The translations under genes were made by a program, and so were the position numbers. A stretch of DNA of 64,000 nucleotides from Anaerolineaceae bacterium (lineage in GTDB: Bacteria; Chloroflexota; Anaerolineae; Anaerolineales; Anaerolineaceae): the NCBI GenBank assembly GCA_017417055.1, contig JAFPZX010000072.1, positions 41,854-105,853 on the forward strand, in the 5' to 3' direction. Position 1 is the stretch's first letter. Each line of letters starts with the position of its first letter. Shown here piece after piece: positions 1 through 64,000 of this stretch. Under the pieces are notes generated by a model. The model saw nothing but the letters and a program-made list of their open reading frames with translations. It did not search any database and was not told where the DNA came from.

Positions 1-3000
1 CGTTTCCTGAACCGTCCAAACCACCGGCTTATGGGAATCAAGCGCATTCAGCGGCAGGTTATCATATGTTACGCTCCATAGGTTCGTTCCATATCCGGTA
101 AGCGTGACTGTGATGATTCGATCAACAGCAATGCTGCGGTCGGTCGCTTTGGCTGTGAAAACAAAGGTATCGCCCGTGGAACTAACATCCGTCCAACCGG
201 TCAGGTCATATGAATTGCCGTTCGCGTACAACTGCAAAGAGCTTACAAAAGCCCGAGGTGCAGGACGCATATCATATTGATTGTCCATATCCACCCAGGT
301 TTTGGAAATCGACACGCTTGTTGTGGCAGGCACATGAGTGTTGACAAAGCTAAAGCCTGACGACGCATCACCAGTTTTTGTTTTCTGGTAACGGGAATCG
401 CTGAACACTTCCTTTACATCATAGGTAATATCATCTCCATTCGTATCTTTAAGCGGCAGTTTTTCAAATTTGTATGTCCAGTTGTTGTTGTGATTCAATA
501 CACCTTTTTGGTTGGAATCAACACCATTGACAACCAGGATAACATCAATATAAAGCGGACGGATTCCATCACGATCCTTTCCATCATCCCAGGTTTTTAC
601 TACCGGAATGTCAATGGTACCTGCGGAATAGGTGTTCTCAATGACATATTCATATTCCTTATTAGCAACACCGGTGATTGTCGAAGAATAATTCGGAACC
701 GGTTTTTCTTTGACAACAAAATTAATTTTAGAACCATCCGGGTTATATTTCGGCAGATCTGTGAACTCCCATGTCCAGCCGTTTGCCTCTGTGGCCTGCG
801 CCACTAAATTAATATTCGGATTGTTCACTGCTGTCAAATAGATGGTAACAGCCTTCGGACGGTACTGCAGGGCAGCATCGTCTCCGGACCATTTCTTCGT
901 TCCGGAAATCGTTACTTTGTCCCATTTGTTGATGACTGTCTTGCCATTTACAACATCGAAATAGTTTGGAATATCTTCATCGATCGTCCACGGAACCGTC
1001 GTGCCATCCGGGTAAAGCGGCAGTTTTTCATAGGTGATCGTCCAGGTATTATTGCCGTTATCCGTCAGTACCGCATAGGTTTCAGTATCACTATCGAAAT
1101 AGTAATCATTTCCGATTTGTTCCCGGAAAACAAACTTTCCGAATGGAGCATTATCGAAAATATCGAAGTTGTCCAGGAAAGTCTCAGGCTCCGGACGTTC
1201 TCCATAAGCATCGCTGTCGTCTTCCCAGATTTTGGTCAGGGTGAGGTTGGTATATTCAAGCGTGTTAACAACATTGAATCCGCCCGTGACCGATGTAACC
1301 TGAGGTGTATAATGTGCAGCGCTTTCGGAAATTGTCCAGTTGATAACAGTGGATGTATTCTGAACATTCTTACGTGCCGGCAGGTTGGAGAAAGTGATTG
1401 TCCAGGTATTGCCGTTCGCCGGTATATCCAGGGTAATTGTTACATCTCCAGTATCGGAAGAAGCCGTTATTATGGCAGAGGTATGATCAGGGTTCCAGGA
1501 CCATTGCAAATCACGGAGTGTAAACTCCACATTGTCAGCCAGCAGCTTGAACGACGCCATGAATTCTTCCGCGGAAGGACGCAGGTTATAGTGGTTGTCC
1601 AGATCGTTCCAAACTTTGGTAACAGAAATTTGTGTTCTTGCAATATCGTGAGTATTGGTAAGTTTGAAGCCTGTATAATAATCAGCCGTTCCGATTTTTA
1701 CGAGGGTATAAACAGACGTATCAACCCCGGCTTCACGCACGTCATATCGTATCGGATAGCCTGAATCGTCAACAACCGGAAGGTTCATAAAGATATCGGT
1801 CCAGCCATTGGCATCACTCAGTGTCAGTGTATCTCCGGTTTCATTTCCGTTAGCCAGCAATTCAATCGTGATTGAAGCCGGACGCAGACCGTCGCGGTTA
1901 TTGTCATCGTCCCAAATCTTGGTGACCGGGAATTTCAAAAGATGCTGATTCGTCAGATCAAATCCGATTAAATCGTTATTATCATAAACCGGTTGGACTT
2001 TGGAATCATATTCAGGCAATACTTCTGATATCAGCCAGTTAATGTCAATATTTCCTTCGCGCTTCGGAAGATGATCCACCGTGATGATCCAATGGTCTGT
2101 ATCCGTATTTTCAAGAGTCACAAGGACTTTATCGTGAGCGTTAATGCCATAGACATTTTCAGATTTTTTGACAAAACCGCCATGATCATAGAATACACCG
2201 TTCTTATACAGTTTGATTCCAGCCAAAAATTCATCGACAGTCGGACGGTCTCCATAGTAATTGTTATTATCATTCCAATCCTTGGTGATCGTCAGCATCA
2301 TCTCATCCAGGGAGTTGCGGACATTATAATAGAAGGTCTCGCTGTTCGCATCCCATTCGCCGCCCAGACCTGCCGCAGGTACCTCAATCAGGCTGCCGTC
2401 AGGGGCAATTCCGTAAGGTTTATATCCTTTGTTGTGACCTTCTTTCAAACGCCAGTCGATCGGCTGATGGTTCATATCATTCATCGGCAATCCGGAACAG
2501 CTCAGCGTCCAGACGTCCCCATTGATCGTCACAGTGATCGGATAAGTCTTCCCGTAAGGTCCGGTCGCACGGTATTCAAAAGCCGTCCCCTCCACATAGG
2601 TAATCGGATAAAGCCGGAACGGCATATTCCCGGCATAGAGACGGACCGACATCAGGAATTCCTGAATTTCAGCCGCATTCTTCGGACGGGTATCGTATTT
2701 GTTATTTTCATCATCCCAGGTTTTGGTTGCTGTAACACTCACCGTCTTCGGGGTATATTTATTGGTGCACTCATACCGGAGAAGGCGTATACCTGCTTCC
2801 GTCAAATAAACCGGGTTACAGGTCTGACTATATTCAGGAATACGTGTTTCTTCTTCAACCGCATATCGAATCAAATCAAACGGCGCTGTTTCATAATAAA
2901 GCGGAAGGTTGTCAAACACATAACTCGTTTCATCAATACCGAGTGTATGTTCAGCGACTTTTGTTCTTACATCCTGTCCGGAATCGCCCTGTTTGACTTC

Positions 3001-5736
3001 ATATAACACAAACTTAACCGGAACCCGCAGACCGTCGCGGTTTGCATCATCGTCCCAGTGCTTGAAAACATAAACACGCGTCTTGTTGCGGACGAACTCA
3101 TTTGTGATATCGCTGGTTTCACTGTACGGCTGATGCTCAATATGATCCTGATAGTTGGGAATATAGGTTTCATGCACATAGTAATCGTACAGATTCCCCT
3201 TCGCATCATATTTCGGAAGACGATCATACGACCAGCTCCAGTTTTCGGCAGCGGTTACACACTTTTCGGTGGTATCATGCAGCGAAATCCCGTTCTGATG
3301 GAGGTGAACACAAATTACAGAGGGTTTTTCACTTTCTTTCGCATCATTGTAAACCCAGGTCTTTTTCCCGGAAATATCTGTCAGGTTCAGTTCATTGGTA
3401 AAGGTATAACTATGGTCATAAATATTATCATCATTGTCCGTAACGATGTATTTATTGAACTCCATTCCATAAGCATTGGTTTCTTTTTCGCTTTCCGGTG
3501 CTTTTTCAAGAGCCCACCAGGTAACCGGCACCCAGTTGCTGTTTGTGTCTCTGACCATAGCCCGCAGTCCGGAAATGACGATCTTCCATTCGCTTGAATC
3601 GGATGCACCCGCAGACAGATTCTTTATGGCTTTGATTTCAACGAATTCTTCCTTGTCAGCAGCTGTCGGAGACTCATAAAAACAGGTCTCTTCCAAAATC
3701 CCGTTCAACTCATTGCGATAACATGTTGTTTTCGTTACGGTTCCAAGGTCGAATTTTTCAATTCCATCTTCACTGGTTTCCCTGTAGATCGTCACCCATT
3801 TTTCCAGATACTCTTCCACGCCGGGACGTTCTCCACGGCGGTTTTCTTCATCGATCCAGGTTTTATTGAGCGTGATGTCTGTAAATGCTTTCTGTGTTGT
3901 GCCGATGTTCAGTGTACCGTTGTTCCCGATTGCACCGCCGTTCCCTTTCTGGAACTGATTATCAAAACCGGAGGACATGTCCGCCTCAGCGGAATTATTC
4001 AGGAACAATACTTTGTGGTTTTCATAATGCATATCCTCAGGGTCGCCGCCGTAACCATAAAGCGCGCCATTATAGACCTGACCACCGGTACTAAAAGTGA
4101 TCCCATTTGTTTTCACAGCCCACTTATGTTCTCCGCCATGGTACATCTGATTACCGATAACAGTCGGATGGTAAGTGGAGTCGTAGGACATCACATAAAT
4201 ATCTTTATATTCACCATTCTCATCCCGTCCGGTTAACGGATTCTCGGCTTTATTCCCATAGATCGCCGCCCCTTCCGGCATGGAGATAAAGTTGGATCCC
4301 CACATACAAGAGGCAATCGCACCACCGACATTTGCGGCATGATTGCCAACAAAAGCCGCGTCTTCCATATACAATTCGGCATTGGTATTAATCAGAACCG
4401 CTCCGCCGGCGACGTTGTACCGGGTATTATTCGTTACCTGATTTCCGATAAAATCAGCACGGTCAATTGTCGCGTGCACATTCACTCTCGGATTGTCCAT
4501 ATTCCCTTTGGTTTTGTCACCTTTTGTGCTGTATCCCAATGATAAAGCGCCTGCCTGGAATGTGGACACATTCCCCTGAAACAGTGCATTGTTGATCGTC
4601 AGTGTATGGGCCTGGATATTATCACAGCTATTATCTTTTTCATCACATTCCGTTTCAACAGCAATCGCTCCACCACGGACACTGCTTGTCGAATGTGTTA
4701 CGGAATTGTTGATAAAGCGCGGTTTGCCGGTAAAGTCTGTATGATCATACGGATCATAATCATCTTTTTTGATACCAATTGTCAGCGAACCACCGTTCAT
4801 CAGGATCGCACCGCCGTAATTTACAGCGCTGTTGCCTTCAAACAAACCATCTTCGATATAAATATCGGTGAGCAGCGCACGAATCGCGCCGCCGCCGATA
4901 CCATCACGCCGTGTCTGATTTGTTGATATATTCCCGATAAATTGGCTGTTTCCGGTGATATTCAATGAGCCGCCCTGTTCCATTTGGATCGCGCCGCCGC
5001 TGCCTGCACTGTTGCCGGTAAAATTTGAGTTATGAACCGTTACTGCAGAACTTCTGGCCTGGATTGCACCACCTCCAACCAATCTTTCTGTAGAACCTGC
5101 ATCGTTATCGGTAAATTCAGAATCTGCGATGTTTAATGCCCCGCCAAACATACGAATCGCGCCGCCGTTATTGGCATTGTTATCTGCAAAACCACTGCCG
5201 CTGATATTAACAGTGGAGTTTTCCTCTGCTAAAATCACACCGCCGCCCTGCCGTGCGCTGTTATATGTAAAGTTTGAACCGGTTATCGTTACAGTTGAAG
5301 CATTATCCGCCAGGATCACGCCACCGCGGTTTCCATGATTATTTGTGAATTCCGAAGTTTTTATTTCAAGGGTTCCGCCTGAAACATGGATCACGCCAAC
5401 CCGATCCGGGAGGTTTTGTACCTTGACTCCATTCAGGATCAGGCTGCCGCCGGGTTCGACGACAAAGGCATGAGCCTGTGTGGATGAAAGGTCAAAATCG
5501 CCTCCGTTGATCGTCAGTGAGGCGCCATCGGGAACGATGATCTGTCCGCCTGAACCAAATGAGAAGGCTGTGCCACTCCAGGTTTCAGTTCCCGATACAA
5601 ACACCGGGTCTGTCAGCTCTCCGCTCGGCTGTGCTGCGTAAACCGCACCGCTAAGCAGGCTGAAGGATAAAATAAAAACCGTAAATAGGATGGAATAAAA
5701 TTTCCTGTTTAATAAACCATTGCCGTATCTGTACAT
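1..5736 (-). CDS. Large secreted surface protein with beta-helix and Cna-B-like modules (partial)
   Basis: The frame is open from an ATG at 5736 to the window edge (1,912 codons), so the C-terminus is missing. A good ribosome site (AGAAAGGA, 6 bases ahead) fixes the start. A signal peptide covers about residues 10-34, with a hydrophobic core and an AxA-type end before AQPSGEL. Residues about 40-610 are Asn/Gly-rich beta-helix rungs of the form 'GGAI...N..F.GN', as in pectate-lyase-fold and polymorphic surface proteins. From about residue 615 at least 11 modules start with (T/K)K.W.D..N...RP and contain a 'W...F..LP' motif and a terminal 'TN' motif. These are Cna-B-like collagen-adhesin B repeats, some expanded to about 130 residues. 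The likely role is a long stalked adhesin or cell-surface layer component. Any anchor (LPxTG or membrane helix) would lie outside the window. Plus-strand frames over it are antisense shadows. Confidence 0.88.
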   Translation of the reverse strand, partial: MYRYGNGLLNRKFYSILFTVFILSFSLLSGAVYAAQPSGELTDPVFVSGTETWSGTAFSFGSGGQIIVPDGASLTINGGDFDLSSTQAHAFVVEPGGSLILNGVKVQNLPDRVGVIHVSGGTLEIKTSEFTNNHGNRGGVILADNASTVTITGSNFTYNSARQGGGVILAEENSTVNISGSGFADNNANNGGAIRMFGGALNIADSEFTDNDAGSTERLVGGGAIQARSSAVTVHNSNFTGNSAGSGGAIQMEQGGSLNITGNSQFIGNISTNQTRRDGIGGGAIRALLTDIYIEDGLFEGNSAVNYGGAILMNGGSLTIGIKKDDYDPYDHTDFTGKPRFINNSVTHSTSSVRGGAIAVETECDEKDNSCDNIQAHTLTINNALFQGNVSTFQAGALSLGYSTKGDKTKGNMDNPRVNVHATIDRADFIGNQVTNNTRYNVAGGAVLINTNAELYMEDAAFVGNHAANVGGAIASCMWGSNFISMPEGAAIYGNKAENPLTGRDENGEYKDIYVMSYDSTYHPTVIGNQMYHGGEHKWAVKTNGITFSTGGQVYNGALYGYGGDPEDMHYENHKVLFLNNSAEADMSSGFDNQFQKGNGGAIGNNGTLNIGTTQKAFTDITLNKTWIDEENRRGERPGVEEYLEKWVTIYRETSEDGIEKFDLGTVTKTTCYRNELNGILEETCFYESPTAADKEEFVEIKAIKNLSAGASDSSEWKIVISGLRAMVRDTNSNWVPVTWWALEKAPESEKETNAYGMEFNKYIVTDNDDNIYDHSYTFTNELNLTDISGKKTWVYNDAKESEKPSVICVHLHQNGISLHDTTEKCVTAAENWSWSYDRLPKYDAKGNLYDYYVHETYIPNYQDHIEHQPYSETSDITNEFVRNKTRVYVFKHWDDDANRDGLRVPVKFVLYEVKQGDSGQDVRTKVAEHTLGIDETSYVFDNLPLYYETAPFDLIRYAVEEETRIPEYSQTCNPVYLTEAGIRLLRYECTNKYTPKTVSVTATKTWDDENNKYDTRPKNAAEIQEFLMSVRLYAGNMPFRLYPITYVEGTAFEYRATGPYGKTYPITVTINGDVWTLSCSGLPMNDMNHQPIDWRLKEGHNKGYKPYGIAPDGSLIEVPAAGLGGEWDANSETFYYNVRNSLDEMMLTITKDWNDNNNYYGDRPTVDEFLAGIKLYKNGVFYDHGGFVKKSENVYGINAHDKVLVTLENTDTDHWIITVDHLPKREGNIDINWLISEVLPEYDSKVQPVYDNNDLIGFDLTNQHLLKFPVTKIWDDDNNRDGLRPASITIELLANGNETGDTLTLSDANGWTDIFMNLPVVDDSGYPIRYDVREAGVDTSVYTLVKIGTADYYTGFKLTNTHDIARTQISVTKVWNDLDNHYNLRPSAEEFMASFKLLADNVEFTLRDLQWSWNPDHTSAIITASSDTGDVTITLDIPANGNTWTITFSNLPARKNVQNTSTVINWTISESAAHYTPQVTSVTGGFNVVNTLEYTNLTLTKIWEDDSDAYGERPEPETFLDNFDIFDNAPFGKFVFREQIGNDYYFDSDTETYAVLTDNGNNTWTITYEKLPLYPDGTTVPWTIDEDIPNYFDVVNGKTVINKWDKVTISGTKKWSGDDAALQYRPKAVTIYLTAVNNPNINLVAQATEANGWTWEFTDLPKYNPDGSKINFVVKEKPVPNYSSTITGVANKEYEYVIENTYSAGTIDIPVVKTWDDGKDRDGIRPLYIDVILVVNGVDSNQKGVLNHNNNWTYKFEKLPLKDTNGDDITYDVKEVFSDSRYQKTKTGDASSGFSFVNTHVPATTSVSISKTWVDMDNQYDMRPAPRAFVSSLQLYANGNSYDLTGWTDVSSTGDTFVFTAKATDRSIAVDRIITVTLTGYGTNLWSVTYDNLPLNALDSHKPVVWTVQET

Positions 5737-5780
5737 AATCGGTCCTTTCTCCCTCATATCATGGTTAAATACAAATAGCC

Positions 5781-5809
5781 ACATTAATTGATTGCAATTA
5801 TTGTGCCAA
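5781..5809 (-). promoter_or_regulatory. Candidate promoter of the Cna-B protein gene
   Basis: On the minus strand TTGGCA (5804-5809) and TAATGT (5781-5786) are separated by 17 bases in an AT-rich stretch. They lie 45 bases upstream of the start codon at 5736. The -35 box matches 5/6 and the -10 box 4/6 of the consensus, so this is a moderate prediction. Confidence 0.4.
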
Positions 5810-5922
5810 TCATATTGTATTATTCTATTTATGAAAATTGCTTTTTATTGGAAACTAAGAAGATACTGATTAATCTAACATGCCCTTAAAGGAGCCACGA
5901 TAAATGAATTTAGGAGCCCGCA

Positions 5923-5986
5923 CACAAAGTGCAGTCCTGCTGTGCGGGCTTCGCCGCATCAGCAGGGCAGACCTTGATGTGCTTTA
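5923..5986 (+). repeat. Nested hairpin element, family H3, copy 1
   Basis: A palindromic element with outer arms GCAGTC / GGCAGACC, a stem CTGCTG / CAGCAG and an inner stem TGCGG / CCGCA around GCTTCG. Flanking GCACA / TGTGC extends the pairing. It lies between the 3' end of the tail-like gene (5994) and the promoter region of the Cna-B gene. Related copies are at 8226, 18235, 29083 and 40945. Confidence 0.8.
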
Positions 5987-5993
5987 AATCACG

Positions 5994-7337
5994 TCAACCG
6001 AGGATCAGGCCAAAGAGGCCGGGACACTCGCCCATGGCTGAAGCGAGCGAGGTGCCGATGGGATAAAAATTGTGATTGGACCAAAACGCCAGGGTGTACC
6101 GATGAAACCCGAGATTCCCAGCGGCATGGTTTTGAATCTGGGCCATCAGCGGTCCGTTCCCGCAGGAATGAACAAACACCTCCGCACAGCTCACGTTCCC
6201 GGCATAGGGACTCACCATCATCATATCCCGGCAGATCCCCACCGCGGCTGCCCGCAGATAGCCGCGATCCGATTCACTGATGGGAGAAGAGATCCCGACA
6301 CCGGTCAGAGAAAACTCTGCATCCCCAGACGGCACCAGCACACTCACTGTCGGTGCATCCTCATCATAATAAGGCGCCCAGCTGTTCATATGGTTCACAC
6401 CCTGCGTCTTCGTCGTCGAAAGCCGCGAAAGCAGCGGACGCGGCAGCCGGTGATTCTCATTCCACAGCAGCCGCCCCGTGCAGCTGTCCTCACCGAATCC
6501 GGAATCGTTCAGCACAAAAGACCCCAGATAGCGTTTGGAACTGTCGCCGCCCATCACCCGCACGCCATCCTGCCGGGTCAGCATCCCGGAAGGACGCGCG
6601 GCTGAGGTTCCCCAGGATAAGGAACTTAGTTTCAGTCCATCTTCATCAACACCGAGAAAAACATCATACGGAATCCCGCGCTGCAAGCCCGTGAAGCGGA
6701 GCGATAATTCACTGAAGGAAAAGAGTTCCCAATATCCGCCCAGATACAGGCTCACAGCATTTCCCCGGTAAGGTGTGAAATAAAGCGTTTCCGCCTGTCG
6801 GATATCCGCATCGGGCACCGGTTCGCCCGGAACCAGCGAGAGCCTGCCGCAGACCGCGGATGCAGTCGCAGTTGATTTGATGCGTTCCCATTCCTGTGAA
6901 TTGTGAACCGTTCCCGGCACCACACCATTCCCGCTCCAGAAAAAAACTCCAACCAGCCGTCCGCCGGATGGGGCCGAAACGCCTCCCGCACGCAATGAAA
7001 AACTGCCGTCAGCTGCACCGACCGCATAGAGAAAATACCGTCCCGCGTCCGGAAAAGCATCCGCGCTGATGCTCAGCGTTTCCGGTGACTTGCGGACAAA
7101 GATTTTACCATTGATCATCAAGGCGCAGGGATCATCCGGATCCGCTTCCAGCCGGATGGAGGTTTTGGATGCCCGTGTGAGACGGATTGCTCCCGTTTTT
7201 TGATAAAGAAGGTCCAGCAGGGTTCCGGAGTTCGTGGGATCTCCGCCCAAACACAGCGCGTCATTGCGCAGAAAATTATACTGGTCCGCTTCGGTGGCTT
7301 GTCCCGCCACCACCGCGGATGAATTTGGATAAGTCAT
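5994..7337 (-). CDS. Phage tail/fibre-like protein, 447 aa
   Basis: The start ATG at 7337 has an AAGGAGA ribosome site. The N-terminus (MTYPNSSAVVAGQATEADQY) followed by 'YNFLRNDALCLGG' resembles the start of phage tail-fibre or distal structural proteins. The rest is rich in Gly, Ser, Tyr and aromatic beta-strand patterns and has no membrane segment or catalytic motif that I recognise. It is the last gene of the minus-strand cassette after the XhlA-like, lysin, portal-like and unknown genes. It may form a receptor-binding or baseplate-type part. The functional call rests mainly on context and general style; the homology is not certain. Confidence 0.55.
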   Translation of the reverse strand: MTYPNSSAVVAGQATEADQYNFLRNDALCLGGDPTNSGTLLDLLYQKTGAIRLTRASKTSIRLEADPDDPCALMINGKIFVRKSPETLSISADAFPDAGRYFLYAVGAADGSFSLRAGGVSAPSGGRLVGVFFWSGNGVVPGTVHNSQEWERIKSTATASAVCGRLSLVPGEPVPDADIRQAETLYFTPYRGNAVSLYLGGYWELFSFSELSLRFTGLQRGIPYDVFLGVDEDGLKLSSLSWGTSAARPSGMLTRQDGVRVMGGDSSKRYLGSFVLNDSGFGEDSCTGRLLWNENHRLPRPLLSRLSTTKTQGVNHMNSWAPYYDEDAPTVSVLVPSGDAEFSLTGVGISSPISESDRGYLRAAAVGICRDMMMVSPYAGNVSCAEVFVHSCGNGPLMAQIQNHAAGNLGFHRYTLAFWSNHNFYPIGTSLASAMGECPGLFGLILG

Positions 7338-7614
7338 TGTTGTCTCCTTTCAGTAGTTGGTAGTTAGTAGCTGGTAGTTGGTAGTTGTTAGTTGTCAGTG
7401 GCCAGTGGGCGTTGGGCGGTGGTCTGTAGTCAGTGGTCGGTGGCTGGTGAGCAGAGGGCAGTAGCAAGTATTCAGAAACCAGTCACCAGCCACCAGTCAC
7501 TATTAAGTTGCCATGATTCGTGATTAGATAATAATTTCACCTTTCCAAACCCGAATCTTAACTGCACTCTGCACTCTGCACACTTCACTCTTCACACTTC
7601 ACACTCCTAACTCC
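7338..7614. repeat. Degenerate short tandem repeats in a gene-free spacer
   Basis: This 277-base spacer holds no gene. Bases 7353-7500 are drifting 7-base units such as TAGTTGG, CAGTGGC and CAGTGGT. Bases 7560-7612 are a second drifting set (CACTCTG, CACTTCA, CACACTT). The same styles recur at 10061, 11846, 33550, 48000 and 48561. They show no spacer structure and are not CRISPR. Confidence 0.75.
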
Positions 7615-8148
7615 TCACTCCCAAACGGCACTGCCCCACACCGAAACCGGAGAAAGGATCCCTTTCGGCAGCCACAGGTTTTGCTGTGCGGGACCGATGG
7701 GAAGGTCTTTCAAATTCCGCGTTGTCAGGTTGATTTCCAATGTGTGCGCGGCCTGGTAGATCGTATCGATGACCGCATGTTCGTCACAATAGAGCCCGAC
7801 GATGATACCGGACTGGGTGTACAGGATGATGTCCGTCAGTTCCTGCAGGATTGCGTTTATCCGGCTGCGGATCTCCGCGGGTTCATACGGGTACCAGCCG
7901 CCGTCCGGGCAGAGCATTTCATCTGTCACCTGGGCAGTAAACCACAAATGGCGCACCGTTTTCGGTTCCGTTTCCCGGCTGATATCCTGACCTTCCGGCC
8001 AGTAGGTCTCAAAATGGATCCGAACCCGCGGTCCGACCGAGTCTGATTGGATGCGGTAACAGACGAGCGGGACGGGATCGTGTTTATAATGGGTGAGGAT
8101 CACATCGCAATTCTCACCGGGAATCCAGTTTGGTTCGTTGTTTGGCAT
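7615..8148 (-). CDS. Phage-cassette protein of unknown function, 177 aa
   Basis: I do not recognise the family. The start ATG at 8148 (MPNNEPNWIPG) has AAGGA 7 bases ahead; a 10-base longer leader is unlikely. The protein is soluble, mildly acidic and beta-rich, with no transmembrane segment. The middle part (SRINAILQELTDIILYTQSG) is a predicted amphipathic helix. It lies between the portal-like gene (upstream) and the tail-like gene (downstream) on the same strand, so a virion or tail-assembly role is reasonable, but this is inference from position only. Its 3' end touches the degenerate repeat spacer. Confidence 0.7.
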   Translation of the reverse strand: MPNNEPNWIPGENCDVILTHYKHDPVPLVCYRIQSDSVGPRVRIHFETYWPEGQDISRETEPKTVRHLWFTAQVTDEMLCPDGGWYPYEPAEIRSRINAILQELTDIILYTQSGIIVGLYCDEHAVIDTIYQAAHTLEINLTTRNLKDLPIGPAQQNLWLPKGILSPVSVWGSAVWE

Positions 8149-8225
8149 AAAACATTCCTTCTTTTCTCACAGCGGCGCATCATGAGGACAATCACCTGTG
8201 CCGGCTTTGCTGAATTGGAGTACGC

Positions 8226-8288
8226 ACACTGAGTGCAGTCCTGCTGTGCGGGCTTCGCCGCATCAGCAGGGCAGACCTCGGTTTGCTT
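8226..8288 (+). repeat. Nested hairpin element, family H3, copy 2
   Basis: Nearly identical in its core to the copy at 5923: GCAGTC, CTGCTG, TGCGGGCTTCGCCGCA, CAGCAG, GGCAGACC. It sits directly downstream of the portal-like gene, whose stop codon is at 8296, so it may act as a 3' end hairpin for that transcript. Confidence 0.8.
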
Positions 8289-8295
8289 CGCTATG

Positions 8296-9468
8296 TCAGG
8301 CGCGGACGATGCCGCCTTCGGTCATGCCGGGGAGGGAAATATCGTCACCGTACACATGGATCTCGGCAGATTTGTCAAGATTTCGCCGCACCAGCGCAGC
8401 TCGTGCCAGTACATGACGCAGGATCGTTTCTGTGATCCACATCAGTAGCTGCTGACGCTGCCGGAAGTTGCGGCAGGCGCTGTCCTCTATGCCGCCGGTT
8501 TCTGCTTTGGAAGACGCCCCCGGTTCCGCAAGAAAACTCACCGGGATCCCCACACCCGCCGCGATCACCTTCTTGATCGCCAACCCGTCTTCATTGGCCT
8601 CGCCGCTGTCCAGGTTGGGATGCACGGCTACCCATTCCTCGTTACTTCCCGCAACAAAAATCATCCCAGGCTGCATTTGCGAATTATTGAGCTGCGCCTC
8701 CCTCATTTTGCGCATGTCCTCACTCAAATCGGGAGCCTTCACCAGATAAATAAAACTGGAGCGGTAATGGTTTAGGGACCAGCGATCTTTCAGCCATTCC
8801 TGATAACGGGTCAACCAGGGCAGCACCGGCGCCAGGTCCGATTCTCCCCACTGCCCGCCGATGGGTCGGTTGACCGTGAAATGCAGCATGGCCTCTCCTT
8901 CGGTTGGCTCCATCAGGGAAGCCGTATAAACCGTTTTTTCCTCCGGAATCATCCTTGTTTGCGGATCCCCGATTTCTCTGAGCCGGAAATATTTCGTCTG
9001 CTCGATGTCGTTCTCGAATGGAACGATCTCCTCGATCAATCCCGCGGGAATGGCACGGACATAGCTCATGCCGCCCTTGTCAGATGCGAACATGATGAAG
9101 AGGTTGCCCGTGCGGCAGAGCTCATCGCTCCACTCCAGCAGCCGGGTATCCATACGATTCAGTGGATGCTCCCAGAACTCGTGCAGAAAATCGTCCGCTG
9201 CCGGGTCGTCCGCACTGATGCGGAAACCTCTTCCGATGCTGAACTGCGTCGTGAGCGAGACGATCCGCCGGGCAAGGGGATCATCCCGCCAGGCGTTCAG
9301 TCCCGCTTCAATGATGCTGCGGTAATTGGCCAGCGGACGGTCCCGCACACCGGTACCGCTTTCCCCAACATCGAAAAAACTATCGGATTCTTTCAGGGAA
9401 AGGGCAGCCTTTTTTCTGCCGGTGAAACGTTTCCGCAGCGCAGAAAACAAATCAAATGATTTTTTCAC
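8296..9468 (-). CDS. Phage portal-like protein, 390 aa
   Basis: The start is a GTG at 9468 with GGAGGA 5 bases upstream. The order of motifs fits phage portal proteins: an N-terminal basic stretch, 'SIIEAGLNAWRDDPLARRIV', a central fold with 'RAIPAGLIEEI', and 'NHYRSSFIYLVKAP' followed by a helix. A later segment reads 'GVGIPVSFLAEPGASSKAE', the usual region after the clip/stem. At 390 residues it is shorter than common portals (about 450-550), and it ends right next to a hairpin element, so the C-terminal tail may be lost. Its start overlaps the lysin gene by 17 bases. Portals form the dodecameric DNA channel of tailed phages. No terminase or capsid gene lies nearby, so the protein is probably a relic or repurposed. 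Confidence 0.72.
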   Translation of the reverse strand: MKKSFDLFSALRKRFTGRKKAALSLKESDSFFDVGESGTGVRDRPLANYRSIIEAGLNAWRDDPLARRIVSLTTQFSIGRGFRISADDPAADDFLHEFWEHPLNRMDTRLLEWSDELCRTGNLFIMFASDKGGMSYVRAIPAGLIEEIVPFENDIEQTKYFRLREIGDPQTRMIPEEKTVYTASLMEPTEGEAMLHFTVNRPIGGQWGESDLAPVLPWLTRYQEWLKDRWSLNHYRSSFIYLVKAPDLSEDMRKMREAQLNNSQMQPGMIFVAGSNEEWVAVHPNLDSGEANEDGLAIKKVIAAGVGIPVSFLAEPGASSKAETGGIEDSACRNFRQRQQLLMWITETILRHVLARAALVRRNLDKSAEIHVYGDDISLPGMTEGGIVRA

Positions 9469-10042
9469 AGAAGTCCTCCCCCTGATAGCGGATCGCTATC
9501 CAGCGGTTTGTCCCGATCTTCAGCCAGACCGTTTCCGCAGTGACTTCACCGGAGACGTTAGTGCCCTGACGCAGGCTGTCTACGATTGGATATTCGGTTC
9601 CCGGGCCTGAACGGACATAAAGCAGCGGAACGCTCACACGGCGTTCTCCTTCTTCCGATACCGGCTGCGGATGGAAAAATTCCTCAGGGTCTACCGCCTT
9701 ACCGCAGCGGCGCACTTCAAAATGGAGATGCGGTCCGGTGGAATTCCCGGTGTTCCCGCTGTACCCGATCAGCTGACCTTCGCGGACCGTTTCTCCCAAA
9801 CTAACGCTCATCCGGGAAAGATGAGCATATACGGTTTGCACGCCGCCGTCATGGTCCAGTACGATATGGGAGCCATATCCCGTGGCGATGTTCGCTGCCC
9901 GGGAAACTTTCCCCGCCATTGCCGCCAGCACCGGCGTACCCTGATATAACGCGTAATCGATTCCGGTATGACCCGCCAGGTCAGTGATCTTTTCCCCAAA
10001 CCGCTGTGTCATCGGGAATTCTCCGTCAAATGGTTTCCTCAT
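9452..10042 (-). CDS. M23 peptidase with C-terminal SH3 domain (lysin)
   Basis: This is a 196-aa cell-wall hydrolase. Residues about 1-115 are a peptidase M23 (LytM/lysostaphin-type) domain with 'GHTGIDYAL' (zinc-binding H and D), 'VYAHLSRM' and the 'GPHLHFEV' motif carrying the catalytic His pair. Residues about 130-196 are a bacterial SH3 fold ('LYVRSGPGTEYPIVDSLRQG'). There is no signal peptide, as expected for a phage endolysin released by a holin. The gene follows the XhlA-like gene and overlaps the portal-like gene start. AAGGAGG precedes the ATG at 10042. The expected target is peptide cross-bridges or stem peptides of peptidoglycan. Confidence 0.88.
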   Translation of the reverse strand: MRKPFDGEFPMTQRFGEKITDLAGHTGIDYALYQGTPVLAAMAGKVSRAANIATGYGSHIVLDHDGGVQTVYAHLSRMSVSLGETVREGQLIGYSGNTGNSTGPHLHFEVRRCGKAVDPEEFFHPQPVSEEGERRVSVPLLYVRSGPGTEYPIVDSLRQGTNVSGEVTAETVWLKIGTNRWIAIRYQGEDFCEKII

Positions 10043-10060
10043 AATTGCCTCCTTTATATT

Positions 10061-10160
10061 AGGTGTCAGGTGTTAGGTTTCAGGTTTCGGAAATTACTTC
10101 ACAGCAGCTAAAACCATACATTTACAAACAACCCAACACCTGACACCTAAAACCCGACAC
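10061..10160. repeat. Degenerate GGTGTCA / ACACCTG repeats
   Basis: Between the lysin and XhlA-like genes lie drifting 7-base units: AGGTGTC, AGGTGTT, AGGTTTC on the left and the complementary ACACCTG, ACACCTA on the right. The two sets can pair into one long imperfect hairpin. The last unit also supplies the stop codon region of the XhlA-like gene. Confidence 0.7.
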
Positions 10161-10433
10161 CTAAAACCTGCTCCCAACAAACGATTTCACCAGGGCGAGC
10201 AGCGACATTGCTGTGCTGCCGCCGGAAGTCACCGAACTCCAAAAGCGGAACTGGGTGACGCCGGTGGAAACATCCCGCAGACGGGCTTCATGATCTTCGC
10301 AGATCTTTTCGATGGCCTTCAGCCTGCTTTCGTTCAGTTCCCGCATGTGTTCCAGTTCGGAACGGATCAGGCGGATGTCGCCGCGGATGGATTCCAGCAG
10401 GGTTTTGCAGTCATTGATCTCTTTCTGTTCCAT
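10161..10433 (-). CDS. XhlA-like phage lysis accessory protein, 90 aa
   Basis: The start ATG at 10433 has GGAGG 5 bases upstream. Residues about 1-60 are a charged coiled coil (heptads in ESIRGDIRLIRSELEHMREL and following), and residues about 66-86 form one moderately hydrophobic segment (FWSSVTSGGSTAMSLLALV). This matches the haemolysin XhlA architecture of defective prophages, in which the protein assists the holin. It heads the phage-like operon and is followed by the lysin, which supports a lysis role. The hydrophobic segment is weak for a membrane helix, so a coiled-coil structural role remains possible. Confidence 0.68.
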   Translation of the reverse strand: MEQKEINDCKTLLESIRGDIRLIRSELEHMRELNESRLKAIEKICEDHEARLRDVSTGVTQFRFWSSVTSGGSTAMSLLALVKSFVGSRF

Positions 10434-10564
10434 TTATTCCTCCGTAGTTTTTTTTGTTTATTTTGTTCTGCTATTTAGTGTACACATTTTTCATAAAAAG
10501 AAAACGGGCAATGTTGTCCGTTGACAAAACACAAAAAATGTGGTAGGAAAATAGAACAACCATC

Positions 10565-10638
10565 GGGGACTGTCCCTTTATGGGACTGTACCCATCTCTG
10601 AGATACTATGAGGACAGTCCCATAAAGGGACAGTCCCC
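10565..10638. repeat. Large perfect inverted repeat of family H1
   Basis: Two perfect 25-base inverted arms (10565-10589 and 10614-10638), each containing the GGGGACTGTCCC palindrome, flank a 24-base centre. They end 24 bases before the -35 box of the rpsU promoter. Related units are at 18825, 19261, 30961 and 38967. Confidence 0.9.
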
Positions 10639-10661
10639 GTCATGAACCATAAGAAAAGCTA

Positions 10662-10690
10662 TTGACAAGAACGCCGTGTTCCATTAAAAT
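10662..10690 (+). promoter_or_regulatory. Strong sigma-70 promoter of rpsU-infA
   Basis: TTGACA (10662-10667), a 17-base spacer and TAAAAT (10685-10690) form a near-consensus promoter. It lies 57 bases ahead of the rpsU start. Confidence 0.85.
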
Positions 10691-10747
10691 AGACCCCGTT
10701 TGGGATAAGAGCCCAATGATTTTGTATGCACGAGAGGGGGTGAGAAC

Positions 10748-10945
10748 ATGACAAGCGTAGTTTTGAGACCGAATGAGAACCAGGATCAATTGCTGAAGCG
10801 TTTCCGCAAGAAGGTCGTCAAGAGTGGCGTCCTCAGCACAGTCCGACGCAAGCGTTGGTTCGTCTCCAAGAGCGAAACCGATCGTGTAGAACGGAAAAAG
10901 ACACTGCGGCGTTTGCGCCGCCATTCAACCGGTCGTCCGGAGTAA
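10748..10945 (+). CDS. rpsU: 30S ribosomal protein bS21
   Basis: A 65-residue, very basic protein with the S21 pattern: 'SVVLRPNENQDQLLKRFRKK' followed by a Lys/Arg-rich helix ending RRLRRHSTG. It acts in the 30S subunit near the anti-Shine-Dalgarno region and assists initiation. GGGGGTGA lies 5 bases before the ATG. It is 41 bases upstream of infA with no terminator between them, so the two initiation-related genes form an operon driven by the promoter at 10662. Its length is normal for the family. Confidence 0.9.
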   Translation: MTSVVLRPNENQDQLLKRFRKKVVKSGVLSTVRRKRWFVSKSETDRVERKKTLRRLRRHSTGRPE

Positions 10946-10986
10946 TGCCAAGACTCAAGTGACGTCCTCCAATAGGAGTAAAAAAG

Positions 10987-11247
10987 ATGGCTAAAGAAGA
11001 AGATAGCAAGATCAGTGTCGAAGGCACCATCGTTGAGGCGCTGCCCGGTACACAATTTCGCGTCCGCTTAGACAACGGTCACGAAGTATTGGCTTATCTT
11101 TCGGGAAGAATGAGAAAATTCTATATCCGAATCCTGCTGGGGGATCGCGTCCGTATTGAAATGTCACCGTATGACCTGACTCGCGGACGAATTGTTTATC
11201 GCCAGCGGAAGCCAAACGAAGTCGGCGGTCCGGAAGACTTTATGTAA
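10987..11247 (+). CDS. infA: Translation initiation factor IF-1
   Basis: An 86-aa single S1/OB-fold domain protein. The signature '[20 protein letters not shown]' with '[13 protein letters not shown]' and '[19 protein letters not shown]' is characteristic of IF-1. The C-terminal extension after IVYRQRK is about 12 residues longer than in E. coli (total 72 aa). AGGAG precedes the ATG. IF-1 binds the ribosomal A site of the 30S subunit during initiation. It is co-transcribed with rpsU and followed by an intrinsic terminator. Confidence 0.95.
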
Positions 11248-11405
11248 AATAAGAAATAAGAAATCAGAAATAAGAAATTTCGATAATCTGATATCACCAA
11301 ATAGAAAAGAACTGTCTGAATAAGGCAGTTTTTTAAAATAAGAAATAAGAAATGAGAAATAAGAAATCAGAAATAGGATATAGGATATAGGTTTTAGGTT
11401 TTAGG
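11248..11405. repeat. ATAAGAA-type degenerate repeats
   Basis: Runs of drifting 7-base units (AATAAGA, AATCAGA, AATGAGA) fill 11248-11275 and 11337-11380, on both sides of the infA terminator. The spacer otherwise holds no gene. A similar run is at 46687-46735. Confidence 0.7.
11310..11335 (+). terminator. Intrinsic terminator of rpsU-infA
   Basis: A 7-bp stem (AACTGTC / GGCAGTT with one G-U pair) and 7-base loop are followed by a T run, 62 bases after the infA stop. Confidence 0.8.
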
Positions 11406-11427
11406 AGATTTCAGTGAATATTGGCAA

Positions 11428-11458
11428 TAAAAAACCGCTGTTTTTTGAGCGGCTTTTT
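11428..11458. terminator. Bidirectional intrinsic terminator
   Basis: ACCGCT / AGCGGC stem with an A tract on one side and T tract on the other. On the minus strand it follows the SWIM gene, whose stop is at 11498. It can also stop leftover rpsU-infA transcription. Confidence 0.75.
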
Positions 11459-11497
11459 ATAATTTCTGATTTCTGATTTCCGATTTCTGATTTAGAT

Positions 11498-11740
11498 TCA
11501 GTCATCGTAAGCGATATCGACCATACCGTGCAGGATGATCTCCAGCGCCATCGTATGGCTGCAGCGGCCATGTGTTTTACAGAATTCACAGTCGCAGCCC
11601 CATTTCCCGTGGTCATATGTCACAACATGACCATTGTTTTTCCCGGTCATTGTTACCTGAAACGTATCAAATTGAAAACGATCTCTTTCCGCGGCATACT
11701 GTCTTGCCTTTTCGAGTTTGCTCACCATTGCGTAATCCAT
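11498..11740 (-). CDS. Small SWIM zinc-finger protein, 80 aa
   Basis: The C-terminal half carries 'CDCEFCKTHGRCSHTMALE', which fits the SWIM signature CxC...CxH. SWIM modules bind zinc and often DNA or protein partners. The N-terminal half (residues 1-40) has a helix ('KLEKARQYAAERDRF') and then the 'F..TMTGKNNGH.VTYDHGKWGCDC' strands typical of the segment ahead of SWIM. No other domain is present, so it is a stand-alone SWIM protein of the kind encoded by mobile elements and many bacterial chromosomes. GGTG lies upstream of both a TTG at 11743 and the ATG at 11740; the ATG is chosen. The specific role is unknown. Confidence 0.75.
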   Translation of the reverse strand: MDYAMVSKLEKARQYAAERDRFQFDTFQVTMTGKNNGHVVTYDHGKWGCDCEFCKTHGRCSHTMALEIILHGMVDIAYDD

Positions 11741-11845
11741 CAATTTTGCACCTCACTCAAAATAAGATTTGCCAAATCCAAACCTTTAGCCTTCTTCTTA
11801 ATCATAGGATAAAAACCGAAATTCGTCAACTGCCATTTGTCATTT

Positions 11846-12006
11846 TTTCAGTGGTCAGTATTCAGTGGTCAGCAGCCAGCAGGCATTGGATGAAATAAAG
11901 GAAGAATGAAGAATGAAGAAATGTATAGTGATGGAGCTTTTTCCAATTTCAACTTTCCACCAATCACCAGCCGCCAGCCATTGACCACTATCAACTGCCA
12001 TCTGAC
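11846..12006. repeat. Degenerate CAGTGGTC / AACTGCC repeats
   Basis: Drifting 7-base units CAGTGGT, CAGTATT, CAGCAGC occupy 11848-11890. Complementary-style units ACCAATC, ACCAGCC, GCCAGCC, CACTATC, AACTGCC occupy 11957-12005, with GAATGAA units between. No gene is seen in 11741-12117. Confidence 0.7.
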
Positions 12007-12117
12007 AAATGTCATTTTTTTATGACCGAAAATCATTTTTACAGTAAGATATACATTAGAAAAATTGCGAAAAGCAAGGCTGATTCAAAACCGGATCAGG
12101 AAAAGGAATAGGAAGAA

Positions 12118-14274
12118 ATGCAAAAAAAAATTTATGAACGAGTCCCTGTTGTGAGACCGGATATTCCGGAACGCATCAGCCGACTGAACGAATTAGCATA
12201 TAATCTGTGGTGGGCCTGGAATCCTGATGGTCTCAACCTCTACAGAAACCTGAATAAATCTTTGTGGGAACATGTCCAGCATAACCCAATCATCATGCTT
12301 CAGGAAATACCGCTGGGTACACTCAAAAAAGCCTCAGAAGATTTAGAATATCTGAAGCATTATGACAGAATGATGGCAGAGTTTGACGCTTACATGAGCG
12401 ATACAAATACCTGGTTCAACCAAAATTATCCCAATCACGGCAACAAATCAATCGCATATCTTTCATTTGAATTCGGTTTGCACGAATCCATCCCGGCTTA
12501 CGCGGGCGGTTTGGGCATTTTAGCCGGTGACCATCTGAAAGAATCCAGTGACATGGGCCTGCCGCTCAATGCCATTGGTTTTATCTACAATCAGGGCTAC
12601 TTTGTCCAGAAAATCAGTGAAGACGGCTGGCAGGAAACCTCCAACTTCTACCTTGATTTCCACAAACTGCCGATCATCCCGCTGGAATATGAAGACGGAA
12701 GCAAAGCGCTTGTCTCCGTCACGCTGCCCGGACGTGCAATCTATGCACGGATCTGGAAGATGCAGATCGGACGTGTTTCCCTTTACCTGCTCGACACCAC
12801 CATTCCGGAAAACAGCTCCTATGACCAGCAGCTGACCGCAAAGCTTTACAGCGCCGACCTGGAAACCAGAATCTCCCAGGAAATTCTGCTTGGTATCGGC
12901 GGCGTCCGCGCCATGCGCATCCTGGGCATCGACCCGGCTGTCTGGCACATGAACGAAGGTCACGCGGCATTCCTGGCATTGGAACGCTGCAACGAAATGG
13001 TTGAAGCCGGCAAGACGTTTGAGGAAGCTGCCGCCATCGTCCGCAAGAGCGATGTCTTCACCACTCACACACCGGTCCCGGCCGGCAACGACAAATTTCC
13101 TGTCTGGCTCATCGAAAAATACTTTGCCCCGATGTGGCAGAAACTTGGACTCACCCGCGACCAGTTCGTCGATCTGGCAAAAGAAAACACCGAATGGGGC
13201 GAACAGTTCACCATGCCGATCCTGGCGCTCAAACTGTCCGAACACAACAACGGTGTTTCCGCACTGCACGGCGTCGTCTCCCGCAATATGTGGCACTTCC
13301 TGTGGCCGGACCGCAAAGTGGAAGATGTGCCGATCACATCCATCACCAATGGCGTCCATACCTTCAGCTGGCTTTCCCGCCGCATGGGTCTGGTCTTTGA
13401 TGAATATCTGGGTGAAGACTGGCGCCGCAACCCGGATGATCCCAAAAACTGGGAAAAGGTCGACACAATTCCGGATTTCGTCCTGTGGGATATCCGCCGC
13501 CATCAAAAGCGCATGCTGAATGACTACATCATCCGCGCAGCCCGCAAATCCTGGCTCACCGGTTCTGTTCACCCGGTTCAGATCATTGCCGGCGGCGTTT
13601 TGCTGGACAGAGATGCCCTGACCATCGGCTTTGCCCGCCGCTTCCCGACCTACAAACGCGGTTACCTGATCCTGCGTGATTACGAACGCCTGATCCGCAT
13701 CCTCAACGACATCGACCGCCCGGTTCAGATCATCTTCTCCGGAAAAGCTCACCCGGCAGATGAACCCGGCAAGCTGATCGTCCAACAGCTCTATCGCGCG
13801 ATCAAAGATCACCGCACCGGCGGTCGCATGGTCTTCCTGGAAGACTACAACATGGATATCGCCCGCCGCCTCGTCCAGGGTGTCGACGTATGGATGAACA
13901 CCCCGCGCCGCCCGAACGAAGCTTCCGGTACATCAGGAATGAAGGCCGCCATGAACGGTGCGCTGAACTTCTCCGTCCTCGACGGCTGGTGGGCTGAAGG
14001 CTACAACGGCATGAACGGCTGGGCCATCGGTACCGAAGATGAATATCCGTCCAATGAAGCACAGGACGACGCAGATGCGCTGAGCCTCTATGAAACATTG
14101 GAAAATGAAATCATCCCGAAGTTCTATGACCGCTCCGATCCGGCAGCTCCGTCTACAGAATGGATGAAGATGATGAAGAACGCTATCAAGACCCTTTCCC
14201 CGATGTTCAGCACCCGGAGAATGGTCAGCGAATATGTACGCAGAATGTACATTCCGGCGGCAAACAACGACTAA
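12118..14274 (+). CDS. glgP: Alpha-glucan (glycogen/maltodextrin) phosphorylase, GT35
   Basis: A 718-aa enzyme that releases glucose-1-phosphate from the non-reducing ends of glycogen or maltodextrin. The N-terminus ('RISRLNELAYNLWWAWNPDG') is the DUF3417 domain that marks the short bacterial/archaeal phosphorylase group. The central domain has 'SIAYLSFEFGLHESIPAYAGGLG' pieces and 'VWHMNEGHAAFLALE'. The C-terminal domain carries 'GFARRFPTYKRG', the phosphate/substrate-binding region, and 'EASGTSGMKAAMNGALN', with the Lys that binds pyridoxal phosphate. Length and motif order are complete. A terminator follows at once, so it appears to be monocistronic. This enzyme serves storage-glucan use, and no glycogen synthase gene is in view. 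Its codons favour C-ending forms more than the neighbours, as expected for high expression. Confidence 0.96.
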   Translation: MQKKIYERVPVVRPDIPERISRLNELAYNLWWAWNPDGLNLYRNLNKSLWEHVQHNPIIMLQEIPLGTLKKASEDLEYLKHYDRMMAEFDAYMSDTNTWFNQNYPNHGNKSIAYLSFEFGLHESIPAYAGGLGILAGDHLKESSDMGLPLNAIGFIYNQGYFVQKISEDGWQETSNFYLDFHKLPIIPLEYEDGSKALVSVTLPGRAIYARIWKMQIGRVSLYLLDTTIPENSSYDQQLTAKLYSADLETRISQEILLGIGGVRAMRILGIDPAVWHMNEGHAAFLALERCNEMVEAGKTFEEAAAIVRKSDVFTTHTPVPAGNDKFPVWLIEKYFAPMWQKLGLTRDQFVDLAKENTEWGEQFTMPILALKLSEHNNGVSALHGVVSRNMWHFLWPDRKVEDVPITSITNGVHTFSWLSRRMGLVFDEYLGEDWRRNPDDPKNWEKVDTIPDFVLWDIRRHQKRMLNDYIIRAARKSWLTGSVHPVQIIAGGVLLDRDALTIGFARRFPTYKRGYLILRDYERLIRILNDIDRPVQIIFSGKAHPADEPGKLIVQQLYRAIKDHRTGGRMVFLEDYNMDIARRLVQGVDVWMNTPRRPNEASGTSGMKAAMNGALNFSVLDGWWAEGYNGMNGWAIGTEDEYPSNEAQDDADALSLYETLENEIIPKFYDRSDPAAPSTEWMKMMKNAIKTLSPMFSTRRMVSEYVRRMYIPAANND

Positions 14275-14292
14275 TTTCTGTATTTGAATCAT

Positions 14293-14322
14293 AAGCCGGG
14301 ATTTGTTCCTGGCTTTTTTTTT
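14293..14322 (+). terminator. Intrinsic terminator of glgP
   Basis: AAGCCGGGA / TCCTGGCTT stem with a short loop, then a run of nine T, 19 bases after the glgP stop. Confidence 0.85.
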
Positions 14323-14337
14323 GTTATAGAAACACAG

Positions 14338-14425
14338 ATTAATTGAGGTTCGGGGACGATTTTACGCGAAGCGCAGAACATTTCTCTTGTCTTCCCGGAA
14401 ATTAATCAGCGCTTCCTTAAAATAA
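14338..14425. repeat. Diverged repeat of family H2
   Basis: GAGGTTCGGGGACG at the left and AATTAATCAGCGCTTCC at the right match the ends of the element at 16563 and 43431, but the centre is diverged. Confidence 0.6.
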
Positions 14426-14459
14426 TACGACGTATAACTTATGATGAATAGAGGAGAAA

Positions 14460-14996
14460 ATGTCAGAATTTTTCACAACATTAACACCCGATGTACTCAT
14501 CGGAGGATTTGTAATTTTTCTGCTGCGGCTCATTGACATGTGTCTCGATACACTGCGTATGCTGTTTGTCGTCCGAGGCCAGCGCGTTATTGTCTGGATC
14601 CTCGGAGTTATCACTTCGATCATCTACGTTGTCGCAATCAGCAGCGTACTGACCGGAGCGAAACATCCCTTCACCATTCTCTGTTATGGGATTGGTTATG
14701 CCACCGGCAACGTGCTGGGTATGCGGATCGAAGAGCGTCTGGCCATTGGATTCAAACAAATCAATATCGTTTCCAAAAACAAGGGGCACGAGATCGCTGA
14801 AGCTCTGCGTGAAAAGGGGTATGGGGTAACAGAACTGATCGGTCAGGGCAGAGATGGCACCGTAGATCTGGTTTCCAGCAGCGTCAAACGAAAGCACGCC
14901 AAAGAAGTCCGCAAGATCATCAAAGATATCGATAACTCTGCTTTCATTACCGAAGACGATTTCAGCCCGATCCAATCCGGAACCTGGCGGAAATGA
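14460..14996 (+). CDS. UPF0316 / DUF2179 membrane protein, 178 aa
   Basis: Three hydrophobic segments (about residues 8-28, 38-58 and 60-82) are followed by a soluble C-terminal DUF2179 domain (about residues 95-178) with 'INIVSKNKGHEIAEALREKG' and 'GRDGTVDLVSSSVKRK'. This matches the UPF0316/YebE-like family. In related proteins the C-terminal domain may bind small ligands, but the function is not established. AGGAG lies 4 bases before the ATG. The gene has its own terminator at 15029. It follows glgP in the same direction, separated by a terminator and a repeat, so co-regulation is unlikely. Confidence 0.85.
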   Translation: MSEFFTTLTPDVLIGGFVIFLLRLIDMCLDTLRMLFVVRGQRVIVWILGVITSIIYVVAISSVLTGAKHPFTILCYGIGYATGNVLGMRIEERLAIGFKQINIVSKNKGHEIAEALREKGYGVTELIGQGRDGTVDLVSSSVKRKHAKEVRKIIKDIDNSAFITEDDFSPIQSGTWRK

Positions 14997-15028
14997 TAAA
15001 GTGCAAAGATACCTTTATATAAAAAAAT

Positions 15029-15054
15029 GGGGCACCACTCACGGTGCCCTTTTG
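15029..15054 (+). terminator. Intrinsic terminator of the UPF0316 gene
   Basis: GGGCACC / GGTGCCC stem with a 6-base loop followed by TTTTG, 33 bases after the stop codon. Confidence 0.85.
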
Positions 15055-15226
15055 TTTAGGTTCCTGCGAACCAAAGACTTTCAACTTTCCCCCTCCTGAA
15101 AGCCTTGCCTAATTCTATAATATCATATTTCAATAACTTAATTCGCATAAATTACGCTTAAGTAATGAAAGTTATACGAATTTTAAGATATTTGTCATAC
15201 ATCACAAGAATAATATAGGAAAGAGG

Positions 15227-15269
15227 CAGCTGATACAAATGCCAAGTCCCGGGACACTTATATCAGCTG
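15227..15269. other. Inverted repeat upstream of the NurA gene
   Basis: CAGCTGATA (15227-15235) and TATCAGCTG (15261-15269) are perfect inverted 9-mers around a centre containing GTCCCGGGAC. The 385-base spacer 14997-15381 otherwise holds only a terminator and a lone TATAAT at 15301. The inverted repeat could be an operator or a hairpin. Confidence 0.5.
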
Positions 15270-15381
15270 ATTCTCTCCCATATCATCAGCACATTCATAG
15301 TATAATTTTTACAAAGACGATCTGGGGCAGAGCTGCACCATATATGCTTCTCAACAGATCGGAACAGGGAGTCATTCAATT

Positions 15382-16515
15382 ATGCCGGTCAATTATGAAC
15401 AATTGCGCACGCAAATGAAAGATGCGGGGAAAAACCTGCGCTTACGTCACGACGCATTCAGCAGAGCAGCGGACCAATACGAAAAGCAGCTGCGTGCCGA
15501 GGCGCTCAGCACGAACATGAAAGAGCGGATCAATGAATTGCTTTCCGCCAAACCGGAAACACGCTGCGCCATTCCGCTGGATGAGCCTGTGGATGCCGTC
15601 CACCCGCTTCCCTCCCTGCCGCCAATACAAATCCGTCTGCTGGCATGTGACGGGAGCCAGATCAGCCCCAGCCGACATGATGAGATCAGCTTTGGACTGA
15701 TCAACACCGCGATCGTCGAATTCATCACGAACAGCGGACAAACACCCCGCATAATCACCCGGACAAAGCTGCTGCCGTTTGACGACCTGCCCACCGAAGC
15801 CTTGCTGGGCGTCCAGCGGGATGCGGCAGAAAAGCGCTTTTTGGCAGAAACAGCCGCAGCCGCAGGAAAGGATATTCCTGTATTCGCCCTGTGTGACGGG
15901 CCTCTGGAACTTTTCACCGACACACCGGAACTGAAGGATCAAAATCTGCTCAAGGCTGAATATCTCGAAGCGCTCAGTCAGCTGGCAGAAGCACGGATCC
16001 CGGCAGTCGGTTATATCGACCGTCCGCGATCCGACCCGGTACTGCGCATGCTCGACCTGCTGCGGACGCAATCTGATGCGGAAAGCAAAAATCCCGGAGC
16101 GGATGACAGCATGATCTTCAGCCGGATGCTGGCCTCAGGCGAACGCTCCGCCATTTTCGGTATGAACTCACGGCTGAACCATGATCTCCGGGATGAATTG
16201 AAGCTTTGCTTTTTTTACATGAACATCGGCAAACCCGGCAAGCCTTATATCTGCCGGGTAGAGCTCCCTGCCTGGGCAGCTGACGAAGCAATTGCTGACA
16301 TGCTGCACGCGGTTTTGATCCAACAGTGCAAAATTCTTGGCGGTCATCCCTATCCGTTCATACTTCACCGCGCGCATGAATGTGCTGTGGTCACCTTTGC
16401 GGAAAAGGAAGAGGTCAAAAACATGCTTCTGCGGGAAATGGTCATCAACGGGCTCACTCCGCCGGAAAAATCAAATAAACAAATCGCGAAGGATCTAATA
16501 GGGGATAGGAGATAG
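15382..16515 (+). CDS. NurA-domain nuclease-like protein, 377 aa
   Basis: The NurA signature appears as an acidic motif in 'IRLLACDGSQISPSRHDEIS' (about residues 90-108), then 'FALCDGPLEL' (about residue 175), 'AVGYIDRPRSDPVLRML' (about residue 212) and a C-terminal 'HPYPFILHRAHECAVVTFAEKE'. NurA proteins are 5'-3' nucleases that work with the HerA DNA translocase in end resection in archaea and several bacterial phyla. No HerA ATPase gene is adjacent. A HAS-barrel protein, the HerA-type N-terminal fold, is encoded at 44578. The N-terminal 60 residues are a helical, charged region. AGGGAG is 10 bases before the ATG. Confidence 0.8.
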   Translation: MPVNYEQLRTQMKDAGKNLRLRHDAFSRAADQYEKQLRAEALSTNMKERINELLSAKPETRCAIPLDEPVDAVHPLPSLPPIQIRLLACDGSQISPSRHDEISFGLINTAIVEFITNSGQTPRIITRTKLLPFDDLPTEALLGVQRDAAEKRFLAETAAAAGKDIPVFALCDGPLELFTDTPELKDQNLLKAEYLEALSQLAEARIPAVGYIDRPRSDPVLRMLDLLRTQSDAESKNPGADDSMIFSRMLASGERSAIFGMNSRLNHDLRDELKLCFFYMNIGKPGKPYICRVELPAWAADEAIADMLHAVLIQQCKILGGHPYPFILHRAHECAVVTFAEKEEVKNMLLREMVINGLTPPEKSNKQIAKDLIGDRR

Positions 16516-16520
16516 GTTTC

Positions 16521-16562
16521 AGGTTTCGGTTGTCAGCGGTAATGTCTGATTTGACAAAAGCG
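16521..16562 (+). repeat. 42-bp direct repeat, left copy
   Basis: It matches 16645-16686 at 40 of 42 positions and lies immediately left of an H2 element. It carries a second TTGACA at 16551-16556. Confidence 0.9.
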
Positions 16563-16644
16563 AGGTTCGGGGACGGTTCTCCCGAGGAACGAGGGGAACT
16601 GTCCTCCCGCCTTCAGGAGGTTTAATCAGCGGTTCCTAAGATGT
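16563..16644. repeat. H2 repeat element between direct repeats
   Basis: The 82-base element starts AGGTTCGGGGACGGTTCTCC and ends TTTAATCAGCGGTTCC plus a few bases. It has internal pairing (GTTCTCCCGAGGAAC, CCTCCCGCCTTCAGGAGG). It is the best-preserved H2 copy and is related to those at 14338, 18912, 19341 and 43368. Confidence 0.8.
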
Positions 16645-16686
16645 AGGTTTCGGTTGTCAGCGGTAATTTTTGATTTGACAAAAGCG
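16645..16686 (+). repeat. 42-bp direct repeat, right copy
   Basis: The right copy of the repeat at 16521. Its TTGACA is the -35 box of the small RNA promoter. Confidence 0.9.
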
Positions 16687-16703
16687 GAGAAGTAAGTTAA
16701 AAT
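16675..16703 (+). promoter_or_regulatory. Promoter of small RNA gene 1
   Basis: TTGACA (16675-16680), exactly 17 bases, then TAAAAT (16698-16703): near-consensus sigma-70 promoter with no protein gene downstream. Confidence 0.85.
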
Positions 16704-16709
16704 ACAGAC

Positions 16710-16808
16710 ATAAGAAAAAGGGGTATCACCGGCAACGGTCTGGCCTTTTTAGCAAACTAAGAAATAGCTGCCCAAGTTAGCGAGACCGGGGCGGCTATTC
16801 CTGTTTTT
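16710..16808 (+). ncRNA. Small RNA 1, conserved GGGGTATCACCGGCAACGG core
   Basis: A transcript of about 100 bases is predicted from the promoter at 16675. It has a conserved core (16720-16746) and ends in an 11-bp stem (AATAGCTGCCC / GGGCGGCTATT, one G-U pair) followed by CCTGTTTTTTT. A second copy with the same core, terminator and promoter spacing lies at 30750 on the other strand. From memory the layout resembles the RNA antitoxins of small holin-like type I toxins, but no toxin reading frame is present on the opposite strand here. The RNA call rests on promoter, terminator and conservation between copies; its function is inferred. Confidence 0.65.
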
Positions 16809-16852
16809 TTGTTGAATCGTTTGACGATCTGTCGCGGCCAACCTTGATCTTA

Positions 16853-17440
16853 TTATATCATCAGATATTCCCGGCTGCTCATGACTTTTGTGTGGACCGG
16901 GGAAAAAGCCTCAGCTAAAGTCCGGATGATTTTTTCATTTTCGTCACTGAACCCGGAAATACAGTCATACAGATAAATCACTTCATATCCAAGATCAATG
17001 GCATCCAGCATGGTCGCCAACACGCAGCATTCCGCCACCACACCGGTCAGGACCACCCGCTTTTTCCCTTCAAGTCTGACTTGCAAAGCTGGGCTTTTCA
17101 GGGAAGAATAGGTGTCCTTGGTGATGAGATTCCCCTCATTGACGATTTGTTTGATCGTGTCGGGAAAATCACTGAGGAACGGGTCCGCATTGATTTCAGC
17201 GTACTCTTCGTTGTATTGTTTCCAGCGGCCCACCGGATCCGCCGGCGGCAGATACTGGGTCAGGACATAATCAGGAGCGTCCGGGGACCGGATGATGCGC
17301 AGCGTGTTTTCAATGGCCTGCTCTATCGTCGGACAGGCCCAGGGCTGCCCAGGCAGATAGACATTCTGGAAATCAACAAGGATCAGCAGGTCTTCACTTT
17401 TGTTTGTCTTATTTGTGTATATAGGGTTGGTTTCTGTCAT
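16853..17440 (-). CDS. Isochorismatase-family hydrolase, 195 aa
   Basis: The cysteine-hydrolase fold is clear. The triad is visible as Asp23 (LVDFQN), Lys108 (ITKDTYSS) and Cys139 in 'TGVVAECCVLATMLDA', preceded by the usual cis-peptide Val-Val. Length is typical of nicotinamidase/isochorismatase-type amidohydrolases. Zinc-ligand His residues of true nicotinamidases (DxHxxxH) are not evident, so nicotinamide is not a safe substrate call. The ribosome site is weak (AGG, 7 bases). It follows the nucleoside phosphorylase gene by 37 bases on the same strand, which suggests a nucleoside or pyridine-type salvage operon. Confidence 0.85.
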   Translation of the reverse strand: MTETNPIYTNKTNKSEDLLILVDFQNVYLPGQPWACPTIEQAIENTLRIIRSPDAPDYVLTQYLPPADPVGRWKQYNEEYAEINADPFLSDFPDTIKQIVNEGNLITKDTYSSLKSPALQVRLEGKKRVVLTGVVAECCVLATMLDAIDLGYEVIYLYDCISGFSDENEKIIRTLAEAFSPVHTKVMSSREYLMI

Positions 17441-17477
17441 AATAAACCTGTTTTCTGCCGGTCCCGCATGTGCTTTA

Positions 17478-18209
17478 TTACAGATCGGACTTCACCGCGG
17501 TGAGCAGGGCCAGCCTGATCAAATCGTCAACCGAGCGCTTCGGATCATTTTCCGGCGCGTCGGAGAAATGCTCAACGCCCTCTTCATCGACGGTAATGTT
17601 CAAAACAATGCCAATAGCCATCAGCGCCTTGGCGCCAAATTCTGCCGCCGCGGTATACAGAGCGGTTCCTTCCATCTCGGAGGCCAAAATTCCGTACTGT
17701 TGCCAGATTTTTGATTTATAGGTCTCGTCCCGATAGATCCTGTCATTGCAGATGACATTGCCGACATAGGTCTTGAGCGCCATCTGCTTTGCAATTTCAT
17801 TTGCCGTGCACAGCAGACCAAAATCCGCGATGGGAGCAAAGTATCCGTTGAATCTGTCATTATTGATATTGGATGTCGTCGAGGTAGCCTGAGCAAGGAC
17901 GATATCGAACTTTTTCATCCCGGGAAGATATCCGCCGGATGTACCGGCTCTGACAGCAATTTTCACGCCGTAATCCCGGAACAATTCCGTGGAATAGATA
18001 AGCATGGAAGGGTTACCCATCCCGACGGCCATAACAGATACACGAATGTCGTTATAATTTCCTGTATAACAAAAAGCTGCCCGTTTTTCGTTGACACAAA
18101 CGGCTTCTTCAAGGCAGGTCTCGGCGATGTGTTTTGCCCGGAAGGGATCACCGACCAGGACGATCCGCTCGGCGATTTCGCCCGGTAAGGCATCAATATG
18201 CATGCTCAT
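17478..18209 (-). CDS. Nucleoside phosphorylase (PNP/UDP family), DeoD-like
   Basis: A 243-aa hexameric-type nucleoside phosphorylase. 'IVLVGDPFRAKHIAE' is the phosphate-loop region, 'GMGNPSMLIYSTEL' the ribose/phosphate site and 'EMEGTALYTAAAEFGAKAL' the ribose-binding Met/Glu. Overall spacing follows DeoD (purine) enzymes ('IADFGLLC', 'VGNVICNDRIY'). The usual 'SDH' segment with the catalytic Asp is absent. In its place is 'IVLNITVDEE', which looks more like the 'VIVNRTQQE' of uridine phosphorylase. Substrate preference is therefore open. The enzyme splits (deoxy)nucleosides with phosphate into base and (deoxy)ribose-1-phosphate. GGAG lies 11 bases before the ATG. Confidence 0.88.
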   Translation of the reverse strand: MSMHIDALPGEIAERIVLVGDPFRAKHIAETCLEEAVCVNEKRAAFCYTGNYNDIRVSVMAVGMGNPSMLIYSTELFRDYGVKIAVRAGTSGGYLPGMKKFDIVLAQATSTTSNINNDRFNGYFAPIADFGLLCTANEIAKQMALKTYVGNVICNDRIYRDETYKSKIWQQYGILASEMEGTALYTAAAEFGAKALMAIGIVLNITVDEEGVEHFSDAPENDPKRSVDDLIRLALLTAVKSDL

Positions 18210-18234
18210 CTATATGGACTCCTGTGTTGAGAGC

Positions 18235-18295
18235 AGCACACTGTGGTCTGCCTTTTTGCTGCCGCGCAGTCGGCACAAAAAGACTGCACAGTGTG
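18235..18295 (-). repeat. Nested hairpin element, family H3, copy 3 (T-rich stem)
   Basis: On the minus strand: GCAGTC, then stem TTTTTG / CAAAAA, inner stem GCCG / CGGC, then GGCAGACC, with outer CACACTG / CAGTGTG. It has the same frame as the copies at 5923 and 8226 but different stem bases that still pair. It lies just upstream of the nucleoside phosphorylase start. Confidence 0.8.
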
Positions 18296-18313
18296 ATTTA
18301 GAATTAGACTGAA

Positions 18314-18448
18314 TTAAGCCCGGTTGAATTTTTCCTTCGGCTTTTTGCAGCGAGGGCACTTCCAATCGTCCGGCAGGTCCTCAAAAGCCACACCGTCGTG
18401 TTCCGCGGGATCATAAACATACCCGGACAGTTCTTCCCTTTTTGACAT
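18314..18448 (-). CDS. Rubredoxin-like protein lacking the first Cys knuckle, 44 aa
   Basis: The middle and end match rubredoxin: '[20 protein letters not shown]' followed by '[13 protein letters not shown]'. Rubredoxins hold one iron with two CxxC knuckles. Here the second (CPRC) is present, while the first (normally YxCxxCGY) is replaced by 'REELSGY', and no upstream in-frame start recovers it. The reading frame is otherwise intact and starts at an ATG with no clear ribosome site. It may be a decaying gene, or a two-Cys protein with another metal or partner. The neighbours (nucleoside phosphorylase, winged-helix genes) give no functional link. Confidence 0.7.
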
Positions 18449-18478
18449 AAAAATAGTTTTTCGTAACTGTTCAATCCC

Positions 18479-18540
18479 GAGTCAAGTGACCTGTTTTCGT
18501 TGACTCAGATTTGAGTCAACAGAACAGGTCACTTGACTCA
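18479..18540. repeat. Long hairpin element, family H4, copy 1
   Basis: The arms GAGTCAAGTGACCTGTT and AACAGGTCACTTGACTC pair perfectly, with TTGACTC / GAGTCAA pairing inside. A related copy is at 39742. It sits between the rubredoxin-like gene and winged-helix gene 1. Confidence 0.85.
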
Positions 18541-18554
18541 CAAGTTACTTTTAA

Positions 18555-18737
18555 TTATTTTTCCGCCGGTTCCCACTTGCAGCGGACGGGGGAGACGATG
18601 CTGCCGTCTTTTTTCATCGCCGCAAAGGCTTTATCAACAGCTTTGCGGTCAAGACCTGTCAATTCTGCCACCTTACCGGCATTCAAAGGCTCACCGGCCT
18701 TACGCATCGCGTCGAGAATTAATTCTTTATCGTCCAT
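18555..18737 (-). CDS. Small winged-helix protein, copy A, 60 aa
   Basis: The whole protein is one winged-helix-type domain: 'KELILDAMRKAGEPLNAGKV' (helix 1-2), 'AELTGLDRKAVDKAFAAMKK' (helix-turn-helix) and 'DGSIVSPVRCKWEPAEK' (wing). It resembles small archaeal/bacterial MarR- or DprA-winged-helix-type domains. DNA binding is likely, but the target is unknown. AAAGGA precedes the ATG. The protein is identical to that encoded at 18991, while the DNA differs at a few synonymous sites. It has its own promoter (18776). Confidence 0.8.
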   Translation of the reverse strand: MDDKELILDAMRKAGEPLNAGKVAELTGLDRKAVDKAFAAMKKDGSIVSPVRCKWEPAEK

Positions 18738-18775
18738 TTTCGCTTTTTCCTTTCTACTCGCAGTGCATTTCGATG

Positions 18776-18804
18776 ATGATAAATAATTATATATAAAATT
18801 TCAA
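18776..18804 (-). promoter_or_regulatory. Promoter of winged-helix gene A
   Basis: On the minus strand TTGAAA (18799-18804), 17 bases, TATCAT (18776-18781). The same boxes recur exactly 436 bases further on for gene B. Confidence 0.7.
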
Positions 18805-18824
18805 GCAAAAATAAAATTCATACC

Positions 18825-18990
18825 GGGGACAGTCCCATAAAGGGACTGTCCCCATCGCAAGCATGCCGCACCTCAACAGAGGGGACAGTCCCCGATGAGT
18901 GTTTATCCTTACGAAACGAGAGGACAGTTCCCCTCGGCTGATGCCTTGGGTGAACCGTCCCCGAATCTCAATTTATCAGCGCTTTCCGGA
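18825..18990. repeat. H1 + H2 composite repeat between winged-helix genes
   Basis: It contains a GGGGACAGTCCC...GGGACTGTCCCC hairpin (18825-18853), a 27-base segment (18854-18880), GGGGACAGTCCCC (18881-18893) and an H2 unit ending AATCTCAATTTATCAGCG. The duplicate lies at 19261-19395, where the internal segment is inverted. Confidence 0.85.
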
Positions 18991-19173
18991 TTATTTCTCC
19001 GCCGGTTCCCACTTGCAGCGGACAGGAGAGACAATGCTGCCGTCTTTTTTCATAGCTGCAAAAGCTTTATCAACGGCTTTGCGGTCGAGACCTGTCAATT
19101 CTGCCACCTTACCGGCATTCAAAGGCTCCCCGGCTTTCCGCATCGCGTCGAGAATTAATTCTTTATCGTCCAT
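18991..19173 (-). CDS. Small winged-helix protein, copy B, 60 aa
   Basis: Same protein sequence as copy A, residue for residue. The gene lies 436 bases away in direct orientation and includes the same ribosome site. DNA differences (for example in the AAAGCTTTATC and GGCTTTCCGCATC regions) are silent, so the protein is under purifying selection or the duplication is recent with gene conversion. It is the first of the pair to be transcribed from its own promoter; gene A lies downstream behind repeats. Confidence 0.8.
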   Translation of the reverse strand: MDDKELILDAMRKAGEPLNAGKVAELTGLDRKAVDKAFAAMKKDGSIVSPVRCKWEPAEK

Positions 19174-19211
19174 TTTCGCTTTTTCCTTTCTACTCGCAGT
19201 GCATTTCGATG

Positions 19212-19240
19212 ATGATAAATAATTATATATAAAATTTCAA
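19212..19240 (-). promoter_or_regulatory. Promoter of winged-helix gene B
   Basis: The same TTGAAA-17-TATCAT arrangement as at 18776, shifted by 436 bases. Confidence 0.7.
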
Positions 19241-19260
19241 GAAAAAATAAAATTCATATC

Positions 19261-19395
19261 GGGGACTGTCCCCTCTGTTGCGGCATGCTTGCGATGGGGA
19301 CAGTCCCCGATGAGTGTTTATCCTTACGAAACGAGAGGACAGTTCCCCGCGGCTTACGCCGCGGGTGAACCGTCCCCGAATCTCAATTTATCAGC
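19261..19395. repeat. H1 + H2 composite repeat, second copy with inverted core
   Basis: GGGGACTGTCCCC (19261-19273), a 22-base core (19274-19295), GGGGACAGTCCCC (19296-19308), then an H2 unit. The core equals the reverse complement of 18854-18880 minus 5 bases. The H2 end overlaps the stop region of the TetR gene. Confidence 0.88.
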
Positions 19396-19922
19396 GGTGC
19401 CGGGAGAGACTTTTCATAAATCTCAGCCAACTGCTCTGAGCTCACTTTATATTTTCCCAAAACCCATTCACAGGTCAGAAATACTGTTCCGGAACAATAA
19501 GCACGGATATACATGTCGGTAATTTCATCAATCGGCTGATCTCCGGCATTCTTCTGAATGAGGTTTTTCAGATGTCCATAGTTCAATTCTGTCATGTACC
19601 GGGCAAAAGAATCAAAACCGCCGGTATGCAAAAACAAATTGGCCATATAGTCTTTCCGCTGTTCATAGGCTTTCGCTCCGTCTGACAGCGTTTCCCGCCA
19701 TTGGTACCCATCCACACCGACCCGATCCATGATGGCAGCAGTCCGGACCGCTTCTTCCCAGGCAATGAGGTCATATTTATCCTTGAAGTGCCTGTAAAAC
19801 GTCGCTGTTGAGTAGCCGCAGTTTTCTGTGATGTTCCGCACTGTGATTTTGTCAATAGTCATGGTTTCAGCAAGTTCACGGAAGGATTCCGCCAGGATCT
19901 CTTTTGCAGTTTTTCTTTTCAT
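19383..19922 (-). CDS. TetR-family transcriptional regulator, 179 aa
   Basis: The N-terminal helix-turn-helix is clear: 'AKEILAESFRELAETMTIDK', 'ITVRNITENCGYSTATFYRH' and 'FKDKYDLIAWEE'. The C-terminal part is a helical ligand domain of the DhaS/TetR_C type ('DMYIRAYCSGTVFLTCEWVLG'). An ATG 24 bases further out (19946) is possible; the start MKRKT is chosen because the family domain begins there. The last residues (PAPLIN) are encoded by the end of the H2 repeat, so the natural C-terminus may have been altered by repeat insertion. No obvious divergent target gene is adjacent; the nearest upstream gene is the giant surface protein. Confidence 0.85.
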   Translation of the reverse strand: MKRKTAKEILAESFRELAETMTIDKITVRNITENCGYSTATFYRHFKDKYDLIAWEEAVRTAAIMDRVGVDGYQWRETLSDGAKAYEQRKDYMANLFLHTGGFDSFARYMTELNYGHLKNLIQKNAGDQPIDEITDMYIRAYCSGTVFLTCEWVLGKYKVSSEQLAEIYEKSLPAPLIN

Positions 19923-20023
19923 CTCGCCCGGTCCCCTCGTCAGCATTTTCCTGATTGATCAATATCAATTATACCGAATCTTTCCGGCTTTTTCTGAGAA
20001 TCACAAAGGGGAGCGGAGCACGT

Positions 20024-20180
20024 GCGGGGCGCAGCTCCTGCTCCGCATCAAAAATGAGCGCAGCTCGTACCGCACGGAGCAGGGTCTTTCGCTGGTACCC
20101 TGTGTCGCGAAGCCGACACTCGGTACCGGTCCCGTATGTGCTCCGGGCAAAACCGGTCCCGTCAATTTGGAGAACAGTCT
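20024..20180. other. Structured GC-rich spacer with nested inverted repeats
   Basis: Several interleaved inverted pairs are visible: GGAGCACGTGCGGG near 20035 with CCCGTATGTGCTCC near 20145, CCTGCTCCG with CGGAGCAGG, and GGTACC at both ends of a small stem with TGTCGCGAAGCCGACA. A diverged relative lies at 37394-37463. No reading frame with family features was found. Confidence 0.55.
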
Positions 20181-20206
20181 CCGTTACAAATCATAATCAC
20201 ATACGA

Positions 20207-20256
20207 CATCTTACGTCTTACGTCATCCGTCTCACGTCTTACGTCTCACGTACATC
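20207..20256. repeat. TTACGTC drifting repeats
   Basis: Six or so 7-base units (TTACGTC, TCACGTC, TCATCCG) end directly at the stop codon region of the giant gene. A comparable ATGACGC/ATGATGC run lies on its other side at 29440-29470. Confidence 0.7.
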
Positions 20257-20261
20257 TAACC

Positions 20262-23200
20262 TTACGGCTGAGCCCAGTCATAGCCGTATCTGATCTTATT
20301 CTTATCATAGATATACGGCAGTTCCTTGTGGAAGCAGCGCTCATAACCGGAGCAAAGTTCGTCACTGCCAAGCCAGCGCATGCAGATTTCGTAGGTGTGG
20401 AATATCAGGTACTCCTTCTTTCCCCACGGATCCATCTTATACGCGCCGATCTCATCTTCCGGCAGCGGGAACACATAGACTTCATCAAACGGCACATAAT
20501 ATTTGTCAGTCCAGATCAGGTTGATCGTGATTCCGCCTTCATTGTTGATCCAGGCATTATAAGTCAGCAGATACTTGTTATCGTCCTTACCCGCACTGGA
20601 AACCAATTTCGGCAATCCTTCCACGAGCACTTCGTACAAGGCACTGGAGATATCCGGTACCTCATTGGCAAACGTGACTGTCGTCTTGATCTGGAATTCT
20701 CCCGGATGCACCGTAATACCGTCATTGAATTTACCGCTCGTCTCATGGAGCACACTCATCAGGATGACCGTTGGATCCATGTGTGTCGTGCTGATATCCT
20801 TCGGAGCGCCCTTTGAGCCATTGCCCATGATGTTATTGATGGTCACATCCATAACAAACGGATTTTCGATGGCCTCAAAGACCGCTTGAATCTCGACATC
20901 CGAATGCATAATGACGAATTTGTTGTCATTCACGGTCACCTCGCCTTTGATCACTTCCCATCTCACAAACTGGCAGTTAACATTCGGCGTGGCAAACAGG
21001 GTCACTTCCGTCCCCGTCGGACCTTCAGACGGGATCGCATAAGCCGTACCGTTTTCATCGGAGGTCACCAGAACATGATAGATATTCGTCTCTGAGGTAA
21101 AGCGGGCCGTATAGGTCACATCAGCGGTCACCGCAGGCAGCGGATCCGACGGACCATAATCCACCATCCCGTCAGTCCAGCCCGCGAAGGTATAAACCAG
21201 CCCATCCGCGTCTTCCCGGGTCGGTGTCTCCCCGTCATAGCTCGGTCTTGTACCGTAAGGAACATTTTCATCGGTTTCCAGCTCGACAAAATTCCAGTTC
21301 AGCCACGTCACCGTGAAGGCAAGCATTTCCGAAGTGAACCGGGCGGTATAAGTCACGTCGCCGGTCACCGCAGGCAGCGAATCCGACAGACCATAATCCG
21401 TTGTTCCGTCAGTCCAGCCGATAAAGGTATAAACGACCCCGGACTCACCTTCTTTGACCGGTGTTTTCCCGGTATAGACAGGGATCTCACCGTAATCCCA
21501 CATCACAGACTCCAGTTCCGTGCCGTCTTCATTCACAAAGCGGACCGTGTACTGCCGCAGGAAGGCTTTGTAGGTGGCGGTATAAACCGCATCCGCTGTC
21601 ACGTCGGCAATGTCCGGAGCCCATCCGGCAAAGATATAGTCATACTGCGCCGTCGAAGGTTTCATCGGATCGTCCGGCTCCGCGATATCAGCAGCAAGAG
21701 TGCCGTAAGGATATTCCACAGCCTCTTTCAGAACCGTACCGTCTTCATCCACAAACGTGACCGTGTAAAGATTTTCCGCCTGCGAATATGTCGCGATATA
21801 GAAGGTATCTCCCGTCACGGCAGTGATCGCTGGATCCCAGCCCGCAAAATGATAACTGTGAGAAACATCCGCGGGTTTGGCCGGCACTTCTCCGTGATAA
21901 ACGGGCATTGCGCCGTAATCCCATAACCCGGACTGCAATTCCGTGTAGTCCTCATTCAGGAAAGTGACGGTGTACTGCCGCAGCACAGCCGTATAAGCGG
22001 CGGTATAAACCGCGTCCTCTGAGACGTCGGCAATGGACGGCGTCCAGCCCGCGAAGATATAGTCATATTGTACCGTCGAGGCTTTGACCGGATCGTCCGG
22101 CGTCACGATATCGGCGGCTTGGGTCCCATAAGGATATTCCGCGGCTTCCTTCAGAACAGTGCCGTCCTCATTCAGGAAAGTGACGGTATATTGCCGCAGC
22201 ACAGCCGTATATGTGGCTGTATATACCGCGTCCGCTGTCACGTCGGCAATGGACGGCGTCCAGCCGGCAAAGATATAGTCATACTGCGCCGTCGAAGGTT
22301 TCACCGGATCGTCCGGCTCCGCGATATCAGCGGCCTTGGTGCCGTAGGGATATTCCACAGCCTCTTTCAGAACCGTACCGTCTTCATCCACGAAGGTGAC
22401 GGTGTAAAGATTTTCCGTCTGCGAATACACCGCGGTATAGACGGCATCTCCCGTCACTGACACGATCTCGGGATCCCAGCCCGCAAAGTGATAGCTGTGG
22501 GAAACATCCGCCGGTTTGGCCGGCACTTCTCCGTGATAAACGGGCATTGCACCGTAATCCAATAACCCGGACTGCAGTACCGTGTTGTCCTCGTTCACAA
22601 AAGTGATGGTGTACCGACGCAGCGCGGCAGAATAAGCGGCGGTATAAACCGCATCCGCTGTCACGTCGGCAATAGCCGGATCCCAGCCCGTGAAGGTATA
22701 TTCATACTGTGCCGTGGAAGGCTTCACCGGATCATCCGGTTTCGCGATGTTGACGGCTTTGGTGCCGTAAGGATATTGCGTGGCTTCCTTCAGGACAGTA
22801 CCGTCTTCATCCACGAAGGTGACGGTGTAAAGATTTTCCGTCTGCGAATACGCCGCGGTATAGGTAGCATCTCCCGTCACAGCCGTGATCGCGGGATTCC
22901 ACCCCGTAAAGTGATAGCTGTAAGAAGCATCCGCGGGTTTGGTCGGCACCTCTCCATGATAAACAGGCGTTGCACCGTAATTCCACAGCCCGGACTGAAG
23001 CGTACTGCCATCAATGTTCACGAAGCGTACAGTATACTGCCGCAGCACAGCGGTATAGGCGGCGGTATAAACCGCGTCATCTGTCACATCGGCAATGTCC
23101 GGACTCCATCCGGCAAAGATATAGTCATCCTTTAGCGTTGAGGCTTTGACCGGATCGTCCGGCTTCACGATATCGGCAGCAAGAGTGCCGTAAGGATATT

Positions 23201-26200
23201 CCTCGGCAGCCTTCAGGACCGTGCCGTCTTCATCCACGAAAGTGACCGTGTAAAGATTTTCCGTCTGCGAATACGCCGCGGTATAGGTGGCATCACCCGT
23301 CACGGCAGTGATCGCCGGATCCCAGCCCGCAAAGTGATAAGTGTGAGAAACATCCGCGGGCTTGGAAGGGGTAATCCCGTGATAAACAGGTGTTGCACCG
23401 TAATCCCAGAGCCCGGACTGCAGCACCGTGTTATCCTCATTCAGGAAAGTGATGGTGTATTGCCGCAGCACAGCCGTATAAGCGGCGGTATAAACCGCGT
23501 CTTCTGTCACGTCGGCAATAGCCGGATCCCAGCCCGCGAAGGTATAGTCATATTGCGCCGTCGAGGCTTTGACCGGATCGTCCGGCTTCACGATATCGGC
23601 GGCTTTCGTGCCGTAAGGATACTCCGTGGCCTCTTTCAGGACCGTGCCGTCTTCATCCACAAAGGTGACCTTATATAGATTTTCCGTCTGCGAATACGCC
23701 GCGGTATAGACGGTATTTCTCGTCACCGGCGTGATAGCGGGGCTCCATCCCGCAAAGTGATAGCTGTGGGAAACATCCGCGCGTTTGGTGGGCACTTCCC
23801 CGTGATAAACGGGCGTGACACCGTAATTCCAAAGCCCGGACTGAAGCGTTGTCCCGTCATCATTGATAAAACGGACGGTGTATTGCCGCAGCACAGCAGT
23901 ATAGGTGGCCCGATACGTGGCATCCCCGGTCACGTCGACAATGTCCGGCGTCCACCCGGCAAAGGTATAGTCATACTGTGCCGTCGAGGCTTTGACCGGA
24001 TCGTCCGGCTCCGCGATATCGGCGGCCTTGGTGCCGTAGGGATATTCTTCTGTCTCTTTCAGAACCGTGCCGTCTTCATCCACGAAGGTGATCTTATAAA
24101 GATTTTCCGTCTGCGAATACACCGCGGTATAAACGGCATCTCCCGTCACTGTCACAATCTCAGGATCCCAGCCCGCAAAGTGATAGCTGTGGGAAACATC
24201 CGCGGGTTTGGTGGGGACTTCTCCGTGATAAACGGGCATTGCGCCGTAATCCCAGAGCCCGGACTGCAGTTCCGTGTGGTCCTCATTCACGAAGCGGACC
24301 GTGTACTGCCGCAGCACAGCATTATAGGTCGCCCGATAGGTAACATCCCCGGTCACGTCAGTGATTGCCGGGGTCCACCCCGCAAAGGTATAGTCATATT
24401 GCGCCGTCGAGGTTTTGACCGGATCGTCCGGCTCCGCAATATCGGCGGCTTTCGTGCCGTAAGGATACTCCGTGGCCTCTTTCAGGACCGTGCCGTCTTC
24501 ATCCACAAAGGTGACCGTGTAAAGATTTTCCGTCTGCGAATACGCCGCGGTATAGGTGGCATCACCCGTTACTGTCACAATCTCGGGATCCCAGCCCGCA
24601 AAGTGATAAGTGTGAGAAACGTCCGCGGGCTTGGTGGGCACATCCCCATGATAAACGGGGGTTGCGCCGTAATCCCAGAGCCCGGATTGCAGTTCTGTGT
24701 TGTCCTCATTCACGAAGCGGACCGTGTACTGCCGCAGCACAGCATCATAGCTTGCCCGATACACGGCATTCCCGGTTACATTCGCGAATGTCGGCGTCCA
24801 GCCGGCGAAGGTATAGTGATACTGTGCGTCAGAGGTCTTCTCCGGATCCTGCGGACGGACGATATCCGCGGCAAGCGTACCGTAGGGATAAAGATCCCGC
24901 CCCAGCTCCGTACCATCATCATCCAGGAAAGTGACGGTGTACTGCCGCAGCACAGCATCATAGGTGGCCCGATACGTGGCATCCCCGGTCACCTCTGCGA
25001 TCGCCGGTGTCCAGCCCGCGAAGCTGTACGTGTACTGTGCGTCAGAGGTTTTCGTCGGATTGGCAGGCTGGGCGATATCCGCGGCAGGTGTGCCATAGGC
25101 GTAGCGGTCGGATTGCAGCTCCGTACCGTCCTCATCCACAAAGGTCACAAGATAAGTATTGACCGTCTGATCATACTTCGCTTTATAGGTGGCGTCCCCG
25201 GTCACCGTCATGACTGCGGGATCCCAGCCGGCAAAGGTATAGCTGTGGCTCACGTCAGCGGGCTTTTCCGGCAGCGTCCCGGTGTAATGCGGGGTGGCGC
25301 CATAGTCCCATGTACCGCTTTCCAGTACCGAGTTGTCCTCATTCACGAAGGTGACCGTGTACTGCCGCAGAACGGGTGTATAGGATGCCCGATACTCAGC
25401 ATTCCCGGTCACAGCCGCGATATCCGGCGTCCAGCCGGCAAATCTATAGTCATACTGTGCGGTGGAAGTTTTGGTCGGGTCAGCAGGCAGGGCGATATCC
25501 GCGGCGGGCGTGCCGTAGTGGTAGCTCGCGGTCTGCAGCTCCGTGCCGTCCTCGTCCACAAATCTCACAGTATAATTATTGAGTTCCGAGGTATAGGTGG
25601 CTTTATAGGTGGCGTCCCCGGTCACCGTCGTGATGTGCGGACTCCAGCCGGCAAAGGTATAGCTGTGGCTCACGTCCGCGGGCTTTTCCGGCAGTGTTCC
25701 GGTGTAATGCGGCGTGCTGCCATATGCCCATTTTTCGCTCTCCAGTACCGAGTCGTCCTCGTTCACGAAGGTAATTGTGTAAAGTCTCACATTTTCCACC
25801 AGAAGGATGATGTTGTTCCCCTCCATGGTGTAGTCCGCGGTCGTGAGGTCAGGGTCGATGCTGACATCGGCATCCAGCACAAAGACCGCGTCATCCGCCG
25901 CGTTATAGGAGGCTGAAGGCGCGGCGGCTTCATGGAGGGTATACTCCTCACCGGTGGCAAGGCCGCTGAATTCTCTGTCATCTGTCCCGGAGGAAGTCCA
26001 GGAAACAGTGCCATCCTGAGTGTTCAGCAATTGCAGCTGCGCATCCGCGAGGCGCGCACCGCTCTGGCTGTCCGTCTTGCGCACATAGACCTTTGTCGGT
26101 TCATTTTCAAGGAAGATGATGCCGTCGATGAGTTTGACAGTGGTATCGGCGGAAAAGAGATCGATAAACCCGTATTCGTCGAGCACAAAGGTCTTGTCCT

Positions 26201-29200
26201 CCGCCAGGCTGTACCCCCGGGGTGCTTTGACCTCGTGCACGGTATATTTCACACCGATCGAAAGGCCCTCAAAAATCACATCGCCCCGGGCCGGGTCATA
26301 CGTCTGTTCCGTGCCGAATGGTTTGCCGCTGAGCGTCTCAAAGATGGAGACGACCGCACCGCCGATCTCATATCCATCCTCATCCACCTTGCGGATGCGC
26401 ACGGTAGTCGGTTCCCATTGGGCATAGAGGGTGACAATTCCGTCTCCCGGCAGGTTCCGGACGGACATTTCATCCCAATACCATGCCCCGCCGCTCTGGG
26501 TCTTCGGATCCTGTACCGTGTTCCAGCCGGAAAAGATATACCCCTCACGAGTGAAACTGTTCTTTAGCAGGGCCTGTTCCGCACCGTTATAAATAAAGAA
26601 TTGACTAACATTCAATGGCCCCTGCGCGTCCGAGGCATTTTTGTCAAAGCTCACGGCATATATCCATTTGGCATAGAAGGTCTTGTCTCCGGTATCGCTT
26701 GTGGAAATCAGTTCCACGGGATCACCGGAAAAATCGACATTCTCATACCAGCCGCCGAAGCTATAATGATCCCAGGCAACATCTGTCGGCAGCGCCGCAC
26801 CGATGCCGTAGGTGTACTGCGTGACATCACCGCTGTTGATCGTCCCGCCGTAGGTTTCAAGCATGACAGCATACGTATTTACTTCCCACTGTGCGGTGAG
26901 GATGACGCTGCCCGCAGGCTTGTATTGGGCGAGGAGCGTCTTGAAGTCCGCATCTGCCGCGTATTCATTGCCTTTCTCGTCTTTCCAGCCGGTGAAGCTG
27001 TATCCGGTTTTCGTCAGGCTGCCCCGGTCCGGGACTGTTGGATCAGCTGTGGTATCGGTAGGATCAATGTTTAAAGCATCCGGGAGGTCACCTTCCGCGC
27101 CGCCCGCGTCATAGCTGATTTGGTAACCGAAGACGATCGCCTTTTTCGTGGTATTCAGGAATTTGGCATAGCCTTCATCACTGCTGAAAACCGCCAGATC
27201 ATCTTCCGTGGGAGCCTTACTTCTGCTGCCCCGTGCCGCGACGCCGGCGCCGCTCTCCAGCGTGACGCCGATGGAGCTTCCTGCTGCCGGTGTTTCATAT
27301 ATGCTAATGCCGGAACCTTCATGCAGATAAATGCCGCGGCTGCTTTCTGCGGAGCCCCGGCTGACGATGATCGGATTTCCATTGGAAATAAAGACAAATG
27401 AGTTCTCGAATGCTTCAATCGCGTATTGTCCATTGCCGCTGATCGTGCCGCCAAGCAGATTAAAAACACTAGTATCATCAAGCGTCACGCCATTCCCGGA
27501 TGCCCCGCTGATCTCACCGCCGGACATCGAACAAAGGGTATGACAAATCACGCCGGTCGTTCCGCCGCTGATCTTGCCGCCGGACATCGTAAATTGTCCT
27601 AAGGAATTCACGTTGGTCGTTCCGCCGCTGATCTCGCCGCCATGCATAGTAAAATTGCCATTGACCCTAACGTTGGTGGCTCCGCCGCTGATTTTGCCGC
27701 CATACATGGTGAGCACATTCGGGTCTCCTCCCCTAATATTTATCACATTTTCACATCCGCCCGCTTCACAAATGATCTCGCCGCTTCCCGCGGTATCCTT
27801 CAGTGTGAGTCGTCCATAACTATTTTCACCGCCAACATTCTTTCGATAAATCTGGATCAGGTCGCCGGAGGACGAAGCGGGGCTGCCGCTGATAGTCTTC
27901 CCGTTCAGGTCCAACGTTATGTCTTCCTGCCAGGCCAGGATGGGGAAGGTGTCTGTGGAAGCGCTGATGTTGTCCAGGAGCAGGATCGTATCGTTTGGTT
28001 GAGCCGCGTCCATTGCATCCTGGAGACGGGCATATCTGTTTGTGACGCCGCCCGATGTGATGCTGGCGACAGCTCTTCCCAGCTCTGCTTCCCCCGCGGC
28101 GGTCAGGCGTACGGCGTAGTGGGGGGCGTCGTCGCTGCTGAAATTGGCGGACGTTCCCCGGTTATTCAATCCATCGGTGAAGACGCCGGGCTTCGCCATC
28201 GAGATGCCGAGTATCGCGGATGGGCTCAGTGGTCCGGTGACGTTGATGCGGAGGTCGTTGACGCCATTTAAAATACGAACATTAGCATCGCCATTTTCGG
28301 TAACGCTTGGGTGAGTAGCCCCGTCAGCGGGCGCGTCAGAGAGATTCAGCACTCCGTTGCCATAACTAATACCGTAATGTGTGTTTCCCGTGATGGTTCC
28401 GCCGCTGAGGTTTAAGGTTCCACTGATATTTCTTTCACCTATCCCGATTCCGTTTTGATTTCCTTTGATAACACCGCCGTTCATTGTCACTGTACCGGAC
28501 ACAGCATGGATGCCATAAGATCTATGTCCGCTGATTTCACCGCCACTGATCTCTGCTGTAGAACCTTCCCAAATATCAACCCCAATACTGCATTTTATGA
28601 TTTTCCCGCCCGTCATCGTAAAACTGTCCTGATTTTGAAGAGCAACACCGCGCCGACCTCCGGTAATTGTGCCGCCGGACATAGAAAAGCTTCCATTGTT
28701 TTGAACCCGAACGATAGCAGAATCGGTGGATGTTGTGAGTGTTCCTCCTTCAAAATGAAACGATCCGCCGTTCACTTCTATTGGCCAGGTAATAAATGTG
28801 ATTACACCGCTGTTTTTCGTATCTTTCACCGTCAGCGTAACACCGGAATTGATTCTAAACTGGCAGCCTGTGACATTATGCCCATTGAGGTCCAGTGTGA
28901 CGCCGCCCGAAGGAACTATCCAGATGCCGCCGCCGCCAATCGTAACATCTGTGGTTAAATAGTACGTTCCCGCGGCGTTCGGCAGTGTAATAGAATCACT
29001 CCAGGCCGTGCCCGTCTGTGCCAGAGCGGAGCCCCGTGTCCCGCACATCACCCCCGCCGCGGCCAGCATGATCAAAAAGAACAGCACACCTGGTCTGCCT
29101 TTTTGCTGCCGCGCAGCCGGCACAAAAAGACTGCACAGTCGTGCGCCCCCACGCTTTCGGAGATCCCAATACCGCAGCTTTCTGACAGTAAATCCCGCGG

Positions 29201-29399
29201 GATTTTCCTCCGAACTGCTCAGACGCATGAGATTGTCTTTCATCCATAACACGGCGTCCGGTTCTATTCGGCTTTCCGCCCGGTCGAGCTTCGCCCGATA
29301 TCGAATCAGATAAATTGTCAGAATGATGGAAAAAAGGGTCATCGCGGCAAAACCGCCGTTGATTACAAAATCATCTGTCAGAGGGGGTAATACAGCCAT
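20262..29399 (-). CDS. Giant secreted repeat protein, about 3,045 aa
   Basis: The start at 29399 (MAVLPPL) has AAAGGTG 8 bases upstream; 50 more codons are open but lack a ribosome site. Residues about 10-36 form a membrane helix. Residues about 103-125 form a second hydrophobic stretch ending in an AxA-type site (SALAQTG), which looks like the real signal peptide. Residues about 130-750 are right-handed beta-helix rungs with 'SMSGG.I' motifs. Next come three InlB-B/Flg_new-like repeats, two SpaA-like prealbumin domains ('VRIRKVDEDGYEIGGAVVSI' region) and then 22 InlB-like repeats of about 70 residues. The final 330 residues are a separate domain with four Cys and no LPxTG motif or anchor helix. 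It is probably a very long adhesin or fibre. Codons 86-105 are formed by an H3 hairpin element. Confidence 0.85.
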   Translation of the reverse strand: MAVLPPLTDDFVINGGFAAMTLFSIILTIYLIRYRAKLDRAESRIEPDAVLWMKDNLMRLSSSEENPAGFTVRKLRYWDLRKRGGARLCSLFVPAARQQKGRPGVLFFLIMLAAAGVMCGTRGSALAQTGTAWSDSITLPNAAGTYYLTTDVTIGGGGIWIVPSGGVTLDLNGHNVTGCQFRINSGVTLTVKDTKNSGVITFITWPIEVNGGSFHFEGGTLTTSTDSAIVRVQNNGSFSMSGGTITGGRRGVALQNQDSFTMTGGKIIKCSIGVDIWEGSTAEISGGEISGHRSYGIHAVSGTVTMNGGVIKGNQNGIGIGERNISGTLNLSGGTITGNTHYGISYGNGVLNLSDAPADGATHPSVTENGDANVRILNGVNDLRINVTGPLSPSAILGISMAKPGVFTDGLNNRGTSANFSSDDAPHYAVRLTAAGEAELGRAVASITSGGVTNRYARLQDAMDAAQPNDTILLLDNISASTDTFPILAWQEDITLDLNGKTISGSPASSSGDLIQIYRKNVGGENSYGRLTLKDTAGSGEIICEAGGCENVINIRGGDPNVLTMYGGKISGGATNVRVNGNFTMHGGEISGGTTNVNSLGQFTMSGGKISGGTTGVICHTLCSMSGGEISGASGNGVTLDDTSVFNLLGGTISGNGQYAIEAFENSFVFISNGNPIIVSRGSAESSRGIYLHEGSGISIYETPAAGSSIGVTLESGAGVAARGSRSKAPTEDDLAVFSSDEGYAKFLNTTKKAIVFGYQISYDAGGAEGDLPDALNIDPTDTTADPTVPDRGSLTKTGYSFTGWKDEKGNEYAADADFKTLLAQYKPAGSVILTAQWEVNTYAVMLETYGGTINSGDVTQYTYGIGAALPTDVAWDHYSFGGWYENVDFSGDPVELISTSDTGDKTFYAKWIYAVSFDKNASDAQGPLNVSQFFIYNGAEQALLKNSFTREGYIFSGWNTVQDPKTQSGGAWYWDEMSVRNLPGDGIVTLYAQWEPTTVRIRKVDEDGYEIGGAVVSIFETLSGKPFGTEQTYDPARGDVIFEGLSIGVKYTVHEVKAPRGYSLAEDKTFVLDEYGFIDLFSADTTVKLIDGIIFLENEPTKVYVRKTDSQSGARLADAQLQLLNTQDGTVSWTSSGTDDREFSGLATGEEYTLHEAAAPSASYNAADDAVFVLDADVSIDPDLTTADYTMEGNNIILLVENVRLYTITFVNEDDSVLESEKWAYGSTPHYTGTLPEKPADVSHSYTFAGWSPHITTVTGDATYKATYTSELNNYTVRFVDEDGTELQTASYHYGTPAADIALPADPTKTSTAQYDYRFAGWTPDIAAVTGNAEYRASYTPVLRQYTVTFVNEDNSVLESGTWDYGATPHYTGTLPEKPADVSHSYTFAGWDPAVMTVTGDATYKAKYDQTVNTYLVTFVDEDGTELQSDRYAYGTPAADIAQPANPTKTSDAQYTYSFAGWTPAIAEVTGDATYRATYDAVLRQYTVTFLDDDGTELGRDLYPYGTLAADIVRPQDPEKTSDAQYHYTFAGWTPTFANVTGNAVYRASYDAVLRQYTVRFVNEDNTELQSGLWDYGATPVYHGDVPTKPADVSHTYHFAGWDPEIVTVTGDATYTAAYSQTENLYTVTFVDEDGTVLKEATEYPYGTKAADIAEPDDPVKTSTAQYDYTFAGWTPAITDVTGDVTYRATYNAVLRQYTVRFVNEDHTELQSGLWDYGAMPVYHGEVPTKPADVSHSYHFAGWDPEIVTVTGDAVYTAVYSQTENLYKITFVDEDGTVLKETEEYPYGTKAADIAEPDDPVKASTAQYDYTFAGWTPDIVDVTGDATYRATYTAVLRQYTVRFINDDGTTLQSGLWNYGVTPVYHGEVPTKRADVSHSYHFAGWSPAITPVTRNTVYTAAYSQTENLYKVTFVDEDGTVLKEATEYPYGTKAADIVKPDDPVKASTAQYDYTFAGWDPAIADVTEDAVYTAAYTAVLRQYTITFLNEDNTVLQSGLWDYGATPVYHGITPSKPADVSHTYHFAGWDPAITAVTGDATYTAAYSQTENLYTVTFVDEDGTVLKAAEEYPYGTLAADIVKPDDPVKASTLKDDYIFAGWSPDIADVTDDAVYTAAYTAVLRQYTVRFVNIDGSTLQSGLWNYGATPVYHGEVPTKPADASYSYHFTGWNPAITAVTGDATYTAAYSQTENLYTVTFVDEDGTVLKEATQYPYGTKAVNIAKPDDPVKPSTAQYEYTFTGWDPAIADVTADAVYTAAYSAALRRYTITFVNEDNTVLQSGLLDYGAMPVYHGEVPAKPADVSHSYHFAGWDPEIVSVTGDAVYTAVYSQTENLYTVTFVDEDGTVLKEAVEYPYGTKAADIAEPDDPVKPSTAQYDYIFAGWTPSIADVTADAVYTATYTAVLRQYTVTFLNEDGTVLKEAAEYPYGTQAADIVTPDDPVKASTVQYDYIFAGWTPSIADVSEDAVYTAAYTAVLRQYTVTFLNEDYTELQSGLWDYGAMPVYHGEVPAKPADVSHSYHFAGWDPAITAVTGDTFYIATYSQAENLYTVTFVDEDGTVLKEAVEYPYGTLAADIAEPDDPMKPSTAQYDYIFAGWAPDIADVTADAVYTATYKAFLRQYTVRFVNEDGTELESVMWDYGEIPVYTGKTPVKEGESGVVYTFIGWTDGTTDYGLSDSLPAVTGDVTYTARFTSEMLAFTVTWLNWNFVELETDENVPYGTRPSYDGETPTREDADGLVYTFAGWTDGMVDYGPSDPLPAVTADVTYTARFTSETNIYHVLVTSDENGTAYAIPSEGPTGTEVTLFATPNVNCQFVRWEVIKGEVTVNDNKFVIMHSDVEIQAVFEAIENPFVMDVTINNIMGNGSKGAPKDISTTHMDPTVILMSVLHETSGKFNDGITVHPGEFQIKTTVTFANEVPDISSALYEVLVEGLPKLVSSAGKDDNKYLLTYNAWINNEGGITINLIWTDKYYVPFDEVYVFPLPEDEIGAYKMDPWGKKEYLIFHTYEICMRWLGSDELCSGYERCFHKELPYIYDKNKIRYGYDWAQP
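21085..25790 (-). repeat. 22 coding repeats, alternating A and B types
   Basis: Each unit is about 69-79 codons. Type A has 'LQSGLWDYGATPVYHGEVP' and 'SHSYHFAGWDP'. Type B has 'LKEATEYPYGTKAADIAEP' and 'STAQYDYTFAGWTP'. They mostly alternate A-B, giving a higher-order unit of about 423 bases. Two places break the pattern with consecutive B units (units 4-5 and 17-18). The last two units are a third, longer variant. Confidence 0.9.
29083..29144 (-). repeat. Nested hairpin element, family H3, copy 4, inside a coding region
   Basis: Very similar to the intergenic copy at 18235 (TTTTTG / CAAAAA stem, GCAGTC and GGCAGACC ends). Here it is translated in frame between the first membrane helix and the signal-like segment of the giant protein, as 'ARLCSLFVPAARQQKGRPG'. 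Confidence 0.85.
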
Positions 29400-29688
29400 T
29401 CTATATACACCTTTCATTTCATAAGCTTGATCCGCCTGTATGACGCATGACGCATGATGCATGACGTAAGCATCAGTCCCGTCTGCACACCACAAATCGT
29501 AGATATACCATCGATGAGCACATGCTTCGGGATCTTCCCTGATACCCATACAAATCAGCTAATCCAGAGATTATTCGTCTCATGGCCCTATATTATACCA
29601 CACTTTTAAAATCTTAAAGAAATATTGTCCTGATTCCGTGCCGGGGACACTTCTCCCGAATAAGTGGTTGAATGAGGGATCGGAATGA

Positions 29689-29714
29689 GGGGTCGGACCT
29701 TCAGGTCCGACCCC
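29689..29714. repeat. Perfect hairpin GGGGTCGGACCT / AGGTCCGACCCC
   Basis: A 12-bp perfect palindrome with a 2-base centre. A decayed relative lies at 37597-37622 (GGGGTCGAACCTTCAGGTTCG). Confidence 0.8.
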
Positions 29715-29743
29715 GCCATCCCCTGTGATCTGCATAAAGTGTG

Positions 29744-29781
29744 GAATAAAAAAAGAGACTGCGCCAAAAAGGAACAGTCTC
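29744..29781 (-). terminator. Intrinsic terminator of the Rpn-type gene
   Basis: On the minus strand GAGACTG / CAGTCTC pair around a 13-base loop, followed by a run of T. A half copy of the same hairpin (AAAAAAGAGACTGCGC) lies at 30924-30939. Confidence 0.8.
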
Positions 29782-29805
29782 CGAATTCTCTGTGTTATAG
29801 AAAAA

Positions 29806-30663
29806 TCAGGCGATCTGGAATTCCTGAAACAGCTGATCCCGGAATTCAGAATCATCAACAGCACGATTCAGGTCTTCTGTTCTTCCCTGTTTCAGCAGAA
29901 TTTTCATGAGTTTCCCCATCCGGTTTTCACCCTTTTCTTCACTTGTCTTAATTACTTTATCGAGCCATTCAGACATATTGCTCACCTTCCCTTTCACGAT
30001 ATCTTCATTGAGATTATCCTCAAAACGTTTTTCTTTATCCATCACATTCAGCAATTGGAGCACCTCTTGAATATGCTGAACAACTTCATTCCCGGGATTA
30101 TATTCTCCCTTTTCTCTCATCTGGACAAAATAATCTGCCACCACCCTGAAATCGCTTTTGAACAGATTGACCTGTTCACGGGTCAGATACGCGATTTCGA
30201 ACAGGTTGATTCTCATATCATTGACATAAGGACGCAGCTCTTCCGGGATATCCAGTGTTTCATATAAAGTCTTCGGTTGATTCCAACGCCCTTTGTATCC
30301 AAAATACAGAACAATCGTAATTACAGGATATGGCTTTTCCCCTGTCCGCAGGTTGTTTATCTGAACCCGGTATTCTGTACCGTCATACCCCGCAACCCGC
30401 AGGACCATATAGGGATCCTGATCCGTCTGGTTTTCCATTCCGATACAGGCGATTCGGATATTATGCTTCTTCCAGCGTTTCACAACATCCCGTTCCAGCT
30501 CACGGATTTTTCCATCTGCTTTATAGAAGGAATGCGGGTTCCGGTCCTCCAGATCTTTAGGATCAACGACCTGTTTTCCGTTGAAGAGAAGCGCATTGAG
30601 AATATCTGCGAATACATCGTTATACGATTCCAACGTTTTTTCCGTGATATCTTTTTCTCCCAT
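29806..30663 (-). CDS. Rpn-type recombination-promoting nuclease / transposase-like, 285 aa
   Basis: The N-terminal part (residues about 12-160) is a PD-(D/E)XK-type fold seen in the Rpn family, with 'NDVFADILNALLFNGKQVVD', 'GKIRELERDVVKRWKK', 'ACIGMENQTDQDPYMVLRV' and 'YRVQINNLRTGEKPYPVITI'. In this subgroup the acidic and QxxN-like residues correspond to E88/Q91 and the later Gln. The C-terminal part is helical and charged. Rpn proteins promote RecA-independent recombination and are common in gut clostridia. AAGGAG lies 6 bases before the ATG and the gene has its own terminator. The Met-rich end ('NRMGKLMKILLKQGRTEDL') is the usual C-terminal tail. Confidence 0.8.
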   Translation of the reverse strand: MGEKDITEKTLESYNDVFADILNALLFNGKQVVDPKDLEDRNPHSFYKADGKIRELERDVVKRWKKHNIRIACIGMENQTDQDPYMVLRVAGYDGTEYRVQINNLRTGEKPYPVITIVLYFGYKGRWNQPKTLYETLDIPEELRPYVNDMRINLFEIAYLTREQVNLFKSDFRVVADYFVQMREKGEYNPGNEVVQHIQEVLQLLNVMDKEKRFEDNLNEDIVKGKVSNMSEWLDKVIKTSEEKGENRMGKLMKILLKQGRTEDLNRAVDDSEFRDQLFQEFQIA

Positions 30664-30749
30664 TCGTACTCCTTTTGTCCAACAGGTATATTTCTATTAT
30701 ACACAATTATACACTTTTTGAAATCAGAAGTTTTTGATAAAAATATGAT

Positions 30750-30851
30750 ATAACAGAAATAGCCGCCTCCATTTTGACCTGATGAGCGGCTATTTTCATA
30801 TATAGTATCAGAGGTCAGTCCGTTGCCGGTGACACCCTTTTTTCTGTTTCT
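30750..30851 (-). ncRNA. Small RNA 2, second copy of the conserved core
   Basis: On the minus strand the transcript would start near 30851. It contains AGGGTGTCACCGGCAACGG and CTGACCT and ends in a stem AAATAGCCGC / GCGGCTATTT. Core and terminator match small RNA 1. The opposite strand has no small membrane-peptide reading frame upstream of the terminator, so any toxin partner is missing. Confidence 0.65.
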
Positions 30852-30857
30852 GTCTTT

Positions 30858-30886
30858 ATGATAACATAAATTTTTCCACCTGTCAA
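30858..30886 (-). promoter_or_regulatory. Promoter of small RNA 2
   Basis: On the minus strand TTGACA (30881-30886), 17 bases, TATCAT (30858-30863). Confidence 0.8.
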
Positions 30887-30960
30887 AAGACACGAAAACT
30901 GTTATTCGTGTGCAATTAAGAATAAAAAAGAGACTGCGCGTTACAATTCATGTACCTGCC

Positions 30961-30989
30961 GGGGACTGTCCCTTTATGGGACTATCCCC
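30961..30989. repeat. H1 palindromic repeat
   Basis: GGGGACTGTCCC...GGGACTATCCCC, a 29-base imperfect palindrome of the same family as 10565 and 18825. Confidence 0.8.
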
Positions 30990-31020
30990 GAAATTTCAGT
31001 GCTATATAAAAATCAATAGA

Positions 31021-31068
31021 TTATTCTAATTTTATCTCAAAATTCTCTAACGCATGGAAAATATTCAT
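31021..31068 (-). pseudogene. 3' remnant of a ParE-type toxin gene
   Basis: The minus strand encodes MNIFHALENFEIKLE and a stop. This matches the last 15 residues (MNIFHALENFETKLD) of the complete toxin at 32767. Nothing upstream continues the frame, so only the tail of a second toxin copy survives. The 5' part is replaced by an AT-rich stretch. Confidence 0.8.
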
Positions 31069-31241
31069 GAAATAGTGAATACTATAGTATAATAAGCTCA
31101 TAAAATAGTGTTAAAGTGTATTAAATTCGCTCATGTTTTATGAAATGACTGATTCACGTCTGAGAAAAGCGGGATACATTTCGCGCAGCCACCACCCCAA
31201 TACCGGAATGAATCAGTCCATCCGCAGGAAAGAAGGTCGGC

Positions 31242-32612
31242 ATGTACATTCATCGAAAGACAGATGATTTTCTGGAACAATGGAAACAACGGGAGGACCG
31301 GAAACCTCTGGTCATCAAAGGCTGCCGTCAGGTTGGGAAAACCGAGACGATCCGTCATTTCGCGGCATCTCACTACGAAAGCGTGATCGAAATCAATTTT
31401 ATCGAAGAAGAGCAATACCGGACAATCATCGAAGACGACGGATACAGCGCCGCCAACATTATCAGGAACATTTCCAGGATCGACCCGCGGAAAAGGTTTA
31501 TTGAAAACAAAACACTGATATTCTTTGACGAACTGCAGGCTTTTCCGAAAATTGCCACCTCGCTGAAATTTTTCAAACAAGATGGCCGCTTTGATGTGAT
31601 CTGCAGCGGCTCTCTGCTTGGAATTGACTACAACGATATTGAAAGCGTCAGCGTCGGATATAAGGAAGATTATCAGATGTATTCGCTGGATTTTGAAGAA
31701 TTTCTGGAAGCGAAAGGGTACGGGCCGGATATTCGGGAAGAAATGCTGGATCATATGGTTCGGCTGATTCCGTTCAATCAGCTGGAAATGAATATATTCC
31801 ATCGGCTGTTTCTGGATCACTGCATACTCGGCGGCATGCCGGAAGTGGTCCGGAATTACCTGGAACGGGACACCTTTGAAGGATCACTGGATACACAGCG
31901 TCAGATCAATGCCGATTTTGAGGGAGACATCCGCAAATATCTGCATGGGCTGGAACAGACAAAAGTATTGAATGTCTACCGCAATCTGCCCGCCCAGCTC
32001 GCCAGGGAAAACAAAAAGTTTCAGATTTCCAAAGTGGCGCATGGCGCGAAAAACAAGGATTATCTCGGCAGTATTGAATGGCTGCGTGATTCGGGAATCA
32101 TCAATGTCTGTTACTGTCTGAATTTTCCGGAACTGCCGATGAAGGGGAATTACGATGAGAGCAAGTATAAGCTCTATTACGCCGATACCGGCATCCTGGT
32201 TTCCAACCTGGAAGATGAAGCGCAGGAGGATCTGAGGGCAAGGAAAAATCTCGGAGTCTATAAGGGCGCTTTATATGAAAATTTTGTCTCGGAGGGGCTG
32301 AATAAAACCGGATATCCTTTATATTATTTCAAAAAGGGAAACTCTACGCTGGAAATGGATTTCTTCCTCCGTTCCAGAGATTTTTTGATTCCGCTTGAAG
32401 TGAAAGCAGAGGAAAACCGTTCGAAGTCTCTGCAGACGCTGATTTCATCGGCTCACTATCCGGATATCTCTTTTGGGTTCAAGCTCAGTTACGGAAATAT
32501 CGGGTACGGCAGCCGGATTTATTCTTTTCCCTATTTCTGCACATTCCTCCTGAAACGCTTTATCCGAAGGATGGATGAGCTGGACGGGTTTGTGAAAAAC
32601 GCGGCGAAGTAA
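31242..32612 (+). CDS. AAA ATPase with DUF4143 domain, 456 aa
   Basis: Walker A is in 'KPLVIKGCRQVGKTETIRHF' (about residues 22-41) and Walker B in 'KTLIFFDELQAFPK' (about residue 90). The middle contains 'DFEEFLEAKGYGPD' and 'LGGMPEVVRNYLERD', and the C-terminal DUF4143 part has 'LYYADTGILVSNL' and 'LYENFVSEGLNKTGYPLYYF' followed by 'EMDFFL...LIPLEVKA', a nuclease-like strand. Family members are widespread, often single-copy genes near mobile or toxin-antitoxin loci, and their function is poorly defined. The ribosome site is GAAGG. The gene lies alone on the plus strand between the toxin remnant and a complete toxin-antitoxin pair. Confidence 0.88.
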   Translation: MYIHRKTDDFLEQWKQREDRKPLVIKGCRQVGKTETIRHFAASHYESVIEINFIEEEQYRTIIEDDGYSAANIIRNISRIDPRKRFIENKTLIFFDELQAFPKIATSLKFFKQDGRFDVICSGSLLGIDYNDIESVSVGYKEDYQMYSLDFEEFLEAKGYGPDIREEMLDHMVRLIPFNQLEMNIFHRLFLDHCILGGMPEVVRNYLERDTFEGSLDTQRQINADFEGDIRKYLHGLEQTKVLNVYRNLPAQLARENKKFQISKVAHGAKNKDYLGSIEWLRDSGIINVCYCLNFPELPMKGNYDESKYKLYYADTGILVSNLEDEAQEDLRARKNLGVYKGALYENFVSEGLNKTGYPLYYFKKGNSTLEMDFFLRSRDFLIPLEVKAEENRSKSLQTLISSAHYPDISFGFKLSYGNIGYGSRIYSFPYFCTFLLKRFIRRMDELDGFVKNAAK

Positions 32613-32669
32613 AAATGTAAATATTCCCCTGCCCGGCACTCCCTTATGTGCTCATTGTAAATTGAAGTG

Positions 32670-32691
32670 GGACAGGCTCGAGGGCCTGTCC
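32670..32691. repeat. H5 palindrome, left of the ParE locus
   Basis: GGACAGGCTCGAGGGCCTGTCC, preceded by TTGAAGTG. The same unit in the same orientation is at 33485, so the two flank the toxin-antitoxin pair. Confidence 0.75.
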
Positions 32692-32766
32692 TGTATGTGC
32701 TCCGGCCTTCACCACTATTGTGCTTTGCAGATTCTGAATATTTTTTATGAATGTTGAGATAAAATT

Positions 32767-33084
32767 TTAATCTAACTTTGTTTCAAAATTTTCTAATGCA
32801 TGGAAAATATTCATGATCATCACTGTATTCCCATCAATTCGGTAAAGAATAAAATAATCATGTTCTCTGAAATTTATTCGTTTTAATTTTCTCGATTTCA
32901 GAATTTCACTGTCCGGTTCTTTGATGCTGCCGGCAATTGACTCGAGCATGGCCCGAGTCTTATGAAAATCATCCATGACACCTGCCGCAGCCTGAGGATT
33001 TTTCTTAATATTTACAAGATAGGAAATACGGTTTTTCAAGTCCGCTCTTGCCCGCGGGGACATACGAACCTTATAGGATTTCAC
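32767..33084 (-). CDS. RelE/ParE-family toxin, 105 aa
   Basis: The fold pattern is typical of ParE/RelE: 'YKVRMSPRARADLKNRISYL' N-terminal strand-helix, 'LKRINFREHDYFILYRIDGN' central strands and 'VMIMNIFHALENFE' at the end, with the usual Arg and Tyr residues. ParE toxins act on DNA gyrase while RelE toxins cut mRNA on the ribosome, and the target here is not clear. Its ATG overlaps the antitoxin stop by 4 bases (ATGA), so translation is coupled. A 15-codon remnant of a sister gene lies at 31021. Confidence 0.88.
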   Translation of the reverse strand: MKSYKVRMSPRARADLKNRISYLVNIKKNPQAAAGVMDDFHKTRAMLESIAGSIKEPDSEILKSRKLKRINFREHDYFILYRIDGNTVMIMNIFHALENFETKLD

Positions 33085-33344
33085 AGCCCAAACTCCCGGA
33101 TAATTTCCTTTTCAACTTCTTCCGCATCATAGGAAAAACCCGCATCGACCTGCGCAATTGCTTCATCGATCCGAGAAATGATTTCTGCTTCAGAAAGCGG
33201 CTGATAATAATTATCATCTTTTGAAGCAATAGATTTAATGACGGATTGTACAATTTCCAGTTCCTGAAGATTCAGCTTGCGGAGCATATCAAATGTTTCT
33301 TCCAATAAAGAACCTTTTCTCATATCTGATTTTGTGTTGATCAT
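33081..33344 (-). CDS. Antitoxin partner of the RelE/ParE toxin, 87 aa
   Basis: The start is set at MINTKSD (33344) by GGAGGTGG 6 bases upstream; an upstream ATG at 33419 lacks a site. Residues about 10-50 contain helices ('LLEETFDMLRKLNLQELEIV') and the rest is acidic ('SEAEIISRIDEAIAQVDAGF'), as expected for an antitoxin that wraps the basic toxin. It comes first in the operon, as is usual. The family name is not certain; the call depends on size, acidity and coupling to the toxin gene. Confidence 0.82.
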   Translation of the reverse strand: MINTKSDMRKGSLLEETFDMLRKLNLQELEIVQSVIKSIASKDDNYYQPLSEAEIISRIDEAIAQVDAGFSYDAEEVEKEIIREFGL

Positions 33345-33484
33345 TGAAACCCACCTCCAATCTCTTGTACAATTTATAACATTATACTCCCAAAAAGAAA
33401 TCAGGTAACTGTCCAGCATGTTCCCCCAATAGAGACGCAGAACGTGTGAGGACAGCCCTGCATGTGATTATTGCGACATGAAGT

Positions 33485-33508
33485 GGGACAGGCCCGGAGG
33501 CCTGTCCC
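33485..33508. repeat. H5 palindrome, right of the ParE locus
   Basis: GGGACAGGCCCGGAGGCCTGTC plus CC, preceded by ATGAAGT, as at 32670. Confidence 0.75.
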
Positions 33509-33549
33509 ACATAAACTTCGGGTTGCGCCTCATGCGCTTCACTACCCTC

Positions 33550-33612
33550 TACATCCCACTAAAACCTGAAACCTGAGACCTAACACCTGACACCTGACAC
33601 CTAAAACCTAAA
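33550..33612. repeat. Degenerate ACACCTG repeats
   Basis: Drifting 7-base units AAACCTG, AGACCTA, ACACCTG, ACACCTA run up to the stop codon of the ABC exporter gene. The style matches 10061-10160. Confidence 0.75.
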
Positions 33613-33617
33613 GACTC

Positions 33618-35534
33618 CTACTCCAACTCAAAGGCGCCGGTATAGAGCTGGTAATACTGGCCCTTCTGGGCGATCAGGTCATCGTGGGAGCCGCGCTCGA
33701 TGATGCGTCCGTGGTCAAGGACCATAATGACATCAGAGTTTTGAACCGTGGAAAGACGATGGGCAATGACAAACACCGTGCGGCCTTCCATCAGTTTATC
33801 CATACCCTGCTGAACGATGCGCTCGGTGCGGGTGTCGATGGAAGAAGTCGCCTCATCCATGATCATCACCGGCGGATCGTTGACCGCGGCGCGGGCAATG
33901 GCGAGCAGCTGACGCTGCCCCTGGGAAAGATTTTCTCCATTGTTTTCCAGCATGGTCTCATACCCCGCGGGCAGGCGGGTGATGAAGTCATCCGCCCCGG
34001 CCAGCCTGGCGGCATTGATACATTCCTCGTCGGTGGCGTCCAACTTCCCGTAACGGATGTTTTCCATCACCGTTCCGGTGAAGAGATTGGTATCCTGCAG
34101 GATCAGCCCGAGAGAACTGCGCAGGTCTGCCTTCTTGATTTTATTGATATTGATGTTGTCATAACGGATTTTGCCGTCTTCAATGTCATAAAAGCGGTTG
34201 ATGAGGTTCGTGATGGTCGTCTTCCCGGCACCCGTAGCGCCGACGAAGGCAACCTTCTGCCCCGGTTTGGCATAGAGGCTGATGTCATGCAGCACCGGTT
34301 TGCCCGGGACGTATGAAAAGTCCACTTCCTTCATGACGATATCGCCCCGCAGCGGCGTGTACGTGAGCGTGCCGTCATGATGCGGGTGCTTCCATGCCCA
34401 TTGACCGGTGCGCTCTTCGGTCTCCGTCACATTGCCTTCACTGTCGATATGGGCATTGACCAGCGTCACATACCCCTCATCGGTCTCGGGCTTTTCGTCG
34501 ATCAGCTCAAAGATCCGTTCACAGCCGGCCACAGCCATGGCGATGGAGTTGACCTGCTGGGCGACCTGGTTCACATTCCCCGTAAATTGCTTGGCCATGT
34601 TCAGGAAGGGGATGACGATGTCGATGGAAAGCGCAGTGAGTCCGCCCTGCAGCAGCGCACGGATACTGAGGTTCGGGACTTTATTGAGCAGCAGGATTCC
34701 GCCGATGACCGCGATGAGCACATAGAGCGTATTGCCGATGTTGTTGATGATCGGTCCGAGGACATTGGCGTAAGCATGCGCCTTGAAGTTGACATCAAAC
34801 AGGTCATCATTGATCTTGCGGAAGTCCGCCTGGCACTGCTTTTCGTGGTTGAAGACCTTGATGACCTTCTGCCCGTTCATCATTTCCTGGATAAAGCCCT
34901 CGGTTTTCCCGACGGATTTCTGCTGGGCGATGAAGTATTTGGTGGAGCCGCTGCCGACGGTTTTTGAAATTTTGAGCATGGCGAACACACCGACGAAGAC
35001 CACCAGCGTCATCCAAACGCTGTAATACAGCATGATGCACATCACGCTGGTGAGCAAAATCATGCAGCGCAGGAGCGTCGGCAGGGACTGAGAGATCATC
35101 TGGCGCAGGGTGTCAATGTCGTTGGTGTAATGGGACATAATGTCGCCGTGCTTGTTGGTGTCGAAATATTTCACCGGCAGGTTCTGCATTTTCGCGAACA
35201 TCTGCTGGCGCATTTTGTTCAGGAACCCCTGCGTGATGACGGCCATCAGCTGGGATTGGACCGTACCGGCGATGAGCGAGATGACATAAAAGATTCCAAG
35301 CGTGGTCACCAGCGGCACGATCACCTTTGACGCACCGGCCCAGTCACCGGATTCCATCCATTCGCCGATGACCGCATAGATGCGCTGTTGGAAAATGGCG
35401 GGAAGCGAGGCGGTAACCGCTCCGATGATGATGCACACGCCCACGATCGGGATCAGGACCGGATAGGCTTCAAAGAGCATGCCGAGCAGACGCTTGATGG
35501 AATTTGCAGACCTGGGTTTATTGTTTTTACTCAT
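33618..35534 (-). CDS. ABC exporter half-transporter with canonical ATP site, 638 aa
   Basis: Residues about 20-330 are a type IV exporter membrane domain with six helices. Residues about 385-635 are the ATPase: Walker A 'VAFVGATGAGKTTITNL', signature 'NLSQGQRQLLAIARA', Walker B 'PVMIMDEATSSID' with the catalytic Glu, and the switch His in 'FVIAHRLSTV'. An insert of about 45 residues before the ATPase ('GNVTETEERTGQWAWKHPHH') is typical of the B half of clostridial-type heterodimeric multidrug exporters. The start codon overlaps the stop of the partner gene (ATGA at 35531-35534), which indicates a coupled heterodimer. Substrates may be drugs, lipids or peptides; nothing nearby decides this. 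Confidence 0.92.
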   Translation of the reverse strand: MSKNNKPRSANSIKRLLGMLFEAYPVLIPIVGVCIIIGAVTASLPAIFQQRIYAVIGEWMESGDWAGASKVIVPLVTTLGIFYVISLIAGTVQSQLMAVITQGFLNKMRQQMFAKMQNLPVKYFDTNKHGDIMSHYTNDIDTLRQMISQSLPTLLRCMILLTSVMCIMLYYSVWMTLVVFVGVFAMLKISKTVGSGSTKYFIAQQKSVGKTEGFIQEMMNGQKVIKVFNHEKQCQADFRKINDDLFDVNFKAHAYANVLGPIINNIGNTLYVLIAVIGGILLLNKVPNLSIRALLQGGLTALSIDIVIPFLNMAKQFTGNVNQVAQQVNSIAMAVAGCERIFELIDEKPETDEGYVTLVNAHIDSEGNVTETEERTGQWAWKHPHHDGTLTYTPLRGDIVMKEVDFSYVPGKPVLHDISLYAKPGQKVAFVGATGAGKTTITNLINRFYDIEDGKIRYDNININKIKKADLRSSLGLILQDTNLFTGTVMENIRYGKLDATDEECINAARLAGADDFITRLPAGYETMLENNGENLSQGQRQLLAIARAAVNDPPVMIMDEATSSIDTRTERIVQQGMDKLMEGRTVFVIAHRLSTVQNSDVIMVLDHGRIIERGSHDDLIAQKGQYYQLYTGAFELE

Positions 35535-37312
35535 GCCGCACCTCCTTCCAATGCCGGCACCCGGCCACCGGCCACTGGCACCTGACCACTGTTGTTCTGC
35601 TGTTCATAGGTCTCCCGATAGATCGGGCTCGAAGCCATCAGTTCCGCGTGGGTGCCGGTGGCAACGATACGCCCGTTGTCCATCACGATGATCATGTCCG
35701 CGTCCTGTACAGAGGCGATGCGCTGGGCGATGATGATCTTGGTGGTTTGGGGCAGGAATTCACGGAATCCCTTGCGGATCAGTGCATCGGTGCGGGTGTC
35801 TACCGCGCTGGTGGAGTCATCGAGGATCAGGATCTTCGGTTTTTTCAGCAGTGCGCGGGCGATGCAGAGACGCTGTTTCTGTCCACCGGAGACGTTGGAA
35901 CCTCCCTGTTCAATAAAGGTGTCATAACCTTCCGGGAAGGAGGAGATGAATTCATCCGCCTGTGCCAGTTTTGCAGCCTGAATGAGCTCTTCATCCGTGG
36001 CGTTTTCATTCCCCCAGCGCAGGTTTTCCTTGATCGTGCCGGAAAACAGCTGGTTTTTCTGCAGAACCATGGCGACTGCATCCCGCAGCGTGACGAGATC
36101 ATATCTGCGCACGTCGATCCCGCCGACCAGAACCGCTCCTTCCGTGGTGTCATACAGCCGCGGGATCATCTGCACCAGCGAGGATTTGCTGGAACCGGTA
36201 CCGCCGATAATGCCGACGGTCATGCCGGAATTGATGTGCAGATTGACGTCCGCGAGGGCGAATTTTTTGGATTCAGCCGAATATTTGAAGCTGACATTTT
36301 TGAAATCAATGCTCCCGTCCGCCACATCCATCACCGGGTTTTCCGGATTGGTGAGGCTGGATTTTTCCTGCAGGACTTCATAAATCCGGCGCATGGATTC
36401 CATGGAAATGGTGAGAATCACGTAGATCATGGAAATCATCTGCAGGGACATCAGCACCTGGATGCCGTAGGTGATCATGGCGGAAATCTGTCCGACGTCC
36501 AGGTCAAGCCCGCGGCTTTCAATGATCAGTTTGGACCCAACCGTGAGGACGAAGACCATGTTGAAGTACCAGCAGATCTGCATCAGCGGGTCGTTGAGCG
36601 CCACAATGCGTTCGGCTTTGGTGAAGTCATTGCGAATGTCTTCGGCGGCACGGGCGAATTTCCTCTTTTCGTATTCCTCCCGTGAAAAGCCCTTGACGAC
36701 GCGCATCGCCCTCACGTTTTCCTCGACGGATTCGTTGAGCTTGTCGTATTTTTTGAAGACCCGATGGAAAGCCGGCATGGCTTTTTGGGAGATGAGCAGC
36801 AGTCCGGTGATCATCACGGGGAGGACCACCACAAATGTCGTGGCCAGTTTTCCACCCATGATGAAGGCCATCGTCACCGCGAAGACCAGCATCAGCGGCG
36901 CACGGACCGCGGTACGGATCACCATCATGTAGGAGATCTGGACGTTGGAGATATCCGTGGTCAGGCGGGTGACCAGGGAGGATGTGGAGAATTTGTCAAT
37001 ATTCTTGAAGGAATAGCTCTGAATCTGATCAAAGAGATCCGAACGCAGGTTTTTGGCAAATCCTGCGCTGGCCTTCGCGCTGGTGTATCCCGCCAGGCCG
37101 CCGCAGGCAAGCGAAACCAACGCCATCACGATCAGTGCGATCCCGATGGTCAGCAGGCGGCTGATTTCCAGGTCGCCTTTCATGCGGTTCACCAGTTCTG
37201 CCGTGATGAATGGGATCAGACATTCGATCAGCACCTCCCCCACCATCAGACAGAACGTGGTTATGGAGAGCTTTTTGTATTCCCGTACACAGGAAAGCAG
37301 TTTGCGAATCAT
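35531..37312 (-). CDS. ABC exporter half-transporter with degenerate ATP site, 593 aa
   Basis: Six membrane helices lie in residues about 10-320, followed by an ATPase domain. Walker A is 'IIGGTGSSKSSLVQ', the signature is 'NVSGGQKQRLCIARA', Walker B is 'ILILDDSTSAVD' with Asp in place of the catalytic Glu, and the switch motif is 'IIAQRIASV' with Gln in place of His. These two changes define the non-catalytic site of heterodimeric exporters such as TM287/288 and BmrCD, as established for that family. The start at 37312 (MIRKLLS) is chosen because AGAGGTGA lies about 8 bases ahead. It comes first in the two-gene operon. Confidence 0.92.
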   Translation of the reverse strand: MIRKLLSCVREYKKLSITTFCLMVGEVLIECLIPFITAELVNRMKGDLEISRLLTIGIALIVMALVSLACGGLAGYTSAKASAGFAKNLRSDLFDQIQSYSFKNIDKFSTSSLVTRLTTDISNVQISYMMVIRTAVRAPLMLVFAVTMAFIMGGKLATTFVVVLPVMITGLLLISQKAMPAFHRVFKKYDKLNESVEENVRAMRVVKGFSREEYEKRKFARAAEDIRNDFTKAERIVALNDPLMQICWYFNMVFVLTVGSKLIIESRGLDLDVGQISAMITYGIQVLMSLQMISMIYVILTISMESMRRIYEVLQEKSSLTNPENPVMDVADGSIDFKNVSFKYSAESKKFALADVNLHINSGMTVGIIGGTGSSKSSLVQMIPRLYDTTEGAVLVGGIDVRRYDLVTLRDAVAMVLQKNQLFSGTIKENLRWGNENATDEELIQAAKLAQADEFISSFPEGYDTFIEQGGSNVSGGQKQRLCIARALLKKPKILILDDSTSAVDTRTDALIRKGFREFLPQTTKIIIAQRIASVQDADMIIVMDNGRIVATGTHAELMASSPIYRETYEQQNNSGQVPVAGGRVPALEGGAA

Positions 37313-37393
37313 AAATATATCACCTCTTTCCAACCAATTGTTATGCTGCGATTATTTCCTGCTTGATGCGGAAATCAGTTACTGTTCACAGAG

Positions 37394-37463
37394 CACATGT
37401 GGGACTGACACCCTGTACCGCGTCAGCCGACACCGGCGTGTCTGTCACTATGTGCGGCTCAGT
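37394..37463. other. Inverted-repeat spacer related to the 20.1 kb element
   Basis: GAGCACATGTGGGAC at the left and TATGTGCGGCTC at the right pair imperfectly around GTCAGCCGACACCGGCGTGTC. The 470-base spacer 37313-37782 otherwise contains a decayed hairpin at 37597-37622 and GGAGCACATGCGGGAC at 37684. No gene was found in it. Confidence 0.5.
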
Positions 37464-37782
37464 AATATTGGCGAGCACGTAATTTGTAACCGGAAACCAG
37501 TTACATACATAATGGGACTTAATCATACCGAACTTTTCCGGATTTTGTTCCTTTTTTCATGGACGGTTATTACTGATATTTCGGACAGAGGGGAAACGAG
37601 GGGTCGAACCTTCAGGTTCGTCCCACCGCCTTGAATCGGGATGAGCGAAACGAGGCAACCTTCCATAGGCAAGATGACGGGGACGGAGCACATGCGGGAC
37701 TGGTGAGGTGCTCACTGCTTTTTGATGAGCATGGGGAAAGCTTGTGCAAATGTAATATAATAATCACAGAGGAGTATGACAT

Positions 37783-38958
37783 ATGTCACTTTTTGAACCG
37801 CTTTGGAAAACGAATAAACCGGAACTTATGACAGAAGCGCTGGACATGGTGAGCGTGATCAGCGACCAGAAGAAGCTGCGCAACGTGGCTTTGAACGCTT
37901 CTCTGTCGGAGGTTCGCTGCGCGGCTGTGGAACGGATCACGGACGAGCAGATTTTGCGGGATATTATTCTCACCAAAGATTCCGCCTTTGACGCGCGGAA
38001 AGCAGCTGTTCACAGGATTCAGGATGAAGGGATCCTGACTGAAATCGCCATGATGCGTTCCTGTTATCCCGCGGATGGCGAGGCGATCGCTCAGCTGGAA
38101 AATCAGGAGCTGCTCAAGAAAATCGCCATGAGCGAAACAGGCTGGGAACAGGCGAAAGCGGTTTACAAAATCAAAGCCCCGGCGGACCTGAGAGAAATCG
38201 CGGAAAAGGGTGAAAAAGCCGGTCCGCGCAAAACCGCCATACGAATGATCAGCGATCCGGATGTGTTGCTGGACATTATGGGCGGTTCTTCCGAGCGGTT
38301 TATCATTACCGAGGCGTTTCACCGCTTTGACGACCTGCTGCGTTCCATGCCGGAGGAAGACAAACGGGTGGCGGACTGGCATGAGCGCTATCTGAATATC
38401 GTCCTGAAGGAACGGCAGAAAGACGCCAAGGTCAACCTGGATTATTTCCAAAAAACTTCAGAACTCGAGCGCATTTATCAAAAAGCCTACCGTGAGGATC
38501 TGCGTGCCGAGGCCTTTTCCCGCCTGATCGCGAGACGGGTTTATTCTCCTCACAATCTGAAGGAAGCCTGCAAGCAGGCGTTCATGAATTCGCTCGCTTT
38601 TGATGACGACGCGAAAAATCCCTGGAAGACTGTTCTCACCAATCTGGAGACGCGGATTCTGAACAGTCACGACCCTTCGCTGCTGCTGGAGTGTGTTCAG
38701 GATTCCATGGCAGGATGCCATTTCGCTTCCGCCTGCATTCGGGAGCTTTTCGGGGATCGATTTCAGGATGAAGTGGGGATCGACTGGGTCCAGGATGAGG
38801 CGGTTGCCGCGTATATCGGGAATATTGAGGCCTACACCTTCCTCCAGTATAAGTATGATATGGACTATTGCCTGCGGCTGCTTTCCGAAGCCGTTCCGGC
38901 TGATGCGGGGGAAAACAAATGGTACCGGCGGTTCCTGCGCCGGGTCCAAAGTGCGTGA
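37783..38958 (+). CDS. Helical-repeat (HEAT-like) protein, 391 aa
   Basis: The N-terminal 200 residues are short helical repeats of about 25 residues with a pattern such as 'LRNVALNASLSEVRCAAVER', 'LRDIILTKDSAFDARKAAVH' and 'LREIAEKGEKAGPRKTAIRM'. This resembles HEAT/PBS-lyase-type repeats used for protein binding. The rest is helical with aromatic patches ('YTFLQYKYDMDYCLRLLSEA'). No signal peptide, membrane helix or catalytic motif is seen. GGAG is 8 bases before the ATG. The gene stands alone. The closest functional description is a cytoplasmic scaffold-type protein of unknown role. Confidence 0.75.
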   Translation: MSLFEPLWKTNKPELMTEALDMVSVISDQKKLRNVALNASLSEVRCAAVERITDEQILRDIILTKDSAFDARKAAVHRIQDEGILTEIAMMRSCYPADGEAIAQLENQELLKKIAMSETGWEQAKAVYKIKAPADLREIAEKGEKAGPRKTAIRMISDPDVLLDIMGGSSERFIITEAFHRFDDLLRSMPEEDKRVADWHERYLNIVLKERQKDAKVNLDYFQKTSELERIYQKAYREDLRAEAFSRLIARRVYSPHNLKEACKQAFMNSLAFDDDAKNPWKTVLTNLETRILNSHDPSLLLECVQDSMAGCHFASACIRELFGDRFQDEVGIDWVQDEAVAAYIGNIEAYTFLQYKYDMDYCLRLLSEAVPADAGENKWYRRFLRRVQSA

Positions 38959-38966
38959 TTTTTTCT

Positions 38967-38979
38967 GGGGACTGTCCCC
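38967..38979. repeat. H1 minimal palindrome
   Basis: GGGGACTGTCCCC lies 8 bases after the helical-repeat gene and may serve as a shared 3' hairpin with the converging PIN toxin gene. Confidence 0.7.
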
Positions 38980-38988
38980 ACAGAACCA

Positions 38989-39369
38989 CTACCAAATAAC
39001 TTGCACATCCGGATACAAAATCATCTTTCCATCATCGGTAATAAGAGAAAGATTTTCATCAATCGCTGTTGCCAAAATCAGACGATCGAACGGATCTCCG
39101 TGAATATAAGGCAGAATTTGGATTGTATCAAAATATTTGTTTTTTATCGGAATGATTTCTATACCGCCTTTATAACAAATTCTTTCCAGATCACTGATAG
39201 ACTCATTAATTACCAGTTTTTTTATCGTCTTCTTGACAGCAATTTCCCATAAAGAAACCTGGCTGAGAAAAACATTGTCGTCACTGTCAATAATTTTTTT
39301 TGCTGAGTCGGAAAGTTGTTGATTTCCGTCAAGATAATATAAAAATGCGCACGTATCCAGTAAATACAT
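38989..39369 (-). CDS. VapC-type PIN-domain toxin, 126 aa
   Basis: A PIN ribonuclease fold with the conserved acids: 'MYLLDTCAFLYYLDGN' (first Asp), 'LWEIAVKKTIKKL' (Glu), 'HGDPFDRLILATAIDENLSL' (second cluster) and 'ITDDGKM'. VapC toxins cut tRNA or rRNA. The start is set at MYLLDTC (39369), right after the antitoxin stop at 39372; an ATG 24 bases upstream overlaps the antitoxin and is less likely. The size and 'LAT/D' spacing match the DUF2281-linked PIN group. The AT-rich composition suggests horizontal movement. Confidence 0.9.
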   Translation of the reverse strand: MYLLDTCAFLYYLDGNQQLSDSAKKIIDSDDNVFLSQVSLWEIAVKKTIKKLVINESISDLERICYKGGIEIIPIKNKYFDTIQILPYIHGDPFDRLILATAIDENLSLITDDGKMILYPDVQVIW

Positions 39370-39371
39370 GA

Positions 39372-39626
39372 TTATACATAATCTCCAAAACAATCCGGTG
39401 TTTCATTGAAATCTTCAGCGATTTGGATTTTACCTTTCAGACATCCTGAAATACTGCTCCTTTTTTCCGCAGTGTTTTTTTCAGAAAAATCAGGAATATC
39501 TGCGTTATATGATTCATTCTTCAAAAAATCTGCAAATTGTATCAAGATTGGCAATTTCTCCTCAGGTAAAACAATAACAGCATGTAATGCTTTTTTTTGT
39601 AAAGAAGACTCAGCAGTTTTAAACAT
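39372..39626 (-). CDS. DUF2281-like VapB antitoxin, 84 aa
   Basis: The N-terminal helix 'LHAVIVLPEEKLPILIQFAD' with 'FLKN' matches the DUF2281 family, whose genes precede PIN toxins. The tail is acidic and disordered ('AEDFNETPDCFGDY'), fitting a toxin-binding segment. The stop lies 2 bases ahead of the toxin start. Expected role: neutralise the PIN toxin and repress the operon. Confidence 0.82.
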   Translation of the reverse strand: MFKTAESSLQKKALHAVIVLPEEKLPILIQFADFLKNESYNADIPDFSEKNTAEKRSSISGCLKGKIQIAEDFNETPDCFGDYV

Positions 39627-39741
39627 GATTTCAGACTCCTTTTGCTGTAAAACTCAACATTCCATACATATTAGGATACCATAATTCAAGAAAAATTCAA
39701 TCTTTCGTAAACGTCTCAATAACAAAAAACTTATCAAAATA

Positions 39742-39801
39742 AGTCAAAGCGGTCTGTTCTGTTGACTCAAGTCTGAGTCAACGAAAACAGGTCTCTTTGA
39801 A
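39742..39801. repeat. Long hairpin element, family H4, copy 2
   Basis: GTCTGTTCTGTTGACTCA and TGAGTCAACGAAAACAGG pair as in the copy at 18479, but the outer arms have diverged (AGTCAAAG / CTTTGAAT). It lies just after the oxidoreductase stop codon. Confidence 0.7.
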
Positions 39802-39812
39802 TCAATAACGAA

Positions 39813-40790
39813 TTAATACCCGATTGCCTGTAAGATTCGTTCCAGCGTCCGCAGGTTGGCGATCGTGAACTCCCTGGTGACATGCGGTTTTTCTCCGTTC
39901 CGGATGCAGCGGCCGAACTGTTCCACTTCCAGGCGATAGTTCTGCGGGCAGCTGACCGTTTTCTCTTCACAAACCCCGTCTTTGATAATCGTATAACTGA
40001 GCTCACCGCAGCCATTGAATTCCGCAGTCGAACGAATAGAGCCTTTCGTTCCCTCGATCCGCAGCTGGTCAAGGCGTTTGTCGGCATCTGTCAGCAGCAC
40101 CATGCCGCTGTTGAGCATTGCCTTTGCACCGCTTTTATAGGTCAAAACAGCACTGGTCAGCACATCCACGCCTTCCGGAGAAAAGATGCCCGCCGCCTGA
40201 ACATTTTCCGGTTCCTGTCCGGTCATCGTCAGCGCCATACTGGTGGTGTAACAGCCCAGGTCATACGTACTGCCGCCTTTGTAATCCTTATGCATGCGGA
40301 AATTGGAAAGGTCATGATTGGACGTTACAAACTGCGACTCGATATACAAGATATCGCCAATCGTTCCGTTATCCAATTCATCCTTCACTGCTTTCACAAA
40401 CGGGGAATGAAGATAGGCAAAGGCCTCCATCAGCAGAACATGATTTTGGTCCGCAATCCGGAACAATTCTTCCGCCTCGGCTGCGGTAGGCGTCAGCGGC
40501 TTTTCACATAAGACATGATTTCCATACTCCAATGCCCTTTTTACCCATTCAAAATGGAGGGAATTGGGCAGCGGAATATAAATTGCCTCCACATTCGGAT
40601 CCGACACAAGATCTTCATAGCGGTCATAAACGATCTCAAATCCGAACTGAGCCTGAAAGGCTTTCGCTTTGTTGAGATCCCGCCCCGCAATCGCGTACAG
40701 ATTGCAGTTTTCCGCCTCCAACATTCCCGGAATGGTCTGCCCTTTGGCAATTCCCGCGGTTCCCAATACGCCCCAGTTTACTTTTTCCAT
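39813..40790 (-). CDS. Gfo/Idh/MocA-family oxidoreductase, 325 aa
   Basis: An N-terminal Rossmann fold starts 'VNWGVLGTAGIAKGQTIPGM' (dinucleotide-binding GxxGxA). It is followed by 'AIYIPLPNSLHFEWVKRALE' and 'HVLCEKPLTPTAAEAEELF', with the catalytic Lys in EKP. The C-terminal domain has 'STYDLGCYTTSMALTMTGQE', the motif with conserved Asp and His/Tyr equivalents. It most likely oxidises or reduces a sugar or sugar derivative with NAD(P). AGGAG is 7 bases before the ATG at 40790; an ATG one codon earlier is also possible. It is divergent from the arabinofuranosidase gene, which hints at a role in plant-sugar use. Confidence 0.9.
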   Translation of the reverse strand: MEKVNWGVLGTAGIAKGQTIPGMLEAENCNLYAIAGRDLNKAKAFQAQFGFEIVYDRYEDLVSDPNVEAIYIPLPNSLHFEWVKRALEYGNHVLCEKPLTPTAAEAEELFRIADQNHVLLMEAFAYLHSPFVKAVKDELDNGTIGDILYIESQFVTSNHDLSNFRMHKDYKGGSTYDLGCYTTSMALTMTGQEPENVQAAGIFSPEGVDVLTSAVLTYKSGAKAMLNSGMVLLTDADKRLDQLRIEGTKGSIRSTAEFNGCGELSYTIIKDGVCEEKTVSCPQNYRLEVEQFGRCIRNGEKPHVTREFTIANLRTLERILQAIGY

Positions 40791-40944
40791 CATACTGCTC
40801 CTTTTTCTGGTGAGTGGACAAACATGGTATACTTTTATTTTACACTTGAAGTGCAGGAAAATCAATAACGAATCAGACGGTTAAATGTTTTATAATAGTT
40901 GTTTGATTATTATTCACGCGTCTGCCGGTTTTGCTATGCCGCAC

Positions 40945-42548
<1,604 letters not shown>

Positions 42549-42562
42549 TGAACTGATTCATA

Positions 42563-42601
42563 CATGCAGGGTAGATGAAAAGAAATCCTCTGCCCTGCAT
42601 G
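42563..42601 (+). terminator. Terminator-like hairpin after the GH51 gene
   Basis: CATGCAGGG / CCCTGCATG, extended by AGA / TCT, followed by ATTTTAATTT. Confidence 0.7.
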
Positions 42602-42665
42602 ATTTTAATTTCATTTATAATATATGGTACAATGACTGAAAAAGATCTTGTGGATGGAGGCAAAT

Positions 42666-42950
42666 ATGATCAATTCTTCTTTAGCTGAAGTAGCTGCTGT
42701 TTCGACCAAAGGTCAGGTCGTTTTGCCAAAAACAATTCGAGAGGCTTTATCAATAGTATCCGGTTCGAAGCTTCTGGTGCTCGTTGACGGTGAAAATATC
42801 GTAATGAAACCCATTGAGCAGCCTGATTCAATCGAATTTTCAGAGTTACTCAAACAATCACAGGAATGGGCATCAAGTGTTGGGATGAAAGAAACTGATA
42901 TAGAAGAAGCCATTCAAATCGTGAGAAAGAATAAACGGGATTCTCGATGA
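42666..42950 (+). CDS. AbrB/MazE-type antitoxin, 94 aa
   Basis: The swapped-hairpin AbrB domain is clear in 'AAVSTKGQVVLPKTIREALS' and 'GSKLLVLVDGENIVMKPIE' (residues about 9-50). The C-terminal half is acidic ('EFSELLKQSQEWASSVGMKE') and would bind the toxin. The start at 42666 is set by GGAGG 5 bases upstream. The stop overlaps the PIN gene start by 4 bases (ATGA). Confidence 0.9.
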   Translation: MINSSLAEVAAVSTKGQVVLPKTIREALSIVSGSKLLVLVDGENIVMKPIEQPDSIEFSELLKQSQEWASSVGMKETDIEEAIQIVRKNKRDSR

Positions 42951-43360
42951 AAATAGTTATTGATACGAATGTGATCGCCTCCGCGATATTCTTTGGCGGC
43001 AAACCCAAAGAGATACTTGAAAAGGTTATGATCGGAGACCTTCAAACATTTGCTACAAAAGAGATTATTGCAGAATACGTTGAAACAATTGACTATCTGC
43101 ATAATAAATACGCTAATAAAGCAATGAATCCTGCATTGTCTGTATTATTGAAAAAGATAAAGCTTATCGAATGCCGCTCAAGTATTGATATATGCAGGGA
43201 TCCTGATGACAACAAATTCATCGAATGTGCTCTTGATGCAAAATGTTTTTATATTGTTAGCGGAGATAAAGATTTGCTATCAATAAAAAAATTTGAAAAA
43301 ATCCAGATTGTTACGGTATCTGAGTTTCTTACAATATGTGAAAGACATATTATTGATTAA
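42947..43360 (+). CDS. PIN-domain toxin of the AbrB-linked type, 137 aa
   Basis: PIN fold of the 'putative toxin-antitoxin system toxin component' group: 'MKIVIDTNVIASAIFFGGKP' (first Asp), 'EIIAEYVETIDYL' (Glu), 'CRDPDDNKFIECALDAKCFY' (Asp cluster) and 'IVSGDKDLLSIKKF' (last Asp). It is translationally coupled to the AbrB antitoxin. Probable RNase. It differs from the VapC at 38989, so the two pairs are unlikely to cross-neutralise. Confidence 0.9.
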   Translation: MKIVIDTNVIASAIFFGGKPKEILEKVMIGDLQTFATKEIIAEYVETIDYLHNKYANKAMNPALSVLLKKIKLIECRSSIDICRDPDDNKFIECALDAKCFYIVSGDKDLLSIKKFEKIQIVTVSEFLTICERHIID

Positions 43361-43367
43361 TTCCCAT

Positions 43368-43521
43368 GAAGGTGGGAACAGTTCTGCGCTTAGAGCAAAA
43401 CCGTCCCAAAACACAATTAATCAGCATTTCCTTAGGGAACCGCTGACTGATTCCTGTGAAAGCAGGAGGACAGTTCCACTCGTTCCTCGGGAGAACTGTC
43501 CCCGAACCTCAATTAATCAGT
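43368..43521. repeat. Two tandem H2 repeats
   Basis: The first is decayed (GGTGGGAACAGTTC ... ACAATTAATCAGC). The second is better (GGAACCGCTGACTGATTCC ... GAACTGTCCCCGAACCTCAA). Both end in TTAATCAG next to the PAP2 stop. The orientation is opposite to the copy at 16563. Confidence 0.75.
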
Positions 43522-43527
43522 TCATTC

Positions 43528-44310
43528 TCAGAATATCGGGATCAGCCTCAGCAGACAGGGGATGAGCGTAATAAGCAGAACGATCAGCGTCTGTCCGGGC
43601 CAGAGCGGCGTTATGAGCCATTCAACAAGAAACGGCAGGAGAATGATCAGGCCGATGTAAATTCCCCCGGCGAAGAGCGTTCCATAGATTTTCCCGAAGG
43701 TTGTGCGGTTGGGTTCGGCTTTTTGAAATGGTTTGTCAAGCAGCCGCAGAAAGCCAACGGTCAGGCAAAGACCAGACCCCCATCCATCCTGAAAGAGAAC
43801 CGCTGCCGCAAGACCGGAAACAGCACAAATCAACAATGAAACCAATGAATACAATTTCTTTTGTCCGGCAAATTTGCTCAGCAGAAACGCGATCAGCAAT
43901 CCGGCAGCAGCTCCGCTTATCACATCCGTTACACTCTGCAATTTAACGAGAACACGGACAGTTCCGGTGAGCAAAATCCCAAACACGCAGACAAATCGGA
44001 CTGTTTTTTTATTTGAAGTGAGGGCAAAAGTTCCCAAGAGCGCGGCTGCGATCATCGTGTGCAGACAGGGCAGGGCGTAACCGCCTTCCGCAAGGTACGG
44101 TGCGGTTTCCACATGCATCAGCCAGGGACGCGGTGCCTTGAAGAGCTCCTTCAGCAGCAGATTCAAACTGACTGCCGCTGAAAGACTGAGCATCATCAGC
44201 TCCCCGCGTCTACGTTTTCCAAGCATGAAAACCAATACGCAAAACAACCCCGCCGCTCCGGGTAAGGTTCCGTAGTGAAGTATTTGCTGAAAAATCCCAA
44301 AATTATCCAT
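43528..44310 (-). CDS. PAP2-like membrane protein with a degenerate active site, 260 aa
   Basis: About seven membrane segments and a PAP2 layout: 'LLLKELFKAPRPWLMH' is the KxxxxxxRP motif, 'ALPCLHTMIAA' stands in for PSGH, and 'GTVRVLVKLQSVTDVISG' stands in for SRxxxxxHxxxD. The last motif keeps Arg and Asp, but its nucleophile His is Gln (codon CAG at about 43940), and Ser-Gly of the second motif is Cys-Leu. Known PAP2 enzymes need that His for the phospho-enzyme step, so catalysis as a lipid phosphatase is doubtful. No ribosome site is evident at the ATG. The gene stands alone beside H2 repeats. Confidence 0.8.
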   Translation of the reverse strand: MDNFGIFQQILHYGTLPGAAGLFCVLVFMLGKRRRGELMMLSLSAAVSLNLLLKELFKAPRPWLMHVETAPYLAEGGYALPCLHTMIAAALLGTFALTSNKKTVRFVCVFGILLTGTVRVLVKLQSVTDVISGAAAGLLIAFLLSKFAGQKKLYSLVSLLICAVSGLAAAVLFQDGWGSGLCLTVGFLRLLDKPFQKAEPNRTTFGKIYGTLFAGGIYIGLIILLPFLVEWLITPLWPGQTLIVLLITLIPCLLRLIPIF

Positions 44311-44577
44311 TTTGAATAATTATAAATGTCAAATGTTGCGATTCACTGATTAGCCATCATTACTATGACGCAGAACCGGGTGCAGCCGCTGCGTGACTGG
44401 TGATGATTTTTCCGCAATGGTTCAGAAATATTTCAGCAGCGCATCCATAATATATGCTAAAATAGCATGTAACGATTCAGAGCATAAATTGCCGGAAAAT
44501 CCGGATAGTCACGATCCTGAACAGATACAATAGAAGTTATTGTTTTAGGAAACATTCAACAGAAACGGAATCGATTT

Positions 44578-45198
44578 ATGAAAGAAAAAAACAGCTACAT
44601 CGGAAGAATGCTGAGCGCCAATTCAAAGGAGTGCGTCGTCAGCGCATTGACGCCTCAAAATGAAATTCCCGCCTTCGGATCCATGCTGCGGATCCCGACG
44701 GGAGAGGGTCAGCCGGAGATTTACGGTGTTGTGACAGATGTCACCCTTGAAGAAGATGGATTTCTCCGTCAAATTGCCGGCAGCGCCGATATCTCCGAAG
44801 AGGTGATAAGGGACGCGCAGGAGAACCGCAACGTCCCGATCGTCATTCGTACCGCTTTTATCGGCTACATGGAAGGGGATCGTGTTCTCCATCTGCTCCC
44901 GCCGCGTCCTCCGGTCACGCTTACTGAAATCTATCCGTGCAGCCCGCGGGAAATATGCGAATTCACCCGGAAATTAGGATATCTGCGTTTTCTTATCGAC
45001 ATTGCCAATTTACCGGCTGGTGAATTACTGGCAGTCCATTTGCGCCAGGCTGCCGAAGCACACGTGCAAATGGGTGATACGACCTGGGCACAGCGGGCAG
45101 TGGAAGAAATCATGGAACTGCTGAGCGGGACACCGGACGGACTGATCGCGGTGATCGGCGCTATCGGTGACGCGGACATCTTTACAAATGAAGAATGA
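44578..45198 (+). CDS. HAS-barrel-like protein, 206 aa
   Basis: The N-terminal 110 residues fit a HAS barrel (HerA-ATP synthase beta-barrel): 'SYIGRMLSANSKECVVSALT', 'PAFGSMLRIPTGEGQPEIYG', 'VVTDVTLEED' and 'IVIRTAFIGYMEGDRVLHLL'. The remaining part is helical ('DTTWAQRAVEEIMELLSGTP'). No Walker motifs are present, so this is the barrel without a HerA ATPase. Such proteins may accompany NurA/HerA systems, and a NurA protein is encoded at 15382 in this window. The ribosome site is weak. The preceding spacer (44311-44577) shows no recognisable feature beyond GC-rich inverted patches. Confidence 0.7.
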   Translation: MKEKNSYIGRMLSANSKECVVSALTPQNEIPAFGSMLRIPTGEGQPEIYGVVTDVTLEEDGFLRQIAGSADISEEVIRDAQENRNVPIVIRTAFIGYMEGDRVLHLLPPRPPVTLTEIYPCSPREICEFTRKLGYLRFLIDIANLPAGELLAVHLRQAAEAHVQMGDTTWAQRAVEEIMELLSGTPDGLIAVIGAIGDADIFTNEE

Positions 45199-45218
45199 TG
45201 ATAGTCTGAACAGATAGT

Positions 45219-45917
45219 TTATTTCAGATATTCCTCGAGTGTCAGTCCTTTTGCAGTTATTTCTTTGGCAACTTCCCTGTTATCGATATAGCGGATGTGC
45301 CAGGGCTCATAGGAATAACCGGTGATATCTTCCTTGCCTTCCAGATAACGCAGGATAAAGCCAAATTCCGGAAGTTTTTCGTGGATCTTCGCCCAGATTT
45401 CCGGGTACTGCACCATGTCCTCATTCAGATAAACATCTTTTCCGTCGATATTGAGATAAAGGTCCAGCGCCAAACCGGTGTGATGTTCAGAATAGCCGGG
45501 AACGGCAACATACTGCTTCACATAGTCTTCGCCATATTTTTCCGTGAAATCATCAACGATCCGCTGCTGCTCAGCCACACTGCGGTAAGCGGAATCCAGA
45601 TCGATAAAAACGTCTTCCGCTGCCAGTGCTGCTTTCAGCTCCAGATAAGCCTCATATGCTCTGCGCTCGACTTCCACTTCGTCGCCAAGAGAATTTGTCA
45701 TGCGGACAATGTCAAGTTCTGACTCCCAGCTTTCCGGAAGCGGATTCTCTTTATTCACCAGAACCATATAATCAATATCATGCTCTTCTGATTGGGGTGT
45801 AAACTCCGGAATCGGCCAGATCAGATCTGCCTGAACAGCTTTCAACTGAATCACTGACGAGAGTAAAACAGCACAAAACAACACACACATGAGGTGAAAT
45901 ATATTCCTTGTTTTCAT
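45219..45917 (-). CDS. D-Ala-D-Ala carboxypeptidase, VanY family (M15B), 232 aa
   Basis: A signal peptide or N-terminal anchor spans residues about 5-27 ('[20 protein letters not shown]'). The catalytic domain has '[18 protein letters not shown]', '[16 protein letters not shown]' (zinc His and Asp) and 'EPWHIRYI' (second zinc His, with Glu as general base). The enzyme trims the terminal D-Ala from peptidoglycan stem peptides outside the cell. Its ATG overlaps the trmD stop by 4 bases, so it is translated with trmD even though the functions are unrelated. Confidence 0.92.
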
Positions 45918-46681
45918 TTTGTCTCCAATAAATTATGAAGTGTTAAGATAATATCAGAAAAACCATGTTCTTCTAAAAACTTTATATCTTTCTTTGTCAG
46001 TTCTGCTTTTTGCAGCAGATCAGGCCGGCGCTGAGCGGTGCGCAGCAGACTCTGCTGGCGGCGCCATTCGTTGATTTTGGCATGGTTGCCGGAAAGCAGC
46101 ACTTCCGGTACGCCCCAGCCGCGGAATTCCGGCGGACGGGTATAGTGAGGATATTCCAGCAGGTAATTGGCATGGGAATCATCAAAAGCCCCGTCCGGGT
46201 CGCCCAAAACGCCGTTCAGGTTGCGGCTGATGGAATCGATCAGGATCAGGGCCGGCAATTCTCCACCGGTGAGCACATAATCTCCAATGGAAATCTCATC
46301 CGTCACCAGATGCTCGCGGATCCGTTCATCAAAGCCTTCGTAACGTCCGCAGATCAGCGCCAAATGGGGATATTCCGCGAATTTCTGCGCGTCCTGTTGG
46401 GTAAAGATACGTCCCTGGGGCGTGAGCAGGATCACCGGACAGTCCGGAGGCGAACCGACCACCGACTCCACCGCGGCGAAAACCGGATCCGGTTTCATCA
46501 CCATGCCGCCTCCGCCGCCATAAGGCGGTTCGTCGGTGATGTGATGCTTTCCTTCCGCCCAATCACGGATATCGTGCACATCAACAGAGATCAGTCCGTT
46601 TTCAATGGCTTTGTTCAGGATCGAACAGCTCAAGTAACCGCTGAATACCTGCGGAATCAAAGAAAATACGTCAAATTTCAT
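45914..46681 (-). CDS. trmD: tRNA (guanine-37-N1)-methyltransferase
   Basis: The SPOUT enzyme that methylates G37 next to the anticodon using S-adenosylmethionine and prevents frameshifting. The start at 46681 ('[20 protein letters not shown]') matches the family N-terminus. The trefoil knot is visible in '[20 protein letters not shown]' and '[20 protein letters not shown]'. The C-terminal domain is complete ('[20 protein letters not shown]'). Length (255 aa) is normal. The usual neighbours rimM and rplS are absent, and the gene is coupled to vanY instead. The ribosome site is poor, and the upstream 50 bases are ATAAGAA repeats. Confidence 0.95.
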
Positions 46682-46686
46682 GAGAG

Positions 46687-46735
46687 TAATTATAAAATAA
46701 GAAATAAGAAATATGAAATAAGAATTGAAAATTAA
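46687..46735. repeat. ATAAGAA-type degenerate repeats upstream of trmD
   Basis: Units such as AATAAGA, AATATGA, AATAAGA, ATTGAAA lie directly ahead of the trmD start, so they would form its leader. Confidence 0.7.
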
Positions 46736-46866
46736 GCCATAACCAGGAATATGTAATGATATAATTTTTATTACATTCCAAAAGATGATACCAACTGGAC
46801 TGATTCCGGAAACCAGTCTGATTGGTGGCATCTGCCGCCAAATCTCACCAAACATCAACCTGCAAT

Positions 46867-46900
46867 GGAAGCAGGATGATGAGGGAAGCAGGATGATGAG
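46867..46900 (+). repeat. 17-bp perfect tandem duplication
   Basis: GGAAGCAGGATGATGAG occurs twice in a row, immediately upstream of the small reading frame at 46918. Confidence 0.95.
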
Positions 46901-46917
46901 GTGAAATCAGGAGGCTG

Positions 46918-47007
46918 ATGACGGAAGTCATTAAAACAATAACCGTCAAGTTTGTACGACCTGACGGTACTATAATTGTTGTGACCTTGACGATTAAGGT
47001 CAAATGA
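46918..47007 (+). CDS. Possible 29-aa microprotein
   Basis: An ATG with AGGAGG close upstream opens 29 codons rich in Val, Ile, Thr and Lys (it begins MTEVIKTITVKF and ends VTLTIKVK), which would form two beta strands. The same DNA also forms two hairpins (ACCGTCA / TGACGGT and GACCTT / AAGGTC), so it may be an RNA feature rather than a gene. Low confidence. Confidence 0.3.
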   Translation: MTEVIKTITVKFVRPDGTIIVVTLTIKVK

Positions 47008-47123
47008 TTTGTATCTCAGTTAGGCGGGAATGAAATGGCATTTCCACCTTTATCCTGATTTCATTCTAATCGAAAATGAATTTTCTGTCAAGCCGGGGTG
47101 TGCCCGGATTCAACATAAAAAAT

Positions 47124-47990
47124 ATGAAAAACGTTACGTTCTTTTTCTTGATTTTCATTCTCTTTATCCCTGCCGGAATATACGCAAAGGAAATCACACC
47201 TGCTTATGATCCTTTTGCATCCGGATCTTTTCTCGAAAGAGAAGAAACAGAAACACCGGAACCCTCACCTGAGCCGACTTATGACACATCTAAAGATGAT
47301 GCGGATATGGTATTTATCCCTGGATGTCCTTTCACCATGGGTACGGATGATGAAGACGCGATTCCAAACACAAGACCAGCTCATGAAGTGAACCTGAAAG
47401 ATTATTGGATCGACCGCTATGAGGTGACGAATGCCCAATACGCCAGATGTGTGGAAGATAAATACTGCACCGCACCGAAAGACCTGACCAGCGCGACACG
47501 GCCGGATTATTTTACAAATCCGGATTATGCGGATTACCCCGTGATCCATGTCGATCATTACCAGGCTGCCGCCTATTGCAAATGGGCCGGGAAACGCCTC
47601 CCGACAGAGGCTGAATGGGAAAAAGCCGCCCGCGGGGAGGAATCCCTTCGTTATCCATGGGGGAATGAACTGCCGGAAGGAATTCCTGCGCAAATCAATC
47701 TGTTTGAAAGCGGCGACACCGCACCGGTGACTTCTTTTCCGGAAGGAGCCAGTCCCTACGGTGTCTATAACATGGAAGGGAATGTGTGGGAATGGACTGC
47801 GGACCAGTATGATGAGTTCTGGTACAGCAGCAGTCCGAAAGATGATCCGAAAGCAGATTTCGGTATCAATGAGTATGTCATCCGCGGATTCTCCTGGGCC
47901 TATCCATTTTCTATTTATGACATCACCACCCGCAATGCCGTTTACAGTCTTAATCACACCTACGATCTCGGCTTTCGCTGTGCGTACTGA
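47124..47990 (+). CDS. Secreted FGE-sulfatase-fold protein, 288 aa
   Basis: A signal peptide covers residues 1-21 ('MKNVTFFFLIFILFIPAGIYA'; start chosen for this, as no clear ribosome site exists for it or for the ATG at 47076). After a Pro/Glu-rich linker comes a formylglycine-generating-enzyme-like domain: 'MVFIPGCPFTMGTDDEDA', 'HEVNLKDYWIDRYEVTNAQY', 'YCKWAGKRLPTEAEWEKAAR', 'YPWGNELP' and 'GVYNMEGNVWEWTADQYDEF'. The active-site Cys of true FGE (in the RGGSW..C region) is missing ('VIRGFSWAYPFS'), so a binding or structural role is more likely than sulfatase activation. The four Cys residues may form disulfides. It stands alone. Confidence 0.85.
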   Translation: MKNVTFFFLIFILFIPAGIYAKEITPAYDPFASGSFLEREETETPEPSPEPTYDTSKDDADMVFIPGCPFTMGTDDEDAIPNTRPAHEVNLKDYWIDRYEVTNAQYARCVEDKYCTAPKDLTSATRPDYFTNPDYADYPVIHVDHYQAAAYCKWAGKRLPTEAEWEKAARGEESLRYPWGNELPEGIPAQINLFESGDTAPVTSFPEGASPYGVYNMEGNVWEWTADQYDEFWYSSSPKDDPKADFGINEYVIRGFSWAYPFSIYDITTRNAVYSLNHTYDLGFRCAY

Positions 47991-47999
47991 ATGGTGATT

Positions 48000-48120
48000 A
48001 GTGAAGGAGGAAGAAGGCAGAAGGAAGAACAAACTTGATCAACACCTGGTGCCTAACCTAATTTCTCTTGTCTTTGAATCCTGATTCCTGGCCACAGATC
48101 ACTGGCTGCTGATCCCCAAT
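48000..48120. repeat. Degenerate repeat spacer upstream of groES
   Basis: GAAGGAGGAAGAAGGCAGAAGGAAG, then units such as CACCTGG, CTGGCCAC, CACTGGC, TGCTGAT. No gene is seen between 47991 and 48152. Confidence 0.5.
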
Positions 48121-48152
48121 GTTAATAGTTTGTAAGAAATGTCATAAGGCTC

Positions 48153-48180
48153 TTGACTTTTTTTCAGAAAAGATTATTAT
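48153..48180 (+). promoter_or_regulatory. Promoter of groESL
   Basis: TTGACT (48153-48158), 16 bases, TATTAT (48175-48180), directly followed by the CIRCE operator. Confidence 0.7.
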
Positions 48181-48188
48181 ATTCATCG

Positions 48189-48215
48189 TTAGCACTTAGG
48201 GTTTTTGAGTGCTAA
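48189..48215 (+). promoter_or_regulatory. CIRCE operator (HrcA-binding site)
   Basis: TTAGCACTT, 9 bases, GAGTGCTAA: the CIRCE inverted repeat with a single mismatch in the left arm. It overlaps the predicted transcription start of groESL. HrcA repression relieved by heat is the established mode for this operator; hrcA is not in the window. Confidence 0.93.
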
Positions 48216-48272
48216 AAATGAAGAAAGTTTATAAAATATCTGCAGAGATATTAAGACTAAGGAGATAGAAAA

Positions 48273-48560
48273 ATGAATTTACGTCCGTTGGGAAACCGTA
48301 TCGTTGTTGAACCGATCGAACAGGAAGACATCACCGCCGGTGGTATCGTTCTGCCCGAAACCGCAAAAGAAAAACCGCAGCAGGGTAAGGTTCTGTTCGT
48401 TGGAGCCGGAGACCGCAATGACAAGGGCGAACGCATCGCCATGGATGTTCAGGTCGGCGATACTGTTTTGTTCGCAAAGTACGCAGGAACCGAAACCAAG
48501 ATCGACGGCAAAAAACTGCTGATCATGCGCGAAACCGATCTGCTCGCAATTATTGACTAA
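48273..48560 (+). CDS. groES: Co-chaperonin GroES
   Basis: A 95-aa Cpn10 with '[20 protein letters not shown]', the mobile loop '[20 protein letters not shown]' and '[16 protein letters not shown]'. It caps GroEL in ATP-driven folding. AAGGAG is 8 bases before the ATG. The gene is first in the CIRCE-controlled operon. Its C-terminal '[14 protein letters not shown]' is canonical. Confidence 0.97.
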
Positions 48561-48605
48561 CAGTTATCAGTTGCCAGTGGTCAGTTGTCAGTTGATTAAG
48601 ACCGC
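48561..48605. repeat. Short CAGTTGTC repeats between groES and groEL
   Basis: Five drifting 7-base units (CAGTTAT, CAGTTGC, CAGTGGT, CAGTTGT, CAGTTGA) lengthen the groES-groEL gap to 140 bases. No terminator is visible, so the operon is still probably continuous. Confidence 0.75.
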
Positions 48606-48700
48606 AGCACTGCGGTTGATCATCCGAAGATGAAATACAGCAGACCGCTCAACTGGAAATACTTCATATCAGAAAAACTTACAGGAGATTTAAAGAAATT

Positions 48701-50332
<1,632 letters not shown>

Positions 50333-50360
50333 TCCATTCAGACGCAATAAATAAATCACA

Positions 50361-50388
50361 GCCGGGATCCATCAGGGTCCCGGTTTTA
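50361..50388 (+). terminator. Intrinsic terminator of groESL
   Basis: GCCGGGATCC / GGGTCCCGG-type stem with an ATCA loop, then TTTTATTTAT, 29 bases after the groEL stop. Confidence 0.85.
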
Positions 50389-50474
50389 TTTATATTATTT
50401 AACTATTGTCAAAAATTCATTATAATTAACCGGACCAATACTTTTTACCTTCGGAGTTTATAAATACCGACATA

Positions 50475-51584
50475 ATGAATGCGAAAACCAGAAACAACGA
50501 GATCATTAAATATAACATCATCATGATTTTGATGAACCTGTTCCTGTCAATTGCCAAAATCACAGTTGGCATTCTTACACATGCCCATGCTGTGATCCTT
50601 GACGGTGTTGAAGGGCTTTCGGATATCATTTCGTCAGCCTTCACGATTTTTTCAGCAAAAATCGGGGAAAAGAAAGCCGACAAAACACACCCGTTCGGTT
50701 ATGGACGAATAGAATACCTGATCTCCCTGTTTGTTACGATCATCATTATGCTGGTAGGTATCCGTACGATCATCGAATCGGTAAAAAACATTATTAACCC
50801 GCACGAGCCCCCTCATTACAATTTCACCGTTGCAGCGCTCATGGTGCTTTCGCTGATTCTGAAAATATCATACGGGTTGTTCCTGCGAAAAAAAGGACGC
50901 GAGATCAATTCCCCTGCCACAGTTATGTCCGGCACCGACTGTATGGGTGATGCGCTCACCTCTGTCGCCATCCTTGCGGCGATCCTTGTCAAAAAAATCT
51001 TCAATGTGGATATTGAACATTACCTGTGCATCGGGATTTCACTGCTGATCATTTGTACCGGAATAGAAATGATGCGGGAATGTGTAACCAAAATTCTCGG
51101 CACATCCGTTGATCCTGAATTCAAAAAGAAAATAAAAAACATGATCATCACGGAAGATGGTGTGTACGACGTTCCCACCCTGGTTATTCATAATTACGGC
51201 GAAGAGGTTTATGTCGGATCCGCGGAAATTGAAGTTGATGAAAACATGCGCGCGTCTGAAATCACGAAGCTTTCCCGGGACATTATTGCCAAAGCAGACA
51301 AGCTCGGGCTGACATTGACTGCCGTCGGGATCAGCGGAACAAATACCGGGTCCCCGGAGGCTGACAGAATATGGGATACCATTCTGGATATTGTCCGAAA
51401 GGATGATCATATTTTGAAGGCACACTCGTTTACCGTTGATTTCCATGAAAAAGAAATCTCTTTCAGCATCGTTCAGAGTTATGATGATCCCGACAGGGAA
51501 ATGACCCGTCAAAAGCTTGCATCCGAATTGCAAAGCATCTTCCCGGGCATGAGCATCACAATTCAATCCGCAAAGGAAATCTGA
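50475..51584 (+). CDS. Cation diffusion facilitator (CDF) efflux protein, 369 aa
   Basis: Six membrane helices lie in residues about 12-215. Metal-site motifs are 'VILDGVEGLSDIISSAF' in helix 2 (HxxxD-type: D and D) and 'DCMGDALTSVAILAAIL' in helix 5 (DxxxD). The C-terminal cytoplasmic domain (residues about 215-300) has the CDF ferredoxin-like pattern 'PTLVIHNYGEEVYVGSAEIE', and a further 70-residue region follows. It exports divalent metals such as zinc, manganese or iron by proton antiport. The helix 2/5 residues with Asp in place of His leave the metal unsettled. No close ribosome site is visible. Confidence 0.9.
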   Translation: MNAKTRNNEIIKYNIIMILMNLFLSIAKITVGILTHAHAVILDGVEGLSDIISSAFTIFSAKIGEKKADKTHPFGYGRIEYLISLFVTIIIMLVGIRTIIESVKNIINPHEPPHYNFTVAALMVLSLILKISYGLFLRKKGREINSPATVMSGTDCMGDALTSVAILAAILVKKIFNVDIEHYLCIGISLLIICTGIEMMRECVTKILGTSVDPEFKKKIKNMIITEDGVYDVPTLVIHNYGEEVYVGSAEIEVDENMRASEITKLSRDIIAKADKLGLTLTAVGISGTNTGSPEADRIWDTILDIVRKDDHILKAHSFTVDFHEKEISFSIVQSYDDPDREMTRQKLASELQSIFPGMSITIQSAKEI

Positions 51585-51620
51585 AAAACATGATAAAATG
51601 ATTACAGGAGATTTTTTATC

Positions 51621-53213
51621 ATGGGTACTTATCTGAATCCGGGGAACAGCGGGTTTACACGCATTGTAAACAGTGATTATGTTGACAAAACCGGGATGAT
51701 CGCTTTGATCAACCAAACGATCGACACAACCAGAAACCTGATCTGCGTCAGCCGTCCCCGCCGTTTTGGCAAATCCTACGCGGCGCAAATGTTGTGCGCG
51801 TATTATGACAAGACAGTTGATTCAAAAGAGCTTTTTTCGAATTATAAAATTGCCAAAACACCGGATTTTTATGAATATATCAATCATTACGATGTGATAT
51901 ATCTTGATATGACACATATATTAAATGAATCCGATAAAGACAATTTTATCGATTATATAAAAACTTCAATCACTGAAGAGATACAAAAATCATATCCGGA
52001 AGTAGAAATAAGCGATACACTTTCCACAACATTGATCAACACTGTAGAATATACAGGAAATAAATTTGTCGCAATTATTGACGAGTGGGATGCACCAATA
52101 CGCATAACTTCAAGACAAGAACAGTTATGGCTCGATTTTTTACGTATGCTCTTTAAAAGCAGTGGAACTACCGCAAGAATTTTCGCAGCAGCCTATATGA
52201 CAGGCATCCTTCCAATTAAAAAAGACAGTTCCCAATCCGCACTTTCCGATTTTTGGGAATATACAATTTTTAATCCGCTTGAATATTCAGAATATGTAGG
52301 ATTTACAGAAGATGAAGTTTTAGGGCTGTGTAAAGCCTACGGAAGAGACTTCAGCAATATCAAAAAATGGTATGACGGTTATACAGTTGGAGAAATTCAC
52401 TCCATATACAATCCTTTTTCTGTCATGTGCGCTTTGAAAAGCGGAATATACACGTCGTACTGGAGAAACACTTCTGTTGCAGAGACACTTATGACATACA
52501 TCGATTTAGACGAAGAGGGCCTGCAGCAGGATATCGCGAAACTGATTGCGGGGGAAAAAATCGTAGTCGATCCGTTCTTTTTCCAGAATGATGTAGTAAA
52601 TTTCACCAGCAAAGATGATGTGCTGACCCTAATGATCCACCTCGGGTACCTGACCTATGAAGAAGTACCGGATTCTTACGGAGATGACGATACCATGACC
52701 GGTTTCGCCTGGATCCCTAACGAAGAGGTTCGCACTGAATTTGAAAAGATCCTTCGCAAGGCAAAACACAAAGACCTGGTTGAATTGGTGAAAAAGTCCG
52801 ACCAGCTTTTGAAGGATACTATCGCCGGAAATGAGGCTGCTGTTTCCGCGGCTTTTGATCAGATTCGTGATACGTCCTACGCGCCAACCTTCTATAATAA
52901 CGAACAGAGTCTCCGTTACGCCATCAAGATGGCTTATCTCTCCTGTGTAGACCAATACGCGAGGGTAGAGGAACTGCCTACCGGGCACGGCATTGCTGAT
53001 GTCGTTTTTATTCCCAAAAGGAGCTCTTCCCTCCCGGCGATGATCGTTGAATTGAAGTGGGACAAGCCCGCCGAAGGAGCTATTGCGCAGATCAAAGCCC
53101 GCAATTATCCCGCCTTTCTGAAAGGCTACGGCGGAGACATCATCCTCACCGGAATCACATACAACAGCCAATCCAAGAAGCATAGCTGTAAGATAGAGAT
53201 AGTTAGCAGTTAG
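51621..53213 (+). CDS. AAA-ATPase-like protein with PD-(D/E)XK nuclease domain, 530 aa
   Basis: The N-terminal AAA-ATPase_like domain (PF09820 type) begins 'NPGNSGFTRIVNSDYVDKTG' and carries a Walker A variant in 'CVSRPRRFGKSYAAQML' and Walker B in 'FVAIIDEWDAPIR'. The C-terminal DUF1703/PDDEXK_9 domain has 'HGIADVVFIPKRSSSLPAMI' and 'VELKWDKPAEGAIAQIKARN', giving the D...ExK nuclease motif. AGGAG is about 9 bases upstream of the ATG. The family is very common in gut anaerobes, is often multi-copy and has no firm function; proposals include mobile-element or defence-type roles. The gene stands alone. Confidence 0.9.
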   Translation: MGTYLNPGNSGFTRIVNSDYVDKTGMIALINQTIDTTRNLICVSRPRRFGKSYAAQMLCAYYDKTVDSKELFSNYKIAKTPDFYEYINHYDVIYLDMTHILNESDKDNFIDYIKTSITEEIQKSYPEVEISDTLSTTLINTVEYTGNKFVAIIDEWDAPIRITSRQEQLWLDFLRMLFKSSGTTARIFAAAYMTGILPIKKDSSQSALSDFWEYTIFNPLEYSEYVGFTEDEVLGLCKAYGRDFSNIKKWYDGYTVGEIHSIYNPFSVMCALKSGIYTSYWRNTSVAETLMTYIDLDEEGLQQDIAKLIAGEKIVVDPFFFQNDVVNFTSKDDVLTLMIHLGYLTYEEVPDSYGDDDTMTGFAWIPNEEVRTEFEKILRKAKHKDLVELVKKSDQLLKDTIAGNEAAVSAAFDQIRDTSYAPTFYNNEQSLRYAIKMAYLSCVDQYARVEELPTGHGIADVVFIPKRSSSLPAMIVELKWDKPAEGAIAQIKARNYPAFLKGYGGDIILTGITYNSQSKKHSCKIEIVSS

Positions 53214-53435
53214 TAGTCAGTGGGTAACACCATATCATAAGCGGCTCACACCCATTTTATTGTTCAAACAATCTAACGCTATAAATTACACTGAGTTACA
53301 AGGTTCTCTTTTCCATAAAATCAATGATGAATTTTATGTTTTATTCTATATCAAAACAATCGGTATAAATTCGACCGCACATTTTTCTTCTTTCATCCGT
53401 TATACAATATAAAGGAATTAAGAAGAGATCATCTC

Positions 53436-53903
53436 ATGGATATAGAAGAAGAATACGACAAAATATTCCGCTATTGTTACTGGAAAGTCCACAACAAAGA
53501 AATCGCTGAGGACATAACTCAGGAAACATTTCTGCGCTTTCTGCAAAGCAATTATGACGAACGCGGGAAAAGGATTCGCTTTTTATATACCATCGCAGGA
53601 AATCTCTGCATAGATGAATTCAGAAAGAAACCTTTTGAAGATTATTCCCTTGATTCTTCTGAAAAGAATGGAACCACAGAAGACTTTTTCACACAAATCT
53701 ATGTAAAACAGATCCTCTCACAGCTCGCTGAAGAAGACCGGGACCTGATGATTATGCGGTATATCAACCGGGAATCCATAACAGATATTTGTGAAGTCAT
53801 TGGGATTTCCCGCTTCGCTTTATACCGAAGGCTGAGGGGAATCAAAAAAGTTTTAGCCGCTTCCGGGAAAGGACACATAGAAGATGAGCAAAATGACCAA
53901 TAA
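53436..53903 (+). CDS. ECF-type RNA polymerase sigma factor, 155 aa
   Basis: Region 2 is 'YDKIFRYCYWKVHNKEIAED' with 'ITQETFLRFLQ', the core-binding and -10 recognition part. Region 4 is 'LAEEDRDLMIMRYINRESIT' with 'ICEVIGISRFALYRRLRGIK' for the -35 element. No anti-sigma gene of a recognised type is adjacent. It is the first gene of an operon with a membrane protein and an ABC transporter, which suggests that it switches on the same operon or a related stress response. The ribosome site is weak (GAAGAG). Confidence 0.9.
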   Translation: MDIEEEYDKIFRYCYWKVHNKEIAEDITQETFLRFLQSNYDERGKRIRFLYTIAGNLCIDEFRKKPFEDYSLDSSEKNGTTEDFFTQIYVKQILSQLAEEDRDLMIMRYINRESITDICEVIGISRFALYRRLRGIKKVLAASGKGHIEDEQNDQ

Positions 53904-54594
53904 ATTAGCAGATGCATCGCCCGCTCCTGATCCAATTCGAAAAGATCACTTTATCCGGACGTATCGCAGCAAAGCCGGTGCAGCAAACTTGAGCATGCGC
54001 TCTCTGATTCTCTCTCAGATCAACTATATCAGTGCACCTGTGTGGGTCACAACGCTGGCTGTACTTTTTCTTGTTTTGTATGCGGTTCATACGGATCAAG
54101 ACATCATATTCCTGACGGCATCGCTCACACCGTTCGTTTCCGGAATAGCCATTTTTGATTCATTCCGTTCACAATTTTATTCAATGACTGAAATGGAAAG
54201 TGCTTCCCTTTTTTCACTGAGAGGAATTTTTTTCGCGAAAATGATTTGTATAGGTATTGTGCACATCTTTTTCATCCTTATGCTTTCACTCATAATATCT
54301 CCTCACACCAGATTCAGTTATATCAAGACAGGAATCATAATCACAATGCCCTACCTACTTTCATCAATTATTTGTTTGAAAGCTGAAAGAAGCATATTGG
54401 GACGGAAAAATCCTTTCATTTGTCTTGGAATTTCGGCATTGATTTCTGCGTTAGTTTTTTTCACCAAAGCAATTTCAAAAAGAATTACATACACACTTCC
54501 TGAATTTTGGTTCATACTGTTCATCACACTTGCAGTATTGGCAGGGAATGAAATCAGAAAAACACTCAAATGGGAGGAATATTTATGGAATTAA
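53884..54594 (+). CDS. Polytopic membrane protein in sigma-ABC operon, 236 aa
   Basis: About six membrane helices follow a cytoplasmic N-terminus of 45 residues ('NKLADASPAPDPIRKDHFIR'). I do not recognise a family with certainty. It overlaps the sigma factor gene by 20 bases and the ATPase gene by 10, so it is translated with both. It could be a transporter subunit, or a membrane partner that restrains the sigma factor through its N-terminal tail; the second idea is inference from position. There are no catalytic motifs. The FFTK.. and Ile-rich pattern is AT-biased compared with groEL upstream. Confidence 0.8.
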   Translation: MSKMTNKLADASPAPDPIRKDHFIRTYRSKAGAANLSMRSLILSQINYISAPVWVTTLAVLFLVLYAVHTDQDIIFLTASLTPFVSGIAIFDSFRSQFYSMTEMESASLFSLRGIFFAKMICIGIVHIFFILMLSLIISPHTRFSYIKTGIIITMPYLLSSIICLKAERSILGRKNPFICLGISALISALVFFTKAISKRITYTLPEFWFILFITLAVLAGNEIRKTLKWEEYLWN

Positions 54595-55289
54595 TTGCCG
54601 ACCGGCTCACAAAACGTTATAAGAATATTATCGCCGCGGACAGGCTGACATTTACGCTAAAAAAAGGCGTTACGGGCCTCATCGGAGCCAACGGAGCAGG
54701 AAAAACAACGCTGATGCGCATGCTCTGCGGAATTCTCACCCCAACCGAAGGAACGATCACCTACAATGGGGCACCCGTAACAGGAGAAAGCTACCGGAGC
54801 ATCTTAGGCTATTTGCCGCAGGATTTTGGATATTATCCCGATTTCACCGGCAAAGATTTTCTGCTATACTTTTCCGCTTTGAAAGGCTTGAGCAAAGCGG
54901 ATGCAAAGACAAGAACTGAGGAGCTGCTGCAAATTACAGGGCTTTCAGACGCCGGAAGAAAAAAAGTAAAAACATATTCCGGTGGAATGAAACAGCGGCT
55001 TGGTATAGCACAGGCTTTAATCAACCGACCGGAAGTGCTGATTTTGGATGAACCGACAGCCGGACTGGATCCGCAGGAACGGGCAAGATTCCGGGATCTG
55101 ATCGCGGAAATCGGACGAGAGAATATCGTCCTGCTTTCGACACACATTCTTTCCGACATAGAGCATATCGCGGAAAGGATCATTATGATGAAATCCGGAC
55201 AAATTATCTGGCAGGGTGAATGGAAGGGAAATGAAGGAGATTTGGAAACTTTCTATCTCAAAGAATTCGGGGAGGCGGCCCATGCATAA
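54585..55289 (+). CDS. ABC transporter ATP-binding protein, 234 aa
   Basis: Complete ATPase: Walker A 'GLIGANGAGKTTLMRML', signature 'YSGGMKQRLGIAQALI', Walker B 'VLILDEPTAGLDPQER' and the switch 'LLSTHILSDIEHI'. It resembles the CcmA/NatA type of ABC-2 exporters. The start at 54585 (MELIADR) is set by GGGAGGA 7 bases upstream. The stop overlaps the permease start by 8 bases. It powers the adjacent permease. Confidence 0.94.
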   Translation: MELIADRLTKRYKNIIAADRLTFTLKKGVTGLIGANGAGKTTLMRMLCGILTPTEGTITYNGAPVTGESYRSILGYLPQDFGYYPDFTGKDFLLYFSALKGLSKADAKTRTEELLQITGLSDAGRKKVKTYSGGMKQRLGIAQALINRPEVLILDEPTAGLDPQERARFRDLIAEIGRENIVLLSTHILSDIEHIAERIIMMKSGQIIWQGEWKGNEGDLETFYLKEFGEAAHA

Positions 55290-56448
55290 TTTCGGTACGC
55301 TGCTTGGATATGAGCTGAAAAAGCTGCTCTTCAATAAAGTCACAATCCTGATGCTCTCACTGTTCACAGGCCTCCTTTTCGGAATAACCATGCTCGAATA
55401 TCTGGTGATTGCCCCGGATGACTGCTATGTGGCGCAGCGGGAATCCGCACTGGGAGGGAAAATGCTCGATGACGAAATGCTGAAGAGAATCGAGGATGAA
55501 GCGGAGAAATATGGCGGGCTTACCCGAATCGACGGAAGCAGTATCTTCTATCATCTCGCACAATATTTGATCCGCGCTTTGGGAACTTACCTGAATGTTC
55601 CTGACACTGTATCCGCGGTTTCGACCGCACCGCTGACAGCGGAAAGTTTTTACAAAAATCGTGAGAACATTCTGGAATATCTTTTTGATAATTTTCTTCT
55701 GGAAGAAAACGAAAAAGCATTTTGGAGGAGCAAGGAATTAGAAATCACTAAACCCTTCACCTGGAAAGCAAATTACGGCATATCCGCGATGAGACGGAAT
55801 TATGGCATGTTAATCACCCTTTCCATGCTCACCATCGGGATTTGTCTTTCGGGGATTTTTGCCTCAGAGTCACGATACCGCACTGATGCGCTGATCGAAT
55901 GTACGGTAGAAGGGAAAAGGACTCTCCCCCTGGTGAAAATTTTAGCCGGTGAACTGTTTTCCCTGATCGTGAGCTTTCTGCTTCTCGCCGCAGCCCAGCT
56001 CCCCAGTATACTATTCAACGGGTTCCATGGCATCGAAACAGCCTGCCAGATCATCGCTCCATTTTTCTCCTATCCATGGACATCAGGGAGACTGCTCCTG
56101 GTCTACACCGGGATATACTTCCTGGCAGGGCTGCTGCTTGGCTCCATCGCAATCGTAATGTCAAAATTGATAAACAATATGATTGCGGTCAGCAGCTGTA
56201 TTTGTTTTACGGTGCTGCTGGATCTGTTCACAACGATCCCGTCAGAATTCAGAATCCTTTCACAAATCCGCAGCTTCACCCCGCTGCAGGTATTGATCAA
56301 TTCATCCATTATGGATCCAAGACTAATCAGAGTCGGAGAGAGATACCTGACTGTATTCCAATCCGCACCGATAATTTATGGCGTGATAGCAATTATGTTG
56401 TGTCTGATTACAATATCCATCAGCAGAAAGCATATTTTCCCCGGTTAA
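55282..56448 (+). CDS. ABC-2-type permease, 388 aa
   Basis: The layout is one N-terminal helix ('NKVTILMLSLFTGLLFGITM'), a long extracytoplasmic part (residues about 45-170) and then about five helices, as in ABC-2 and NatB-like permeases. The start at 55282 (MHNFGTLLGYELKK) has GGAGG 7 bases ahead. The 'FASESRYRTDALIECT' loop is the usual cytoplasmic coupling region. The partner is the ATPase at 54585. The substrate is unknown; self-protection or lantibiotic immunity-type export is common for this arrangement. Confidence 0.88.
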   Translation: MHNFGTLLGYELKKLLFNKVTILMLSLFTGLLFGITMLEYLVIAPDDCYVAQRESALGGKMLDDEMLKRIEDEAEKYGGLTRIDGSSIFYHLAQYLIRALGTYLNVPDTVSAVSTAPLTAESFYKNRENILEYLFDNFLLEENEKAFWRSKELEITKPFTWKANYGISAMRRNYGMLITLSMLTIGICLSGIFASESRYRTDALIECTVEGKRTLPLVKILAGELFSLIVSFLLLAAAQLPSILFNGFHGIETACQIIAPFFSYPWTSGRLLLVYTGIYFLAGLLLGSIAIVMSKLINNMIAVSSCICFTVLLDLFTTIPSEFRILSQIRSFTPLQVLINSSIMDPRLIRVGERYLTVFQSAPIIYGVIAIMLCLITISISRKHIFPG

Positions 56449-56466
56449 GTTGTTAACCTTCCCATA

Positions 56467-56655
56467 ATGCCGAGGTCACGCAAGGTCACGACCGTATGCA
56501 ACGGCAGGCGTGAGGTCTGGACGGATTACGAACAAGCAAAGGCATATTTTCTTGAAATGATGATGTCCGCCGCGGGCGAGGAGCGTGACCGAGCAGAGTG
56601 CATTTACATTCAGCTATTACACGGGCTTGACGAGTGTTCCGACGAAGATGAATAA
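56467..56655 (+). CDS. Small acidic protein of mobile-element type, 62 aa
   Basis: The sequence has 'VCNGRREVWTDYEQAKAYFL' and an acidic tail 'GLDECSDEDE'. From memory, near-identical short proteins are encoded beside relaxase and excision genes in clostridial integrative elements, so it may be a trace of an element that brought in the RiPP-like cluster. There is no clear ribosome site and no other mobile gene is in view. The stop lies 11 bases before a shared terminator. Confidence 0.6.
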   Translation: MPRSRKVTTVCNGRREVWTDYEQAKAYFLEMMMSAAGEERDRAECIYIQLLHGLDECSDEDE

Positions 56656-56666
56656 GCGGAAATAAA

Positions 56667-56704
56667 AATAGCTCAGAGTGTAAAAAACTCCGAGCTATTT
56701 TTCT
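56667..56704. terminator. Bidirectional terminator at the end of the RiPP cluster
   Basis: AAAAATAGCTC / GAGCTATTTTT with inner GAGT / ACTC pairing and T runs on both sides. It closes the plus-strand small gene and the minus-strand cluster. The stop codon of the ABC exporter gene lies inside the stem. Confidence 0.88.
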
Positions 56705-58395
56705 GTATTTGTGAAGTCGATAACCCTGTCGCATATCTCCAACGCCGCAGGACGATGCGTAACGATAACAACCGTTTTATCCGTCATACGCCTGAGATTT
56801 TGGAGCAATCGTTTTTCTGTATCGGCATCAAGCGCCGAAGTCGCTTCATCAAGGAGCAGTATCGGGCTTTCTGAAAATATCGCCCTTGCAATTGCTATTC
56901 TCTGCATCTGCCCCTCGGAAAGACCCGTGCCACGCTCACCGAGCAGCGTATCAATACCGCCGTCAAGCTCCGACACAAAATCATCGGCGCAGGCTATATG
57001 CAAAGCCCTGTTGATACGCTCATCGTTTTGCATATCTGCCTTGTCAGCGAAAGCGACGATTTCACGGATAGTGCCACTCATAAGCTGATTTCCTTGCGGG
57101 ACATAGGCGAATAGCCTGTGCCATTCAGCCGTCAGCGGTTTTGTACCTTGCGTATCGGTCAGATAACGCTCACCGCCGTCAAGCAGATAAATGCTCATGA
57201 GCAGTTTCAGCACCGTGGATTTTCCGCAGCCGCTATGCCCCATGAACGCCACATATTCGCCCTTACTTATCTTAATGCTGATATTTTTCAGCACTATTGG
57301 TTGGTTGTCTTTTGTCAGGTCTTTAATGCTGTCAACAGCAGGATAGTATGTGAAGTCGGCATTTTTCAAGCCGAATGCTTTTAGTGAGTCGGAGTAATAT
57401 GCCTTGACAGTATCAATATCAAGAGTCTGCTTTTCACTGTCATCACAGAAATCCTCGATCTCCATTAGTCGCTCCGCACTTGCCGTCATAGCATAGAACC
57501 TCGGCAGATAACCCGTAATACCGACAAATGGAGCTTGTATTTGTGAGATAAGCTGTGTGATCGCCGTAAGCGTGCCATAGCTTATCGTGCCGAGCAGAAT
57601 GCCATATCCGCAGTAGCAGACACCGAACAGATACATTCCGTTTATTGCGAACCCGAAACCGATATTACATATATTAGAAAAGCGGTTTTTCTTCATTCTT
57701 GCAGTTTTATGGGCTTTCATTCGCTCGTTTGCCTGCGTCTCTGTCTGCTGTTCGGTCGCAAATGACCGTATCATCATCATACTGCCTATATGCTCCTGCA
57801 AGAAGATACGGAGCTTGCCGTCACGCTCCTGCACTTGTTTATGGAGTTTTTTCAGCACCTTGCGAAAAGCGTAGGTGAATAAAAACAAGAATACTCCGCA
57901 GGGAAGAAGAAAACAAGCAAAACGCCAGTCAAGCACTATCATCATAATGACCGCACTTATCAGCTTTACCACCATACCGACCAGCCCGGGCAATATCTCT
58001 ACATAGGCATTTGCTACCACAACGGTATCATTCGTCAGCCGATTGAGCCATTCGCCTGAATGAACTGCATTGACACTTGCAAAGTCTTTTCTGAGAATAT
58101 TCCGCATTAGCCGTTTTTTGAAAATGTTTTCAAAAGTCGCCCTGGACAGTTCATTCAACCAACGGATAATCGCACTCATACCAATCTGAGCCAGCACAAG
58201 CAGGACTGTCAGCACCACATAATGCCAAAATCCTGCCTTATCGTGAGCCGTGGCATTGTCTACGATATTCCGCAGTAACAGCGCATACAGCACACCGCTT
58301 GCGCCGTTGAGTGCCTGAACGAGCATCAGAGCGAGGATGTACAGCTTTTTCTTTTCGGGAACGGCATAGAGCCATTTTATCGCATTATTCTTCAT
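56695..58395 (-). CDS. ABC exporter (membrane + ATPase), RiPP cluster, 566 aa
   Basis: Residues about 18-290 form six helices and residues about 330-560 the ATPase: Walker A 'VAFMGHSGCGKSTVLKLL', signature 'GLSEGQMQRIAIARAIF', Walker B 'ILLLDEATSALDAD' and switch His 'VIVTHRPAAL'. There is no N-terminal C39 peptidase, so leader removal would need another enzyme, and an S26-type peptidase is encoded just upstream. It is the last gene of the cluster, 29 bases after the peptidase stop. Its likely job is export of the mature peptide. Family members occur in many clostridial peptide clusters. Confidence 0.9.
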   Translation of the reverse strand: MKNNAIKWLYAVPEKKKLYILALMLVQALNGASGVLYALLLRNIVDNATAHDKAGFWHYVVLTVLLVLAQIGMSAIIRWLNELSRATFENIFKKRLMRNILRKDFASVNAVHSGEWLNRLTNDTVVVANAYVEILPGLVGMVVKLISAVIMMIVLDWRFACFLLPCGVFLFLFTYAFRKVLKKLHKQVQERDGKLRIFLQEHIGSMMMIRSFATEQQTETQANERMKAHKTARMKKNRFSNICNIGFGFAINGMYLFGVCYCGYGILLGTISYGTLTAITQLISQIQAPFVGITGYLPRFYAMTASAERLMEIEDFCDDSEKQTLDIDTVKAYYSDSLKAFGLKNADFTYYPAVDSIKDLTKDNQPIVLKNISIKISKGEYVAFMGHSGCGKSTVLKLLMSIYLLDGGERYLTDTQGTKPLTAEWHRLFAYVPQGNQLMSGTIREIVAFADKADMQNDERINRALHIACADDFVSELDGGIDTLLGERGTGLSEGQMQRIAIARAIFSESPILLLDEATSALDADTEKRLLQNLRRMTDKTVVIVTHRPAALEICDRVIDFTNTEK

Positions 58396-58424
58396 ATCGT
58401 TTTTTCAGCCATTTCGAGATGTGG

Positions 58425-58904
58425 TTATTGGGGAAGAATAACCCTTTTGAGCTTATTGATTGCTCTAAAAGGAAACAGCATCACCGGACGGATCTTCCAA
58501 AAACGATTCCACCGTCTGAACCTTCGTATCCATTTCGGTGATTCACAGTCGATTGTTCTATTCCCTCTTTTAATTAAAACCGCCTTACCGAGAAGCTTAT
58601 CCCTACCAATCCATCCATCCGGAAATTTGCAACCATCTCCAAAGGTCTGAACCCTGTCTCCATCCATCTTATACAGCCGGTGTAGACAATAATTCCCACC
58701 TTTGCATATTGCAGGAAACAATACAATATCCCCGATTTTGTATTTATCTTTGGGCACAGATACAATCATAACATCATCCTGAAAAGCCCGGATAAAGGGA
58801 AACATACTATTACCGGTCACCTGAAACCACACCGGAATATCAACCAGCCCGTCCGTGTCCTTCATGCTGTTCCATTGTTCTATGCTTAACAGAATCTTTT
58901 CCAA
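58425..58904 (-). CDS. S24/S26 signal-peptidase-like protein, RiPP cluster, 159 aa
   Basis: 'VWFQVTGNSMFPFIRAFQDD' holds the GxSM motif with Ser33 as probable nucleophile. 'NYCLHRLYKMDGDRVQTFGD' holds His75-Arg76 where the general base sits. Ser/His dyads of this kind are seen in the SipW/ER (Sec11) branch of S26, while most bacterial enzymes use Lys. The C-terminal 40 residues are basic ('KWIRRFRRWNRFWKIRPVML') and may attach to the membrane. The start is a TTG at 58904, with AAAGGG about 11 bases upstream. A peptide-maturation role is inferred from the cluster. Confidence 0.82.
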   Translation of the reverse strand: MEKILLSIEQWNSMKDTDGLVDIPVWFQVTGNSMFPFIRAFQDDVMIVSVPKDKYKIGDIVLFPAICKGGNYCLHRLYKMDGDRVQTFGDGCKFPDGWIGRDKLLGKAVLIKRGNRTIDCESPKWIRRFRRWNRFWKIRPVMLFPFRAINKLKRVILPQ

Positions 58905-58939
58905 ACAACCATACCCTTTCTTGTCTTAAAACGCAAAAT

Positions 58940-60094
58940 CTAATCGCTCAATCCGAAGTTATCCATAAGCCGCCTGACATGCCTTGCATCTTCATCATTC
59001 ACTTTAACACTTGCGGTTTTAGCAACATTTTCTCTTCTATGAAGCAAAACATCAATAATTCTATATATCCACGCAAAAGGAAGGAGTATCGGCCACTTTT
59101 TCAAAACAGGATACCTGAGGCACATGTCCAAATATGCCAAAAATGTCCAGCTCAGGAAAAACATCACCCGGCTCTTCCCGCCCTTATCCATATACTTCCA
59201 ACCCATCCTATCGGGGAGCTTTCTATTTTCGGGAAAGAACATCTCCATATCCAATTCGGAAACCTCTGTCGGCTCATCACCGAAAAACGTATACGCTAAT
59301 GACCTGATCTTCTCTTCAAATTTCAGCAGCCCCACTGAATCCAGCTGCTTTCTTATATAGTCAGTATTCCATCCTTTAGCATACTTCTGGTTCAGCACAT
59401 AGATATCTCCCACATGACGGATATGTGCCTCGCGATTCTTAAAATGCTTTGCAGCATGGGCAATCTCATGAATGTACATATCCTCCGGTGTCAGATGGTA
59501 CAGATTCGGAATCCTCTCATCAAGGACCGCCCGTTCAAATATATTATCAAAGATCGGCTTATATGGGCTGTCATCTGCCATCAGATGCCTGTGCAATTCA
59601 ATACTCATGCACGGTTTTTTGTGAAAAACATCATGAACACCTTTTTCCAGATTCTCCGTGGAATATCCGAAAGCCTCCATCAAATCGGCTAATTCCTTCG
59701 CTGTTACTCCCTTGTATAGCAAGTCCACATCTGACATAACACGAAAATTCGGAGAAGGATACAATTCCTTCATCACACAGCCCTTTAGCGGAATTATCTT
59801 CACGCCATTCCCGCAGAGATACTCCACCAGCTTGTGATACTCCGACATCTGGATCTCGCTGCGCATACAGTCGTCCAGAAAGCGTTTCTGGTATTCTCCC
59901 CATTTATCGCTTGCGGGCTTCGGCTCTATCATATTCAGAGCGCAGAAAGAGATCGGTGCCATATTCCTTCCCGAACCGATAGTAAATATATCATCCGCTT
60001 TTATCCCTTCCGGCAGTACAGAAGGCTTTTTATTATTCAAAACTGCAGCTACGGTGTTAAGGAACACACCCTCGGCTGTTATTGTATCCACCAT
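58940..60094 (-). CDS. Nucleotidyltransferase-fold protein (PF14907-like), RiPP cluster, 384 aa
   Basis: The nucleotidyltransferase signature is clear: 'IIPLKGCVMKELYPSPNFRV' followed by 'MSDVDLLYKG', with Asp122 and Asp124 as metal ligands. 'CMSIELHRHL' (Glu) and 'HEIAHAAKHFKNREAHIRHV' complete the PF14907 pattern found in lantibiotic and lasso peptide clusters, where its reaction is unproven. The start at 60094 (MVDTITAEGV) follows GGTGGTGA; a longer frame is open upstream but unsupported. Its first 85 bases and leader are duplicated ahead of the kinase gene (61292-61360). Confidence 0.85.
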   Translation of the reverse strand: MVDTITAEGVFLNTVAAVLNNKKPSVLPEGIKADDIFTIGSGRNMAPISFCALNMIEPKPASDKWGEYQKRFLDDCMRSEIQMSEYHKLVEYLCGNGVKIIPLKGCVMKELYPSPNFRVMSDVDLLYKGVTAKELADLMEAFGYSTENLEKGVHDVFHKKPCMSIELHRHLMADDSPYKPIFDNIFERAVLDERIPNLYHLTPEDMYIHEIAHAAKHFKNREAHIRHVGDIYVLNQKYAKGWNTDYIRKQLDSVGLLKFEEKIRSLAYTFFGDEPTEVSELDMEMFFPENRKLPDRMGWKYMDKGGKSRVMFFLSWTFLAYLDMCLRYPVLKKWPILLPFAWIYRIIDVLLHRRENVAKTASVKVNDEDARHVRRLMDNFGLSD

Positions 60095-60142
60095 ATCTTT
60101 ATCACCACCATTACGATTCTGAAAAACAACTCCTCCGCCTTC
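60059..60142. repeat. Direct repeat at the 5' end of the nucleotidyltransferase gene
   Basis: It matches 61292-61360 almost exactly, except for 18 extra bases (60094-60111 region) around the ATG. It covers half of the terminator stem (CTCCTCCGCC), the leader and the first 12 codons. Confidence 0.9.
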
Positions 60143-60254
60143 TTCCAATCGGGCATCACCGGGTTCATGCACGGTAATTTTTTCAAAATGGATCCGTGAA
60201 CTTGCAATCCGGCAATCATATGTCCGTAAAAAAAACACATTCGCCTGCGCCGCC

Positions 60255-61193
60255 TTATTCTGCCGGCGGTGTCCCGGAAAGCGCCTCAAGAGCTTCCCTG
60301 AGTGCCCGGGCAGAGGCGTAGCGCTGCTCAGGATCAGGGGCGCAGGCTTTTAGCACGATTTCTGACAGCGCTGCGTCGGCGTGCTTCGGCGGGGGCAAAG
60401 GCAGAATGCCGCGCTTGAACACCTCAAAGGCAATTTTCCGCTCCATCGTCGTTACGGAACGATCCGCAGGCAGGAATGGATAGGTGTCAGAGTTTAACAA
60501 CTTATACAGAAACATACCTGCACAATATATATCCTTCTTCACAATGCTTTCATGATCCCGGGGATTCAGTTCCTTGGTATATCCCTCCGCGCCATTATTC
60601 ATTACATCCCCCGTACGATCATTTTTCGGTTGGCAGAACTCCTCCATCCTGGCAGAGCCAAAATCCCCCAGCTTGAAATGACTGTCCGCGTCCACGAAGA
60701 TGTTGTGTTGATGGAAGTCACGGTAGACGATCTTGTTTCTGTGGCAGTGCTCCACGGCGAGACACAAGTCTATTCCAAGGCGAACGATGTCCTCTTGGGT
60801 CAGTTCGTCACGCTGTTCACGCCAAAGCCTGAAAGGCTTCAACAGCTCCATGCGGATCAGTACATAATCTTGATCGGATTCCTCATCGCGCATCACGGCG
60901 AAATCCTCTATGGAGACGATGTGCGGGTCTCCTTTCAGGATCTGCATCACCCGTGCCTCCAGGCTCAGATCCTTCACGCACTTTTCCGGATATTGTTTGA
61001 TTTCATCCCGGGCTCCCCCTTGGCGAACTCGCTCCGGTGCCTTCTCGGAAGAAATGACCTTGACCGCGTACCGCACCTCGCCGGTCGGACTCTTGTGCGC
61101 GATCTCATAGACGCGGCCACTTGTTCCCTCTCCCAGGACACCCAATACCTCATAGTCCGGCCATTGCCGTCGTATGAGCGCTTCGTGATCCAT
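60255..61193 (-). CDS. Ser/Thr protein kinase, RiPP cluster, 312 aa
   Basis: A full Hanks-type kinase domain fills the protein: glycine loop 'LGEGTSGRVYEIA' (about residues 20-32), Lys45 in 'YAVKVIS', Glu79 as probable helix-C partner, catalytic loop 'IVYRDFHQHNIF' with Asp159, and 'LGDFGS' with Asp177. HRD is YRD here, but the catalytic Asp and Asn are kept, so activity is plausible. There is no membrane helix or sensor domain. AAGGAGG lies 6 bases before the ATG at 61193. It lies downstream of the precursor gene and upstream of the nucleotidyltransferase. A kinase of this type is unusual in a peptide cluster; it could modify the peptide or regulate the pathway. Confidence 0.9.
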   Translation of the reverse strand: MDHEALIRRQWPDYEVLGVLGEGTSGRVYEIAHKSPTGEVRYAVKVISSEKAPERVRQGGARDEIKQYPEKCVKDLSLEARVMQILKGDPHIVSIEDFAVMRDEESDQDYVLIRMELLKPFRLWREQRDELTQEDIVRLGIDLCLAVEHCHRNKIVYRDFHQHNIFVDADSHFKLGDFGSARMEEFCQPKNDRTGDVMNNGAEGYTKELNPRDHESIVKKDIYCAGMFLYKLLNSDTYPFLPADRSVTTMERKIAFEVFKRGILPLPPPKHADAALSEIVLKACAPDPEQRYASARALREALEALSGTPPAE

Positions 61194-61214
61194 ACCGTAC
61201 CTCCTTGCCGTCAT

Positions 61215-61330
61215 CTTTCCAAATACTCTGGAGATATCCTGCCAGCTTATAGTATTCCGACGTCCGGAAATCGTTTCCAGTATTCTCCCCATTAAGAACA
61301 CACCCTCGGCTGTTATTGTATCCACCATTA
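61215..61330 (-). pseudogene. Fragment of the nucleotidyltransferase 5' region ahead of the kinase
   Basis: After the repeated MVDTITAEGVFL codons, the frame breaks. Further bases in another frame give 'RTSEYYKLAGYL', close to 'QMSEYHKLVEYL' (residues 82-93) of the nucleotidyltransferase. So a shortened, frameshifted copy of that gene's start lies between precursor and kinase. Confidence 0.55.
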
Positions 61331-61360
61331 CGATTCTGAAAAACAACTCCTCCGCCTTCC
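61292..61360. repeat. Direct repeat upstream of the kinase gene
   Basis: The partner of the repeat at 60059-60142. Here it lacks the 18-base insert and includes half of the terminator hairpin that follows the precursor gene. Confidence 0.9.
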
Positions 61361-61381
61361 CGAAAAAAGGTCGGAGGAGTC
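61340..61381 (-). terminator. Hairpin terminator/attenuator after the precursor gene
   Basis: On the minus strand ACTCCTCCG / CGGAGGAGT with further CC / GG pairing, followed by TGTTTTTC. It lies 30 bases after the precursor stop and before the kinase gene. Such a hairpin would yield excess precursor mRNA over tailoring genes. Confidence 0.8.
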
Positions 61382-61410
61382 ATCAATTTTGTGTCCGGTA
61401 TCCCGGTTAG

Positions 61411-61536
61411 TTAAAACACGCTCTGGCCGCATCCAGATGTACTCCAACCACAGGTTGAAGCAGCAATTCTGTCACTGAAATCAAACTCTACCATAGTAAC
61501 AGTAGGCTCTTCATAGACCTTCTTTTCATTGTCCAT
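61411..61536 (-). CDS. RiPP precursor peptide, 41 aa
   Basis: GGAG lies 9 bases before the ATG at 61536, and the stop is at 61411. The leader is acidic (MDNEKKVYEEP... then VEFDFSDRIAAS), and the end 'TCGWSTSGCGQSVF' is a Cys-, Ser-, Thr- and Gly-rich core with two Cys seven residues apart. It sits directly after the PqqD-like gene and before a hairpin, the usual place for a precursor. The Cys-containing core with a radical SAM/SPASM enzyme suggests thioether (sactipeptide/ranthipeptide-like) or carbon-carbon cross-links. The modification type is inference. It is too short to appear in most automatic gene calls. Confidence 0.85.
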   Translation of the reverse strand: MDNEKKVYEEPTVTMVEFDFSDRIAASTCGWSTSGCGQSVF

Positions 61537-61587
61537 TGCAGTAATCTCCTTTCGTAAAATTTATATAACCCCTGAAGGGATCATATA

Positions 61588-61851
61588 CTAAGCATTGATA
61601 ACGCCTGCTTCTTTCAACGAAGCGATCGTCTTTTCGACATCGCTCTTTGCTTTTTCAAGCGTTACATCATATTCGCGGGTAAGAGTTTCAGCCGTTTCCT
61701 CGATCGTTCTTCCGCTTTTCAATTCGGAAAAGATCAAAGCTCCGGTGTCATTCAGAACTAATGCTCCCTTAAACTCCTTCACATTTGCGCCTGTCGGCAT
61801 AACAAGATTCATTCCCGGCATTTTTCTAAGCACAAAACCTTCCTTGATCAT
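61588..61851 (-). CDS. PqqD-like leader-binding protein, 87 aa
   Basis: The fold is the RiPP recognition element: 'GANVKEFKGALVLNDTGALI' strands, then 'FSELKSGRTIEETAETLTRE' and 'YDVTLEKAKSDVEKTIASLK' helices, matching PqqD. It would bind the precursor leader and bring it to the radical SAM enzyme. Three ATG codons follow each other at 61857-61849; the third is chosen for its 7-base distance from AAAGGAG. The upstream gene's stop overlaps the first ATG. Confidence 0.88.
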   Translation of the reverse strand: MIKEGFVLRKMPGMNLVMPTGANVKEFKGALVLNDTGALIFSELKSGRTIEETAETLTREYDVTLEKAKSDVEKTIASLKEAGVINA

Positions 61852-61853
61852 CA

Positions 61854-62948
61854 TCATTCTCCTTTATTTTCAGTATTATGTTTATTATTTGCCATTTCAA
61901 TGCGTTCTATGGTATAAGCACATACCGATTCGTCGCACAGGTGTCGATCCGCTGTCCTGCTGTGCGAAACCGGACAGTAATGGCATCTTGTGTTGTATTC
62001 ACAGCTATGGCATTTCTCTGGGATTACAAAGTTCCTGATTGCCTCATTCAATTCCGACCACGCCCGATGGAAACCCTTTTCAAGCGTATTCACACTTATA
62101 ACCGTTTTCGGAAATGCAAGACATGGTGCCAGGGTGCCATCCCAGTTTAACGCAAAACCTGTTCTCCCGGCATTGCAGTATAGTCCTTTTTCCGATACAT
62201 CCGGTCTGTCTGAATGACCATAAATCTCATTATCTTCCTGACTGTAATCCGGAAAGAAGATCTCCTTTTTCATTTCCATTATTTTGTCAACTTCTATGTT
62301 GGAAAGATCAAATTCACTTTTATGCCTTCCGGTATCGGGATTAGGTTCCAAAAGCATACCACTGACATTAACGCTAACATCAAAAGTTCTCGCCAGTGTC
62401 ATAGTCTGCTCTATCCACGGAGACAGAAAACTGCTTGGCGTGATCATAAGCCGTATGTTGAGTCCCATATCTATCGCCGCGCGGATATTCTTTGTAACTG
62501 TCTCAAAAGCGTCCACTCCGGTTACAGCTACATAAGACTCACTGTCACAGCCATAGAGTGATATATCGATTCTGAATGGCGGATACTCCGTAAATTTTCT
62601 GATATTCTCCTCATTCAGCAGAATGCCGTTGGTCTTGACCTGCACCGACACGCCATGGTCGATCAGATACATATAGATATCCCAGAAATCCGGGTGTGTC
62701 ATCGCCTCCCCGCCGGTAAGCAGAGCGACCATCATTCCGTCATCTATCGCACCCTGGATCAGCGGGATCAACTGCTCTTTTCTGAGCATTCTTTCCTTTA
62801 CGGAGGGGTCCTGCAAATGGACATAGCACATCTTACAGTCCAGATTGCAGAGCGGAGTCAGTTCAAAAGACCCTGTTGACGGCGTGTCCGACTTATATGC
62901 GTTATCCGCCATCAGCTTTGTAAACTCGTTAAAAGAAATCTTATCCAT
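61854..62948 (-). CDS. Radical SAM/SPASM peptide maturase, 364 aa
   Basis: The radical SAM cluster is 'TPLCNLDCKMCYVH' (Cys34, Cys38, Cys41). 'LLTGGEAMTHPDF' is the GGE-type motif, and 'VKTNGILL' and 'RIDISLYGC' follow. The C-terminal SPASM/twitch region has 'YCNAGRTGFALNWDGTLAPC', 'EKCHSCEYNTRCHYCPVSHS' and 'HLCDESVC', with Cys spacing for auxiliary iron-sulfur clusters. It would generate a 5'-deoxyadenosyl radical to modify the precursor core. The start at 62948 is fixed by GGAGGAG 4 bases upstream. The gene overlaps the HprK-like gene end by 8 bases. Confidence 0.93.
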   Translation of the reverse strand: MDKISFNEFTKLMADNAYKSDTPSTGSFELTPLCNLDCKMCYVHLQDPSVKERMLRKEQLIPLIQGAIDDGMMVALLTGGEAMTHPDFWDIYMYLIDHGVSVQVKTNGILLNEENIRKFTEYPPFRIDISLYGCDSESYVAVTGVDAFETVTKNIRAAIDMGLNIRLMITPSSFLSPWIEQTMTLARTFDVSVNVSGMLLEPNPDTGRHKSEFDLSNIEVDKIMEMKKEIFFPDYSQEDNEIYGHSDRPDVSEKGLYCNAGRTGFALNWDGTLAPCLAFPKTVISVNTLEKGFHRAWSELNEAIRNFVIPEKCHSCEYNTRCHYCPVSHSRTADRHLCDESVCAYTIERIEMANNKHNTENKGE

Positions 62949-63855
62949 CGGTCTCCTCCTCAAATACTGCCTTGTAAGTTATATCTGTGGCATTTTTATC
63001 AGGCAGATTCTTAAGGTGATAAAATGGAACATCTCCAGCAAGTTTTCCCATAAGTGTCATTGCCTTATCCATTGCTGCATTATCCCACATCGGTATCATA
63101 GCCTGGTTCAGAAGCACCAGCATTGCCTGCTGCGTTGTCAGTTTTTTTATCCGGTTTTCCTTTGCCTGTTCCAAAGAAACCAGTGCTCTGATAGGTACTT
63201 TCTTCTGATTTCTGATATTGTCCTTGCCATCCCACGGCATACCGAAGCCATACCATGTACCGTCAATATACCGCAATCCCGGTCTGTCGCCTATGATAAA
63301 ATCAGCTTTCTGATACTTTTCCCACAACTTCGCCTGCGTGGATTTCCCCATACCGGAAGGTCCTAAGAAAATGATACCCTGTCCGTCCTTCTCCACCATG
63401 GAAGCATGAAGAGGAAGACCGTCATGCATTACCATTCCCGCCTCACAGAATGTACGGACTATGCTTGAAAACGGGATGTGCGGCTTTTTCCATTTGTCCC
63501 TTGCTTCAGAGTAATACGGCTCATTCGACATATACACAGTCATTTCGCTATAATCCTTTGAAGCAGTAACCACATACTTCATGTGATATTTCAGGGCAGT
63601 TTCATTCAGCAGGCTGAGAATACTCCATGTATCTCCATCATCATATATTGCAAAATTCTCCGTAGTACACATCTGCGTATGCTTTAAGACTTCTTCGTAT
63701 TTTTTGTCCAGCAGAGTTTCTTCACCCATGTGAACCGTGAAGGTATGGGTATAGGACATCTCATTCCTGAAGGCAGAGAGATACTGCATGGATTCATGTT
63801 CACTTATAGCATCATCTACCAACAGGCGGTAATTAGCGAAATAGTATTCCTGCAT
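62941..63855 (-). CDS. HPr kinase-like P-loop protein, RiPP cluster, 304 aa
   Basis: The N-terminal 140 residues are a divergent domain. The C-terminal part resembles HprK: 'LPLHASMVEKDGQGIIFLGP' leading to the P-loop 'GPSGMGKSTQAKLW' (residues about 165-178), then 'FIIGDRPGLRYIDGTWYGFG'. Similar HprK-like proteins occur with PqqD and nucleotidyltransferase genes in lasso and other peptide clusters; in paeninodin biosynthesis a related kinase phosphorylates the precursor. Here it is the first gene of the cluster. Phosphorylation of Ser or Thr in the core is possible but unproven. Confidence 0.85.
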   Translation of the reverse strand: MQEYYFANYRLLVDDAISEHESMQYLSAFRNEMSYTHTFTVHMGEETLLDKKYEEVLKHTQMCTTENFAIYDDGDTWSILSLLNETALKYHMKYVVTASKDYSEMTVYMSNEPYYSEARDKWKKPHIPFSSIVRTFCEAGMVMHDGLPLHASMVEKDGQGIIFLGPSGMGKSTQAKLWEKYQKADFIIGDRPGLRYIDGTWYGFGMPWDGKDNIRNQKKVPIRALVSLEQAKENRIKKLTTQQAMLVLLNQAMIPMWDNAAMDKAMTLMGKLAGDVPFYHLKNLPDKNATDITYKAVFEEETDG

Positions 63856-63894
63856 TATCCCGATACCCTCTTTTTATATATTTCATCACAACGC

Positions 63895-63942
63895 AAAAAA
63901 GCGCACTCCATAGGATATGATTATCCCATAGAGCACGCTTTT
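63895..63942. terminator. Bidirectional hairpin upstream of the RiPP operon
   Basis: A 17-bp stem with several G-U pairs (GCGTGCTCTATGGGATA on the minus strand) and an ATCA loop at 63901-63938, with T runs on both sides. It lies 40 bases ahead of the HprK-like gene. It could end transcripts entering from outside the window or act as a leader attenuator. Confidence 0.7.
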
Positions 63943-63980
63943 ATTAGCTTATATTTATTTGTAAAAAGGGCGCAGTTATG

Positions 63981-64000
63981 TCTGTCTGTCTGTCTGTCTG
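63981..64000 (+). repeat. (TCTG)n tetranucleotide repeat at the window edge
   Basis: Five perfect TCTG units run to the last base, so the array may be longer. Tetranucleotide arrays of this kind can vary in copy number; no reading frame through it can be judged from here. Confidence 0.9.

Follow-up and report, generated by a model that had tools for sequence, protein, structure and literature searches.

A probable RiPP cassette in an Anaerolineaceae bacterium encodes a radical SAM/SPASM enzyme beside an HprK-like kinase and a SipW-like peptidase

The 64,000-nucleotide stretch of Anaerolineaceae DNA analyzed here, hereafter the window, carries an operon of eight genes at positions 56695-63855, all on the minus strand in the ORF list. 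The original prediction of eight co-directional genes was confirmed, as was the order it gave: HprK-like kinase, radical SAM/SPASM enzyme, PqqD-type protein, precursor, Hanks-type Ser/Thr kinase, nucleotidyltransferase, S26 peptidase and ABC exporter. Only 145 bases of contig lie upstream of the HprK gene, so genes beyond them are not readable. Decay of the operon into a non-functional remnant is very improbable, though a nucleotidyltransferase 5'-end remnant inside it and the contig end alongside it would lend themselves to that reading. All eight frames are open, and comparison with a near-identical cassette (locus L009) gave dN/dS values of 0.07-0.34 (S26 peptidase 0.07, nucleotidyltransferase 0.25, radical SAM enzyme 0.32, Hanks-type kinase 0.34); the value for HprK (0.32) is unsure because of gaps in the alignment.

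Related loci were drawn from 94 confirmed places, of which the best 80 yielded 79 radical SAM loci. Thirty of these form a close set, chosen by radical SAM similarity, in which the presence of that enzyme is by search design; they come from Bacillota, Bacteroidota, Actinomycetota and Synergistota. Counted with profiles made from those same loci, genes within 7 kb of the radical SAM gene and on its strand include the precursor (30 loci), PqqD (29), HprK (25), S26 peptidase (25), nucleotidyltransferase (9), exporter (5) and Hanks-type kinase (1). One of the five exporters (L011) and one nucleotidyltransferase match (L035) are fragments, and no nucleotidyltransferase match falls in any of the 19 Bacteroidota loci. 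Every contig of the five loci lacking HprK ends within 600 bases downstream of the radical SAM gene, with HprK also not found in 8 kb upstream in L034, and every contig of the five lacking the peptidase ends within 1.1 kb downstream. Among the 49 more distant loci, 14 yielded no HprK, S26 peptidase or PqqD within 6 kb, some of them on short contigs. Within the bacterium's own family, radical SAM matches (1e-30) were found in 4 of 147 genomes, namely its own and three at 28-31% identity. The kit recurs among the 30 close loci, with the exact eight-gene content only in L009.

The HprK-like kinase (304 aa; 62941..63855, minus strand) was called from its ORF, weak profiles and a Walker A motif. 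Its label is weakly backed by family searches (Pfam Hpr_kinase_C, 14.9 bits against a cut-off of 33.3; best NCBIfam model ScmC, 44.8 bits against 125) and by solved proteins (P-loop protein 6c2u, E 0.0007, then HPr kinase/phosphatase 1ko7, E 0.0018), but the Walker A motif GPSGMGKST is invariant except at one position in 23 aligned relatives, one of which, taken from L012, is part of a different cluster on its contig. The SynChlorMet cassette, which we take to comprise an HprK-like ScmC, a PqqD-like ScmD and the radical SAM enzymes ScmE/F, gave weak matches only, far below cut-off (the ScmC match above, ScmD 13.6 of 100 bits and ScmF 57.4 of 400 bits). The PqqD-type protein is a discrete RiPP recognition element (RRE) of 89 aa (61588..61857, minus strand; PF05402, 4.5e-13), matched among solved relatives by the lasso RRE TfuB1 (6jx3, E 9.7e-6) and, at E 0.48, by LppB (9x8z). 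Residues N36 (30/30 sequences from the window and close loci) and D73 (26/28) align by spacing with N33 and D70, the leader-contact residues of LppB according to the main text of PMC13381572. A proposed covariation between leader Tyr and Asp73 was weakened, as L027 (Phe, Ser73) speaks for it and L019 (Tyr, Ser73) against.

The remaining kit genes lie downstream on the minus strand. The PF14907 nucleotidyltransferase (58940..60094; 3.6e-38 for the longer ORF) likely starts at the ATG at 60094, giving 384 aa as opposed to the 449 called earlier, and its R118, D122 and D124 are invariant in 13 aligned sequences. The SipW-like S26 peptidase (159 aa; 58425..58904) matched Pfam S24 (1.2e-3) and the NCBIfam signal peptidase I model TIGR02228 (3.9e-7), both below cut-off, and had no solved relative at E 1; S33, H75, D90 and D119 are invariant in 26/26 aligned sequences, of which the L012 row is from the other cluster on that contig. 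The MsbA-like ABC exporter (566 aa; 56695..58395) contains PF00664 (ABC_membrane, 3.8e-34) and PF00005 (ABC_tran, 7.9e-26) domains and shares 64% identity with the L031 exporter and 59% with that of L004, which lies in the same genome.

The 41-aa precursor (61411..61536, minus strand) consists of a leader of about MDNEKKVYEEPTVTMVEFDFSDRIAAS and a core of about TCGWSTSGCGQSVF. The leader motif YExPxVxxVEFD...IAASGC is common to precursors in 30/30 close radical SAM loci fetched, so the gene is more than a chance ORF, and non-conservation of the precursor in related loci is excluded. Counts on 29 precursors, including that of the window and made after L017 and L021 (identical precursors) were dropped, demonstrated 73% pairwise identity between leaders and 19% between cores after SGC, the latter at chance level (18% when shuffled). 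The leaders read YxxPx[V/I] in 28 cases and FxxPxV in one, followed by VEFD...RIAAS. By our own cut the cores are 14-22 aa long with two Cys; at least two Cys occur in 28/29, a single Cys in 1/29, and Trp stands at the expected first-Cys place in 2/29. Ser occupies motif position 19 in 27/29 precursors and would be core residue 3 if the leader ends after motif position 16. An NCBIfam scan of seven precursors returned nothing useful. Directly behind the precursor lies a terminator-like hairpin (61342..61384, minus strand; 76-nt fold of -26.6 kcal/mol, z -3.28, equaled by 1 of 200 shuffles), which is not among the terminators listed by a simple terminator scan and is perhaps a partial terminator favoring the precursor transcript.

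The radical SAM/SPASM enzyme (61854..62948, minus strand) likely starts at the ATG at 62948, giving 364 aa, and matched PF04055 at 4.8e-19 and SPASM at 21.0 bits (cut-off 21.5). The CxxxCxxC motif (C34, C38, C41) and C258, C276, C313, C316, C322, C325 and C343 are invariant in 45/45 aligned enzymes, comprising the window, 26 of the 30 close loci (L017, L021, L026 and L029 lie outside the alignment) and 18 more distant ones. Like sactipeptide and ranthipeptide clusters (SkfB, AlbA, PapB), the cassette pairs a radical SAM/SPASM maturase with Cys-containing cores, and it might be a thioether cluster of that kind, whose product is defined by a Cys cross-link of a known linkage class and in which HprK, nucleotidyltransferase and S26 peptidase are accessory. 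The best solved relative of the radical SAM profile is the sactisynthase SkfB (6efn, E 2.5e-26), NCBIfam matches at 1e-10 among the 45 enzymes include AlbA (44), SkfB (40), PapB (14) and StsB (11), and nearly all cores hold the Cys pair. We nevertheless consider this reading unlikely. The window enzyme lies far under those families' cut-offs, reaching that of 0/17 listed NCBIfam families (AlbA, 47 bits versus 850) and matching AhbD and MoaA better. HprK and S26 peptidase, at 25/30 loci each, are too constant for accessories, and neither gene is known to be typical of sactipeptide or ranthipeptide clusters. In favor of the thioether reading, some sactipeptide clusters also have a discrete RRE (PMC12710340).

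Comparison with L009 demonstrated identical leader DNA beside a core with 12 base changes, where 0.64 were expected. These fall in seven codons and cause six amino-acid changes, and both cores keep S-x-C-x-(W/F)-S-T-S-x-C-G-x-S-x-F, with one Ser preserved despite a codon switch from AGT to TCT. A diversity-generating retroelement behind this variation is not favored, the changes not being confined to adenines. The L009 cassette lies inside a prophage and adjoins a different exporter, which is absent from the 12 best matches to the window exporter; 7 kb of L009 phage DNA had no match in the window genome (85% complete). Viral contigs held no relative for single radical SAM, single kinase or profile HprK queries and one remote match to the radical SAM profile (24% identity). 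Phage records gave six remote radical SAM matches (20-29% identity), and plasmids three remote HprK matches (26-30%) and no radical SAM match at 1e-20.

The Hanks-type Ser/Thr kinase (60255..61193, minus strand; Pkinase, 2.3e-26) likely starts at the ATG at 61193, preceded by AAGGAGG, giving a single-domain protein of 312 aa versus 363 in the earlier call. Its gene sits between the full nucleotidyltransferase 5' end and a partial copy with internal deletions (61230..61359, minus strand), in which two segments of 38 bp and 33 bp match parts of 59865-60142 exactly and one of 40 bp matches at 83%. GC is 0.47-0.57 in the kinase and 0.39-0.52 in the remaining operon (300-base windows). Its only occurrence in the close loci is in L009, as 96% identical DNA, and sampled genomes, in which up to five candidates each were scored among the matches listed, held no further match in 400 from the order (1e-40) or 396 from the class (1e-25), own genome counted. 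The gene looks like a later insertion, kept intact by two close copies. The original prediction counted this kinase among the genes that make the mix unusual; we reject it as a class-defining gene because it is present in 1/30 relatives and carries an insertion footprint.

Two other roles for the kinase were weighed. As a dedicated core-modifying enzyme of a sub-lineage, it would phosphorylate S-T-S, perhaps toward dehydration. The gene lies directly behind the precursor and is intact in both copies, retaining the lysine, D-x-x-x-x-N and DFG motifs, which we take to be those of kinases, and both cores keep the S/T pattern, including the Ser held through the codon switch. This role is quite improbable given the gene's absence from 29/30 relatives and its insertion footprint, a non-significant signal of purifying selection (6 synonymous and 7 nonsynonymous changes, Fisher p 0.086), and Pfam and NCBIfam scans that matched none of the eight products to a lyase or cyclase. 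Class III/IV lanthipeptide kinases are joined to lyase and cyclase domains, unlike this single-domain protein (LanL, 49.8 bits versus a cut-off of 650). That the kinase is instead a phage-exclusion or defense gene inserted in a mobile cargo cassette is unlikely: its best PADLOC matches are mad6 (4.7e-34) and PD-T4-6 (1.9e-29) and the L009 copy is within a prophage, but its NCBIfam MAD6 score of 84.8 bits falls short of the 460-bit cut-off, and Hanks kinases generally tend to score against the mad6 and PD-T4-6 models, which counts against this role.

Much of the kit resembles that of the linear polyphosphorylated peptides (LPP) described in 2026 (Popov et al., PMC13381572), whose conserved set, in that paper's main text, is an HprK-like kinase, a discrete RRE, a SipW-like peptidase, an NTP transferase and an MsbA-like transporter. 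The window carries all five, HprK by motif and weak profile and the peptidase by the sub-cut-off TIGR02228 match and its invariant S33, H75, D90 and D119; the LPP peptidase LppS requires S29, H68 and D93 (PMC13381572). A YxxPxV leader, variable C-terminus and patchy spread are also shared, although only the YxxPxV part of the LPP leader consensus YxxPxVLxHQxIxFETxxS (PMC13381572) is matched. Points against an LPP-type reading are this partial leader match, a PqqD protein nearer TfuB1 than LppB and the weak HprK profiles. LPP as presented there have no further primary-modifying or cyclizing enzyme, whereas the window has a radical SAM enzyme between HprK and PqqD; the window family has short two-Cys cores, unlike LPP, and extends to records from Bacteroidota, Actinomycetota and Synergistota, outside the Bacillota to which the discussion in that paper confines LPP (PMC13381572). 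We found no description of a radical SAM enzyme in an LPP chassis, and none appears in the main text of PMC13381572. The original prediction had recognized no described class: the chassis proves to be described as LPP, and the radical SAM variant still appears undescribed within that scope. Paeninodin- and pseudomycoidin-like lasso clusters likewise share a [Y/W]xxP-leader RRE, an HprK-like kinase and a nucleotidyltransferase, as presented in the relevant parts of PMC9266682 and PMC7533575. A lasso cluster proper was rejected, as no macrolactam synthetase or B2 cysteine protease was matched among the eight products (Pfam, NCBIfam), where the window has the radical SAM enzyme instead.

We conclude that the operon is fairly likely a RiPP cassette on an LPP- or paeninodin-type lasso chassis, in which the radical SAM/SPASM enzyme either stands in for the lasso cyclase or supplements the LPP set. 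The gene set, its conservation, the catalytic residues and the leader/core pattern are its observed part, and the prediction of a RiPP cluster that includes a radical SAM step draws support from the conservation of the leader, the variability of the two-Cys core and the recurrence of the kit. Counted against it are the sparse nucleotidyltransferase (9/30) and exporter (5/30), the cores with Trp or without two Cys, and the 14/49 distant loci. By analogy with published LPP and lasso work, the PqqD protein would bind the leader YxxPxV motif, the HprK-like kinase would phosphorylate the conserved Ser directly before the first Cys, the SipW-like peptidase would cleave within or beside R-I-A-A-S, and the MsbA-like transporter would export the peptide. 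In LPP, HprK phosphorylates Ser3 of the core (PMC13381572). The nucleotidyltransferase, where present, may elaborate the phosphate on Ser, and the radical SAM enzyme would modify the short two-Cys core, our guess being a Cys-centered thioether cross-link or a bond nearby; in the proposed sequence of events this step would come after leader binding and before phosphorylation. More tentatively, and less likely than not, the family could form a RiPP class of its own, one short hypervariable peptide bearing both a (poly)phosphate or phospho-sugar made by HprK on the conserved Ser and a radical SAM cross-link at the neighboring Cys. Prophages would then account for part of its spread among gut phyla, strong diversifying selection would act on the core, and exporters would be swapped as modules.

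This gut bacterium's cassette probably makes a small modified peptide, a radical enzyme having been added to a phosphate-tagging pathway; the variable core and mobile cassette would suit a bacteriocin or a signal, a role at which we can guess. The cassette joins HprK phosphorylation and SipW-like leader removal with radical SAM chemistry on a lasso-type leader, a combination that opens the modular evolution of RiPP pathways to direct tests. Should the chassis prove to be a common one, its reach extends beyond Bacillota. Near-identical cassettes that pair one leader with differing cores offer natural tests of what the enzymes tolerate, which is of use in peptide engineering.

The eight co-directional genes of the original prediction were all recovered by ORF and family scans in the predicted order on the minus strand (56695-63855): an HprK-like gene, a radical SAM/SPASM enzyme (rSAM), a PqqD-like protein, a 41-aa precursor, a Ser/Thr (Hanks) kinase, a PF14907 nucleotidyltransferase, an S26-type peptidase and an ABC exporter. 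Improved starts place the rSAM at 62948, the kinase at 61193 and the nucleotidyltransferase at 60094. A strong hairpin followed by T lies upstream of the operon (63898-63941). A second hairpin, absent from the listings of the simple terminator scan, stands directly behind the precursor (z -3.28, fold versus shuffles), which would fit a need for surplus precursor. The window's contig C167 (105853 bases) stops at the window edge, 145 bases upstream of HprK, with a CAGA repeat run at its end (63979-64000, minus strand). Beside the cluster, on the opposite strand (53436-56448), an ECF-type sigma factor detected by family scans heads an operon continuing with putative membrane proteins and an ABC ATPase. 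Elsewhere in the window are a 3095-aa ORF with many similar repeats (20262-29549; putative surface protein) and a 1928-aa ORF with repeated domains, open at the edge (1-5784, minus strand; putative surface adhesin).

Searching a genome collection with the rSAM confirmed 94 places, the best of which gave the 79 loci used here. A close set of 30 shows 48-98% identity to the window rSAM (26 aligned), and in a quick tree, most of whose rows are metagenome bins, this set and the window fall together in one starred branch, whose 31 rows are 19 Bacteroidota, 8 Bacillota, 2 Actinomycetota, 1 Synergistota and the window. The window and its nearest relative, locus L009 of Lachnospiraceae UBA3804, group beside Bacteroidota rows (support 94) and not with the other Bacillota of the close set, a placement that suggests transfer of the cassette between phyla. 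On the same strand and within 7 kb of the rSAM, the precursor is present in all 30 close loci, PqqD in 29, HprK and S26 in 25 each, the nucleotidyltransferase in nine (one a fragment), the exporter in five and the Hanks kinase in one. All nine nucleotidyltransferases are from non-Bacteroidota; HprK, where seen, precedes the rSAM in Bacillota, Actinomycetota and Synergistota loci and follows S26 in Bacteroidota. The wider set of 49 rSAM loci, at 27-35% identity to the window rSAM (18 aligned), encodes within 6 kb HprK (30 loci), S26 (22), the exporter (19), PqqD (16) and the nucleotidyltransferase (9), and 14 of the 49 lack HprK, S26 and PqqD within that distance. The PqqD count is too low because each open frame received one label; a later alignment includes PqqD-like sequences of 30 of these 49 loci (its 34 far rows minus L004, L006, L007 and L008). 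Candidate tailoring enzymes in relatives' clusters include an arylsulfotransferase (PF05935; L027:9915-11789) and a group 1 glycosyltransferase (L037:9506-10699).

The window genome holds a second cluster (L004:9431-16237, contig C136) with HprK-like, PqqD, S26, exporter and PF14907 genes, two short ORFs rich in Cys, of which one has a YEKP leader, and a radical SAM/SPASM enzyme nearest TIGR04463 but under its cut-off; no Hanks kinase is among these genes.

Comparison of 29 distinct precursors, window included, gave 73% pairwise identity over a 19-residue leader segment, while cores beyond their first three residues share 19%, versus 18% for shuffled cores. Judged from sequence, a conserved leader with a near-chance core is the RiPP leader/core pattern. 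Cores span 14-22 residues; 26 of them contain two Cys, two contain three and one contains a single Cys. Ser occupies motif position 19 in 27 of 29 precursors and Cys position 21 in 25. Window and L009 share 96% DNA identity across 5.4 kb and identical leader DNA, and their core DNA carries 12 differences versus 0.64 expected from rSAM, PqqD and kinase divergence (P 6e-12). These fall in seven codons with six amino-acid changes, one Ser being retained via AGT to TCT.

The enzymes keep their key residues. The rSAM's CxxxCxxC and seven more cysteines are invariant (45/45 aligned), the seven in SPASM spacing; its best solved relative is SkfB, and all 17 NCBIfam families listed as matches of the window rSAM score it below their cut-offs. 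Ser33, His75, Asp90 and Asp119 of the S26 peptidase (26/26) and R118, D122 and D124 of the nucleotidyltransferase (13/13) are invariant, and the HprK-like Walker A is conserved in the 23 aligned sequences. PqqD keeps N36 in 30/30 and D73 in 26/28 sequences, aligned with N33 and D70 of LppB, the recognition element of linear polyphosphorylated peptides (LPP), at the same spacing of 37.

According to the main text of Popov et al. (2026; PMC13381572), LppB N33 and D70 keep the leader in place around Pro and Tyr, the kinase phosphorylates core Ser3, the peptidase cleaves the leader RRE-dependently (S29, H68 and D93 required), and NTP transferase deletion had no effect in their host. In pseudomycoidin, the nucleotidyltransferase PsmN is linked to hexoses on phosphorylated Ser (PMC9266682). 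By its gene content, the window operon is the LPP chassis plus a radical SAM enzyme, and a leader ending after motif position 16 would make the conserved precursor Ser the third core residue, as it is in LPP. However, the rest of the LPP leader motif is not matched here, and LPP have no other primary chemistry whereas this operon adds a radical SAM enzyme; for these reasons we do not file it as LPP, and predict that it works in the manner of LPP, supplemented by one further step.

The Hanks kinase, originally counted as part of the mix, falls outside the family: apart from the window, it occurs in L009 and is missing from the other 29 close loci, and it bears an insertion footprint. No further genome had it in samples of 400 (order, 1e-40) and 396 (class, 1e-25), its own genome counted in both. 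The nucleotidyltransferase 5' end occurs on both sides of it, as a full copy downstream and a gapped one upstream (gaps of 17, 155 and 26 bases; 38- and 33-bp stretches identical to the downstream copy); the left arm of the hairpin behind the precursor is missing from the downstream copy. Kinase GC is 0.47-0.57 versus 0.39-0.52 for the remaining operon. The flanking copies and GC difference indicate that the kinase was inserted, either duplicating its target or replacing the greater part of a second nucleotidyltransferase copy. The whole arrangement recurs in L009. The kinase is intact in both loci (7/312 residues differ), with a dN/dS of 0.34 that is not significantly below 1 (p 0.086). It could have hitchhiked in, act in defence, or have been recruited as a tailoring enzyme.

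Window and L009 align from HprK to a point within S26. In 150-base bins their identity is 0.91-1.00 over the central part and drops to 0.77 where HprK starts and to 0.80 in S26; the two loci have different exporters. The L009 cassette has phage tail, holin and endolysin genes on one side and three large serine recombinases in a row on the other, with terminase, portal, head protease and major head protein farther upstream; 17 of 18 scanned proteins of this record (all 8 in one scan and 9 of 10 in another) match a PHROG, some of unknown function. This closest relative (L009 with L090-L092, genome G147 contig 6) is thus cargo of what looks like a full prophage. MobA/MobL relaxases lie near loci L031 and L032. 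Seven kb of L009 phage DNA had no match in the window genome, which is 85% complete. In that genome phrog_95 (serine integrase) is matched six times at 1e-3, on contigs C25, C29, C55, C128 and C142 and none on C167. Within the window, 8296-9468 (minus) matches phage portal protein phrog_10963 (1.5e-26), adjoining an ORF at 5994-7337, and a 62-aa ORF beside the exporter (56467-56655) has phrog_34775, of unknown function, as its sole match (1.1e-14).

The original prediction that no described class has this content stands in part. The chassis has been known since 2026 (PMC13381572), and the terms "Radical SAM", "rSAM" and "SPASM" each occur zero times in the main text of that paper. Among the papers listed by a full-text literature search, which covered few subscription papers, none places a radical SAM enzyme within such a chassis, so that the gene combination is one for which we found no description; the rSAM family may be listed in the 2022 rSAM-RiPP atlas of Clark and Seyedsayamdost. 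We conclude from the comparative sequence evidence that this is a real RiPP family, present in four phyla.
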